Shown: positions 1-64,000 of the stretch, piece after piece
Layout: the number at the start of each line of letters is the position of its first letter
How positions within the stretch are numbered: the first letter of the stretch is position 1
NCBI RefSeq assembly: GCF_000003815.2
Contig: NC_049993.1
Span: 5,733,686 to 5,797,685 of the forward strand
DNA length: 64,000 bases
Source: Branchiostoma floridae
Taxonomy: Eukaryota > Chordata > Leptocardii > Amphioxiformes > Branchiostomatidae
Direction: 5' to 3'
Made by a program: the position numbers and the translations under genes
The notes under the pieces: generated by a model
What the model saw: the letters and a program-made list of their open reading frames with translations, nothing else
Database searches by the model: none
What the model was told of the DNA's origin: nothing

Positions 1-2236
1 AAGTATGTATGTCAAATAATAGAACTTGTCAGTACAAGTGACCTGGATCCACATGCAATGAATGGCAATTTGCTATATACCTTGTGCAAGATTTGACTAC
101 TGTATGTCTTCTAGTTTCCATCACATATACAGTGTAGCATAGTACATGTATTTATCACACTCACTTTCCTCCTTTGTACTGTTGATATTTATGTGTTCTA
201 TGTGATGTTTATAGTTTGTATTTAGCCTTGAATACCTGACTGACCGTTCCTGTTCCAGATACCTTGGCCTGGCTCGGAAGAGCAGACAAGCCATGATCAA
301 CGTGTGCATCTTGGTGCCCATGATCACCATGTTATTTTGCTATTACAAGTAAGTTATGAGTCTTAATCATAACCACGTTACCTTCAGCCGTTCACTTGTT
401 TTACGACAATTAGTTTCAATCTTCAATGTGGTACTTAACGGTGTAAACCCACTGTTTTGACATATAATAACGAATGTTTGTTTTTTGGCGACGCCTCAGG
501 GGCGAGCCTAATATTATAGTGTGCGACCGTTTGACAAAAATTCCCAGAATTTCGTAGGCATGTCTGGAATATTTACACGCATGCGTAGTATTATCATCTG
601 AGTATTCCCTGGGGAATTTGTTTCGAATACGTTCTTTTTATTGTAGAATCTGGCGTGAACTCAAACGACATCAGAATCGACACAACAAAGTATCCCCCAT
701 CACGCGCTCAGAGATGGAGTACAGTGAGACTGCGCTCCCGCCCATCACGGAGACGCGCCACGCCTCGGTCTTCTCAGAAGACGGTGACGCCGACGATGAG
801 TTGGAGGAACCCGCCTTCTCCACCGAGAATGACACCCCCAAGTCAGACCGGCCGTGGGGTAAGAAAGCTTCACAACCTGACGCGGTACCGACAGAGGCCT
901 GTTTGGCTGAAGGCTGCAGCAACAAGAATGCTCAGAGGTCCACGGTAGGATCTGTGACATACTTTTTAATGGAATGTTTCATGATGACCTTATTTGCAAA
1001 GCATGTTCATCCTACCCAGCAGTGCCAACGGCAGACTGATATCTAAACTAATTATTAATATAATACACGTTTTTCACGCGGCGGACATGACAAAACGAAA
1101 ACGAGGTCATTTAGGAAAACAAAAAAAATATTTAGAAAATATTCATAGTCATATCCCAATTTTTCTCCCATACTATTCTTCTAAAAATAAGATTAAATAA
1201 TGAGCATTAAAAGTAGTGTTATGCACAGAAACTATGTAACAATTTGTAGTAGCATAGAGATGCAAATAAAAACATGACAATGCAAATTATTTGACAGATA
1301 TTTAACCATTCTCTAATAGGTTGATTTGTTAATTACCATTCTATCATTGGTTGAACTGCTAATCATGATGGACTGTCTTTTGTTTGCCACATTGCCATTG
1401 GCCTTGTTCTCTGACGATCTATCGTGTCGTCAGAAGGGTATATGGTTTCCATTGAATTGCTTGTCTAATAAATGCTGGTCGTCAGGAAGTCAATCAAGTC
1501 AGGTAGTCAATCGAAGCTATCATGGCCACTTGGTTGCTAAAGACTACGACACATTATTTGATTGATTGATTGGTTTTATTTTGCACTTTAAAAACAATCA
1601 TAAATACAGCAAATTAAAGAAAACAACAGAACGTGCAAGGGGAGAGAAAAAGCCGTGTGGCTTATACAACCTCTACCCCCTTCAAAATTTACAAATCATA
1701 ATGCTATTAAATGAATATGAAGACCATACATCAAACCATAATAAATCAAGTGAAACCCAGTGATCATCATGATACAGCAAATGATCTAACTAAAAAAAAC
1801 TGAAACAGACAAAACTAAACATGATCATAAAGAAATAAGTCAAAATCATAGAATTAACCTGCTAGCAAATTAATGAAAGCAAAATCTGATTATCATATCC
1901 TTCCAGGAAGCTACTGGAGAGAACCGACTGCAATCGGTCACCTTGGCCTGGGATGGAGTTCAGATCTCCCCGGAGTTCCGAGCTCGGATGAGGTCGGCCA
2001 CCATGGTTCTTCTCATCGTGGCTGCCTATGTGGTTTCCTGGGCTCCGTACTTTGCCGTGCTCATCCGCAGCAACGCGCTGGGGGACGAAGTCTCCACCGC
2101 TACCGACGGTCCATGGCAGCGGTTTGCCACCATGTTCTCTCTGCTATCCACCTTCTCTAACCCGATCATCTACGCCTATCGGAACCCTCAGCTTCGAAAT
2201 GGTTTCTTCCGACTGGTACGCAGACGAATACTGTAG
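1..2236 (+). CDS. Class A GPCR copy A, 5'-truncated by window edge
   Basis: This is the 3' part of a rhodopsin-family receptor. Bases 1-2 are the end of exon 2, matching copy B at 9053-9054. Exon 3 is 259-348 (TM5, ending FCYYK). Exon 4 starts at 647 and encodes IWRELKRHQ and an acidic third intracellular loop. Exon 5 runs from 1907 or 1911 to the stop at 2236 and holds TM6 (SWAPYF) and TM7 with NPIIY, then a short basic tail. Exon 4 can end at 858 (GTAAGA donor, paired with an acceptor at 1911) or at 944 (GTAGGA donor, paired with 1907); both keep the frame. I see no break, so the gene is probably functional. Exons 3-5 are nearly identical to copy B. Intron 4 carries a LINE-like insert absent from B. 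Ligand unknown. Confidence 0.85.
1558..1888 (-). mobile_element. LINE-like 3' fragment in intron 4 of GPCR copy A
   Basis: A 331-bp insert flanked by ATTAT (1553-1557 and 1889-1893). It begins with a TTGATTGATTGATTGG tract, read as a 3' tail on the minus strand. Copy B has the uninterrupted site at about 10575-10585. Confidence 0.65.
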
Positions 2237-4020
2237 ACCTAAAGTTAACAGTTTATTCATGGTAAATCTTACATGTAGGTACAACATCAATAGGACAAGA
2301 CATATAGAGAGCAGTCCTCAGACGGCTAGGGCATGTAGAGAGAATGGATGAGGGAAGAATTCACTAGATAACTTTTACGTAGTCTGTGTAACACAAAGTC
2401 TGCTGTCCAGGACTGTAACTAGTACCTCTCCGCAGAAATGTCCGTGGTTTGGGGTCACTGTCCGCCAGGGCTGTTGTGAAGCACACGTGCCTACGTGGCG
2501 CTAATAACTTATTGCAATGTAACCCGATTTGCTCAAAACGCTATAAAAACGTGGGGACAGAGCAAAATGTGAACAACTATCTGCTCTTCTACATATACTA
2601 ATGTATGGTCTGTAGCTTTGCCTGTTAAGCGCAGGGTGAGAATACATCTACACTGCACTGAGATCTACATTTAAGAATTGTACTAGAGTCACCTATTGTC
2701 TGTCACTCCATCTTCTTGTGCCACGTCAGAGATTTGGCAAAGTAGTTGGCAAATCAAACGTACAGGGTAAAAACGAGAGGACAAGTTAGTAGCATTCGTG
2801 CAGTTTGGAAAAAGAAACGGTATACACAACATCTTATTACCTCCATGAAATGTCATGGAATGGAGGTTATATTTTCTGTTATGTGTCTCTGTCTGTGTAG
2901 ATGATTTCTCAAGAACGGCGGGATGGATTGGTTTCATACTTGTTGTGTTGATGGGATGTGATGAAAGCTCGAATCGATGAGATTTTGGGAGCCGTATCTG
3001 TCGTTATAATCGATGTAATAATATCAGAAATCACCCCTATATTTGAGATATATTGGTACAGGCATCGTGCTTTATGTGTTTGTTAATGGGATTAGCTCCA
3101 AGCAGATGGTGAGGTGACAGCTGTTTGGGGAACCCCGAGTTTTTTAATATGATAATTAGTTTTATTTATGTCTGCTTAGGATATCATGGAGATGTGAAGC
3201 GTAAGTATAATTGTAAGAAGTTGAGGTACATTTAACGACAATGCTTAACAGGTATGGATGTCTCACATACTGTACTGCTGATTTGAGTGACATGGTGATT
3301 AAAATGCCATTAGGTCCTCTTATCTGGGTTGGGTGATACAGATGTTCTGATTTTGTTACGATAAGGGACAGTTGTTAGTTGTCTCTTTCGTAGCCAATGG
3401 TACTTGTTTTTTTAGCAGACGGGGTTGGCGCCAAGTATTCATCTTACAGTTGGTGTAGGGCTGTCAGAGGAATGTGTGCATCTCGTTTTTGTACCGTGTG
3501 AACAGCTGATGTTATAACATATTGGTGGAAAATCAAATCACCATCTGACTAAAGTTGGCCACATCCCTTCTTCTTTCTGAGTTTCCCAACTTCCCCCCAC
3601 CACACAGCTCTGAGGCACATAGTCGAACCTCAATAATGCTGACAACCTTAGACAGTTTAAATGCCAAACATCAAGCTTAAGGAACACCACGCTACCATAT
3701 GCCATCGACCTCTTAAACAGATGGAGTCCGCCTCTGACGACTCTGTTTCGCCTTTGCGTAGGAGAATGACGGTCGACGGGTTATCAGAATATTGTAACTG
3801 GTAACAGTCAGGAATGAATGACTGACGGTACTCTGCTATAGGAGAATGGTCGACCGTCTACCATGCAGATAAACTATGACCGGATGTAATATATTATATC
3901 GTGAAGAACAAACTATTACGAAGTACTGTGTTGATCTTAGAAATAATTTTTGCAATGTTCATTTGGATACTTAAGCTTGCTTGTCAAGTTATATCCTTAG
4001 CATTTTCATTTTCCATTTGC

Positions 4021-4037
4021 GCGTGTGTGTTTGTGCC

Positions 4038-4068
<31 letters not shown>

Positions 4069-4138
4069 ATGTGGATGCCTGTGTGTGCGTGTCTGTGTGC
4101 CTGTGTGTGTCTGTGTGTATGTTTGCGTGTGTGTTTGT
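4021..4138. repeat. (TG)n microsatellite
   Basis: Imperfect TG/GTGC tract, recurring in the other array units at 15011-15114 and 21937-22050. Confidence 0.9.
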
Positions 4139-4287
4139 TCTGATAATATGTCAAACATTCCCTATTCATTCAAATGTATATACATGCACGAAAAAAAGAT
4201 ATCTGTCTGTTACTACGTACACTGACCTACACTCTTCCCATTGCAAGGTCGATACATTAGAGATAGATTCCAGAACGTTGGGCGATA

Positions 4288-4500
4288 CTGTAAATGCAGA
4301 AATGTTTGCGGTGGTTATATGTTAGCGGTTTTCGCGATGGCCATTTCACCGCGAATCTAAAACCACCGCGAACATTTTCCATGGCAGTGCATTGCAGTGA
4401 CTACAGTGCATGGTGTTACCGCGAACTTAAAACCACCGCGAAAAGTCCCTTTTCCCGCTACTGTGAAATTAAATCCCCGCGAAATTTAATGCATTAACAG
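4288..4500. mobile_element. MITE with CTGTAAATGCA-type ends and TA duplication
   Basis: Inverted ends CTGTAAATGC and GCATTAACAG flanked by TA. The interior repeats ACCGCGAA and TAAAACCACCGCGAA blocks. The homologous flank of copy C at 15310-15320 reads straight through the TA, so it is an empty site. Confidence 0.75.
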
Positions 4501-4834
4501 TATACAGCAGATGTCGGTGCTGTCCGTCCCGCTTCTGTGCCTGGTACCGACAGGCGTTTTGCGGTTTACGACAGAGTGAGTTGTCTGTGTGCCTCGAGGC
4601 GTTCACATTATCGCGATCCTTTACTATCTGGAACGGCTAACAAGGCACGAGTTTCCTGTTGGCTTGAGGCAGAGTGGCGACAATCGTCAAATTGTAAGAA
4701 AACTCAAGACACAATGTTGCCAAGGTTGGCAGACACACGACATATTTTGTCTTGTCTTGTTAACGTGGCTCTTGTCTTGTGTTGGTGACGAAAGAGGCGT
4801 ATCCTTAAGCTTCTTTGTTTCTTTTTTCTTTCTT

Positions 4835-4870
<36 letters not shown>

Positions 4871-5131
4871 ATGACATATAACTTGAGTAGGGGACCACGT
4901 TAATCCTGTCATACGGAAATTAGATTTGTTCAGCCTTGCTAAGAGGAATCATTTAGTATCATTTTCTGTATCTAAATCAAGATCAATAACTCTTCTGGCG
5001 ATGCTCCAAAGATGAACAGCACCCCCCCTCTTTCTCTTTCTGTCTGTCTCACTCACTCAATCTCTCAGTCACTCAGTCACTCACTCGCCCGCTTGCTCAC
5101 TCACTCGCTCTCATTCACTCACTGTGTCTTC

Positions 5132-5132
<1 letters not shown>

Positions 5133-5192
<60 letters not shown>
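5133..5192. repeat. (CA)n microsatellite
   Basis: Uninterrupted CA tract of about 58 bp next to CTCACTCA repeats; its counterpart is at 22968-23061. Confidence 0.9.
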
Positions 5193-5194
<2 letters not shown>

Positions 5195-5798
5195 GTATTT
5201 GAATATTGCAATATTAATAGTAATAAGTGCATTTATTTGCAAATTCTTACCTGTGGGGTTAGGTGTAGCATGCGACAGTACTTAGAAAAATGTGCATGCA
5301 GTACTTAGCATTAATGATAATGTAGCTGCAAGCTGTATACTTACCAGCTGTCTAGTCCTGTTGCCACCTAGATATTACTACTTTACAGGCACGGAGACTG
5401 GAAATGACAATGATGGCAGCTGCAGTTGCTAATGTTACTGTATATCCAGTTGCTTAATTAACTGCTATTTGGCGTATTTGGCTTACGTAAGACGGACATA
5501 TACATTGTGTATTCTGTTTTAGCAATTGCAACAGGTAGACGCGTTATACTGTCTCCATGCGAATCAGGGCGGTTCTGTGCTGTTGATGATTTTTGTCGCA
5601 CAAAGAGTTCTGTCCTGATATTGATTTCCTCAAATGATAGTCATGAGTCCATACTAAATAAAGCCTTGTGCCTTGCGTTAAGCCTGTGGGAATTAAGCAG
5701 GTGCTATTACGATGCTGTTTAATTAGCGCAATGATGTCGCGGAGCCACGGATTGGATTTAAGTTCCTCATGTATTGTCCGGACTCAGGAGGGCAACAC

Positions 5799-6334
5799 TA
5801 ATCTACAAGCAGATCCTACGGTAGCATAGTATCAAAAGCTGGTAGAGGAATGAAGCCGGCTTAGGAATGTGTTTCGCTACATGGCAAATGTACACCTCTT
5901 GGCCGGTGTACCGAAAGTGCGAAAATGAACGAAAAGGAGCGAAAAGGAACAAAAAGGAGCGAAAAGGAGCGAAAAAGAACGAAAAGGAATGAAAAGGAAC
6001 GAAAAGGAACGAAAAGGAAAGTACCGAAAGAGCGAAAAGGGACGAAAAGGAAAGTACCGAAAGTGTGAAAAGGAACGAAAAGGAACTAAATGATCGGATA
6101 GGAACGAAAAGAAACGAAAAGGAAAGTACCGAAAGTGCGAAAAGGAACGAAAAGGAAAGTACCGAAAGTGCGAATCTTTCCTTTTCGTTTCCTTTCGTTC
6201 CATTTCGTTTCTTTTCGTTCCTTTTCGTTCCTTTTCGTCCCTTTTCGAACTTTCGGTAGACCCCTCTTGGCTGACACCACTCCTTGACCAGTTTAATACT
6301 ATCTTATGCCATCGTAGGATCTGCTTGGAGATTA
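5799..6334. mobile_element. Non-autonomous TIR transposon with internal minisatellite
   Basis: Ends TAATCTACAAGCAGATCC and GGATCTGCTTGGAGATTA are inverted over about 40 bp and flanked by a perfect 8-bp duplication GGCAACAC (5791-5798, 6335-6342). An 8-bp duplication fits hAT. The interior is a GAAAAGGAAC array that reverses strand midway. No transposase frame is present. Confidence 0.8.
5925..6245. repeat. Inverted GAAAAGGAAC minisatellite
   Basis: Ten-base units GAAAAGGAAC, interspersed with AGTACCGAAAGTGCG, fill the left part. From about 6175 the complementary form CCTTTTCGTT follows, so the two arms can form a long hairpin. Confidence 0.85.
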
Positions 6335-7038
6335 GGCAACACCCCTTCACCTCGCCTGATAACATACCGCCCTAGCTGTTACTGACGAAACGTCAACTGA
6401 ATCTCGAGCCTCCCCAGATAAATAGATTAAAAAATTATTTTTTTTCCTGTGGTCATGACACATTGTAATCTCCTTGTTCTTTTTGTCTATAGAGCACAGA
6501 AGCGAACAACCCGAAAACTACTTTTTTTGCATGCAGGTCGGGCGGGCAACTAGCGGGAAATTACGAGAGAAATTGTATCACACAGAGCAGCTTTCACCTG
6601 TCACACTTGTTTATCTACTCTGGAGACCCCCGTGTACATGATGTATGTATAGCCGGGATAAACAATAAACGGCTTAAGGGAGCTTCCGCCTTGCGTGTCA
6701 TGTTAAGTCGAATAAGGCTATAATCAAGACCGGAAGGCTCTGCATGTTTTATTTAAATCCCATGTAGTGACATGAGATGACCAAAAATAGGGGTAAACCA
6801 ACGAGACTTTCAAATAGACTTATACTAATTGATTACTCCTTAACACATCTACAAACAATCGGCTTCCCGATGCCTCATTATGATAATCCAATATCTTATT
6901 TCAATATTATGACATTTACGCCGGTGTAGTCTACAGTACAGCAGACCGAGCAGATCGTCTGCGTTCTGCTTTCCGCTAGCTCGATGCGTTTGTTTTTGCA
7001 GACTGTAAAGGCTAGGTCCGTTTTATTGTCTGTTTGAG

Positions 7039-10000
7039 ATGGCTACAAACAGCACCAACGACTCGTTCGGTCTCGCCAACTCCACTGCCTTTGACTGGGA
7101 GCCGTTCTACTACGCCGACCCGCCCTACCGCGAGCTGCAGATGGTTTGGCTGGCAGCCTGTACTGTTCTGGGGATCTGCGGGAACATGGCGCTCCTGATC
7201 ACCGTCTCTTGCGTACAGGAGCTGAGAACGCCCGGGAACGCTCTGCTCTGCGCTCTGGCCGTGGCCGACATCTTCCAACTTCTTTCTAAAGTCCCCCCGT
7301 CTATGATTTTCTTGCTTCACGGGAAGCCTTTGGCGTGTGATGGTGTCTTTGTCATCATAGACACTGTGTACCTGACGGTGGGCCAGTTTGCAGTCAACAT
7401 CATCGCACCGATTTCCATCGACAGATATTGGTATGTATTTTCGAGACGTGTTTTTGAAAAGGCGTCTTGATAATACTTGTGCATTCAGTTTCTCTTCCGT
7501 AAGCTTAGAAAGTGTTAACCGATTATTTAAAGTCGAGTGCATTAAGGCAGCACGCAATTAGGTACAATCTAACGGACAGGAAAAGCTTAGCGAAGGGAAG
7601 GATCAGGAAAGACACCGCAGTGCGGATTGAGAAGAGGTTGCGCAATGCTGTTGTCCGACGGATAAGGTGGTATCTCACTGCACTTGTGGCACGGGTGCGG
7701 CACTGCGGGATTTGTAAGATAACTCGAATTTCAGAGATAAAGAACGAATTTTCTTACGTTCTGTGTATTTTGTTGTCTTCCAAGTCACACTTTTACGTGT
7801 TACGCAATATCTAATTATGAAAAATCGGCGAAAATAACACAGCAGTACTTGTGCCGCAGTGAATGAACCCCACAGTGCCGCACCGATGCCCCATGTGCAG
7901 TGAGATACCACCTTTACGATTTCTCCAAATAAAATGATTGTGGAATACTAGTATTATCTTATAAATAGCACATGCAGATATTTCATTACCCCATTGGTGT
8001 CATTTCTAGGATTTTCATAGTCTATGGTTAACCGAGTCTCATGTCTTAGCCATGAAGACAACATGCGAGAAGCGTAATACTATATATTTTCATTAAATCA
8101 GCATCTTGGCGTTTCATCATTCCGACCTTACATACAGATGCCTAGATTCGACATAACATGATTTATTAAATCACGAGTCAGTAATAGAGGAGTGTTATGA
8201 ATGCTGGAGGCTGGAAATTGTATGCTTGCTCTTTTCTTTTAATTACATGTTTGGTCTGCATGCCGTGCAAGCAATCACTTGCGAGTTAACAATACTATAC
8301 CAACTTCACTTGCCTTGTATTCAAAATGTAAGCTAATCAGTTCTAGGGAATATGCTCATCTCTATATACATGTGTCGTTTTCCGTCATTATTCAAGTCTT
8401 CAATGCATTTTAGTTTACAGGGGTACTGTCTATCTATTCCATTATTTTAGTTCAAAAAGGTTTTCAGTCGAAAGCTGTGTTTTTCAGTCTAAAACCGTTT
8501 TAATTACTTTTACACGTGATAATTGTTGTCAACAAGGTACCACATTATTTCACCAGTTTATTTAGATCAGAATTACCGTCTTAGCAGTAAATTAATGTGA
8601 TAGAGGGGTGCTATCACATTTTTGTCACTAGTAGACACAAAAGTGGTATCAGAAAAAAAAGGGATTGCACCCCTCTATCACATGATATATAGACACTTAA
8701 TGAAATAACAGTTCGAAAACAAGTTATCACTACTTGTCGACGCTTTCAGTCCAAAAATACTATTCAGAGCTATGTAAATGTGATAAATAATCAGGTATTT
8801 AACATGGTCCTCTTGATCATCCACAACATCTGGTCATTCTAAAGTTCTTCTAACACGTTCCCACATTCTGCGATAACACAATATCTTGCTCTTCGTAGGT
8901 ACATCTGTTCCCCCCTGAAGTACAGCGAAACCATGACGTCAACGCGAACCGCTCTCCTTATTGGACTGTCGTTTCTCCTCGCCATGGTAACGATGGTGCA
9001 TCCTCTTCTAGAGGGAGGGAACAACTACTTTAACCCGCCATACATCTTTTGCAAGTATGTATGTCAAATAATAGAACTTGTCAGTACAAGTGACCTGGAT
9101 CTACAAGCAATGAATGGCAATTTGCTATATACCTTGTGCAAGATTTGACTACTGTATGTCTTCTAGTTTCCATCACATATACAGTGTAGCATAGTACATG
9201 TATTTATCACACGCACTTTCCTCCTTTGTACTGTTGATATTTATGTGTTCTATGTGATGTTTATAGTTTGTATTTAGTTTTGAATGTTGCCTGACTGACT
9301 GTACCTGTTCCAGATACCTTGGCCTGGCTCGCAAGAGCAGACAAGCCATGATCAACGTGTGCATCTTGGTGCCCATGATCACCATGGTGTTTTGCTATTA
9401 CAAGTAAGTTATGAGTCTTAATCATAACCACGTTACCTTCAGCCGTTCACTTGTTTTACGACAATTAGTTTCAATCTTCAATGTGGTACTTAACGGTGTA
9501 AACCCACTGTTTTGACATATAATAACGAATGTTTGTTTTTTGGCGACGCCTCAGGGGCGAGCCTAATATTATAGTGTGCGACCGTTTGACAAAAATTCCC
9601 AGAATTTCGTAGGCATGTCTGGAATATTTACACGCATGCGTAGTATTATCATCTGAGTATTCCCTGGGGAATTTGTTTCGAATACGTTCTTTTTATTGTA
9701 GAATCTGGCGTGAACTCAAACGACACCAGAACCGACACAACAAAGTATCCCCCATCACGCGCTCAGAGATGGAGTACAGTGAGACTGCGCTCCCGCCCAT
9801 CACGGAGACGCGCCACGCCTCGGTCTTCTCAGAAGACGGTGACGCCGACGATGAGTTGGAGGAACCCGCCTTCTCCACCGAGGATGACACCCCAAAGTCA
9901 GACCGGCCGTGGGGTAAGAAAGCTTCACAACCTGACGCGGTACCGACAGAGGCCTGTTTGGCTGAAGGCTGCAGAAACAAGAATGCTCAGAGGTCCACGG

Positions 10001-10921
10001 TAGGATCTGTGAAATACTTTTTCATGGAATGTTCTATAATGACCTTATTTGCAAAGCATGTTCATCCTTCCCAGTAGTGCCAACGGCAGACTGATATCTA
10101 AACTAATACACGTTTTTCACGCGTCGGACATGACAGAACGAAAACGAGGTCATTTAGAAAAACAAAAACAAAATTAGAAAATATTTCTAGAATCATATCC
10201 CAATTTTTCTCAGATTAAATAATGAACATGAAAAGTAGTGTTATGCACAGAAACTATGTAACAATTTGTAGTAGCATAGAGATGCAAATAAAAACATGAT
10301 AATGCAAATTATTTGACAGATGTTTAATCATTCTCTAATAGGTTGATTTTTAATTACCATTCTATCATTGGTTGAACTGCTAATCATGATGGACTGTCTT
10401 TTGTTTGCCACATTGCCATTGGCCTTGTTCTCTGACGATCTATCGTGTCGTCAGAAGGGTATATGGTTTCGATTGAATTGGTTGTATAGTAAAAGCAGGT
10501 CATCAGGAAGTCAATTGAGTCAGGTAGTCAATCGAAGCTATCATGGCCACTTGGTTGCTAAAGACTACGACACATTATCATATCCTTCCAGGAAGCTACT
10601 GGAGAGAGCCGACTGCAATCGGTCACCTTGGCCTGGGATGGAGTTCAGATCTCCCCGGAGTTCCGAGCTCGGATGAGGTCGGCCACCATGGTTCTTCTCA
10701 TCGTGGCTGCCTATGTGGTTTCCTGGGCTCCGTACTTTGCCGTGCTCATCCGAAGCAACGCGCTGGGGGACGAAGTCTCCACCACTACCGACGGTCCATG
10801 GCAGCGGTTTGCCACCATGTTCTCTCTGCTGTCCACCTTCTCTAACCCCATCATCTACGCCTATCGGAACCCTCAGCTTCGAAATGGTTTCTTCCGACTG
10901 GTACGCAGACGAATGCTGTAG
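7039..10921 (+). CDS. Class A (rhodopsin-like) GPCR copy B, complete, 5 exons
   Basis: A plasma-membrane seven-helix receptor that would couple an unknown ligand to G proteins. Exons are 7039-7430, 8899-9054, 9314-9403, 9702-9913 (or 9999) and 10596 (or 10592)-10921; intron phases match and the protein is 391 or 421 aa. N-terminal NST glycosylation sites come first, then TM1 with GN, TM2 with LAVAD, a Cys at the start of TM3 (ACDG), the DRYW form of the DRY motif split by intron 1, TM4, TM5, an acidic loop rich in E, D and S, TM6 SWAPYF and TM7 NPIIY. The opsin retinal-binding lysine position in TM7 is Leu, so it is not an opsin. A cag at 6997-7002 just upstream may be the acceptor of a noncoding 5' exon. 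Confidence 0.9.
7660..7916. mobile_element. MITE in intron 1 of GPCR copy B
   Basis: About 45-bp inverted ends starting AAGGTGGTATCTCACTGCAC and ending GTGCAGTGAGATACCACCTT. No coding capacity. Absent from the shorter intron 1 of copy C. Confidence 0.75.
8596..8682. mobile_element. Small palindromic MITE in intron 1 of GPCR copy B
   Basis: Ends TGTGATAGAGGGGTGC and GCACCCCTCTATCACA; the middle is also largely self-complementary, centred on CTAGTAG. Confidence 0.7.
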
Positions 10922-12039
10922 ACCTAAAGTTAACCGTTTATTTATGGGGATATCTTACATGTAGGTATAACATAGATTGGATAAAACATAGAGAGAGCAA
11001 TCCTCAGATAGCTAGGGTATGTGGATGAGGGAAGAATTCACAAGATAACTTTTGAATAGTCTGTGTAACACAAACCCTGGTGTCCAGGGCTGTAACTGGC
11101 CCCTCCCACTCGATATAGCTAGCTACTTTATTCATTTTCTTGTTTGAAAAAGTTCAAATGTTATTGTCAACTATTTGTTGTACATCTCTAGATTTTATGC
11201 TTTTATGGTATATTTCAGCTGTTTCGGAAGTAATCATATTGTAACGATAGATGTCTACAGAGAGCAGTCCTCAGATGGCTAGGGCATGTAGAGAGAATGG
11301 ATGAGGGAAGAATTCACTAGATAACTTTTACGTAGTCTGTGTAACTACACAACGTCTGCTGTCCAGGACTGTAACAAGTACCTCTCCGCAGAAATGTCCG
11401 TGGTTTGGGGTCACTGTCCGCCAGGGCTGTTGTGAAGCACACGTGCCTACGTGGCGCTAGTAACCGATTGCAATGTAACCCGATTTGCTCAAAACGCTAT
11501 AAAACGTGGGGACAGAGCAAATGTGAACAACTATCTGCTCTTCTACATATACTAACATGTGTAGTCTGTAGCTTTGCCTGTTAAGCGCAGGGTGAGAATA
11601 CATCTATATTGCACTGAGATCTACATTTAAGAATTGTACTAGAGTCACCTATTGTCTGTCCCTCCATCTTCTTGTGCCACGTCAGAGATTTGGCAAAGTA
11701 GTTGGCAAATCAAACGTACAGGGTAAAAACGAGAGGACAAGTTAGTAGCATTCGTGCAGTTTGGAAAAAGAAACGGTATACACAACATCTTATTACACAT
11801 GAATTACGCCATATGCGTGATATCCACTGGGCGATTGTCGTACAATTTTTAGATGTTTATTTCTTTTATGCGGCTGGACAAAAACGTTTTCTGGGTTTGC
11901 AAGACTAGAGATTATACGGTATCACACATTAAGTGATATTTCATTCCCTTGAGAACTGAGTTTTGAACGATAAACACTTGAAGTGGAACGACATTGGGCA
12001 GTGCACGAAATATGTTACTGTTTTAATGCCACGGAGGAA

Positions 12040-13052
12040 TGAGGGTCTGCATGGGGGGTCCTGACAACGCTTTACGCTAAATTCAGGACGGTCGACAACT
12101 TTTTACGTTAAATTCCGAAGGCCGGCAACGTTTTACGCTAAATTCTGGAAGGCTAGTAACACTCGACAGGGGCGGGGGCATGCTCCGCTGGGAGATTTTG
12201 AAATTTTGACTCTCTGAAACACTATTTCCTGCATTTTGAGGGGAAATTTTTGCTGGTAGACAAAGCCAAATTAAATGGCATTAAAGATTCCCAGGGGTTC
12301 AGTGTAAGCCACCCAACAGATTTTGACCATGTCGAGCGCCGTAGGGGCGAGGCGTCGCAAGAGAAGTCCTGGAAAATGACCCCCTGAAACAAGATTTCCT
12401 ACTTTTTTCTGGCTGTTATATAAAGCTAAGTTAAATTAAATTTCTATCAGCAAAAAAGGGTGTTTGCGGTTGACACGTCACATCTCCCAACATCATTTTC
12501 AGAATTTCGAGCGCCGAAGGCGCGAGGCGGCGCAAGGGAGGACCATGAAAATTTTGAAATCTTGACCCTCTAAACTGATATTTCCTGCATTTTGATGGGC
12601 AAATTTTGTTCGCAGACTAAGCTAACTTCAATGACAATTTTCTATTAGCAAAAAGGTTTTCGAGGGCGAGGCCACCCAAACAATTTTTACCATGTCAATT
12701 GACCGAAGGTGAAAAGAGTCGCAAGGAAGGTCCGGCAAAATTTTGAAATCTTGATCCTTTGAAACGCAATTTCCTTTGTTTTGAGGGGCTAAAATTTACT
12801 GGTAGACTACACTTCGACTTACGAAATTTGGGAGGCCATACTACGATTTACGGGTAATTTTTAGGCTAGATTACGTTTTACGTAAATTTTTTTGACTAGA
12901 TTACGCTTTACGTGAAATGCACTGGCTACGCTTTACGGTAAAGTTTCCATCCTCACTACGAATATTTACGTGAAATAAAAAAGCTTCCCTACGAATTACG
13001 GGAAATTAAAAGGCCTGCCTACGCCTTACGGAAAAGAGCATGCAGACCCTCA
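12040..13052. mobile_element. TIR element enclosing a satellite array
   Basis: Ends TGAGGGTCTGCATG and CATGCAGACCCTCA are inverted, with GGAA on both sides. Inside are about 3.6 units of roughly 175-188 bp, each with a GAGCGCCG.AGG.GCGAGGC..CGCAAG core, flanked by short repeats of the TTTACGTAAA type. No transposase frame. Confidence 0.65.
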
Positions 13053-13589
13053 GGAATCTGCTTGGAGATTAGTTAATAAAGCCTGCGTAACATTTTCAAA
13101 CCGGTGCCCGGCCGGGCAGCTTTATACTCTCTTCACATTGCGCAAAAAGTCTGCGACGACAAATCTGCTAGCCTCAATAGCAGGCTCTCTGGGGCCTTTT
13201 GGGGCTCATAATACACGTTTGCTGGATTGCTGATTGCCGGCCGCCCCGTTCCAATGCAGGCTCCGAGGGGCCAATTGACATTTTCGGCAGTAATCCGTGT
13301 TCAATAATTTTGTACTTCAAACACGGTAGAAGATGAAGTGCACTTCACTGTTGATTGTGATATGTATACCAATGATAGAAATACTCTATTTAATTACATA
13401 AAAAGTAGATTTTCTCAATTTAAACACATGTAGCGCTGACAAGTTTATATTTCTCATGCGTTTTGACAAACCAACCATACATGTAGCTAAACCCATACAG
13501 TCCTACATTTTCGCAATTTTCAAGAAGCGAGAAGAAGCCGAACTTCTGCATTAGACAAGATTTGTGATACTTTTATGTGCATATATATA

Positions 13590-13702
13590 TATATATTGAC
13601 TTGTTGTGACCTGTACTTAGCTCGGTTGAGCAAAACTGTACAATAAAGGTCTTCATTCATTCATTCGTTCATTCATTCATTCATTCATTCATTCATTCAT
13701 TA
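13590..13702 (+). mobile_element. Retroposon 3' end with (TTCA)n tail
   Basis: A short AATAAAGGTCTTCATTCATTC junction runs into a TTCA microsatellite (13653-13701), the usual look of a LINE or SINE 3' terminus. Confidence 0.5.
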
Positions 13703-13774
13703 TCATAAATGTGTTTCCAGGCTATCGTTCAAGCCTATGTTTTAGGGACAGTTTTCAGGAGAAAAATACGCGCG

Positions 13775-14025
13775 ACCCTCTGTCGATCTTACAATCGGTC
13801 GACCCTCCTTCGATCGCGTAGTACGCCCGAAGATCGTCAACAATGTGAAGGGGTTTTAGGGAACAAATAGTATGATATAAAATACATCAAACTACACAAG
13901 ATATAAAGAGAATAATGATGGGAATATTTTGTGCATTCTGTCGATCTTTACAATCGGCCGACCTTCCTTCAATCGCGTAGTACGCCCGAAGATCGTCATC
14001 AATGTGAAGGGGTGTTAGGAAACGT
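13775..14025 (+). repeat. Two-copy direct repeat
   Basis: A roughly 90-bp segment with TCGATC, CGCGTAGTACGCCCGAAGAT and AATGTGAAGGGG occurs at about 13776-13865 and again at about 13937-14025 with few differences. Confidence 0.7.
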
Positions 14026-14792
14026 GTAAGTAGGGCGAAATAGCAAAATATTGTACTTCATTGTGTATTATTTGCTATCATGTTGTAGAGTTAGTTTGCT
14101 GGTTGTGTCTGTGCTACAACGCTGAGGTGTGAATCGCGATTAGCATCGTCTGGAAAGTAAGACTTGTATTATTCCCCGGATGTTAGCGTATTTCACACAG
14201 AACTCATAAGAACCATTAGCATGTCGTCCATGTGTTATTGTAATTCACACTGAAGCCATAGAACTCATTAGCAGTTAGACATTAGTTCTTCAACCCTTTC
14301 ATCTCTAAAACAACAAAGACAAATCAAAAGGTTTCTTCACTGCTATAATGTATATGTTAGATGTACCTCCTAGAGGGGCCCCGAGACACACGTCTCGAGA
14401 TAAGGTGTCAGAAGAAGATGAATAAATTCAAGGCTTTTTTGTTCAGAAGTTCAGTTGAATCCATGGTGCGTCCAGGTGAGGCTGTCTTGAGAGCGAAGCC
14501 TTTGTGTGAGCAGAGAATGCCTTGTGTCCGTGTGGTCATTTCCCTCTAGTGTCGAACTCTTATAGCGGAATTCCCAAAGAACAGGGAGCTAACACCTTTA
14601 CCCCACTTGCAAACGAATAGTATGATATAAAAGATATCAAACTACACATGATATAAAGAGAATGCATTTTTCGTTTCCACAAATAGCCAGGGCGGGCCAG
14701 TCACAATTGGTATATAATTTCATGCATTGACGTCATCGTACGGTTGAGTGAGAGAGGACCCTCCGGCAATGGGACAGACAACTCTATCCCCT

Positions 14793-14892
14793 NNNNNNNN
14801 NNNNNNNNNNNNNNNNNNNNNNNNNNNNNNNNNNNNNNNNNNNNNNNNNNNNNNNNNNNNNNNNNNNNNNNNNNNNNNNNNNNNNNNNNNNN
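14793..14892. other. Assembly gap (100 N)
   Basis: Run of exactly 100 N, probably a placeholder length. Confidence 1.
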
Positions 14893-15137
14893 CACGCCAT
14901 ATATATTTCTGGGGTGGTCTTAGAGATACTTTTGCCCTGTTTATCTGAATACTTACGCGCGTGTGTGTGTGGACATATCTCATTAGCGTCTTCATTTACC
15001 ACTTGCGGGCGCGCGCGCGCGCGTATGTATGTGCGTGTGTGTGCGTGTCTGTGCGTGTGTGTGTGTCTGTGTTTGTGTGCCTGTGTGTGTGTCTCTGTGT
15101 GTGTGTGTGTTCTGATGTGTCACTCATTCCCTATCCA

Positions 15138-15140
<3 letters not shown>

Positions 15141-15222
<82 letters not shown>
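15141..15222. repeat. (AT)n microsatellite
   Basis: Uninterrupted AT tract of about 80 bp. Confidence 0.95.
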
Positions 15223-15225
<3 letters not shown>

Positions 15226-15529
15226 GGAAAAATATATCTGTGTGTTACTACAGTGACTCTTCCCAATGTTGTGAGGTTAGAGATATATTCCAGAACGTTG
15301 CGTGATATACAGCAGGTGTCGATGCTACAGCTGTCATGCCTGTTTGTCTCTGTGCCAGGTAACGACAGGTGTTTTGCGGTTTACAACAGAGTGAGTTGTC
15401 TGTGTGCCTCAAGGCGTTCACATTATCGCGATCCTTTACTATCTGGAACGGCTAACAAGGCACGAGTTTCCTGTTGGCTTGAGGCTGAGTGGCGACAATC
15501 GTCAAATTGTAAGAAAACTCAAGACACAA

Positions 15530-15633
15530 TGTTTCGTTCCTTTTCGCACTTTCGCTAGACCCCTCTTGGCTGACTACACTCCTTGACCAGTTTAATACTA
15601 TCTTATGCCATCGTAGGATCTGCTTGGAGATTA
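15530..15633. mobile_element. Right-end remnant of the 5799-type TIR element upstream of GPCR copy C
   Basis: Same right end (GGATCTGCTTGGAGATTA) and same following GGCAAC as at 6334, at the homologous place. Its left part and about 1.4 kb of neighbouring sequence are missing relative to copy B. Confidence 0.75.
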
Positions 15634-16341
15634 GGCAACGCCCCTTCACCTTGACTGATTACATACCGCCCTAGCTGTTACTCAACACAAAACGTGAACT
15701 GAATCTCGAGGCTCCCCAGATGAATAGATAAAAAAAAATTATTTTTTCCTGCGGTCGTGACACATTGTAATCTCCTTGTTCTTTTTGTCACAGAGGCGAA
15801 CAACCCGAAAACTACTTCTTTGCATGTCGGTCGGGCGGGCGACTAGCGGGAAATCACGCGAGAAATTGTATCACACAGAACAGCTTTAACCTGTACATGT
15901 CACACTTCACTTGTTTATCCACTCTGAAGATCCCCACGTACATGATGTATGTATAGCCGGGATAAACAATAAACGGCTTTAGGGAGCTTCCGCCTTGCGT
16001 GTCATGTTAAGTCGGATAATGCTATAATCAAGACCGGAAGGCTCTGCATGTTTTCATTAAATCCCATGTAGTGACATGAGATGACCAAAAATGGTGGTAA
16101 ACCAACGAGACTTTCAAATAGACTTATACTAATCAATTACTCCTTAACACATCTACAAACAACCGGCTTTCCGACGCCTCATTATGATAATCCAATATCT
16201 TATTTCAATATTATGACAGTTACGCCGGTGTAGCAAACAGTACGGCAGACCGAGCAGATCGTCTGCGTTCTGCTTTCCGCTAGCTCGATGCGTTTGTTTT
16301 GCAGACTGTAAAGGCTAGGTCCGTTTTATTGTCTGTTTGAG

Positions 16342-19181
16342 ATGGCTACAAACAGCACCAACGACTCGTTCGGTCTCGCCAACTCCACTGCCTTTGACTG
16401 GGAGCCGTTCTACTACGCCGACCCGCCCTACCGCGAGCTGCAGATGGTTTGGCTGGCAGCCTGTACTGTTCTGGGGGTCTGCGGGAACATGGCGCTCCTG
16501 ATCACCGTCTCGTGCGTACAGGAGCTGAGAACGCCCGGGAACGCTCTGCTCTGCGCTCTGGCCTGTGCCGACATCTTCCAACTTGTCACCAAAGTCCCCA
16601 TGGCCGTGGTGTTCTTGCATTATGGCGAACCACTGGCTTGTGATGGCGTCTTCTTCATCATAGACACGGTGTACCTGACCATGGCTCAGTTCTCCATCAA
16701 CATCATTGCACCGATTTCCATCGACAGATACTGGTATGTATTTTCGAAAGATGTTTTATACATGCGTCTTGATGATACATGTGCTTTCAGTTTTTTCCGT
16801 AAGCTTAAAAAGTATTAACCGATTACTTGAAGTCGAGTGCATTATGGCAGCACGCAATTAGGTGCAATCTAACCGATAGGAAAAGCTTGGTAAAGGGATG
16901 GGATTATCACATTAATTCACTAGAGTCCATTCCAAGTCACCATGAGGGTTTTTAGGTGATATTTGTAATTAGTCTGAATTATTTTGATTAAAAGAATATC
17001 TGAGCCACAATAATTAAATTCTTTTCAAAACATTGACTAAGAAAATACTCATCTATTGCTATATAGAGAATAATTGAAATAACAGTTCGAAAACAAGTTA
17101 TCACAGCTTTTCCAACTATCCTTTTTCTCTGTCATAAGATACCATTCAGGGCTGAATAAATGTGATAAATGATAAAGTCTTTTACAGGGCCCCTCTAGAT
17201 CATTAGCATCATTTAAAGCGGTGCGGTCATGCTAAGGTCCTACTAACTCGTTCCCACATCATGCAATAACACAATATCTGGCTCTTCGTAGGTACATCTG
17301 TTCACCCTTCAAGTACAGCGATACCATGACGTCAGCGCGAATCGCTCTCCTTATTGGACTGTCGTTTCTCCTCGCCATGGTAACGATGGTGCATCCTCTT
17401 CTAGAGGGAGAGAACAACTACTTTCACCCGCCATATATCATCTGCAAGTATGTATTGCTGCTGCAATGCATATGATATAAGGCCATGTTGATTTGATTAT
17501 ATGGATGACATCCTCTGGGAACTCCAAAACTGATGCGAGCGAGCGAATAAAAAAAAAGTTTGGCCAAAAAAAAAGTTATCTTCAGTATGAAATCAGAGTG
17601 GCCAGGAAGGTTGAACATAAGACTAAACACACATAGTATGGTATACCAACAGTTAGGTGTAGGGATCAGTACATCATACCGGTGCAAAACATTTTTTCTT
17701 CTTGTTAATGTTGGACCAATCCGAAAAAACAGACCTGAAAAAATCAGAGGAACAGGTTTCGCCAATTACAAAATGGACACACTATGTCGGCAGGCATTTG
17801 GGGTCTTACCGGGGGCCAAGAAGACAACAAGAGCGAAGTTAATTAGAGTTTATAGTCAATTGTACCAAGTTTCTACATTCAAAGGTACAGAGACAGTTAG
17901 CCTTTATTACATGGAGATAGGATTTTAAAATGCTAGTGGGAGTCCAATGATCAACCAAACAGATTCCTTAAATGTAGCAAAATTGCCAATTACCATTGTT
18001 TTGAGTATTGCCAGTTCTCAAGTTTCCACAGACAATCAGGTCCAGGTTCAGGTCCGGACCTGGAAATGATCCTCTGGACATGAATTTTCTGTACTGATAC
18101 CTACCCCTACCAACAATAGATTTATTTTTCTTTCTGTCCTTTCATATCTTATTCTTTGACTTTAGATTTATTTTGGCATTCTATGGCATTAGTTATCGGT
18201 TTTCTGATACTTTTTTTCAATCTACGGAATATTTGTGCTCATTTTACAGCTGCTTTGCACAATTTATTGTGTGGTCGAAAACTTTTTTTTTTTTTGGAAA
18301 CGGCCGAAAATTGGTGCGAGCGCGGATGTCATCCATATAATCAAATCAACATGGCCTAACTTGTCAGTACAAGTGACCTGGAACTAATGAATGCCAGTTT
18401 GCTATATATCTAGTGATGATGATGATGATATATCTTGTGGAAGATTGACTACTGTACGGCTCCTAGTTTTGACACTTCTGTTTCCACCACATGTACAGTG
18501 TAACATGTTCTATATCACAGACGCTTTCCTCCTTTGTACTGTTGATATTTGTGTGCTCTATGTGATGTCTATAGAATCATGTGTATGCCTGACTGACTGA
18601 CCGTTCCTGTTCCAGATACCTCGGGCCGGCTCGGAAGAGTAGACAAGCCATGATCAACGTGTGCATCTTGGTGCCCATGATCACCATGGTGTTTTGCTAT
18701 TACAAGTAAGTTATGTGTCTTTAGTCATAACCACGGTACCGTCAGTTGTTCATTTGAATAATTCTTCGTCGTGACTCGTGAGTTTAACGTTCATATTCCT
18801 ATGACTTACTAGTTTGTTCCTTCTTGTAGAATCTGGGGTGAACTCAAACGACGTCAGAAACGGCACAACAAAATATCTCCCGTCACGCGCAAAAGGATTG
18901 GGTATCAGATCTCCCCGGAGTTCCGAGCTCGGATGAGGTCCGCCACCATGGTTCTTCTCATCGTGGCTGCCTATGTGGTTTCCTGGGCTCCGTACTTTGC
19001 CGCCGTCATCCGAAGCAACGCGCTGGGGGACGAAGTCTCCACCATTACTGACGGTCCATGGCAGCGGTTCGCCGTGCTGTTCTCTCTGCTGTCAACCTTC
19101 TCCAACCCGATCATCTACGCCTATCGGAACCCTCAGCTTCGAAATGGTTTCTTCCGACTGGTACGCAGACGAATACTGTAG
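16342..19181 (+). CDS. Class A (rhodopsin-like) GPCR copy C, complete, 4 exons
   Basis: Paralogue of copy B. Exons are 16342-16733, 17292-17447, 18616-18705 and 18830-19181, giving 329 aa. Motifs are the same as in B: GN in TM1, LACAD in TM2, DRYW, SWAPYF and NPIIY. In A and B the third intracellular loop is encoded by a separate exon and followed by an intron. In C, exon 4 runs directly from TRKRIGYQ into ISPEFRARMRSATM and on through TM6 and TM7 without an intron, so the loop is about 60-90 residues shorter. The first 222 coding bases differ from B at only about two sites, while the TM2-TM3 part differs strongly. Intron 2 carries an 876-bp terminal-inverted-repeat element. Confidence 0.9.
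17481..18356. mobile_element. TIR element in intron 2 of GPCR copy C
   Basis: Ends GGCCATGTTGATTTGATTAT and ATAATCAAATCAACATGGCC are inverted for about 33 bp and flanked by TAA (17478-17480, 18357-18359). A 3-bp TWA target suggests PIF/Harbinger. The interior has no recognisable transposase. Copies A and B lack it. Confidence 0.75.
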
Positions 19182-19399
19182 ACCTAAAGTTAACAGTTTA
19201 TTCATGGTAAATCTTACATTTAGGTATAACATCAATAGGACAAGACATATAGAGAGCAGTCCTCAGACGGCTAGGGCGTGTAGAGAGAGTGGATGAGGGG
19301 AGAATTCACTAGATAACTTTAAATAGTCTGTGTAACATATACTGACAGAGAGGAGCATGCTAGCAGGGCACTTAGGCAGGTAGGCAGTATAACATAAAC

Positions 19400-19700
19400 T
19401 CTGATGTCCATGGCTTTAACAGGTCCGTCTCCGCAGGAGGCCGGTTGGATGTTGTGGGAGGGGGGCTGCTGTAATAGATATTCACTCAGGCCAGCTTTTA
19501 GATACCAGCCGAAAAGCAAGCGCCCCTGCGGTAGGTCCAGGAAGAGATGGAGAGACAACATACAAGAGACATTGACAAAGTACAGACTGGGCAGACCAGA
19601 AAGACTTGAGGAGGTGGGGTCGACCAAGATTGAGAGAAGACTGGACAAGACGATATGTTGTCTTTCAACTGACAGGCCCCAAGGGCTACCTGGGGAATTC
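19400..19700 (+). mobile_element. Possible LINE reverse-transcriptase tail remnant
   Basis: The frame at 19404-19712 contains KRPCGRSRKRWRDNIQETL, which resembles the basic GRPRKRW..DI motif near the C terminus of many non-LTR polymerases. Nothing else of the element is clear. Confidence 0.4.
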
Positions 19701-20112
19701 GTTAAGATGTAACTAGTCTATTTGTGTGAAGACGTGTTAAATTGCTTGAAATGCTGTTGTTGATACTGTTATGTATATCTTCATGAGTGTTGTATTGGAT
19801 GTAAATAAATCTTGTCAGATGATGAATGCGTGACAACACTATGAATCATTCACTCTCACAGCAATGAGATGTGTATACTGGTAATTCACGTTTGGGACCT
19901 CATCTGTTAGCAGCGACACCTACCTGCAGTACCCGAGACAGCCAGAATTGCGCTATGGAAGGTGACAAACAGTCACCAAAACTTCAGTATTGTATAAAAC
20001 ACTTAGTTTGTGTACAGAGACTTTGCTATCCTGGTCAGTTACTGTTGTTGGTTTTCCTTTAGGATTTGTGCCGCCCTCCCTAGAATTCCTTCATTTTTGA
20101 CACGTAGCAGCA

Positions 20113-20833
20113 TACCAGTAATTATGCTTTATGTAAGGCTGGAACAATGTAAGATCAGATAGATAAATTGTCTATCATTAAGCGGCAAAAGTAGGTTGAC
20201 ACTTAATTCATCCATAGCCTCAAGCTCGTCCCTTTACTGGGTAAACAACCTGTATTCTGTACTCTGCATACGATGTAGAAACGACTTTCCTACATAAGTA
20301 TCACATCGGAATATATCACAAAAGCATATTAATGTGATACTTTTCTGTAACTGTGAGGCCTACAGACAAGCCAAGGCTTGACGGAATAACACTCACTGCC
20401 GTCTTGTAGACCCGCATAAATACCCTCTCTTTTCAAGTTATACTATAGTCATACCATCAAAATAGACATGGAAACTATGTTCCACATGTACGACAAGTAT
20501 GGTTCGTGGTGTATTTCTATTGTTGCTATAACACATCGGTAAGATTTAATCTGTGCAAAATACTTGGAGGGACAATTTGTGAAGATGATTGACTTATGTT
20601 TCTCACACCATCCAGTCCATCTGTGAATGTTAATGAAAAAATAAATGGTTCAAAGACGGTATTTCTTACACTGTAGACACTGCTCCTCTCTGTCAGTTGT
20701 TTACTCGGTAAAGGGGACGAGCTCGAGGCTATGGAGGAATTAAGTGTCAACCTACTTTTGCCGCTTAATGATAGACAATTTAGCTATCTGATCATTTGTT
20801 CCAGGAGCCTTACATAAAGCATAATTACTGGTA
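20113..20833. mobile_element. Element with very long terminal inverted repeats
   Basis: The first about 140 bp (from TACCAGTAATTATGC) recur inverted at the right end (GCATAATTACTGGTA), including the TAAGCGGCAAAAGTAGGTTG block. The interior of about 440 bp has no coding frame. Confidence 0.8.
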
Positions 20834-21404
20834 AGCTGCTAAATGGTTCCAATGTGTGTGTGTTTATTGGTTTAGTTTGATTGTAATATCAAGGCAGAAA
20901 CATGATTAACAATCATCAGGTGGCAAGACATGTCCATTTTTTAGCAACTGTCCGCTAGGGCTTTCACGTCGTAAACGTGCATACCTGCACGTAGCGCAAT
21001 TGCGATGTCACCCAATTAGTTCAAAATGGATAAAATAGTAAAAGCGTTCGTTTAGAAAATTAGCTTTCGTGCAATTTGATAGAAAAAGGAAAATTCCTCT
21101 AAAGAGTTTTGAATGCTTATTCTCTTCTGTTGCTTGGCAAAACATGTTTCGATGTAGACAGGACTGGGGATCATCCTTAAGTCATGCTTCATTCCCATAA
21201 GAACTTTTAAAAAAATAATACACACTTGAAATGGACGACATTGGGTAGTCCATGAGAATGGTATCAATAAGGCCTCGTAACGTCACATTTCCAAACCGGG
21301 GCCCGACCGGGCAGCTTTAGGGAACGAAAAGTATGATATACGCATGCGTTGGACAGGTATGGATCTCACGTTTCTATTAGTGACGTCACAGTCGGTGTAT
21401 CATT

Positions 21405-21490
21405 TCACGCATTGACGTCATCGTATTATTGAGTGAGAGGGGACCCTCCGGCAATCGAACAGACAACGCTATCCCCCTGAGCAACGGGAT
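21405..21490 (-). mobile_element. tRNA-derived SINE fragment
   Basis: On the minus strand TTGCTCAGGGGGATAGCG resembles a pol III A box and TGTTCGATTGCC a B box. The same segment leads into the gap at 14793. Confidence 0.55.
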
Positions 21491-21936
21491 AAGATGTTTC
21501 GTGTGATAACACTGCAATCGACACAACCGATGGTTGGGGGGGGGGGGGGGTGTTAGTGGGCAACTTCAGAGAAGAGTTTCCTAGCTGTGGGGGTACTTTT
21601 TTTTCAAAAGAAAAAATAATTCCATTGCCAACTGGACATTGACTCTGGGCTTGGTTCCAGTTGTATTATATACAGCAGCAATATTATGATAACCAGTTGA
21701 CTTCCTTGTCCTGGGTTGATCTTAGAAATATCCCCACCTGTATCCAGAAAAACATTGCAGTAGTTATTTAGGTAGGTAGGTAGGTAGGTAGTTATTTCTA
21801 AGATCAACTAGGTGGAAAAATTTGGGTTAAAAGTGATTTTGATCTCTGGCGACCAACCCATTGAAACCCATACTATTTCCTCAAAAATGGGTTGATGTAA
21901 GGAAATCTAGGACAATGTCTGTGACTCTACATGTGT

Positions 21937-22051
<115 letters not shown>

Positions 22052-22130
22052 CTACAGTGACCTACACTCTTCCCAACGACTTGAGATTAGAGAAGTATTC
22101 CAGAATATGTAAAAACGGATATGATCCGCC

Positions 22131-22371
22131 NNNNNNNNNNNNNNNNNNNNNNNNNNNNNNNNNNNNNNNNNNNNNNNNNNNNNNNNNNNNNNNNNNNNNN
22201 NNNNNNNNNNNNNNNNNNNNNNNNNNNNNNNNNNNNNNNNNNNNNNNNNNNNNNNNNNNNNNNNNNNNNNNNNNNNNNNNNNNNNNNNNNNNNNNNNNNN
22301 NNNNNNNNNNNNNNNNNNNNNNNNNNNNNNNNNNNNNNNNNNNNNNNNNNNNNNNNNNNNNNNNNNNNNNN
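22131..22371. other. Assembly gap (241 N)
   Basis: Run of 241 N inside a repeat-rich duplicated segment. Confidence 1.
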
Positions 22372-22665
22372 CTGCCTGTTTGCCTCTGTGCCTGGTACCG
22401 ACAGGTGTTTTGCGGTTTACAACGGAGTGAGTTGTCTGTGTGCCTCGCGGCGTTCACATTATCGCGAATCCTTACAATCAGACATGCTATTAAACAAAGG
22501 ACGATTTTCTTGATGGCCCGAGGCAGAGTGGCGACAATCTTTAGACTCAAGACACAATTTTCCTAAGGTCGGCAGACACATGACATATTTTATGGACAAA
22601 AAACATGAAAACGTGGCTGTTGTCTTGTATTGGTGAAGAAAGAGGCGTATTTTTCTTTCTTTCTC

Positions 22666-22703
<38 letters not shown>

Positions 22704-22967
22704 TTCCTCTGTGATTAGTCGCACGGTGAAAATGTAACTTGAGGGGGCACCCTTTTTGATTCTGTCTTGCGGAAATTTGATTTTGCTGTGCCTCGCTAAG
22801 AGGAATCATTTTTTCGATGTCCGTATCTAAATGAAGATCTCATAATTCCTCGTGCGATGTTCCAAAGATGGAAACAATCCCTCTCTGTCTGTCTCACTCA
22901 CTCAATCTCTCAGTCACTCACTCGCCCGCTTGCTCACTCTCTCATTCACTCTGTCTTCCCTCACATA

Positions 22968-23010
22968 CACACACACGCATACATACACACACATACGTAC
23001 GTACGTACGT

Positions 23011-23061
<51 letters not shown>
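22968..23061. repeat. (CA)n / (ACGT)n microsatellite
   Basis: CA units with an internal ACGT run, matching the tract at 5133 in the upstream array unit. Confidence 0.9.
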
Positions 23062-23063
<2 letters not shown>

Positions 23064-23716
23064 GCTTGACCACGCCCCCTCCACTATACTTGTAGGATGT
23101 TCGTTGCTGCGCCAGTGTTGTCTTACAATCATTATCCCCATCTCCCATTAGCTAGCCCTTTCCATAACCGGGGGCTACTTGCAATTGTCTTCTTGGAAAT
23201 AAGTCTTCTTAAGTTGTCTGAACGATGTAACTGCTTGTTACGAGTGGATCCAGAATCTAGTAACACTTTTGCACTTATGTTAAGACATAAGATCTTTGAT
23301 GTGTCTTCTATGACAATACGCCAAGCAAACCACATAAAAACTCCGAAATACATACTGCCACCATATATGTATTCAGGATAAATATATAACATCTCGTACT
23401 CTGACAAAAACGTATATAATGATAACAGACAAGTGTGTCATAAACAATGTTATACACATCAGATAATTTAGCCATTCACACATAGATTTCGGGGCGGGGA
23501 CGTAATAGTTTTAAGACAATCGCTCCTTTTTTGCCACCATGAGACGTCAATTACCTCCGAAATGTATTGGTGAGGATTCACCGCGGATAAAGAAAACATT
23601 AGTAGTTGTCATATAGTACACAAATCTCTGTTCTGACTTCTTCAAAATGAAGTATAAATAAAACATTTGGAATAGATCTCCTTTCTAGATTTAGTGTCTA
23701 TACTTAACTGTGGGTT

Positions 23717-24637
23717 TTAGTTAGGGATATCAGAACTAGGCAAGAGTTCTCTCCTGGTTCTCATGGCGGCCACCTGTCGGACGCACCCGGACAGCACCTG
23801 CCGACACTCCCGCTCGAACCCCGACAGCGTGCCGCTCCCGTCGCCCCGCCGCATGTAGCTGTCCAGCACGGAGGTGTACAGTTTGGCATCCACGATCTTC
23901 AGCTCGGCGATGGCGGCGTAGTTTCTGACGGTCAGCTTGCCGAAAGGTTCGTGCATACAGGCCTCGGAGACGGACAGGGACCGGTCCGATCTTAGACGTG
24001 CCAGGATTCGGCCGTACGACTCGTGGATGGGCCTGACTTCGGAGATAGAGAGTTGATCCGGGCGGTCGTCATCGGTGCGGGTTGCCTTGGTATTTGGTTC
24101 ACTTGTATCGTCCACTTCCTGCTTCCTCTTTCTACCTGTCTCAGTGCTGTCAGGGCTTGCTGAGCCGGACGGGCTGGACTCAGTAGTCTCGCGTGGTGGT
24201 GACCTGACGGGAGGAGACCGGGACCGCAGGGCGGGAACGGCAGCCCCCGGTAGCTGCTTCGGCGCACCCTCGTTGCTACCAGGGGCGAACTTTGGACTTC
24301 GCTCGATGGTCTCGGCGATGGCGCCCACGACTCTGTGGTAGCGGTGCAGCATGAGCATGGAGATGTACAGGGCGACTCCCATGCGGCGGTGGCTGTTCAT
24401 GATGAGACTCGAGGCCGGGTGGAACCTCTTGTCGCAGTCGTCACACAGGGACACCACCCTGTCGCTGTTGTAGTAGACACACACGGGGTCCAGGCAGATC
24501 CACGTCGCCTGAGCTCTGCAGTGAAGGCATCGCAAGGACCGTGCCTTGTTGTCCAAGTCGCCGATCTTTCTCATGACCCACTCGGCGCGAGTTCCACCGT
24601 AGTGCGCGGTGTCTAGGTTGCTGTTTCCCCTCTGCAT
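23717..24637 (-). CDS. B-box-like zinc-finger protein 1
   Basis: A single-exon reading frame of 306 aa starting at 24637. Residues 37-83 hold eight candidate zinc ligands (C37, C40, C48, C53, C65, C68, H73, H83) with spacing C-x2-C-x7-C-x4-C-x11-C-x2-C-x4-H-x9-H, which fits a cross-brace B-box. A hydrophobic helix follows (about 87-105), then a long Ser/Pro/Arg-rich, probably disordered linker with a KRKQE basic patch, and a conserved-looking C-terminal domain (about 200-300). The ligand spacing is identical in the gene at 45947 on the opposite side of the deiodinase cluster, which confirms that the reading frame is real. No RING or coiled coil is seen, so this is not a TRIM protein. Function unknown; a protein-interaction or transcriptional role would be a guess. 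Confidence 0.8.
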   Translation of the reverse strand: MQRGNSNLDTAHYGGTRAEWVMRKIGDLDNKARSLRCLHCRAQATWICLDPVCVYYNSDRVVSLCDDCDKRFHPASSLIMNSHRRMGVALYISMLMLHRYHRVVGAIAETIERSPKFAPGSNEGAPKQLPGAAVPALRSRSPPVRSPPRETTESSPSGSASPDSTETGRKRKQEVDDTSEPNTKATRTDDDRPDQLSISEVRPIHESYGRILARLRSDRSLSVSEACMHEPFGKLTVRNYAAIAELKIVDAKLYTSVLDSYMRRGDGSGTLSGFERECRQVLSGCVRQVAAMRTRRELLPSSDIPN

Positions 24638-25864
24638 GTTGACGATACAAAATAGGATGTTGTGCCGGACGTCCTCAATACGAGATCGCTATGGACAGTC
24701 TGTGAGCGCAAAATTGAATAAACTCCAGGCCAGGTCGATTTTTTCTGACAACGAGTGATGATCTGGGGACCAAAGCAGGCCGTGTCGTCTCCACGCACGC
24801 AGATGTTTGAATGAAGGACAGAAGGTGTCGCCAGTCCGACCGGTCCTTGCTGTTACTATCTTGCGTAACTTACTACCTTAATAGCTGAAGCCCGTAGCAT
24901 TTATATGCGGTCCAGGTGCCAGCCTGAACCGCAGCTAAACGCAAGTGAAATCATCGACAACAACAACTCAACATCCCACCGTCGCACCTTACTCCTGGCC
25001 ACAACAAAACTCCGGAACTCATTACCACAACACAAAGTGACCATTAGGGACAGACAGACGCTTACGACACTTCTACAACCTACGTCAGCGCCCTTATAAT
25101 AAGGACAGCTGCTAAAGCTGAAGATTGGTGTCAACTGCATGTGGAAAAAACAATAAAAAAGACCAATACTTTTTTTTTTTCTGCTAAGACCAAACTGACT
25201 TAAACGTGTGGATGCCATCCTTTTGAGACCCCAAAACTAATGCAAGAGGGCAGCAAAAAATGCTGCAGCAAAAAATGCTGCTAAAATTCCCAAACCACAG
25301 AACATAGTGTATCAAACAAGCAAATGTTTATTTGTGCATTCAATGTAGCTTGGTGATGATCAAAGAAGGTAGGCTGTCCTGTTCCTCTCCCTTCTTAGCG
25401 TTCAGAAGGACCCCTACGGCACGACACACTTCAAGTCCACAATATACATGTACTCCCCTCACGTTTGTTTCCTTGTTGTGCAAGGTCCAAGTGCGAACTG
25501 GTCTCGACAGGACGTTTTTGAAATTTTCTGGGAGTCTGTCATAAATCGGTGCAAATCTAAAATTCCCCGGACCATCATGGATGGCCTACTAATCCACAAT
25601 TACGCCCAGTCTTCTTGTGTACTTTGTGGCTGACGAAGTACAAACACATTCACTAAGTTTTGCTGTAGACCGTTATAGGTTTTATGATAAGTTCCCTCCT
25701 GCTGGCCTTTGGGGAGGGGTTTGTGAGTATACAATGCCGTCAATTCCGAGGGTCTCCTTGATTTATTAGAACAGCCCCAAAATCAAGAAAGCTTGCGGAT
25801 GTACTACATGAAATCAAATCAGTGTGACCTAATCTGAACGGCCCAAAATCAGCTAGCTCGAGCA

Positions 25865-25964
25865 NNNNNNNNNNNNNNNNNNNNNNNNNNNNNNNNNNNN
25901 NNNNNNNNNNNNNNNNNNNNNNNNNNNNNNNNNNNNNNNNNNNNNNNNNNNNNNNNNNNNNNNN
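25865..25964. other. Assembly gap (100 N)
   Basis: Run of exactly 100 N. Confidence 1.
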
Positions 25965-26269
25965 TTACAGTGTTCCAGCCTTGATTACAGCAAGATTAAA
26001 GGTATGAGGTGACGTGTCAAAGATGACGGCAATGAAAGTATGGCAGTATATATTAGGCATGAAAACCAACCCTCCTCCTAACGCAGAGCTCTAGGTCAGC
26101 TCGGCCGAGCTAAATTCTTGATTTGTAAAGGGGGCTTAACCGCTTCACTCAGTTTGTCGATATATGGTCACATGTGCTTTCCTCACAAATGGGTCAACGT
26201 TCTAACGGGCAGGCGTGCCCTGGTTCCCTCGACAAGGTCGTAGTAGAGTTGTCTGTAAGAACGCGCGTC

Positions 26270-26480
26270 GGGCGTGGCGTAACTGGTAGAGCGTTCGGCT
26301 CGGAATCTATGGGTCCTGAGTTCGATTCCCACCGTGCCCCCCGACGTTGTGCCCTTGGGAAGGCACTTTACACGACTTTCCTTCTGTCTGTACCGTGTAT
26401 GTGGCATTGTTGATATAAGTTATAAAACTTGAGTGCAGTGTCACATCGTCCTCGTCTGTCCAAAAGCGAATAGAAAAAAA
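26270..26480 (+). mobile_element. tRNA-derived SINE
   Basis: The head looks like a tRNA: TGGCGTAACTGGTAGAGCG as A box and GAGTTCGATTCCCA as B box. The putative acceptor ends do not pair well, so a working tRNA is unlikely. The body CCTTGGGAAGGCACTTTACA follows, then an A-rich end. Confidence 0.7.
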
Positions 26481-27991
26481 ATTAAGAGAATGCAATTAAG
26501 TACGATAAGAGATTATGGCGTGGGTATGTATTTGCAACATCGATCCTAGCAAGATAGACATTGCCGTTTTTGTGCTTACCTTTCTTTTCTGTAGGCTTAC
26601 AGGTGATGTTCCAAACGGGAGCCATAAAAACTCGAAAAATGTACGTCATAAAGTGAGTAGATCGGGCATGTAAGGATATATCACCTAAGGCAATGCGTGT
26701 ACATGTGTATTATTTTTATAGTTCGGTAAGCGTCTTGTATGATACGATTGTTATTTCTTCCACATGACATACATTTACAAGAAACTAAGTACAGCGAAAA
26801 TAGGTTTTGAAGGTCTTTGTAAAAACCTAATTAAGTAGTGATTAAGACATGGTTAAAAGCCAGCCAACCGCCAAATGCTTAAATGCTTGGGTAAGTTGGG
26901 TTGTTCTTATGTACTAGTATCTCTAGCTCTAGATCTGCGTATACGTATCTCTGTCCTTCATACTTTGTCGCGGATGTTGACTATCTTGTACTGTACTATA
27001 ATATGGAAAAGTCCTTTTACCAATAAATCCTACCTATTCTGCTAACTGGTTGGTATGGTCTGCCCAGTCTGGAAACTGACATCTGGGGTCAGGGAGTCTG
27101 ACCCCTGGCCTCGGGAGCCGTCAACTGTCAGGTACCGCTGCTTTGGTGGAATCTACCAAACCAGGTTGGGGGGTTGTAATGCTTCAGAAGTTTTTGACAA
27201 GAATGCCCCGGCTATCCCTAAACTAGCTGCTAGGGGGCCCAAACTTATGTCACCAACTCCTGAGCACAAGAGCTATCTAACACCAAAAATTCGTGACCAT
27301 ATCATGTTTAGAATATGAGAAAACACACCCGGAAGTTGCGCTGCAGTACCAAGGGAAGCCGCTAGTGGGCCCATCATCGAACTTGACCTCCGTTTTCCAG
27401 ACCCCTACCCACCCGCCAAATATCATCAGCGTCCGTCGAAGTCTTCTCGAGTTATGCTGTTAACGGACAAAATTTTGCAAGTAAACCGGCGCCTGCACTT
27501 CCAAGAAAGCCGCTAGGGGGCCCAAACTCGCAGCAATCACTCTCTGCTTTAAGGGGTCCCTACCGCTCAAAAATCACGACCGCAGCATGTCCAGAACGCG
27601 AGATATAAAGCATGGAGGGTCCGTTGCAGTACCTTAGCAAGCCGCTAGGGGGCCCATTATCGAACTCCCTCTTCGTTCCCCAGACCCCTACCCACCCACC
27701 AAATATCAGCCGCATCCGTCGCAGTCTTCTCGAGTTATGCTGTTCACAAACAGGGGGAAAACACACAACCGGACCGAAAATATTACCTTAGCCATTCTGG
27801 CAAAGGTAATAACACTGTCCATAGAGATAAAAAAATACCCATTCCCAAGTATGAGCCTTCGCCCATGTTCTTGACACCCGACCGAAGTAACTTCCAAAAG
27901 TCCCCCTCTATGGAAGCAAATGGAACAATCTGTAAACCTTACCCGCCTTGTTAACAAAGGGTTAACAAAGATCAAGGGCAAACTCTTCAAC

Positions 27992-30885
27992 ATGAAGGCG
28001 CTGCAAGGCGTTTCTCTCGCCCTCAGGTTTGTGGGTTTTGTCGTGTTCTTTGTTACAACGCGGGCTGTCCGAGCGGTCCTTGGTGTTCTGTCTCCCTCCC
28101 TGCAGAGAAAGTTGGAACTCCATGTCGCCAAACGATCTCAGATGTGTGACTCTTCCCTGGCGATGGAGGACTACATCGATCTGGTAGGTAACATTGATGT
28201 GTGTGTGTGTGTGTGGGGGGGGGGGGGTGCCCTGTGTGTCTACTTGTCGGAACGGTGTTTTGAGAGCAACGGTATACGGAGATAGATCAGTATAAACCCG
28301 ACAGTTAGAACTGCAGTACTACGACACAAAAAGTTAGGTAGAGCGACATTCTGTGAACGGTAACGTTGGACTTTGGACCGCCCTTGGGTTGCGGTCCACC
28401 TTTTGTTCCAAGGTCATGCCCCCAGGAGTCAAGGGACCACAAAGAATGATAAACATGTTTGGGTGCCAAATAGATACGGCTATCGGCCTTTACAAAATGT
28501 ACGAAAAAAAACAACAACAAAAATAGTACTTTTAGCTTCAATGTGTATTTGCCAACGTCTTGCAGGTAATGATAAGGTAGACAGCCATGCGGCCGCCATA
28601 TTCAGTAGCTAGCGCTGCCCAAGAAATGCCCCCGCATTCATATCTACCATTAGAAATAGAAAAATTCTTTAAAAAAAATCACATTCCTTTCGTCCTGTGG
28701 ATCGCAAAAAAAGTACCAAAAAGGAGTTGGCGATTTTCTGAATCGGCCTGAGGACTTGGTGAATGATTATGTTGTTCCATGGCCAGCTCTTCACGTCCAC
28801 CGCGTTCTGGACCTGGTGGGAAGAAGGCCATGTGAAAGATCTCCTGTGTGAGACCAGGGTGGGAGGGAAGGCTCCTGACGCTCCGCTCCTGCACATGGAC
28901 GGACTCACACAGGCACGGCTGATGGAATTCGCCATGAAAGGTGTGTATCTGTTTATTTGTTTATCATAATGACCACACAAGTGCATTTATTAACTTGTAG
29001 TTGTTTGATTGGATGATAAGATTTTTAACCAACAGTAATGACGTAACCATGGCTGATAGACTTAATCAAGAAAGGCGTACAACAGGACAAAAGTGGTGAG
29101 CTAAAAGTTTCTGTTACAGTTAGTTGGCATGTTGAACTATTGAGCTGGTTATTCCTGGACCAGTAGTCTTGGTCTACTGTCTAGTGAAAGTGGGTTGCTT
29201 AGTGTTCGGTTACTTTTGAATACTGTATACATTGATAACACGGTGTTGATAAAGGTTTTCTAATGGACTTGTTCAAAGCAAGGCCATTTGACCTCCTTTA
29301 GGCAATGAACTAAGTTAATGGGTGAGGAAAATAGCGGTATAAACATTGGCTTTGTAGACTGGAAGACATGTTGTGTACAGGAGGAAAACAGTAGCCATTG
29401 AGAGTTCCTGGAAAAGAAACTGTTGCTGTTGAAGAACTTCGAGGCTTATTATTGAACAGTACAACGATGTGTTCTTAAACGAAATTTATCACTACTTAGA
29501 ACGTGAACGTATGGTTGTACATTTTTTAATCGTGGCGTTTCTACAATTGTCCCAGGGCGCCCCCTTGTGGTGAACTTCGGCAGCTGCACCTGACCACCGT
29601 TCATGGCGCATTTGGCCAAGTTTAACGACATGGTGGCCGAATTCGCCGACAGGGCCGACTTCCTGACGGTCTACATCGCCGAGGCGCATGCGTCAGACGG
29701 TTGGTCCTTCAGAAACAACATCAAGATCAGGTCGGTTTATTCAACTGTTTCACATACGACTGTAGCTCGATGTATACTAGAGGTACACCCCATACAATAA
29801 TACTACAGTTAGGACCGTTTTTCTATTTGACGAACCATTCTGCCAGGCTTCTTTTTTAACTCGTTAGTACCTTTTCATTGAAATGGAAAAAATAGCAGTC
29901 AACGTCACTGCCCCCTCCCCCAATATCTGCTCGGACATTACTAACACAACAGAAAGTGATGCAGATGATTTGTTACTGTCGTCAACATAGCTACAGTGTA
30001 TTTAGCTTGACTAAAATCGCGCTCCTCGCGGCCGGCCCTATAGTGTTGCTATTGGTCATTAACCCCAGCCAGCGAGAGATTGTGTAAACACAGGCTACAT
30101 CGTATTTTGCTTTCCCTGAAGCAAGCCACTGCCATTACACTAGCCTACAGTGTCATCCGAAGAAGAAAAATCAAAAGCAAAATTGGTCCCCACGACCTCA
30201 TCAAAATGTAAAGGATGATCCAGATTAGTTTACCTTATAGATACCATGCAGACAAAGGCGATTGAAGCGGGGCCAACATTTGCTAGCAAACTCTCTTTTC
30301 TGTCTTAATCCCAATTGAAGTTAGTACCAAATGTTTAAAATGGCTATATAACGATCACATTCAAGCGTTACTTTTACTGTTTTCAGGAAGCATAAAAAAT
30401 TGGAGGAACGTCTGGCAGCAGCGAAAATATTGGTATGTATGTTTGTATGCATGTGTGTCTGAATCGAGGAAGGGAGGGATTTAATTAATGTAGGGAGATA
30501 GACAGGCAATGTTGATGGCAATGTTGTTGTTGTTGACGTCATTATCACTGTTGTTGAAATGATCGTCACCATCTAATGTTTCGTTTTCTTTCTCTTAAAG
30601 TCCTGCCATCTGTGCTATTGTTTTTATTCATTATGCTGCTAGCATTATAATTGTTGCCTTTAGTCGTTATTGTTGTTTACTCCTCGCCAGGCCGACTCCA
30701 ACCTATCCGGTCCGCTGTTGGTGGACACTATGGATGACGTAGCCAACCGGAAGTACGGGGCGTGGCCTGAGCGGCTCTACATCCTGTTGGACGGGAGGGT
30801 CATGTACAAGGGCATGCCGGGACCGCACGGGTATCACGTGCACCAAGTCAGGGACTGGCTGGAGAAATATCTAAGGAACAATTAA
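27992..30885 (+). CDS. DIO: Iodothyronine deiodinase a (selenoprotein), 5 exons
   Basis: A membrane-anchored thioredoxin-fold enzyme that reductively removes iodine from iodothyronines. Exons are 27992-28183, 28787-28940, 29556-29730, 30387-30432 and 30691-30885; phases agree and the product is 253 aa, a normal length for the family. Exon 1 encodes the N-terminal membrane anchor (FVGFVVFFV). Exon 3 holds the active site FGSCT-U-PPF, where U is the TGA at 29591-29593, followed by EAHASDGW with the conserved His. Exon 5 ends in VHQVRDWLEKYL. I chose the ATG at 27992 because all three paralogues align from it; an in-frame ATG at 27920 would add 24 residues. A SECIS candidate lies about 570 bp after the stop. 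Prediction that treats TGA as stop would cut the protein in half. Confidence 0.95.
29591..29593 (+). other. DIO: Selenocysteine UGA codon, deiodinase a
   Basis: This in-frame TGA sits in FGSCT-U-PPF, exactly where the deiodinase family has catalytic selenocysteine. The frame stays open and homologous on both sides. Confidence 0.95.
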
Positions 30886-32368
30886 ATAACTTATCAAGTT
30901 AATTAAGCAGTATTGTCTTAGACTTAACCCTTATATTCACAACATATCGATATTCAGTGACGAATTCATGTTCCTAATGTTAAGTTTTATTGTGCACTGT
31001 GTGTTTGTTTGTTGGTTTGTTTACCTTACCTTAACTTAGTTAGTATTCTTCCTGAAGTCCTATACTATATACAAACATCAATACCTTACAGATTTTACTC
31101 ATAGCTCTACCTTACCGGCCTCAAATGAAATAACAGATAATTGAGATACATAATCATTTATTGTTAAGCAATCCTGACATTGAGAACAACAAGGATAAGA
31201 TGTCACAGGGGCCTGAATTCTTATGTTTTTATGTGTTTTTTTCATCATCCAAATGAAATCCACTGCGGTTATATAATTGAGTTCAATTCACCTTTAAATA
31301 TGTCTTAATTAAGGTTGTAATTACATTGTACATATCTGACAAAAGGTGTCCGTATATGTTTCTTTGTCTATATGCCCTTACGACGCTCTTATTACGACTC
31401 TACCGCGATATTACTTATGCAGTGACGTACAGCAATGTCAAGGACTTGTGGAGCGTATGAAGGATAAGGCCGTCCCTCTTCTGAGAGGTCTTGTCCGGAG
31501 ATAAGTCCCAAGTCCCTGCAATACTGTATAAGATGTGTAGGGGTCGCTGTCTTGTGTACTATACGTCAGCCATTTTGAGACGCAAGATCGGACATGTAAC
31601 AAATTATAGTTTTTACAGTAAGCTAATGATATGATGTTACTGCAGTGTTATCTGTATCTGTATCAATATAGCCGGTATAACCGCCCTTCGGCGTAACACA
31701 CCAGCTTCAACAGTAACAACCAGTGTTACCAGCTAAATGAAGGCTGTGCTCGCGGCGGAAAAAATATATATGTTATGCTACTACATTATGTGCTTAGCAT
31801 TGAAACCTCTTGGTTATATTCAATGAGGTTATTTAATGAGGATTTTATGTTACCTCCTTGCTATATTGTAGCATATGGCATACTGTTCAGTCACCATGGA
31901 TACCATAGATAGCCCCTTTGGAATAGCCCTTGGCTAGACGGGGTAGCCCTGCTTGCGTGTATTTATAAAGCTAATAAATGGAATCAAATCTCAAAACACC
32001 TGCTCGAAGACTCACCTTACGTACTACTCTTCGTGACTTCCTGGCCGCCGACATGAGTATATATGATTATGTGATTATGTTAACAACGAGAGAAAGAGAT
32101 ATTTACACAAAGTCATCAATCCTCAGAGATAGTACGAATGATCTGATCACCTACCAACATATCGGGAAGTAGTCTATGAATGGCTCTTTGAGCCTCGAAT
32201 CCCATTGACAAAGGCCACAGGGAATTCAGTGGTACAAAAAAGAAATGTTGATTCCTTTTGCTTTGTCCCCCACTCAGGCAATTTGGAATAGTCTGCCCTG
32301 TCCATCCGCCCGTACATAATTATCTTCCATACAGGTTATATGCACACATGAAAACATTCTTCCCCAAA
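30886..32368. other. 3' flank of deiodinase a and 5' flank of b
   Basis: It includes the SECIS candidate and AATAAA at 31973. The stretch up to about 31800 is repeated inverted beside deiodinase c (about 39350-39640 and 40240-40390). No other gene seen. Confidence 0.7.
31440..31510 (+). promoter_or_regulatory. SECIS element candidate, deiodinase a 3' UTR
   Basis: ATGA at 31457-31460 opposes GGAG at 31497-31500, forming the sheared G.A quartet. Between them GGATAAGGCC (31462-31471) pairs fully with GGTCTTGTCC (31487-31496), counting G-U pairs. The apical loop (31472-31486) begins GTCCC and has no AA. A basal helix GGACTT (31442-31447) pairs with AAGTCC (31503-31508). The element recurs in the 3' flanks of both paralogues with compensatory changes. 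A polyadenylation signal AATAAA follows at 31973. Confidence 0.8.
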
Positions 32369-34304
32369 ATGAAGGCGATGCAACGCGTTGCTCTCGCCTT
32401 CCATTTTGTGGGGTTTGTCATTTTCTTCGCGCTAATGCGGATTGTCACTACGGTTGTCGGTTTTCTGTTTCCCCCACTGAAGAGAAAAATGGACAACCAT
32501 ATGGCGAAGCAGGCTCAGATGGAAGAGAGTTCCCTAGCGATGGAGGACTACATCGATCTGGTAGGTAATATCCACTTATCCGGGTCAGGTCCAGCTATAT
32601 AATGGGATGTATATTTGCACACTCTTCATAATGGCTCCAATGGTGTTTTATTGACCAATTGGTCAATCGGCGACGTGCTTTACCTGGTACCTTTAAGCAA
32701 GATTTGATAGCAATCTGTTTAGTCAAGGGTCAAGCTTGAAGATGGTTATGCGAATGATGAAAATGCCACAATAACAGCTGGCTGAGCCGAGCATACTGAG
32801 ATTTGATACGCACTAAACCTCATCGCTTAACCACAGGGCATAACAAAACATCTCGCTTGTACACGATTCATGCATTCAAAAATCATATCTGTAACTTTTG
32901 AGGAAACGCCGTAGAGTCAGTTTTATTCCAGTGTATGTCTACCTCTGGTCATCTGGGAAAACACCCGTTCGTCCTGGTGTCTTGTTTTTTTTCCGAAGTA
33001 AGACAAGTAGGTTAGTTAGAGGACGCGTCACATGCAAAACTGACATCTTAACATTAGAAGAGCACACAGAGAATTCAGTTCCAATAGCCAGTGCACCAAT
33101 GGTATATGTGTGCACCAAAGTATAGAATAGGATTGAAAAATCTGTGTACAGCTGCCACAATCTTAGTGCTGATGTAACCTAGGAGGCAGACGATAAACAA
33201 AACGCTATGCATATTATACACGATGGATTTTGTGAAAGACTGAAAATCTGAAAAAGGACAGTCCAGTTTTTATTCCGAGGCCGCAAAATGTTGCTTAAGT
33301 GGATGACATCCGCGGATGCATGGGTGTGTGTGGTTTCCTAAAAAAATCTCGATATATGAACAAAGGAGAGGTAACGCAATGAACCATCAGATTATGTTAA
33401 GCAGCACTCTCTGTTGTTTTTTTGTACCATGTATGTGTAAAATATGCGTATAGACTTATTAGGACTTTAAATGATGTCAACTGTACCTCTGAGTCTGATA
33501 CATATTTTGCCTGGCTCTTACCATTTCCATCATCATCATCATCATCATCTTTCTTCCTCTTGAGTGGCGGGGCAAACGAAGTTAGTCCTCCAGAACTGCT
33601 TGTCTTTCATCGCAGAGAGAAGACCTTTCCCATCCAGTCCTGTTTCATCCTCAATGAGCTTCTTAAGAGTTGAGCTTGGACGGCCGACTCTTCTCTTAGT
33701 GTCGGGGGACCACAACAAGAGTCTACCAGCTGGTTCGTTGGCTCGAGCCACGTGACCCGCAAGGCACAGCCGACACTGTTTCACTTTTGTAGAGACTTTT
33801 GGTAGTGGTCCGTACAACTGTTTGTTTGTAGTATGTTTCCACCATGGACAGTTGTAGACTAGACGAAGCATCTTCCCTGATGACCTCAATGAAAAGCGAA
33901 CTGCGGGTCGATTTGAGCTTTATTGAATAAACAAGCAAATAAACAAACTGTATGTTGAGTAAGGCCAAAAGGTACTGTAAATGGTGATGTTGTTCCAGAT
34001 CTTCACGTCCTCCTCGTTCTGGACCATGTGGGAAGGCCGTGTGAACGATCTCCAGTGTGAGACCAGGGTGGGAGGGAAGGCTCCTGACGCTCCACTCTTG
34101 CACATGGACGGACTCACACAGGCACGGCTGATGGACTTCGCCATGAAAGGTGAGCTGGTGACCTAGTCAGTGTTTTGTAACTCCGGGAAAGAGGGTCGTA
34201 TGTAGAGGGTCGTATGTAGCTTGGCATGCCACCTGCTCGTAGCTGTGAGCTTTTTCTTTCGTTTGCATGATAAATGAGGAAAGTGTGTGTGTGTGTGTGC
34301 TTGT

Positions 34305-34384
<80 letters not shown>

Positions 34385-35997
34385 ATGAACAATATAACTC
34401 TCGAAGGCCTGGATGGATTGTCTTGATATTGGTATGTGGGTAGTTCTGAAAATGATCAGATTTGGGCCCCCTAGCGGCTTACGGTACTGCAGCTGAACTT
34501 CCGGGTTTGATACCTCGAGTTCTGGACATACTACGACCGTTGTTTTTGAGTGGTAGATAGCCCTTGGGACGGAGAGCACGTGGAGTTTATTATTGCATTG
34601 GGCTTTATTATTGCATATTTTATATATCTCGTCGTGTTTCTCCAATTGTCCCAGGGCGCCCCCTTGTGGTGAACTTCGGCAGCTGCACCTGACCCCCGTT
34701 CATGGCGCATTTGGCCAAGTTTAACGACATGGTGGCCGAATTCGCCGACAGGGCCGACTTCCTGACGGTCTACATCGCCGAGGCGCATGCGTCAGACGGT
34801 TGGTCCTTTAGAAACAACATCAAGATCAGGTGATTATAGCTTACCGTTACAAAGATGCCCGACGTGATGTAGCCATGGAACTGAAACACAGGCCATATCC
34901 CAACACCATTCGTCGTTAATCAGCTTAATTTAGATGCTTCACTTGTTGATGAAATGCAAATTGTAACAAGAGTTCTGTATTCTATGTTAGATATCTACAA
35001 TCAGCCTATGCTGCCTTTATAGCTTCTGTAATACAAATGCATTTTACCGACAGGATAAAGAAAAGTTTTATATCACTTTAAAGAACGCTCTACTTAATAG
35101 GTTGACTCTAAGCTCGGACTGATCCTTGGGAATCTTACTCAAATCGGTTTAAGAAAAATCGAGATGAAGGGATTACAGATGGCTCAAACGAATGACAGGT
35201 ATTCATAACAAACAAAACGGATGGTGTGATATTAAATCCACATCTGAGAAGGTGAATTTCCGGCTTTCAGGTCTAGCTAATCAACTGTGAGGTGGATCAT
35301 ATGTGCTGACAATCACCATACTTCCTAAGGATAGATAGGGTTACCTTAATCGTATTTGGTTACTGATTTTATAGACATAAAAACTAAGGTTATGATTAAA
35401 AAATTATATACTATATGTTTGCCTAGATTTTTTGCTGTGGTTGCATTTCTTATATCTCTTGGTGATTTCAGAAAGCATCGAACACTTGAAGAGCGCCTGA
35501 CTGCAGCGAAGATGTTGGTAAGTTTTAAGTTTTAGAGGAAAGGAGGCAGACATTCAGTTTGATTCCTAGCGTCTTCCCTTGGTACTGTAGTGGAACTTTT
35601 GATATTTTCATATCTCGTGTTCTGAACAAGGTATGATCATGATTTTGGGGTGTTAGATACATGTAGCTCTTGCTTGTTATATATTGGATAAAACTGCCGC
35701 CTATACGCAAGTTAGGTTGTGTTAAAACCAAAAGATCATTGATACATCACAATATCATTGTTATCAATGTTATTGTTGTTGTTATTGTTGTTTACTCCTC
35801 GCCAGGCCGACTCCAACCTATCTGGTCCGCTATTGGTGGACACCATGGATGACGTAGCCAACCGGAAGTACGGTGCGTGGCCTGAGCGGCTCTACATCCT
35901 ATTGGACGGGAGGGTCATGTACAAGGGCATGCCGGGACCGCACGGGTATCACGTGCACCAAGTCAGGGACTGGCTGGAGAAATATCTACAGGGTTAA
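32369..35997 (+). CDS. DIO: Iodothyronine deiodinase b (selenoprotein), 5 exons
   Basis: The most divergent paralogue of the cluster. Exons are 32369-32560, 33999-34149, 34655-34829, 35472-35517 and 35806-35997, giving 251 aa with the same intron phases as copies a and c. Exon 1 has a diverged membrane anchor (FVGFVIFFALMRIV). Exon 2 has FTSSSFWTMWEG. Exon 3 is nearly identical to that of a, with Sec TGA at 34690-34692 in FGSCT-U-PPF and the EAHASDGW motif. The C terminus is YLQG rather than YLRNN. An upstream in-frame ATG at 32348 could add seven residues (MKTFFPK). Intron 1 contains a LINE fragment and intron 2 a long (GT)n tract. Two SECIS-like hairpins lie downstream, with AATAAA after both at 37020. 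Confidence 0.95.
33527..33889 (-). pseudogene. LINE ORF2 C-terminal fragment in intron 1 of deiodinase b
   Basis: The minus-strand frame 33889-33545 encodes LAGHVARANEPAGRLLLW, KRRVGRPSSTLKKLIEDETG and a tail ending FVCPATQEEE, typical of the C-terminal end of non-LTR retrotransposon polymerases. A (GAT)n tract follows on the minus strand, a usual 3' tail. Confidence 0.75.
34280..34382. repeat. (GT)n microsatellite in intron 2 of deiodinase b
   Basis: About 100 bp of GT with a few interruptions. Confidence 0.95.
34690..34692 (+). other. DIO: Selenocysteine UGA codon, deiodinase b
   Basis: An in-frame TGA in the active-site motif FGSCT-U-PPF, aligned with the same codon in copies a and c. 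Confidence 0.95.
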
Positions 35998-36416
35998 CTC
36001 AAATCATACTCTAAGGTTCATACTTGTGGTTCACAACAAACAATAATTCAGATTTAATCATAGTGATATCTTACATTGAAAAACATATCTGTAAACATGC
36101 ACCAAGTCCGGGATTACTTACAGGACTAATTTATCACTTACACTTAATGTATGTCTTTCTATGCCAACAGATACTCAGGGATAATGTGTTTAACTATTTC
36201 ATGTGCCATCGGTCCGACTGTGTAATCAGCTAGTAAACAAAAAATAGATCAATTCATTAGATAAGGACTAACCAGGAAATTTGCCATCCGTAGGTTTTCT
36301 GTATGTTACGCTCAATGTAATGTCACATAGCCTATCAGTTTTCAGTATTTCTCTTAGTCTTGCCCATCATGTCTGCCCGTTACAACATTAGATCACCGAT
36401 GTCATACGATACTGTG

Positions 36417-36496
36417 GAGAACTTGTGAAGCCCATGAAAGAGAAGACCGTACCTCATCTGAGAGGTTTTCTCCGGAAATAGAATGTTCACAAAGTT
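36417..36496 (+). promoter_or_regulatory. SECIS element candidate 1, deiodinase b 3' UTR
   Basis: ATGA at 36434-36437 opposes GGAA at 36474-36477. Nine of ten positions pair between AGAGAAGACC and GGTTTTCTCC, with base changes on both sides relative to copy a. The apical loop begins GTACC. A long basal helix forms between the stretch before the quartet (GAACTTGTGAA) and TTCACAAAG after it. Confidence 0.78.
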
Positions 36497-36844
36497 TTCA
36501 CGGTGTTCTATACATGGGTGGGACTGTAGCTGTGTGTATAGTCAACTATCGCTGGGCATATGTAGCCCCCTCTAGGCCTTCCTATGGGGGTACAAATCGC
36601 AGAAGTTGGCAAAACATTCAGAAATTGGCCAGGGGAGTCAATTAATTAGAAAATAGCATTTCCCTGCGTGAAAATAAAAACCCCGGTAGCAAAACTCCCT
36701 TGGCAAATTAGCGTAGTCAGTCTGGTGGAGACTAGGACCGTCACATATTCTGTCTACATGTCTTGTTTGATTTTCCCTTGTTAGCTGTTTTATGTATAGC
36801 TGTAAACTCATCAATAGAAAGATACCATATACATACAGCACTAT

Positions 36845-36920
36845 GGAGAACTCTGTGGAGCGTATGAAGGATGGGACCGTCCCTCGTCTGAGAGGTCTTG
36901 TCCGGAAGAATAAAAGTCCA
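36845..36920 (+). promoter_or_regulatory. SECIS element candidate 2, deiodinase b downstream
   Basis: A second copy about 430 bp after the first. ATGA at 36864-36867 opposes GGAA at 36904-36907. GGATGGGACC pairs with GGTCTTGTCC at all ten positions, several as G-U. The basal helix is weak compared with candidate 1. Its flanks (AAGTCC, then CTTGCAGTGCTATA) resemble those of copy a. It lies before the AATAAA at 37020 but just before another AATAAA at 36909, so it may be in the same mRNA. Confidence 0.65.
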
Positions 36921-37139
36921 AAGTCCTTGCAGTGCTATATGTCATAGGTAGGGGGCGTTTTACTGTGAAGGGAATGTATGTCATATTCCCAGTGCTCAGT
37001 ACTGTTTGTCTGAATGTGAAATAAACGACGGTATGTCACAAAATAAAGCAATTGTGTGGTTTGCCTGTGTCGGTCATTTAGAAGACAATGTGCACTTAAA
37101 ACGGTAACTTCAGTAAACTCCAGAAGGGCACAACGGATT

Positions 37140-37186
37140 TTTACCTTTGCCAGAATGGCTAAGGTTATGTTTTGGGCGTGTTTGTA

Positions 37187-37258
<72 letters not shown>

Positions 37259-39110
37259 CAACATAACTCAAGAAGCCTTGGATGGATCCTGATGATATTT
37301 GGTAGGTGGGTAGGGGTCGGGAAAACAAAGGTCAAGTTCGATAATGGGCCCCATAGCGGCTTGCTAAGGTACTGCAGCGGAAACTCAATTTTTTATTTCT
37401 CGTGTTCTGGACATGCTGTGGTCATGATTTTTGAGTGGTAGATAGCCCTTGGGGCAGAGAGTAAGGGCTGTGAGTTTGGGCCCCCTAGCGGCTTTTTTGG
37501 AACTGCAGGCGCCGGTTTCCTTTCAAACTTTGGACGAGAATAACTCTACAACGTGTTGACGGATCTTCATGATTTTTGGTATGTAGATAGAATGAGTGTT
37601 GACTTATTAACTATGCAAATCAACAGCTAATTTGCATAATTAATGAGGAAAGTTTATGAATCCACTGCATTCCATGATAGGACTTTGAAACTTGTCACAT
37701 ATGTAGCTGGGAAGGAGGGAAATGTCAATAGATATCAATTATGCAAATGATGATCTCATTTGCATAATTGATGAGAAAATATGAAGATGTTGACGGATCA
37801 TCAGGGTTTTTGGTATGTAGGTAGCGTAAGGTTCCGGGTCGGAGTTCAAATCTGACCGGAGTTGGCGGAAGGGTGGTGTAATAGGCCGGAAGTGCACTGT
37901 TGTCTCCCTAACTTTTGCTCCCTATTGCTTGGTGATCGTTATAGCTGAGCATAAATTTGTCGTATTTCCTGAAAAGCCCGTGGTTTGTATTGTTTTTGTG
38001 CGAGGAGTAGTTGGTCGGCCAGCGAAACCATTTTTGTATTAGTCCGCTGCAACGGTGATGCGGTTTGTTCGCCTGATGACCCAAATAGCATCGTTTTTCA
38101 CGCGATTTCGAAGAAATGACGTCATCGGAGATTGCAAAAAAGTTATCACATGGAATTTTTTTATTTTCATTTTACACAAACATGAAGAATTTAGCTTCTC
38201 TACCACGTAGGCCGTTATCCTGGGAAAATTCGTTTTTCCCAAGCAGCTTTGATCAAAAAAGTGTTAAAAAATGATAGTTTTCGGGTCCAAAATTAAAATT
38301 TTACTACATTTTCTACCCAAAATAAAGAGACAACAGACGATACCAATAGGTTTGTCAGAAATACGCAGTAAACGGCTTTCCACCATATTGATTAAGTTTC
38401 GCGTCCTACGTTTACTAGCGGAACTGTAGCCCTTCGGCCTGAGGCTGTCCGCCAACCTCCGAAATTATAAAAGAAACTCCGGTCCGAGACTGTAAGTGAA
38501 GACATACATAATGAGATACCAATTATGCAAATCAACAGCTAATTTGCATAATTAATGAGGACATTTTATAAATCCACTACATTCCATGATAGGATTTTAA
38601 ACTTGTCACATATGTAGCTGAGAAAGAGAGAAATGTCAGTACATATTCATCATGCAAATGATGACCTCATTTGCATAATCAATGAGAAAATATGAACGTG
38701 TTGACGGATCGTCATGATTTTTGGCATGTAAATAGCCTAAGTGAAGACTTATATAATGTCATACTTATTATGCAAATTAACAGCTAATTTGTATAACTGA
38801 TTAGGAAAAGTTCATAAATCCACAGCATTCCATTATAGTACTTTCAAAGTTGTCACATATGTAACTGAGAAAGAGGGAAGAGAGTAAGAGGTGTATTAAA
38901 AGACTTGAAAAGAGAATAACTCAAGAATGGATCAAAGGATCATCATGATTTTTGGTATGCTGATATCAATTAATTGTAACTTGGGATCTAATTTGCATAA
39001 TCAATGCCGAAACTTTATAAACCAACTCCAAGCATATAATCTTGAAATGAAATGAGTAACGATTTGTCTACAGACGTCATTCTACATAACAAACCTGGTT
39101 TATTTGGCAA
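37140..39110. repeat. Interspersed repeat with ATTTGCAT-bearing units
   Basis: Blocks with TTGACGGATCATCA, TTTTTGGTATGTAG and ATTTGCATAATTAATGAG recur about every 220-250 bp (near 37550, 37790, 38500, 38700, 38930). A 650-bp block with inverted ends bearing GTTGGCGG and CCGCCAAC interrupts the series at about 37835-38490. Confidence 0.65.
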
Positions 39111-39275
39111 AGGTATGTGTTCGTGGAACTCTAGTTCCAACTAGTCTGAGTGTAGGGCACAGCAGAAGGAATCATTGGATTGACTTTTGTCAATGGAATC
39201 GGTCAAAAAGCTATTCATAGAATTCCCGATATGTTGGTAGGTAATCAGACCCTTTGAGGATTTATGACTGTGTGT

Positions 39276-39349
<74 letters not shown>

Positions 39350-39564
39350 TAAGACAGTTATATAGTTATATATAGTTTGTTCCGCCGTGAGCACAGCCTT
39401 CATTTAGCTACAACAATGCAGTAACATCATATCATTACCTCACTGTAAAAAAATAAACCCTCTCATTTATTTTATAGTACATGTCCAATCTTACGTCTCA
39501 AAATGACGTATAAGTACACAAGACAGCGACCTCTACACATCTTATACAGTATTGCAGGGGCTTT

Positions 39565-39635
39565 GGATTTATCTCCAGACAAGACCTCTCAGACGAGGGA
39601 CGGCCTTATCCTTCATATGTTCCACAAGTCCTTTA
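39565..39635 (-). promoter_or_regulatory. SECIS element candidate, deiodinase c 3' UTR
   Basis: On the minus strand ATGA (39616-39613) opposes GGAG (39576-39573). GGATAAGGCC pairs with GGTCTTGTCT, the last pair becoming G-U. The apical loop begins GTCCC as in copy a. AATAAA on the minus strand follows at 39471-39466. Confidence 0.78.
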
Positions 39636-40021
39636 CTTTGATGCATGTAATGTGGCGTTCTCGTCGTAACGAATGGGCATTTAGACCAAACCATCCCTCA
39701 ATACTCTTAACAACATATAAAACGTTATATATGGATAATTTTTGTCGAATATGTTATTACAAAGACATATTCAGGTATCATCTGAAACGGACCAAAATAT
39801 ACAAACGCAGTGGATCTCATTTAAATGTCGACAACGTGTTAGAATTCAGACCCATGAGATATTTTATCTTAATTCGCAATGTCAGGATTACTAAGCAATT
39901 GTATACTAAGCCCAACTGCCTGTAATTTCATTTGAGCCCGATGAGGTAGAATTATGAGTAAATCTGTAATAATAAAGGTATTTATGTTTGTATGTAGTAT
40001 AGGACTCCAGGAAGAATAGTA

Positions 40022-40237
40022 ACCCAAAATAGTAGCCCAAAAAGCTTTATCTAAATGTTGATGTAAATATGTTTTAAGATTTTATATTGATATCTCGCTT
40101 CTTTCTCAAATTGTCAATATGTATAACGCTGGTGACTGAAGTGCTATTTTGTGTTATGATATGTTGTGTAAAATCAATGCAATTCAGCCCCTATGGGGGC
40201 TGCAAAGTTGATTGTAATAAAGTTTCAAGTTTCAAGT
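40022..40237 (+). mobile_element. Retroposon 3' end beside deiodinase c
   Basis: The insert ends GTAATAAAGTTTCAAG and is flanked by TAAC. The deiodinase a counterpart near 31045 lacks it. Confidence 0.55.
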
Positions 40238-40391
40238 AACTAAGATGCATGTTACTAATGGGTATCCTAAACCAACCAACAAACAAACAATGCACAATAA
40301 AACTTAACATTAGAAACATAAATTCGTCACAGAATATCGATGTGTTACTTGTGAAACCAAGGGTTTAGTTTAAGACACTGTTGGAAGCTAT

Positions 40392-43300
40392 TTAATTGTT
40401 CCTTAGATATTTCTCCAGCCAGTCTCTGACTTGGTGCACGTGATACCCCTGCGGTCCCGGCATGCCCTTGTACATGACCCTCCCGTCCAACAGGATGTAG
40501 AGCCGCTCAGGCCACGCCCCGTACTTCCGGTTGGCTACGTCATCCATAGTGTCCACCAATAGCGGACCGGATACGTTGGAGTCGGCCTGGCGAGAAGTAA
40601 ACAACAACAATTATTATAACAACAACAATTATAGCGTTAGCAACATAAAGAGTGAAATAGATGGCAACGACAAACTTCAAGATATTAAAAGAAACACCGT
40701 AGATGGCGGCGGTCACTTCAACGACAGTGATAATGTCGTCAACAACAACAACATTGCCATCAACATTGCCTCGCTACCTCCCTAATCTCCAAGCAGATCC
40801 TACGGTAGNNNNNNNNNNNNNNNNNNNNNNNNNNNNNNNNNNNNNNNNNNNNNNNNNNNNNNNNNNNNNNNNNNNNNNNNNNNNNNNNNNNNNNNNNNNN
40901 NNNNNNNNNNNNNNNNNNNNNNNNNNNNNNNNNNNNNNNNNNNNNNNNNNNNNNNNNNNNNNNNNNNNNNNNNNNNNNNNNNNNNNNNNNNNNNNNNNNN
41001 NNNNNNNNNNNNNNNNNNNNNNNNNNNNNNNNNNNNNNNNNNNNNNNNNNNNNNNNNNNNNNNNNNNNNNNNNNNNNNNNNNNNNNNNNNNNNNNNNNNN
41101 NNNNNNNNNNNNNNNNNNNNNNNNNNNNNNNNNNNNNNNNNNNNNNNNNNNNNNNNNNNNNNNNNNNNNNNNNNNNNNNNNNNNNNNNNNNNNNNNNNNN
41201 NNNNNNNNNNNNNNNNNNNNNNNNNNNNNNNNNNNNNNNNNNNNNNNNNNNNNNNNNNNNNNNNNNNNNNNNNNNNNNNNNNNNNNNNNNNNNNNNNNNN
41301 NNNNNNNNNNNNNNNNNNNNNNNNNNNNNNNNNNNNNNNNNNNNNNNNNNNNNNNNNNNNNNNNNNNNNNNNNNNNNNNNNNNNNNNNNNTGATACTGTC
41401 TTATGCTACCGTAGGATCTGCTTGGAGATTACTACCTCCCTACATTATAATCCCTCACCTCATTATAATCTCTCACCTCCCTCCCTCTCTCGATTCATAC
41501 ACACAGACATACAAACATACATACCAACATTTTTGCCGCAGTCAGACGTTCCTCCAATATTTGATGTTTCCTGAAAATAATAATGAATAAAACAACAATA
41601 AAAGTAATGTTTACATTGGATCATTATCTAGCCATTTAATTTTAAAACTTTGGTGTTTAATTCACTTTGGAATTAAGACAGGAAAAAGTGGCATTTCACG
41701 TTTGCTAGCAAATGTTGGCCCCTCGCGTTAATCGTCTTTGTCTGCAGAGTATCTCTAAGGCAAAGTAATCTGGATTATCCTTTACATTATGATGCGGTCA
41801 TGGGGAGGTAAACCAAATCTACTTTTCATTTTGCTTATCTGGATAATACTGTAGAATAGAAGGATGACCGTGGTCGTGGATTATAAAGGACAAAATACGA
41901 TATCACTATGGTAACGGAGTAACAAGTCACCTGCATTACTTTGTGTTATGTTAGTAGTTTTCAAGCTTCAACACTTTTGAGGCGGTGACGTTAACTTTAT
42001 GCCATTCCAATGAAAAAGTGCCAAATTGTTCGAAAAAAGCCTGACAGAATGTTTAAATAGAAAAGAACGGTCCTGGCTGTAGTATTATCGTATGGGGTGT
42101 ATCTCTACATTAAGCTACATTTGTATGTGAAACAGTTGAATAAATCGACCTGATCTTGATGTTGTTTCTGAAGGACCAGCCGTCTGACGCATGCGCCTCG
42201 GCGATGTAGACCGTCAGGAAGTCGGCCCTGTCGGCGAATTCGGCCACCATGTCGTTAAACTTGGCCAAATGCGCCATGAACGGGGGTCAGGTGCAGCTGC
42301 CGAAGTTCACCACAAGGGGGCGCCCTGGGACAATTGGAGAAACACAGCGAGGGATAAAAAAAAATACTAGTATGTACTTTCTACTCTGTAAATTTGCCAG
42401 TTATGCTAGGATCCTTCATCTTTCTTGACCAAGACAGACAACCGTGCTTATTCCATACCTATTTGGTAAAACTTATCATCACCTTATCAACCAACTGGTA
42501 AACCGCCAAGTAATAAGTTAATCTACACTTCTTGTGAAATCCTGCTGTTGACAGATTCAGAAATCACTTTGTGTTCGATAACCTCTGTACCTGGTCTACT
42601 GCATGTACGAGGGGCGGTCAATAAATAATGCCCCTGACCCATTTTCCATAGCAGGAGATTAATGAAACTTGGCACAGTTATTAGTCTTTCTCTTCATAGA
42701 AACCACCCAGAGTTATGCATTTCTCCCATCGTTTGATGCAGCTCAGGACACCGTTTTTGTAGGACACCCAGGTTGGTCCTCCATCAGATGCCTCATCAAT
42801 GGCAGAAGAGGGACGACCAGGTCTGGGAGCTGTTTCCACAGACTTCCGGCCATGTTTGAATTTAGGATGCCAGCGTTTTACAAGGTCATATGATGGGGCA
42901 TCATCACCATAAGTTTCTTTCATTTCATCAAAAGTCTTCTTTGGTGTGCGTCCTTTCAAATACAAAAACCGGATCACTGCGCGATACTCAACTGGTTCCA
43001 TTTCACACCTGGTCCATTTCGCACCTGACTCAGTTCAAACACCAGTAAATCAGAAACCACAATTAGTTCAGAGTTGTTTTTTGCAACATAACCTATGAAG
43101 ATATGAATCATTACACATACAAAATTTCATCTAGATCAGACGACTGGAAGTGGGTCAGGGGCATTACTTATTGACCGCCCCTCGTAAGTGCGGTCCTTGC
43201 CAGGTTGTAAGGGCTCCGCAGTCTCTGATGGAATATGTCGTCTTTTATCAGTATATTAATCTGTATCATTGCATTTTTATGTCGGGGCGAGGGCTAGTAA

Positions 43301-44512
43301 AGGTAACACCACCTGTTTTTTGGTGATTAGGATAAATAAGTTAACAAATACACACCTTTCTTAGCGAAGTCCATCAGCCGTGCTTGTGTGAGTCCGTCCA
43401 TGTGCAGGAGCGGAGCGTCAGGAGACTTCCCTCCCACCCTGGTCTCACACTGGAGATCTTTCATCACTTCGCTTTCCCACATGGTCCAGAAAGAGGTGGA
43501 CGTGAAGAGCTGGAACAACATAAACATTCATCAAGTTCTCAGTTCAATTTTAAAAAAAAATCTCAAAATCTCGTTCTCGTTTTCGGTACTGCTTTGTTTT
43601 GGTAATTCTTTGCAAAATAGTCGGTATTAACGGCATGGTTAAGCCAAACATTTTGGAAACCATGTCTACATAACATGTGTTGTACACTTATAGCCCAGTC
43701 TTGTTGTAGCTCAACATTAGTATTATATATGCTTTCTTTACAAATCTGTCACTTGGGAGACTATGTAATCTAAGCCAGTGTTAATTGTGATTGTGAATCA
43801 ATGTAAAGTGATAGGAAAGCTGATATGATTGCAGGTTCTGGGGAGTCATGTTTCTTGTGCTGGGCTAGCTACAATATGGCGGCCGCAGGGTTGTCGACTT
43901 TGCATTATAAATGCAAGATGTTGGCAAATACATCTGGTTAGCAGTGTCTTTTTTTTTATTAGTTTCGCATACATTCTTGCAAAGGCCACTGTTGGCACCC
44001 AACCATGTTTATTATTCTGTGAAACCACTTGAGGTGAGAAACCACTTGATTCCTACGGGCATGACCTTGCAACACAAGTTGGACCGCAGCCTAAGGGTCC
44101 AATGTCCAACCTTACCGCTCACAATCGCTACAATTAGCGAACATGCTGTTTGTGTCTTTGGTCACAGTACTGCAGTTCTAATGGGTTTTCAATTCATCGG
44201 ATCTATTTCACTATACTTATTGTGTTTACTTAAGTTTGAATGTATCCAAAGACAACACAACACGCACATAAACACCACACACACGCAGCCACCCACCCTT
44301 CAACATTAATGTTTACCTACCAGATCGCTGTAGTCCTCCATCGCTAGGGAAGAGTCACACATCTGAGATCGTTTGGCTATATGGATGTCCATCTTTCTCT
44401 GCAGGGAGGGAGACAGAACACCCAGGACCGTTCGGACAGCCCGCGTGGTAACAAAGACCACGACAAAACCCACAAACCTCAGGGCGAGAGAAATGCCTTG
44501 TAGAGCCTTCAT
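40392..44512 (-). CDS. DIO: Iodothyronine deiodinase c (selenoprotein), 5 exons, inverted
   Basis: Exons on the minus strand, in order: 44512-44321, 43509-43356, 42324-42150, 41570-41525 and 40586-40392. Lengths 192, 154, 175, 46 and 195 equal those of copy a and give 253 aa. The anchor is MKALQGISLALRFVG. Sec TGA is at 42289-42287 in FGSCT-U-PPF, followed by EAHASDGW. The C terminus is YLRNN. It differs from copy a at scattered residues, for example AKK for AMK at the end of exon 2. Intron 2 holds a mariner-derived MITE and intron 4 a TIR element with an assembly gap. Introns and 3' flank are also homologous to copy a, so this is an inverted genomic duplicate and not a retrocopy. Confidence 0.94.
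40783..41431. mobile_element. TIR transposon of the 5799 family in intron 4 of deiodinase c
   Basis: Ends TAATCTCCAAGCAGATCC and GGATCTGCTTGGAGATTA, flanked by a perfect 9-bp duplication CTACCTCCC (40774-40782, 41432-41440). The interior is mostly a gap, so its true size is unknown. Deiodinase a intron 4 shows the unoccupied site near 30493-30501. Confidence 0.8.
40809..41390. other. Assembly gap (582 N)
   Basis: Run of 582 N within the transposon in intron 4 of deiodinase c; it does not touch an exon. Confidence 1.
42287..42289 (-). other. DIO: Selenocysteine UGA codon, deiodinase c
   Basis: TCA on + is TGA on the coding strand, in FGSCT-U-PPF, aligned with copies a and b. Confidence 0.95.
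42608..43184 (-). mobile_element. Mariner-derived deletion element in intron 2 of deiodinase c
   Basis: Inverted ends CGAGGGGCGGTCAATAA and TTATTGACCGCCCCTCG with TA on both sides. The minus-strand frame 43001-42681 encodes the mariner DNA-binding head (VEYRAVIRFLYLKG, DLVKRWHPKFKHGR, GRPSSA). It then jumps to a C-terminal piece (IKRWEKCITLGG), so the catalytic DDE domain has been deleted. Confidence 0.88.
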
Positions 44513-45946
44513 GTTGGATTATTTGTCATTATTTACTTTGTTGACCGACCTGGTTTTGTGTACATATATGACGGGTAAGGTATACACTAATACAGATTAT
44601 ACCATATTGCTTCCATTGAGGGGGGATGCTTTTTGAAGTTGCAATAATGTAACGTTCTTACTTTGTCAAGACCATAGGCAAAGGCTCGTATTGGGAAGGG
44701 CACCGCGGTTACCTTTGAGAGATTATCTTGTCTTGTCTTGTCTGATATCCTTTCTTTCACCCATTCTTGTGCGTATGGCCGCGGAGGTTAAATTCAACCT
44801 CATTGGTATGACGAATACCACCTCTCTTCTTGATTTGGCCCCTACCCTATTGCCATTCAAGGCCGAGTTGATCAGATGCAATCAAGTGCAAATAATTCCT
44901 GGTCCTGGCACAAGACCGAACGCACCTTTGTTTTCACTTGTCTGACCACTATTGCGTGCAGGTTGAGGCAAAACCGCTAGGTGGGGTCTGAAACACGCCA
45001 GCTCGTAATATATGTAATGTATGGTACGCGTTTTTTGGTTCAGAAACAAATAAATAGATTGAATAAAAAAGATAAAGGTATGACTAGAATCAGGATGTTC
45101 TATGATTTTGTTCTTCTCTCTATTTTTTGCCTTTCTTTTAACCACAGCAAGTAAATCTTATGGATGGCATCCTCTTCAGACTGCAAAAATAGTGAGATAG
45201 GGCACAAAAAAACGAACAAGATGGGTATAAAATGCAAGATGGCTATTTTTCAAAATAGACAACGTTGTAACAAGAACTACATTGTAACAAGTACACAGGG
45301 TACATTATACCACAGCCAATGTATTCATTCTTATATTAAATACATGTACTGGTGTAGTAAAAGTTCTGGTGCATCCCCGTCTTGTAATTAGCTAGCCAGA
45401 GGGTACCGTATGTCCCCGGGTATAACCGCGTCGTGTGTAAACACGTCGACCGATGATGATGATTGGCGCCACTTTTACAACTATCCATCTAGTTTCACTT
45501 CTACAACTACAATCCTGGATACCTCCCAAGTGTCAGTTCTACAAATCAAATACAATTAGTAAGCTAAAACACAACGTATCAGCTCATTTAGTAATTTTGC
45601 GTCATGTTGACCATCTCTTAAGTTTTTTTTTTTAAGTCAGGCGAAAATTTATGAGCGCGTGGATGTCATTCATAAGATTTACTTTCTATAGCCTAATCTA
45701 CTTTGAAACGTCTTGCACACCCTCAAACACCTGCATATGTAAACAAATGTGTAGCCAGGTGAGGTAAGCCAGCTTGGTGCCGACTGGCCGGACCGGTTCT
45801 GCAGGGCTGGAGACGCGCCAACAGAATCAGAAAACCGGTTCGTAGATCGGACGGACGCAACAGCCGCTCCTTTCCACTGTTTCTCGTTCCGCAAACAGCG
45901 CTTCGGTGTGCTTTTTTCTTGAACACAGATCCTGCAAAGTTGAGAT
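44513..45946. other. Shared 5' flank of deiodinase c and zinc-finger gene 2
   Basis: The two genes diverge from this 1.4-kb region, which must hold both promoters. About 530 bp of it is a TIR element (45151-45682). No TATA box or other site stands out. Confidence 0.6.
45151..45682. mobile_element. TIR element upstream of zinc-finger gene 2
   Basis: Ends GTAAATCTTATGGATGGCAT and ATGTCATTCATAAGATTTAC are inverted with a few mismatches. The ends resemble the GGATGACATCC block of the 17481 element. Confidence 0.6.
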
Positions 45947-46390
45947 ATGGAAAGAGGAGATAAAGTCAGCTACCAGGGCTCCCGCGCAGAGTGGATCTTG
46001 AAGAGAGCGAACGACTTCGACGAAAAGGCGCGGTCGTTTTCGTGCGGCGGGTGCGGCGGGGTAGCGACGTGGGTCTGCCTGGACCCGGCCTGCATCGCCT
46101 ATAACCAGTCCATGGCGCTGTGTCTGTGTGACGACTGTGACCATCGCTTCCACCCGGTGTCCAGCCCCGTCATGTGCCGACACCGCCGGCTCGCTGTGGT
46201 CCTGTACATCTCCTTGCTCATGCTGTACCGCTACCGTAAGATCGCCGAGGCCTTCACGAGCCAGAAGCAAGAAGAACAACAGGGACAGCCCGCTTTGGAA
46301 AGGCACGTCCACGACCTGACAAAACCTCAGCTAACGACAGAAGAGGATCTGAAGCTGAAAAAAGAACCAGACTCGCCACCGCCACAATAG
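45947..46390 (+). CDS. B-box-like zinc-finger protein 2
   Basis: A 147-aa single-exon frame and a shorter paralogue of the minus-strand gene at 23717. Residues C33, C36, C44, C49, C61, C64, H69 and H79 keep exactly the ligand spacing of that gene, with matching TRAEW/SRAEW, LDNKARS/FDEKARS and LYISLLMLYRYRKI/LYISMLMLHRYHRV stretches. The C-terminal half found in gene 1 is absent; the frame ends in an acidic and Pro-rich tail (KKEPDSPPPQ). It lies outside the inverted deiodinase c and points away from it, mirroring gene 1 beside deiodinase a. AATAAA occurs at 47903. Function unknown. Confidence 0.78.
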   Translation: MERGDKVSYQGSRAEWILKRANDFDEKARSFSCGGCGGVATWVCLDPACIAYNQSMALCLCDDCDHRFHPVSSPVMCRHRRLAVVLYISLLMLYRYRKIAEAFTSQKQEEQQGQPALERHVHDLTKPQLTTEEDLKLKKEPDSPPPQ

Positions 46391-49300
46391 GAGACTATGG
46401 CTATGCTTTTTTATAGCTTGTCTGACAATTTTAAAAACAAACAGTCAAAACATGGAGGCCAGTTGACCCCGACTAGAAGTTCCAGTAGAACGAGTCTGTG
46501 ACAGAGTCGTCTGCGGAGGCCGGACAGAGCAACAGATTTCAACGTTTCAACCAAGGACTTTTTCTTCCCTATAGCACCACTAGAGCTCCTTATTACAAGG
46601 GTTAAACTCTGTCAGTTGAATGATGCGAAGTGGCAGGATCAAGGATCAAGACACTGACACAACAGAAGAGAAAGGACTGACGACGTTTAAGAGCCGAATT
46701 TAGAAATGGCCATTCTTTATAATTGTTTAGGAAAGACACAATCCGTTCCAGCATATAACGTCCTTGGTTCCAGCCACTTAGATATCATCATGATGTATGC
46801 TGCGGGAATTGATTCTAAATGAATTAGTCCCACCGGACAACACAAAACTCATGAGAATTCAAACCGGATCTTCTTTGTGTCAGTATACGTCTTTATGTAA
46901 ATACGTGTTAAACAAATTGTATCTTTTGTATTTGGTATAAATCAAGTGCATGGTCGATCTTTGATGCTTCTTACTCATATCTTGTTGTCAGTACAAATCT
47001 AGTGTTTTGTGACTTGTACACTGCAGCGACTGTGATTCCTAATCTTACACGTAGAATGAGTGTGCTTTCAGGTGAGATTTTTCTGTAGTCATGGCTGAGG
47101 CTCTGATAATTCTACTTAAACGGCATGCCACGTTAGAATGTGATCATAAGTGACACGTTTTTGGCGGTTACGTCTAATTTGCTCACTGTATTAGTGGGTG
47201 TTCAGAGCTTTGTTGTTGTTGTCTATTGTACCATAGGAAACCAATCCATCCCGTTCGACAAGGTGTTAGCCGCATGCCCTTTGCACTTTCTACATCATTG
47301 AGCTAAACAAGTCCTTGGCATTCCGAGTTAGCCTCCTTCCCAGATTTCTGTCAGTGCTGTCTTCCATTTGGGGGAGGGAACGCTGATTTGCGATTTTCAA
47401 CATGGGCGAAGGTTTTTTAATTCAAAGACAGTAAGTTTCTGCACAGGAACAGCCTCTAATGACATTAGATCGCATAAGTTTATGTTACAAATTAGAGCTA
47501 TCCCCCTAGAAGTAAAAGCCATCGCTGTAAGAAGTATACGAAGGAAGTTAATTCCGTGTAATTGTTTATCGTAAGGCAGGTTCATGACAATAAGGACATT
47601 CCTGCGGCCGTCGTGTATGTGTTATACGCATTTCAGTTGTACATATCTAGTGACGAAAAGACCTTGTAGACAATTGGTTTCTGACAGCCTTTCTAAAAAC
47701 ATAGGAAAAGACATTGTTCTACGAATGTTACTGCGGATCAAATAGTTTTGTAACCGCATGTGGACAGAAGCAAATAGCTAAACATACCATGTGTTAAAGC
47801 ATGTATTTGACTAGGGACACTTTATTTCCCGTGTTTATATATACTTTTGTGTAACCGATATGCCGATGTGGTTTGCGGCATATAACTGTCAGTATATACC
47901 CTAATAAATATTTTTACAAAGTTTATAGAAATATGTTTCTGGTGATGCTTTATTCGTAGTTTTATCTTTTTTAGATCAACAGGGAAAACTAAGTATATTA
48001 TAATGTCTACCTTAATGCAGACAAAGAGTTGTCTTCAAACTAAAAGCATTTCGTTCCTAAGTCGGTTACAGAATCGCGATGTTTGAAACCCATCTGTTCA
48101 CAGAAAAGACATAGTCAATAACATTTCTCGCACAATCGTTTTCGTTGTTCTTTAAGTATGAAAAAGAAATCTGAGACAGTCTTTGTTTACATGGTCTTTT
48201 GAAGACGGATATATATCACAGTAATGCCTGAACATCGAGATTACAAAATGTCGTCAGACCGGTTTTTAACAGTTTGACAACGGTTGGGTAATTGTACAAT
48301 TGTGGGTCCACTTACCCGTAATTTAGGTCATTCAATATTTAGTCCTTCTCTTGTTTGATTGTATAATGCAGAAGTTATTGTGAACACTACAGACTTTTCA
48401 AAGTCACACTTTGGTTGCCATCTTGAGGTATAAATGTGCGACCAAGATTCGGTGTTTATTTTGTGTGATGCTTTTCTCTTGTAAGATGGCATGAGGGAAG
48501 TCTTAAAAGTGACAAGACAATGCGGTAGGTCAGATTACCAGGTGTGCCGGGGGAAATGGGCCAGTAGAATGCAAATGTGGAGTAACCAAGCATACTGGGT
48601 CATTAAGTGCCATTTGAAAGGTTAATACTTCTATAAGAAGGTTGTTGACATCCTAGATATATTTTACATTATTCATCATATTTTGAATCCACACAGGAGA
48701 ATCATTGCTTTTGCTCCGTTTCAACCTCTTCTTTATCTTCGTCTTCTCCCAATTATACATATTAAGAAAGGTGAATGACCTGCACCATTCGACTGTCACC
48801 ATGGTTACTGATGAACTAGCAGACACTCAATGGTGTTTGATTGCAGGATGTAGTAAGTGTCAGGACAGAGTTCAAGGGGTTGGTCGCCATATACATGAAT
48901 AATGTGTTGGGATAATGATACAAAGAGCAGTAGCTTGTTAGTGTGGACCATGTAAATGTGAAGGTAAACCTAATGCCTTTGCTTTCAAATATTACCTTAG
49001 TTTACTGTGCATTTACGAATCTCGTCATTTATAACGTCGCCACAAATGACTACCCAAAATATAGTTGGTATAGTTAGCATTATAAGATTGGGTCTCGGCA
49101 ACTTTGTAAGCTTTTCACCGCAAGCTATACCCTATGTGCGTTAATATTCAATACAAGTAAAACACTTGTCAGGAAGTAGGGCAGGTTGTTATGCAACAGC
49201 AGTCGCCAGATGGCGCTTAAGTACCAACTTCTGGTTACCTTGGTGCTGTGCAGTTATCGTTCAATAGGAGGCATCATATAACTCTTTAATGTTAATTCTT

Positions 49301-51593
49301 CGTAACTTCTCAATTTGTTACAAGTTGTTGCGATCGTCAGTATTAATGTGTTGGTTATTTTCATTTTTCATTGCTCTACTTTAAGAATCTGTACCCTGAT
49401 TCACCAACTAGAAGAATCAGACAAACACACTGAAAGTAGATAGAAAATGGAATGCTTTATTTAGCAATGTGTCCCCACCCACAATTAATAAATAACAATT
49501 TCTCGAAAATAAATACACTTAAGCATAGTACAACAAAGGGTGAAAGAGGCAACAATGCAGCGGTTAGATGTATAAAGAATGCTGTGATATTTACCTTAAG
49601 CTAGTATATACAGAAAAGAACACCATTTGCACATTTACATAAAAAACACCATTCTCTTTTGATTACGAAGTGTACATATATGTACAAGTATTAATTTCTC
49701 AACTGGATTACGTTGATAGAAAGACTTTTTGACCCCAGAGCATGTATAAACAATGTTGGTACCTAGATATTATAAGAGTAGACTAGTAATGCTCATACAT
49801 TTGACAAAATCGACTCTTTTCGCCTCTTTCGTTTTGCCTTATAAAAACACAACAAAATTTAAACAAATCTTAAAATGTCAATCTTTTAAAATCGCAATAG
49901 TCGAGGCAATATTCCAACCTTTAATAGTAGTCTCATCATATTAGTAGAAAATATGTTCAAGTTTCTCTATTGTTCACAGCTTTTTGTTTACAAGAGTACA
50001 ATGTTCTTCGAGCCTGGTCGCTTTTGCGAGAACAATATTCTTCTTTTTGTAAATATATTTTCCCCAGAAAGTTAAATTCCCATTGCAAGGTTTTAAAGTT
50101 GTATGCCGTACCAGGTTACACATGTATTGCATTGACGTACATATGATGTGAACACTGCTTTACCAATCCCCATTACACATGCCACTAAGAAACAGACAGA
50201 ATTCACAGAAGATTGGATTATATAAGCCACGAAAACATGATATTATGGATGATAATGCCTAGGACCTTTTGTCCATGTCATGAAAAAAACGGACATTGAT
50301 TGGCAAGAAGTCCCACACTCAGTAAAATTACCGCAAAATGACAATGTCAAGAAACAAGTCGTAAAATGTCCATTACAAAAAGAGTCATCTTCTCACTCTC
50401 GCATCAAAGTTGGTGTCTCCAGACCATGCCATCCATAAAATCATATTTGTGTAGCATTATTATTAATAAAAACAAACCTTCACCGCTCATTAATTAAAGA
50501 TGATTACCCTGTCTCCATGACAAACCTGAATTACCATTACGGACACGTAATTTACAGGGTTTTAGATTGTCAGATATAATACAATATCTATCATAATTCA
50601 TATACTTTACTCCATTTGTTCCATTGCCTTTATCAACGACAATTCTTACATGGACAATTGCATACTTCATGTATGTGAATTCTATCAATAATTAAGAAAT
50701 GCCTTAGCGGAGTAAATGCATTAAACTGGAGCGGTAGTGGTAAGAGTTATGTTTGAGGCACTGGTCAACAATTATGACCTACCTATCTTAACAAGATATT
50801 CCTAATGCAGCGCCATATGCTTCCACATATTGATAATTTACAAACCCACCTGCATGTAGGTGCCTTTGACAGCTAGTGAACACTCACGTTTTAAGGATAC
50901 GCCCCATTTTCTTACTTATTTAAGATAAGTGCTTTTTTGTTTTATGTTTTACACTGGTGACATGACATGACGTCATATCCATTGCAAAGTGGTTTGTATC
51001 TATCAGAAATAGTCAATACGAAATATTCAGCTGGTAAACCTATCCCAGACGGGAGATGCGAAACTACGTATACAAAAGGAGTTATCAAAATATTAATACA
51101 CGATAAAGCGTACCTAGAAGTTCCTTTCTACAAAACATGCTTCAACCAACATGGAAGATAATTTAGATAGTGTTTAACACCTAGGTTCATGGATGGCATA
51201 TGCACGCACAGCGATATATTTTTTCTTCAGGACAGTAATCTTTTTACAACCACGCACCAAATCACCAAAAAAATCAAGAACTCGCAGTGAATCTTGACTA
51301 AAATCACAATAAGATTAGAGTAGTCGACATAGTTGGGTTCACAATTCGAAGTACGCATGCGCAGCGACATGTATTGTGGGAAATAGACAACTTGTAGACA
51401 ACTCTTGTTTTGACTTTCGACCATTGTCTCGAGTTGCATAACGGTTCAGGCATGTTTTGGACCTTCTTGTATGACATTGTCCACAATGCATTTCGCTGCA
51501 CATGTGTGCGTAGGATCTTGAACCTCCTTATTGCCGTTCTTTCTTCGCTGTGCATCCAAAAAAAAAAACCCTATGTACCCTATCTAGTCACTA
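46391..51593. other. Gene-poor spacer
   Basis: After the 3' UTR of zinc-finger gene 2 (AATAAA at 47903) I see no coding sequence or clear repeat in about 5 kb of AT-rich DNA. Confidence 0.6.
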
Positions 51594-54545
51594 TCAGCTA
51601 CACAGAAAACTGGGAATCTCTCGCTGGCACAGTCCCTCCACGCGGATGTTGTTATTCAGAAGCCACATCCCGTCAGGGGACAAGTTCCTACAGTCCCGAA
51701 CATTCAGCCTCTCTAACCGCCCACACGTCTGCAGCAACAGCCCCATGCCCTGGTCCGTCAGGCGCGTGCACCCCTCCACGTTCAACGTCCTTAGCGACAC
51801 GGTGTTGGACTCCGCTAGGTACCGCAGCGCCTTGTCGGTCAGGAGGAAGTTTCCGCTGACGTTCAGCTCCGCGATGCCCGGGCAGTTTTGCGATAACTGT
51901 TTGATGCCGCGATTACTGACGCTGAAACAGTGCGCCATGCTGATGTGGCGCAGCTTCGGGCAACGCTTGGCAAGATGCTCGATCCCCTTATCCGTGATGC
52001 GGAAGCACCAGTCAATGTTGAGGTACTCCAGATTGGGGTTGTTGACGGCCAGGTATTTGAGCCCGCTGTCTGTGAGGTGCCAGCAGCCGTTCAGGTCCAG
52101 GTGACGCAGGCGGGGGAAGCGGCACTTCATGCCGGTGTCTGTGATGAAACAGTGGCCCAGGTCCAGGTGCTCCAACAGCCGGCAGTACTGCGCAATGTAG
52201 GCGATTCCTGGAGGATACAGATAAGGACAAGGTGATTTAGTTTAAATCTTCGATGTAAGTCAGAATGACTGTGCACTTTTTTTAAAGTGCAATGAAAGAG
52301 ATAGACATGCACAGAGAAAATTAGAGAAAAGACTGCATGTAATCTCTGTGAACTGAATCGTTATCATACCCATTTTGCAAGTGTGTAGAGTTTGTGATGG
52401 GAATGGAAATGCAATGTAGCCGTCTAAAGCAGTTACCATACCAACCGCTCTATTTAGACACATTTAGATAATCAGGTAGAGGTCAACTGCAACAAGTGTC
52501 AGCAGCTTTATTTAGACGGATTCGGGTTATCAGGATTAAAGGTCATTGGGATCCTACACGCAGGACGAAATTATTTATTTGCTCCGATCAAACATCTTCC
52601 AGATGTTTGCATACCATCACAGCTAATATGAAAGAAACTAAATCTATCAATAGAAATGGCACAAAATCATGTTTTTAAGGTACTAGGAGTATCTATTATC
52701 TCCAACCCCTCCCCGGCTGTTGGTATGATCCACAGACGACAGGGGTCAAACGGAAATTTGGACACTCAGAAGTTCTTCCCGCCAAATTTGACAGATTATG
52801 CTTGTAGGAAAAAGATTTTTCCTCAGAGGAGCCCGCAGACGTGCTCCAAGGATATCTCGAAAGCAGAGGAAGGCACTTTGTAAGCCTTGGACGTTCTGAT
52901 GATGCCTCCTTGGTAGAGCATAGCCGTGGCGACTCTTGTAGCTGGTCACAACGATATGGCGGGTTGTATACCAGGCTCAGAAGAGGGGTACTTGCGCAAT
53001 ACTAGCCACGGTTAAACACAGCATTGAAGATGAATGGTGAGTTTACGAACACTTACTTGTCTTTTAATTAATTGCTCTCTGTCAACTCGTGACAAAACGG
53101 AAAGGAGGGAGTGAAACACCAACTTGTATGACCCTGAGGTCACAACCTTTTGCCCTGATTACCCAAATCAATCAAATACAGCCGTCGGCACTTGTTGCAG
53201 TTGACCTTTGCCTGATTATACACATGTGTCTAAATATAGCAGATGGTAAATCTTTTATTTACCTATGTTGTTTTTTAACCTGTGCTGTTTGTCTACATGT
53301 CGCACAGTAGTACTGTTTTACCTGTAGTACCTGATTGACTGCAGTATTGAAGGTACTCGCTGGTGTCGCTTTATCCACCTCAGTCACTAGTTGTTTACTG
53401 TTTCGGTTTGTACGTCATGCACATTTTTCATGCAGTCATGTCATCACAAAACACCCGTCCAATGTTTGAATTTCGAAGGTGAGGAATTTTATCTGAGCCC
53501 CCCCCCCCCCCAGAAGGACAATGGGCCTCCGTAAGTACTATATCTCCTTTTTAATGTGTTATGTTTATTTATTTGTAATAGAATGTATGCTATATTGCAC
53601 AAGTGAAACAAATGAAGTAGCACCCTCTATCATTTTTTTTGTCTGAATTAGAATCCACGTATCTTATCACAAGTAAACAAATGAGACAGCTCACTCTATC
53701 TCAAGTTTTCATCGTTAGTATAAAAAAATCATGTATCATCATACTAGCGAAAAATATAAGATCTTTCTAATTTTCTAAACTTTCTCCTCTGCCCTAATTA
53801 TTGTGTTTTATTAAGTCGAAATTAAAAAGCATAAACACTCACCATTATCCGTGATTTGCGAGCTCCTAACGTTGAGATGTCTGAGCTGCGTACAGTACAT
53901 GGCAAAGTGTTTAATGTCCAAGTCGATGACTATACCCCGGGAGGCGCTTGACCAGCCCACGTTGAAGCATTTCAGCCTCGTGCAGTAGGCCGGGATCGTT
54001 CGCATCCGGTGCGGATCGCGCCACAGTCCCTCACAGTCACTAATCGTCAGCTCCTCCAAGTTCACGCACTGCTTAGCCAATGAGACGACGCCCTGGCACG
54101 TGATCTCCGGGCACGCGTGGATGACGACGTTGCGCAGCTTCTTGCAGCCGTTGGCCACGTGAGCCAGTCCCCGGTCGGTGATTCGCCGGCAGCCCGAGAT
54201 GTTCAGCTGCGTCAGCTTACTGCAGTTCTTCCCGACATGCTCTAGATACCTGTCCGTCACCAGGTTCCAGCAGGCGCTCAGGTCTATTCTTTGCACGTTT
54301 CCCCTCCGTTGTAAGATGTTACAGAAGACGTCCTCTTGCTGCGTCGAGCTGAACGTTGTGGAGGAAAACTTTAAAGACGTCCACAAGCTCGAGTCCTGGC
54401 AAAGCCCGCACCAGCGCTTGCACACCTGCGCTACGGGCGGCAGGTGCACCAGCGCCGGCTGGAGGAAGGAGAAGACCCGGAGGATGAGCTCGTCAGGGAG
54501 GCAGGAGAAAGGGTCCACCGGTTTCTCCTCGTCTGCCGTCGCCAT
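51594..54545 (-). CDS. F-box and leucine-rich-repeat protein (FBXL7-like), 2 exons
   Basis: Likely substrate receptor of an SCF-type ubiquitin ligase: the F-box would bind Skp1 and the LRRs the substrate. Exon 1 is 54545-53843 and exon 2 is 52207-51594, joined in phase 1 to read SSQITDNGIAYIAQYC; the product is 438 aa. The F-box lies at about residues 12-56 (FSCLPDELILRVFSFL). About ten cysteine-containing LRRs follow (patterns such as LNISGCRRITDRGLAHVA and LNIDWCFRITDKGIEHLA) and continue to near the C terminus. The start at 54545 (MATADEEK) puts the F-box near the N terminus as is usual; an in-frame ATG at 54617 would add 24 residues that copy an internal repeat. The FBXL7 comparison rests on recalled architecture only. 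Confidence 0.9.
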
Positions 54546-54617
54546 GGTGATGACAGGAAGGACGTTGAAGCACTTGAGCTTTGTGCAGTACACTGGAACG
54601 GTCCGCATTGTCCTCAT
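54546..54617 (-). repeat. Partial LRR copy in the 5' leader of the F-box gene
   Basis: The in-frame leader encodes MRTMRTVPVYCTKLKCFNV, nearly the same as MRTIPAYCTRLKCFNV in exon 1 (about 53960-54010). It may be 5' UTR, an alternative N terminus, or a scar of local duplication. Confidence 0.6.
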
Positions 54618-57600
54618 TCTTCGGGGGCCACGCCGATGCTAGACTTAAATCCCTCTCACCTGTAGAGACATGAGAAATACATGTCAATAGTTGTTGACTT
54701 TAAGGGTTGTAGTTTGAAGAAAAATACATGTCATCTTCACCTAACACCAAGGCCTTATTTACCGGCTCTAAAACTGGTAAAGTTTAACTTTACAACACTT
54801 TACATAGCATGCTAGCAGCTTTACAAAATACTGACATGCTTTCACATTAAAAGAAATATGAGCACAGCAAATATACATAGAAACATCTATTGTTCAATCA
54901 ATCAAGTACAGTCTTTTATTACATAAAACTTTTGAAACCTAAGACATGAAAGCTGTTCAATAGTATGCAGCATATTCCATAGTCCTAGACGATCAAACAT
55001 CCTTAAGGTATTGAACTTTGAGTTCCGGCGAAGAGGGGGCTTAAATTCCATGGTGGTTATAGATATTGTGGCACTTGCAGTGGGCTGAGATAGATTATGG
55101 TGGTTTAAAGATGACCTGGTGACCTAATCCCTTCAACGTTACCTTCCAGGTTTTTGAAGGGATTGCATGGCCAGACGTGTGTTTTTAGGCTATAGTCTGC
55201 CTAGCTGTCGACTACAAGAGACGTTGTTGAAGGAACTAGGGCATTAATTCTACCGACTGTTTGTCTGTTTATATCCACAATTACGTACACATTCCTGCAT
55301 CCCTTTGTTGTAATAGAAGAGTTTTGTTTCCCCAGATTGTACAAATCACATCGAAACAAGTTTATTTTTTCCTGTATACATGGCAAGGTGGGGAAGCTTG
55401 AGCTGCCACTACTGCAACAATAAGAACCCAGTGTAGTAATCTTAAGCTTTGTTCAAACAAGTTGACACTTCTTTAATAACCTTTGTATTCGAGCAAATAA
55501 GACGAATGACCGAGACGCGTTTCAGACTGGTTTCTGGACAAGAAAAGCTCGAGAAATGTAAATTCTAAAGGTCTGGGTGCCAAGCGTTCCAGAGGGCGAA
55601 TACTGCCGCCATAGCACCGGAACCTAAGTTGAGTGTATCCCAGTGCTACGATTGGTCGAGGTAAGACGTCAATCATCATTTTAAGATGGTGGTCTATTGT
55701 CGCCTTTGTATGAGTACCGGGGCTGTGTTAACCGTGTTGACCTAACAAACAATTCGCACGTCTGGGACATAAATTGTATTTGCGCTAACGAGTCATTTGT
55801 GTCGCCTCCAAGCCATCGTGGCGTGTTTAAACCTCGACTCTTTTCTCTCAAGGACCTGAACTCCAGCCCAAAAATACACAGGCAAAACAGGATTCTTTTG
55901 AAACCCGGCAATGATAACAGTTTTGATAACACAACAGGACAAACTTGACGTGGGCGGAGAATATTAGAAATCTTCAGGCATTGTTCCGCGCCTTTTGAAC
56001 TGCAATGCCGCGATCACTCTCAACAAACAGTGGTGTTGACGTACGGATTAGAGCCCGCAGTAAATCATGACAACATTCCTTAGTGTGATCCCCTTAATGA
56101 TCGAACCTCAAAGCCAAGGAGCGATTTTTCAGCTACTAATGGAGCGTTACCAAGTTGCACTTGTAAATACACATAAACTCGGCACACTGTGTCGAGAGCT
56201 TCTTGTTTTCTTATCTTTTTTGTTGGTGGGAAGAAAAAACCTTTGATACACCAAAGACTGCCGTTGGCAATGTTAACATCAAAACATTGTGGTTTGGACT
56301 TTTGAAATGAGATGTCTGGAAACGCTTGACTGAGTGCCAGTAATACTCATTACAAATGTGAGGTAGGTACCATGTTTGCACAGTACTACCGCATACAACT
56401 ATGTCGTTTCAGTCGTTTGTATCTAAAACACAATCGAATTCAAAGCAAAGGATATTGTATTCAGTAGCATTAACCAAGCAAGACTCAAACATGACTGTAC
56501 AGTTGATACGACTCTAGTATTAGTGTGACAGTATCTAATGTTTACCCAGGAGTACATTAGTTATGTGTATAGATCGGTATCAAACTTTGTAATGGTCAGT
56601 ATATAATCCCAAACCTCTGAAGATAACGCCAGTGTGGACATTGCGTACATAATTAGATCTGATAGCCACATACTGGTAGTAGTATCTATACACGACTTGT
56701 CCTGGTCTGTTATTCAATAAGCTAAAGGAATGAGGAGTTGGGAAGGGCAAACAATGCTATAGTTGTGAAGTTGTACACATAGAATGTTCATGTAAAAACT
56801 GCAGATTATATCTGAAGCAACTGTTTTTCATTGATTGTTACAGGGATGTGGGGTATGTAAAGGCACAGGGTTGAGTGATTTACCGATAAGATAGGGCGTA
56901 CATGGGAATGGGCATCAGCAGCAGTAAATTAAAGGTACACTTGTCAAAGGTCTTACTCATCCTACTTTTACTATGCATGTGTAACTCTTCTCCTCTTACC
57001 CGTTGACAAATATGAAGCCCTGTTCATATTATATCTAGATATATTCGTGATGAATTGGATGGCTGATAAATCATCAATAGCGTCTCCAACAACAGTTCCC
57101 ATTGATATAAATTACACACGTACGAGTATATGGTTCAACACAGTTGAATCGTTCAAACAATAGGCGATTCATTACTGCAAAACACGGGGATTTTGCTCCT
57201 ACCATCCATCTTTTCTGATGTTACCGTCTTCAAAGGTCGCTAAAGATAGAGATTGTGTGTTTTCTGGTAGCGATGTTTGTGTTTTGCAGAGGTAAGTCTG
57301 GTGTTTTGTCGTAATGAATGGCGGGCATTTATATGAACTCGCCATGATCTGTGTGTTTACTGCTTTTAAGTCGTTTGCTCGACAGGAACTGAATTGATGC
57401 GTCACGGTTGCGATGGTTACCGAGGAACTTGTGGAGCGCATACAATGTATAATGAACAAGATGATGATGGGGATTTTACAATGACATGTTAGTGGTCTAT
57501 AGACCGGAGGCACAGGTCCAGATTTTAAATTGCTGAAAATTGCTTTGAGATATTTTGATCATGCTTTATTTCTAGGTTATTTCAATTCAGTCATCCATTT

Positions 57601-58859
57601 TCTGGTGACGCTACATAAAGTCCCTCCAGATGACTCTGTCGCGCATGACAGACAAGAGGTCTCTGGTATATCTGTCCAAAGGTATTATTTCTAAAGGTAA
57701 AGAAATCAAACAATTACATATGACACCAAATCAAACGATTACATGATGATACCAAAAGGGGGAACAACGATCATCGCACCAATGGCATGGGTTGTGGCAC
57801 GTTAGCACCTGACTGGCATTTTAATTGAGCGAAACTTGTTCACTTTTCAACGGACCCGCGCGGCAACTTTGAGTTGCTCCGAAAACACTTTGTAATCAGT
57901 CGGTAAATACGGGAGAAGAATCGAAAGAAAAAATGCTCATTTATCGATACGACACACAGCTTTTATATCCTCCCACTGGACCGCAGCTACCTGTCCACCA
58001 TTGCCTCCTACACTTCCGACACCATCGCAAGGCCGCCATGTTTGACCTCAAGGTCACACCTTTAAGGTCAGCTTCGCGGGAGTTCTGACGAAGCGACCAA
58101 AATGTGGTGGTTAGTTTTACCTCCCACAGTGCACATTAAAATGTCGATATTCCATCATATCTAGGTTCCAGATTTCATACTTTGGCCTAGCAGGCTCTGA
58201 ATGCATGTACGTGTTGTGATCCGTCAAATATTTGCATTGTACCCTATTATTGATAGCCCTGGTCGAGGTGGACACAGTGAAAGGGTCCTCAGTACTCAAA
58301 ATCAAGCTTACGAAGTGTAAATGTTGTCGTTTAATATGTTCCAAACGAGTCGAGTGTACTCTTATTTCTTGCTGTACTTTTCTAAACTTTAGAATCTTCA
58401 AGTACGCTGAATTGACCCGTCACTATTTGAGCGAAATGTTTCGTCCTGTACTAAAACGACATCGATCCTCAAAAATAATGTGCCTAAAGCACATAAGTTC
58501 GGTACAATATTCCATGGTTCCACAAAAATAAATCCCCAAACAGTGAGTGCAAATTGGCATTGGACCAACGTAAACCCAATTATGGGGATCACTTTGTTTT
58601 CACACCGCCCAGTGTCAAGTTCTTCCACCTAGACAAGCACTTGGTTATAATATTTCTCTGTCTACACATAGCAAGTTGTTGGAGTGGGTATTAGTGCAGT
58701 TAGCAAGGACAGAGCGATCGAATTTTGCGGCTGTGTATGACACAACTTTGCCCCAAAAGCTTGTTACACAATACCCAGGCGGTAAGGTTACAGTGTAAAC
58801 TTCCTAGCAGGGATTTCTATTAACGAGGGTGTTGTGGGCTTCCGTCGCAATGTTTTGGG

Positions 58860-59285
58860 TACAGCGGTCGGGACTTCACGGGCGTCAGGGGCACGCTTGT
58901 TCGGCGGGACCCTCGCCGGCGCCAGGGAACCCCGCGGCCGTGTGGTCGGTAAACTTGACTAGACATCGTTTGGCACTTACAGGGCGTTTGCACGTGGCCG
59001 CTATATCTAATATCTCTATAAATAGCCGCCAAGGCCATGTTGGTGGAATGGATAGATCCAAGATGGTGGCCGACCATTCGGAACGCTCAGACAAGAATTT
59101 AATGACCAAAATAAATTGATTTTCATAGCGAAATGCTTTCTAGTTATAAAGAGTGAAAAGGAGGAATTTTAGAAAGACGCCACATACCTAAAACGTCATT
59201 CACATGGAAACTTCGCATGTGTCTTTAACCCGCCAATATGGCGTGCGCGCTATTACGTCACGGTCACGTGGCCGCAAACGGTGTC
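58860..59285. promoter_or_regulatory. Promoter-like CpG-rich stretch
   Basis: CpG-rich sequence followed by CTATAAATAG (59015-59024), CAAGATGGTGGC (YY1-like, near 59058) and TTACGTCACGG with CACGTG near 59253-59270. No downstream gene is visible in the window, so the role is unproven. Confidence 0.3.
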
Positions 59286-59710
59286 AATGACCCTGACAAT
59301 CAACAGGTGGTTGACGTGACGAGCATAACCAAACAGAACAAGAAGCGGACACAAGAAGCTTTATTCTTGTGATTTTTCACGGTCTTTAGGCGCAAAAAAG
59401 CTATATGTTTTTGTATTTGCACTTATGAATATACGAGTACTAGTAACATGTGCCCCTAGACTAGCCTCCTTCGTAGATTCTTCGATTATTTTTTGGGGAG
59501 GTTGATTCCCGATTTTTAACAGGTTCTCTATGTTTTGCGACAAAACTCCCTTTCCCGGCAAACTCCTCTCTCACCAGACTCCCCTGCCGTAAAAGAGAAC
59601 CTTAGCCCCAAGTGTTAAAAATCGCGAGTCAACGCTCCTCAAAAATAAACGCCAACGCTCCAGAAGTCTGCGAAGGAGGCTACCCTCAGACCTTAAGCTT
59701 GTAGGTCGCA

Positions 59711-59892
59711 TAGTCTCTACCAGACTCCGGATCGCTGGATCATGGAGAAATCGTAGAAATGTAACAAATAGAGGAGTAAGCCGGCCAGAGGAATATAACC
59801 GGCCAGGGAACAGCACGCGATCCACGGTTATATTCCTCTCTATTTGTTCCATTTCTACGATTCTCCAGCGATCCGGAGTCTGGTAGAGACTA
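59711..59892. mobile_element. MITE, copy 1, with 9-bp target duplication
   Basis: 182 bp with ends TAGTCTCTACCAGACTCCGG and CCGGAGTCTGGTAGAGACTA, flanked by TAGGTCGCA (59702-59710, 59893-59901). A 9-bp duplication suggests a Mutator-like family. Confidence 0.88.
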
Positions 59893-59931
59893 TAGGTCGC
59901 ACACGTTTACAGCAATGTCGTAGATATTCCA

Positions 59932-60057
59932 TAGTCTCTAATAGAGAGGAATATAACCGTGGTTCGCGTGTTGTTACCTGGTCGGTTATAGTCCTCTGGC
60001 CGGCTTACTCCTCTATTTCTACGATTTCTCCAGCGATCCGGAGTCTGGTAGAGACTA
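59932..60057. mobile_element. MITE, copy 2, with 9-bp target duplication
   Basis: 126 bp of the same family as the neighbour, flanked by GATATTCCA (59923-59931, 60058-60066). The left arm is shortened after TAGTCTCTA. Confidence 0.85.
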
Positions 60058-63000
60058 GATATTCCAATTGCACCATGGCCATACGTTTGGTGCAGAATGT
60101 AAAATCGGTGGTTATACCTGATATGCAGTAACCGTTGAACCATATTTATTCCATCATGCATAATTTTAGTACTGCTAGCTGTTAAAGAAATCTGCAGTAA
60201 AAAGAGAACATGATACGGGCAATTAGAACAAAGCCTGGCTAATATAACTACCCTATCCTAGAGACTGATTACATCGAGAATAGTCAAAATAACGTGATTG
60301 TCCTGTAACATGTAGAACAGATTAGCTTTGTGATCTTGCGGTTTAAAGACTAGTACTTGTGGCCATACACCAAACCCTGTGCAATTGTAGATCGATTAGG
60401 TTCACGCCTTCTATGTATCACATAAACTTGGCCCTAACCCCATGTGGCGCCTTCAATTACAATCAAACACAGATTGATTTATGACCTCAGTGATGACTCC
60501 TGAAACCTCAGCCTCTCTCTTTTTGCGACACAAACAGTGCAAATTAACGTTGTACAAGCACCTGACAATAGCCCAAGCCTCGCGCGACGACAGATCACGT
60601 TGAATACCAGATGACATTGCCCAAACATAAGACCTTACTCTTCTACAGCAACTTTGTAACGTATGGTTTGAAAAGAACAAGAGAACGCTAGTGTATCAAG
60701 ACGATGCAACCAGACCTTAAAAAACCGCGACCTTCAGGGAAACGCGTTCAGAGCGATTCAAGCCGCTGGAAAATTGCGGCCTGTTTTGGCATCTACGCTC
60801 GAGAGGCTGGAGTGTTTCCGACACACACTCGACCTGTTTTTGGACGTCCAACGTTACCCAAACCCGCGGGGCAACCTGTGGTATCCAACACTCACGCAGA
60901 TGATGATTAAAAGAAAAACATGAATCTTTAGTAACTTCAGTTGCAATTCACTACTCTCCCTGTGGGTCTAGTATGTGAACCGCTTTCCCTGTTTTTAAAT
61001 TTCGGGCATATGTAATGCCTTAAAAGGCTTTAAAGGGCTTTACATGTGCCCAAATAAAGGCTTTAAACGTAGTTTGGGCAAATTACCCAAAACTACGAAC
61101 AGGCAAAACAAGTGGTTTATTTTTAAACCAAATTGCAGCATTACACACTAATCGTCAACAATAACAAGGAAGATCCGTGACTTCGTGGGCCGAGCCACAC
61201 CCGTCTTATGGTATGTTTGGGGTGATAGGATTTTTATAGCGAGACCTTGACGGAACCGAAAGTCCACAAGGCCTCTTTTCCTCCACACAACAGCTACAAT
61301 TTGAACGGCAAAGTCACTCCTGTGTACCAAATTTTCTGTTCCGCTACGCCAAATAAATAGAATATGGTTGTAAATCATTAGCTCATAAACATCCCTCTAC
61401 TGTGACTACATGAATAATACCAACAAATAAAGTGGCTTCGGGCTACCAGCCTAGTTGGTTACGCATCGTCAAGTTGCTTGCTTATCTAGGGGTCTTGCTA
61501 GAATAAGTAAACAAGTCCTACATGGATCATACATTTTTTTGCGTGATGAACAAGTACATGTGTTGCCTTGTAAGAAGATCAAATGTTTGAGTCATACCCC
61601 TAACAGCTTCCTTTGAAACTTCAACTTTGATTTATGCTCGTTACAATACAAAGGTGCAGTCTATATCTACTTGTATTACATGTTTAGCTACTAGTTGTAG
61701 TCAATGTACAACTATTAACAGACTGACCTTAACTCGGGCCACAAAGTTCAAGATCAAATGTCCAATCAGACAGCAGGATCGGCACCATTCCCCAACGAAC
61801 TCTTCCGTACTGCAGCTAGCTTTGCATAATTTAAATTAGGATCTAAAAATCTCGTTTAAATCGTCCAACACTGGCGCACAACCGTGTATAACTAACTACT
61901 CCTACCAACACGCCCAGAAAAATCCAGCTCTTTAAAGAGCCGCAGTACAGCTCTTTTGAATGAGCAAGGATGACGTAATGCTAACCCTTTCCACCAACCA
62001 GAAATAAGTTCAATCACCCTGAAAGGCTCGAGACTATGGCGGCTGTCACCTCTCCCGCTCTCCCACCTCGGCAAAGGTAAAACGACTCCGCCAGAATTCA
62101 TCGCTACTGTTGACGATAAATATTTGGCGAGATTGGTCGATGATATCACCGCCAAGCCAAAGACCTGTCGAGCGGGTTTATTCTCGATTGAGGGCTTTGG
62201 AATGTCGAAATTATGGCACCAGACACCAGCGCATACCTCCAATTAAGGTATTTTGCGTCTGCAAAGCCCAGGCATTTTTGGTAACAAACCACTAACTATT
62301 CGGAATGAAACCCGGTGTCAGAGACAAAGGCAGATGGTGTTCTTAAAAGTTTTGTTTTCATTGTGCATTGTACTTGAGAGTGTGTGTATCATAAACACGA
62401 TTATCAAGGTGGCGGAATATGCTTATTCTATAGAACACACGTCCTTGACTTTGTACCATATGTATTTTATAAACATAAAAAGAACCTCTTTGGAACCTCT
62501 TTTCCATTCTATAGACATAGAGAGAGGCATTTGTGTTCAAATGTAAAGAAACATTAACAGAAAGATGTGCAAACGCCATGCGTTAACTTTGGTTTCAAAG
62601 GCAAAAGAGTCTGTCTTGGCCAGTGTAACGCACCAGGACATACCTCTGGCCAGAATACACGTACCAAGGTAATACGTTTTACAATGCTTAACCTGACTCG
62701 CTACACAGAAGACACCTGTTGAAAACGTCGAACGGAGACAATTTTAGGTGCTTTTACCATAGGAAACACACGTAGGTACATCTAAAACACGGAAGTGCCT
62801 TTCTATTGGGTGTGGTTTGGTTTGGTTTGGTTTGGCTAAGGAAAGAGACATGTTGAGGATGTCAACCAACAAAATACCCCATTTTCTCAGCAAAAGTTGA
62901 AAATATTTTGTCTGCACCCGAATACATAAAGACTAATTATTAACCCAAAATAGAAAACCGGAACTTCCATCCCCTTGAACAAACCTTGGCCATATACCAT

Positions 63001-64000
63001 TCCGAAACACCTCACCCAAAAAATGACAGAGAACAGCACAACTACAGAACTCGTGGTGTAACTCCCATGAATAAGAACCAGTGACACGAGACCGCCGAGA
63101 CTGTATTGGGAAACAAAATCGCAAAAATGGCCCTTGTAGAAAAAGAGAGGCTTTTCCGGGGATCAGCGTCTGTACGGGTAGAGAGAACTTGTCATTGTGT
63201 CGCCTTTGTGGCCGTGTCAGTCCTCGATGCAGCCATAGCGAGTATTATGGGCTACTTGAGCGTCCGCCATTGTGCTCTGCAATGCCGTTCTACTAGACTC
63301 CACAGTCCCTACCAGACTGACTACGCTGGCTATTATAGTGAGTTTTGCTAAAAGGAGTTGGCCGGCCGCACAGCTAAAAATGGACCTTGGCATGGACTGA
63401 CCCCCCGGTCAATTTCTCGATTTTTACAATCCCCGCACCCCCGTACTGCCTGGTGGAGGCTACTAGACTTCATAATAGGCTTCACTGCTGGTGTGTTCAT
63501 ATTGTCATTGTTTGTTCCTTGTTCTGATAGCTCCCAGTTTTTACAGCATTTTGGAGACCCATTAGAAAGCAACAGTATGGAAGAAAATATAATACACAAT
63601 CAAAAAAGGACGGCAATATTAAAACCCTGCCACGGAACCTGCTTTTAAAGTGTAGGTTCCGCTCACTGCCACATCGCTCGGCAATTATTTAGGAAGTTAC
63701 GTGTTTCCACAGTGTTATACGATGGTTCTATTCAGGTGTTGTCAAGCTAACCGGCTTATAAATTACATCAGCTGAGCCTGAAGAGAATGTGGATTATGAA
63801 GATTCACACTAGAAGGTTTAAAAAGTTTTAAAAAGTTGCTGACTTTACACACCCAGCACGAATCTCTCATGCGTGTATTTTTTTTGTATCAATCCCTATA
63901 CGTTGTCCATTGAAGATCCGGCATTGAATACAATAAAGCTTTAAATCTCTACCTCGAATCCTTAATTTTTGTGCGACCTAAATAGTTATTGCGTAGTCTG

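Follow-up and report, generated by a model that had tools for sequence, protein, structure and literature searches.

Three very probably functional selenocysteine-containing iodothyronine deiodinase genes clustered in the amphioxus genome, with SECIS-like 3'UTR elements and a candidate hairpin 3' of the Sec UGA

Three iodothyronine deiodinase genes of five exons each lie side by side in the window (the whole stretch of 64,000 nucleotides of Branchiostoma floridae DNA that was analyzed), two on the + strand and one on the - strand, together occupying 27992-44512 plus the 3'UTRs, and there is little doubt, in our view, that all three are functional selenoprotein genes of this amphioxus. As a cluster they are apparently already known, since a B. 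floridae cluster of three Sec deiodinase genes (Bf.DI_a/b/c), one of them with two SECIS elements, is described in the corresponding passages of Jiang et al. 2012 (PMC3473315). What is apparently new is a hairpin after the Sec UGA that resembles the “selenocysteine redefinition elements” (SREs), for which the support is moderate.

Copy 1 (27992..30885, + strand) is built of exons 27992-28183, 28787-28940, 29556-29730, 30387-30432 and 30691-30885, with its Sec TGA codon (GSCTU-PPF) at 29591..29593; copy 2 (32369..35997, + strand) of exons 32369-32560, 33999-34149, 34655-34829, 35472-35517 and 35806-35997, with the TGA at 34690..34692; and copy 3 (40392..44512, - strand), inverted relative to copy 1, with which it shares introns, of exons 44512-44321, 43509-43356, 42324-42150, 41570-41525 and 40586-40392, with the TGA at 42287..42289. 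The exon lengths are 192/154/175/46/195 in copies 1 and 3 and 192/151/175/46/192 in copy 2, the intron phases are 0, 1, 2, 0 throughout, and all 12 introns are GT-AG, the donors after exon 3 being weak (GTCGGT, GTGATT, GTCGAT). The only in-frame TGA of each copy occupies the catalytic position, with conserved coding sequence on both sides of it, and the frame is otherwise open up to a TAA, giving predicted proteins of 253, 251 and 253 residues (as many codons) for copies 1, 2 and 3, respectively; a 582-base N gap (40809-41390) falls within intron 4 of copy 3, the exons of which are complete. The initial annotation, which had proposed three complete selenoprotein deiodinases with a catalytic TGA, five exons of equal phases and near-equal lengths and no other stop, is thus borne out for every copy by the gene models and by the Pfam matches described below, although the interval it gave (29556-42324), while inside the cluster, starts no earlier than exon 3 of copy 1 and stops at the same exon of copy 3.

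The Pfam T4_deiodinase profile (PF00837) matches copies 1, 2 and 3 with E values of 2.2e-66, 2.9e-69 and 2.7e-68 (224-233 bits, the cut-off being 27) and is covered from position 17-30 to position 236 of its 237. When copy 2, the sole query, was searched against the solved structures, it matched Dio3 (4tr3, presumably from mouse) at E 4.6e-46 and a type II deiodinase (9h48) at E 1e-32, aligning with the former through the Sec motif and the EAH-SDGW, KH..LEER and ERLYIL segments, all of which are also present in copies 1 and 3. The FGSxTU motif with Sec, the E-A-H and the downstream His and Arg, which we take to be the catalytic residues, are thereby aligned to 4tr3 in copy 2, and KH and ERLY are found in all three copies. 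A hydropathy scan places one hydrophobic segment near each N terminus (KD-19 maxima of 1.98, 2.36 and 2.07, as opposed to at most 0.98 elsewhere), which is a predicted membrane anchor. Vertebrate DIO1 has a Cys two residues before the Sec. The copies have that Cys as well, as does Dio3 (4tr3), and they share the Pro-Pro following the Sec position with the DIO2 and Dio3 chains (9h48, 4tr3); a Sec-Pro-Pro of this kind would lead one to expect enzymes resistant to PTU. With vertebrate DIO1/2/3 in general they have in common the family, the Sec position, the aligned catalytic segments and the N-terminal anchor, at 44-48% identity over the catalytic domain.

SECIS-like elements, which are absent from the initial annotation, were found in all three 3'UTRs by a structural scan that used both strands of the window as background and returned 22 hits in total. 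Copy 1 has one element (31440..31530, +, ATGA core at 31457; rank 1 of the 22) and so does copy 3 (39553..39633, -, core at 39616; rank 2), and copy 2 has two, namely element A (36417..36490, +, core at 36434; rank 7, its score tied with two others) and element B (36847..36920, +, core at 36864; rank 3, tied with one antisense hit). All four lie on the sense strand, 3' of the stop and 5' of an AATAAA, and in copy 2 one AATAAA (36673) lies between A and B and another (36909) overlaps the 3' flank of B. Helices II and III of the four elements pair in 98% of the cells, as compared to 33-50% when slid by 1-3 bases; covariation within this set does not exceed that of shuffles (117-207 of 500 reach the same level), and the Rfam SECIS family was without a match, both in the whole window at the gathering score and, up to E 10, in the 3'UTR of each copy. 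The apical bulge of a SECIS is usually AA; as drawn, that of the present elements is CC or AC, never AA.

Extending the structural scan to seven other loci yielded a match 318 nt after the stop at gene C15b (score 26, the next best on either strand being 17), one at +348 at C9a (score 20, with an antisense hit scoring 22) and one at +95 at the Cys gene (score 20); no convincing SECIS-like element was found for the C1, C7 and C12 genes, so either the scan misses some elements or they are located elsewhere. As for the decoding machinery, the tRNA-Sec model has 12 matches in the genome, four of them over the cut-off and three at 71-80 bits, a result to be read against its matching all 14 prokaryote controls as well (five over the cut-off).

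The initial suggestion of retained or diverged roles holds as far as retention is concerned, given the SECIS-like elements in every 3'UTR, a whole-gene dN/dS of 0.35-0.47, the absence of amino-acid changes in exon 3 and the tRNA-Sec, but not for catalytic divergence, as the exon 3 peptide (59 residues) is identical in all three copies and that of exon 5 nearly so. Most of the differences fall in the membrane anchor (exon 1), the linker (exon 2) and exon 4; judging from the identical exon 3 peptide, any diverged roles would more likely concern the anchor or expression than chemistry.

Could only one or two of the copies be working, the others being young pseudogenes whose frames have not yet decayed and which gene conversion keeps alike? 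Such a state of affairs would fit the excess of synonymous differences in exons 1+4 over exons 3+5 in all three pairs (Fisher p 0.0004, 0.013 and 0.00001; exon 2 was left out), the near-identity of some 25 intron bases directly preceding exon 3 in copies 2 and 3 and exon 5 in copies 1 and 2, the copy 2 introns otherwise failing to match their equivalents in either of the other copies, and the catalytic-domain identities, which, at 97% between copy 2 and either of the others and 94% between copies 1 and 3, run opposite to the relation seen in exon 1 and the introns. We nevertheless consider it unlikely, as frame, splice sites and a SECIS-like element are kept in each copy even though the introns of copies 1 and 3 have diverged to 70-77% identity where they align at length (for intron 2 the alignment covers just 35 bases), and as synonymous change falls in the same way near the UGA in five relatives on three other chromosomes, which conversion within the cluster cannot explain. 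Because of these relatives, and of the high GC3 near the UGA, gene conversion was not accepted as the sole reason why exons 3 and 5 show little synonymous change, although it may contribute to it. Core codon identity, compared with codon permutation in 15 gene pairs, gave p 0.006-0.0075 in three of them (25 of 31 each; cluster copies vs C1a or C7a), 0.062 for copy 3 vs C12 (21 of 28) and 0.11 to 0.71 in the other 11. Even less probable, to the point of being quite improbable, is that the thioredoxin-fold selenium site of these proteins carries out a general redox reaction instead of iodine removal: the weak second match to AhpC/TSA in all three copies (E 5e-06 to 2.7e-07) fits a shared fold, but the T4_deiodinase match is stronger by far (E below 1e-65), and copy 2 aligns with Dio3 around the Sec and around the histidines.

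Harder to settle is whether the hairpin (29605..29647 on the + strand in copy 1, its stem pairing 29605-29618 with 29634-29647; 34704..34746, +, in copy 2; 42233..42275, -, in copy 3) is anything other than a by-product of a conserved peptide and GC-rich codon use. It starts 11 nt after the UGA and forms 12-14 of its 14 pairs in nine of the ten Sec genes, yet resampling of synonymous codons alone already yields about 10 of the 14 in most of them, and third-position GC in the core reaches 0.80-0.95 for nine of the Sec genes, as against 0.62 for C15b and 0.79 for the Cys paralogue. The by-product explanation also gains from four stretches that reach a z of just -1.1 to -1.8 against dinucleotide shuffles, from the remaining Sec gene, C15b, where nine pairs form and the register is not kept, from C9a, which does no better than the null (p 0.21-0.41), and C12, which barely does (p 0.085-0.195), and from single genes having lower z values at other offsets (-4.0 at +20 in copy 1; -4.0 at -20 and -3.7 at +20 in copy 2). 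Against it, resampling codons from the core itself with one gene per group gives a joint p of 0.0027-0.010 for energy and pairs over three gene choices (the groups share ancestry and are thus not fully independent), and the group-mean fold z over nine of the 11 genes (copy 3 and C7b being left out) is lowest, at -2.19, at the UGA window among 37 offsets. Four of the 14 pairs, furthermore, change on both sides, with in-register pairing of 89.7% vs 29-43% when slid by 1-3 bases (the Cys gene, used as contrast, was left out of this count), and the Cys paralogue, with a similar GC3, has just four of the 14 pairs and z between -0.29 and +0.78, though its peptide differs. On balance, we would give the by-product explanation slightly under an even chance. 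That the hairpin is an SRE which three amphioxus deiodinase subfamilies, spread over five chromosomes, have directly after the Sec UGA and which the Cys paralogue lacks, that it works with the unusual CC-type SECIS in the cluster, and that poly(A) choice in copy 2 tunes Sec insertion by leaving the mRNA with one SECIS or two, is a composite proposal we put forward tentatively, and one which, taken as a whole, may well fail.

If the genes are expressed, each primary transcript would be spliced from five exons, and the SECIS hairpin of the 3'UTR (both of them in copy 2) would let its in-frame UGA be decoded as selenocysteine, possibly assisted by the hairpin just downstream of that codon, which may help the cell to read it in this way. 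The resulting enzyme would carry a membrane anchor at its N terminus and a catalytic domain of thioredoxin fold, the selenolate of which would be expected to remove iodine from iodothyronines or their acetic-acid forms, although the substrate could also be another compound. Outside of the catalytic exons, copy 2 is the more distant from copies 1 and 3. The catalytic exons themselves have hardly changed between the copies, whereas anchor, linker, introns and UTRs have diverged, so a division of labor would be likelier in location or expression.

The stem of the SELENON SRE starts 6 nt after its UGA, so that the present one, at 11 nt, is placed differently. SREs are known in SELENON, SELENOT, SPS2 and others (PMC8704476, PMC4561486) as coding-region stem-loops just 3' of the Sec UGA, which is also where the present hairpin is predicted from sequence; the SRE passages of these two papers do not name deiodinases as carriers, even though PMC4561486 speaks there of “many selenoprotein genes”, citing Howard 2005. 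Should the hairpin be a true recoding element, SREs would gain an enzyme family that those passages do not mention, and the efficiency of Sec insertion in deiodinases would become directly testable by reporter. The two SECIS-like elements of copy 2 recall SELENOP, the mRNA of which is described in PMC5133445, in the part concerned, as having two SECIS elements with a poly(A) site between them in human and rhesus; copy 2, however, has a single Sec codon, and its poly(A) sites, between and after the elements, are predicted from AATAAA. The 2012 cluster likewise has two genes in one orientation and the third in the opposite one, and a single gene with two SECIS, but according to the passages on it in PMC3473315 that gene is the opposite-strand DI_b, whereas in the present cluster copy 2, which shares its strand with copy 1, carries the two, a mismatch that is possibly one of assembly, haplotype or naming.

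A phylogeny against vertebrate DIO1-3, which the initial annotation had called for, assigns the copies no one-to-one counterparts: copies 1-3 group together as a clade to the exclusion of the vertebrate sequences (ultrafast bootstrap 100), and the position of this clade among the vertebrate DIO types has a bootstrap of just 40-46 within a vertebrate/C9 group once DIO1 is added. The three copies are an expansion specific to their lineage, and none of them corresponds to one particular vertebrate DIO type. As the cluster shows, the amphioxus deiodinase repertoire has grown by its own duplications, so the roles of vertebrate DIO1/2/3 cannot simply be transferred onto its genes. Vertebrate Dio3, according to the statement on it in PMC3316567, is intronless. 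Three C5 matches to PF00837 (30-34 bits, with a TAA inside two of them) were not counted as deiodinase genes. The genome holds at least 11 such genes, 10 with TGA and one with Cys, three of which make up the cluster, and the table of PMC3473315 gives nine deiodinases for B. floridae as against the 10 TGA-bearing ones found here.

The selenocysteine (Sec) deiodinase cluster consists of three genes (copies 1 and 2 on the forward strand, copy 3 on the reverse; 27992-44512), each of which was rebuilt exon by exon in the window (G000:C15:5733686-5797685), with five coding exons, intron phases 0, 1, 2, 0, GT-AG intron ends and a single TGA within the motif GSCTU-PPF, in a reading frame closing at TAA. 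Every copy has a Pfam match to the deiodinase family, and copy 2 matches two solved deiodinase chains in a structure-sequence comparison. The initial annotation was correct in calling three intact, TGA-bearing, five-exon deiodinases side by side, as the exon models, equal phases and Pfam matches (3/3) indicate, while its interval (29556..42324) lies inside the cluster and takes in only the part from the third exon of copy 1 to that of copy 3. Such a cluster is of an ordinary kind, and one has already been described in B. floridae: PMC3473315 reports three clustered Sec deiodinases on both strands, one with two SECIS elements, and a total of 9 deiodinases; there, the two-SECIS gene is the opposite-strand member, whereas the window has it as copy 2, which shares its strand with copy 1. 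Copy 2 also has an in-frame ATG seven codons 5' of its assigned start (window 32348-32368). Each copy has a weak splice donor following its Sec exon (GTCGGT at 29731, GTGATT at 34830 and GTCGAT at 42149), and intron retention or regulated splicing could occur at these sites.

In the phylogeny against vertebrate DIO1-3 that had been proposed as a check, the catalytic domains of copies 1-3, which are 44-48% identical to the vertebrate ones, group as one clade (ultrafast bootstrap 100), apart from Dio3 and type II chains and also from DIO1 (its sequence entered by hand); Dio2 and Dio3 are taken as vertebrate-specific in PMC3316567. Genome-wide (513.4 Mb, 431 contigs), the exon 3 query found at least 11 places and PF00837 at least 22 exon matches, such counts being lower bounds for large families, with three weak C5 matches put aside. 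This gave 11 deiodinase genes, 10 of them TGA-bearing: the cluster, the four-exon C15b, C1a, C1b, C7a, C7b and C12 (named by contig; first exon large, last exon small), and an intronless pair on C9, one Sec and one Cys gene. On C7 (L013, G000:C7:4767000-4776900), a pair of tandem first exons, both bearing Sec, is followed by just one recognised last exon (RLYIVLDG...), and C7a and C7b may be a single gene with alternative first exons, or a copy may have lost its last exon. The Cys gene (L010, G000:C9:8768001-8777500), ~9 kb from the Sec form, may be the published bfDy. Amphioxus deiodinases are reportedly active on Triac, an observation said to be Klootwijk's, of 2011. A hydrophobic N-terminal segment is carried by all 11 genes (hydropathy maximum 1.8-2.6), whereas PMC8699336, which also names Triac as amphioxus hormone, describes the N-terminal membrane segment as apparently absent from non-vertebrate chordate deiodinases.

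Copies 1 and 3 are inverted to each other, with introns 70-77% identical in their longer aligned parts (for intron 2, just 35 bases align), and the introns of copy 2 match theirs only in short stretches adjoining exons 3 and 5; exon 1 differs at 46/191 bases between copies 1 and 2, 46/190 between 2 and 3, and 15/192 between 1 and 3. Since catalytic-domain identities (97% for copy 2 with both others, 94% between copies 1 and 3) conflict with exon 1 and the introns, the gene parts record different histories. Exon 3 shows 2/175 base differences per pair and no amino-acid change, and synonymous change is lower in exons 3 and 5 than in exons 1 and 4 for every pair (p 0.0004, 0.013 and 0.00001; exon 2 excluded), with a similar drop near the UGA in the C1, C7 and C12 genes. 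Judged from these comparisons, anchor and linker vary, and the catalytic parts are apparently fixed at the protein level and partly in the RNA.

As the initial annotation left the 3'UTRs unmentioned, their elements are added here: folding found hairpins in the 3'UTR of every copy, with one SECIS-like element each in copies 1 and 3 and two (2A and 2B) in copy 2. Scanned on both strands for the core (RTGA, at least 8/10 helix pairs, NGAN), the whole window gave 22 matches, among which those of copies 1 and 3 ranked 1 and 2, 2B ranked 3 (its score tied with one antisense match) and 2A ranked 7 (tied with two others). All four elements lie on the sense strand, 3' of the stop and 5' of an AATAAA, and 98% of cells in helices II and III pair, versus 33-50% for slid partners; covariation among these four sequences was not above shuffles. 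The apical bulge reads CC or AC in place of AA, and an Rfam search left the cluster's elements unrecognised. In copy 2, AATAAA signals lie at 36673, between 2A and 2B, at 36909, overlapping the 2B flank, and twice more farther on, a two-SECIS/poly(A) arrangement worth an experiment. tRNA-Sec is present in the genome, with 4/12 matches above the cut-off (three at 71-80 bits), by a model that also rings in prokaryote controls.

A further hairpin follows the Sec UGA: in copies 1-3, its stem begins 11 nt past the UGA with 13/14 positions paired, and the same register holds 12-14 of 14 pairs in nine of the ten Sec genes, 9/14 in C15b and 4/14 in the Cys gene. Across ten sequences (nine distinct), 89.7% of stem positions pair, versus 29-43% in slid registers, and four pairs are altered on both sides. 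In fold-stability profiles against synonymous shuffles (nine genes; copy 3 and C7b excluded), the group mean is lowest at the window starting at the UGA (-2.19; eight Sec genes, four groups), where all eight stand at -1.78 or lower and the Cys gene at -0.29; single genes dip lower elsewhere (copy 1 to -4.0 at +20, copy 2 to -4.0 at -20). Resampling codons from the GC-rich core, with a single gene standing for each group, gives a joint p of 0.0027-0.010 for groups that share ancestry.

The hairpin might also stand there with no recoding function: the peptide alone already favours ~10/14 pairs, dinucleotide shuffles give a weak signal, in this register neither C9a nor C15b beats its null, and the Cys gene is an unclean control because its peptide differs. 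Weighing these points against the register-specific pairing and the fold minimum at the UGA, we would place a functional role as a candidate recoding element at a little short of an even chance; this hairpin, too, is worth an experiment. Selenocysteine redefinition elements have been described in SELENON and SELENOT, also in SPS2 and “many selenoprotein genes” (PMC8704476 and PMC4561486); the passages covered do not name deiodinases, which the source paper, Howard 2005, may do.

In copy 3, the N gap of intron 4 sits in a region (window 40780-41430) where, by eye, a ~26-base inverted repeat and possibly a 9-base target duplication flank it, resembling a DNA transposon insertion at which the assembly broke. 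Intron 2 of the same copy holds a degraded element (42598-43194, -) with 102-base inverted ends and transposase-like peptide fragments, which we take to be mariner-like. The cluster is flanked by related Cys/His-rich ORFs (CDDCDxRFHP) in opposite orientation, at 23717-24688 (-) and 45944-46390 (+), only the former having a Pfam match (CCDC106, below cut-off). Repeated rhodopsin-like GPCR gene pieces lie upstream at 1877-19181 (all three tested match 7tm_1), and F-box and leucine-rich-repeat ORFs lie beyond copy 3 at 51594-54638 (-).
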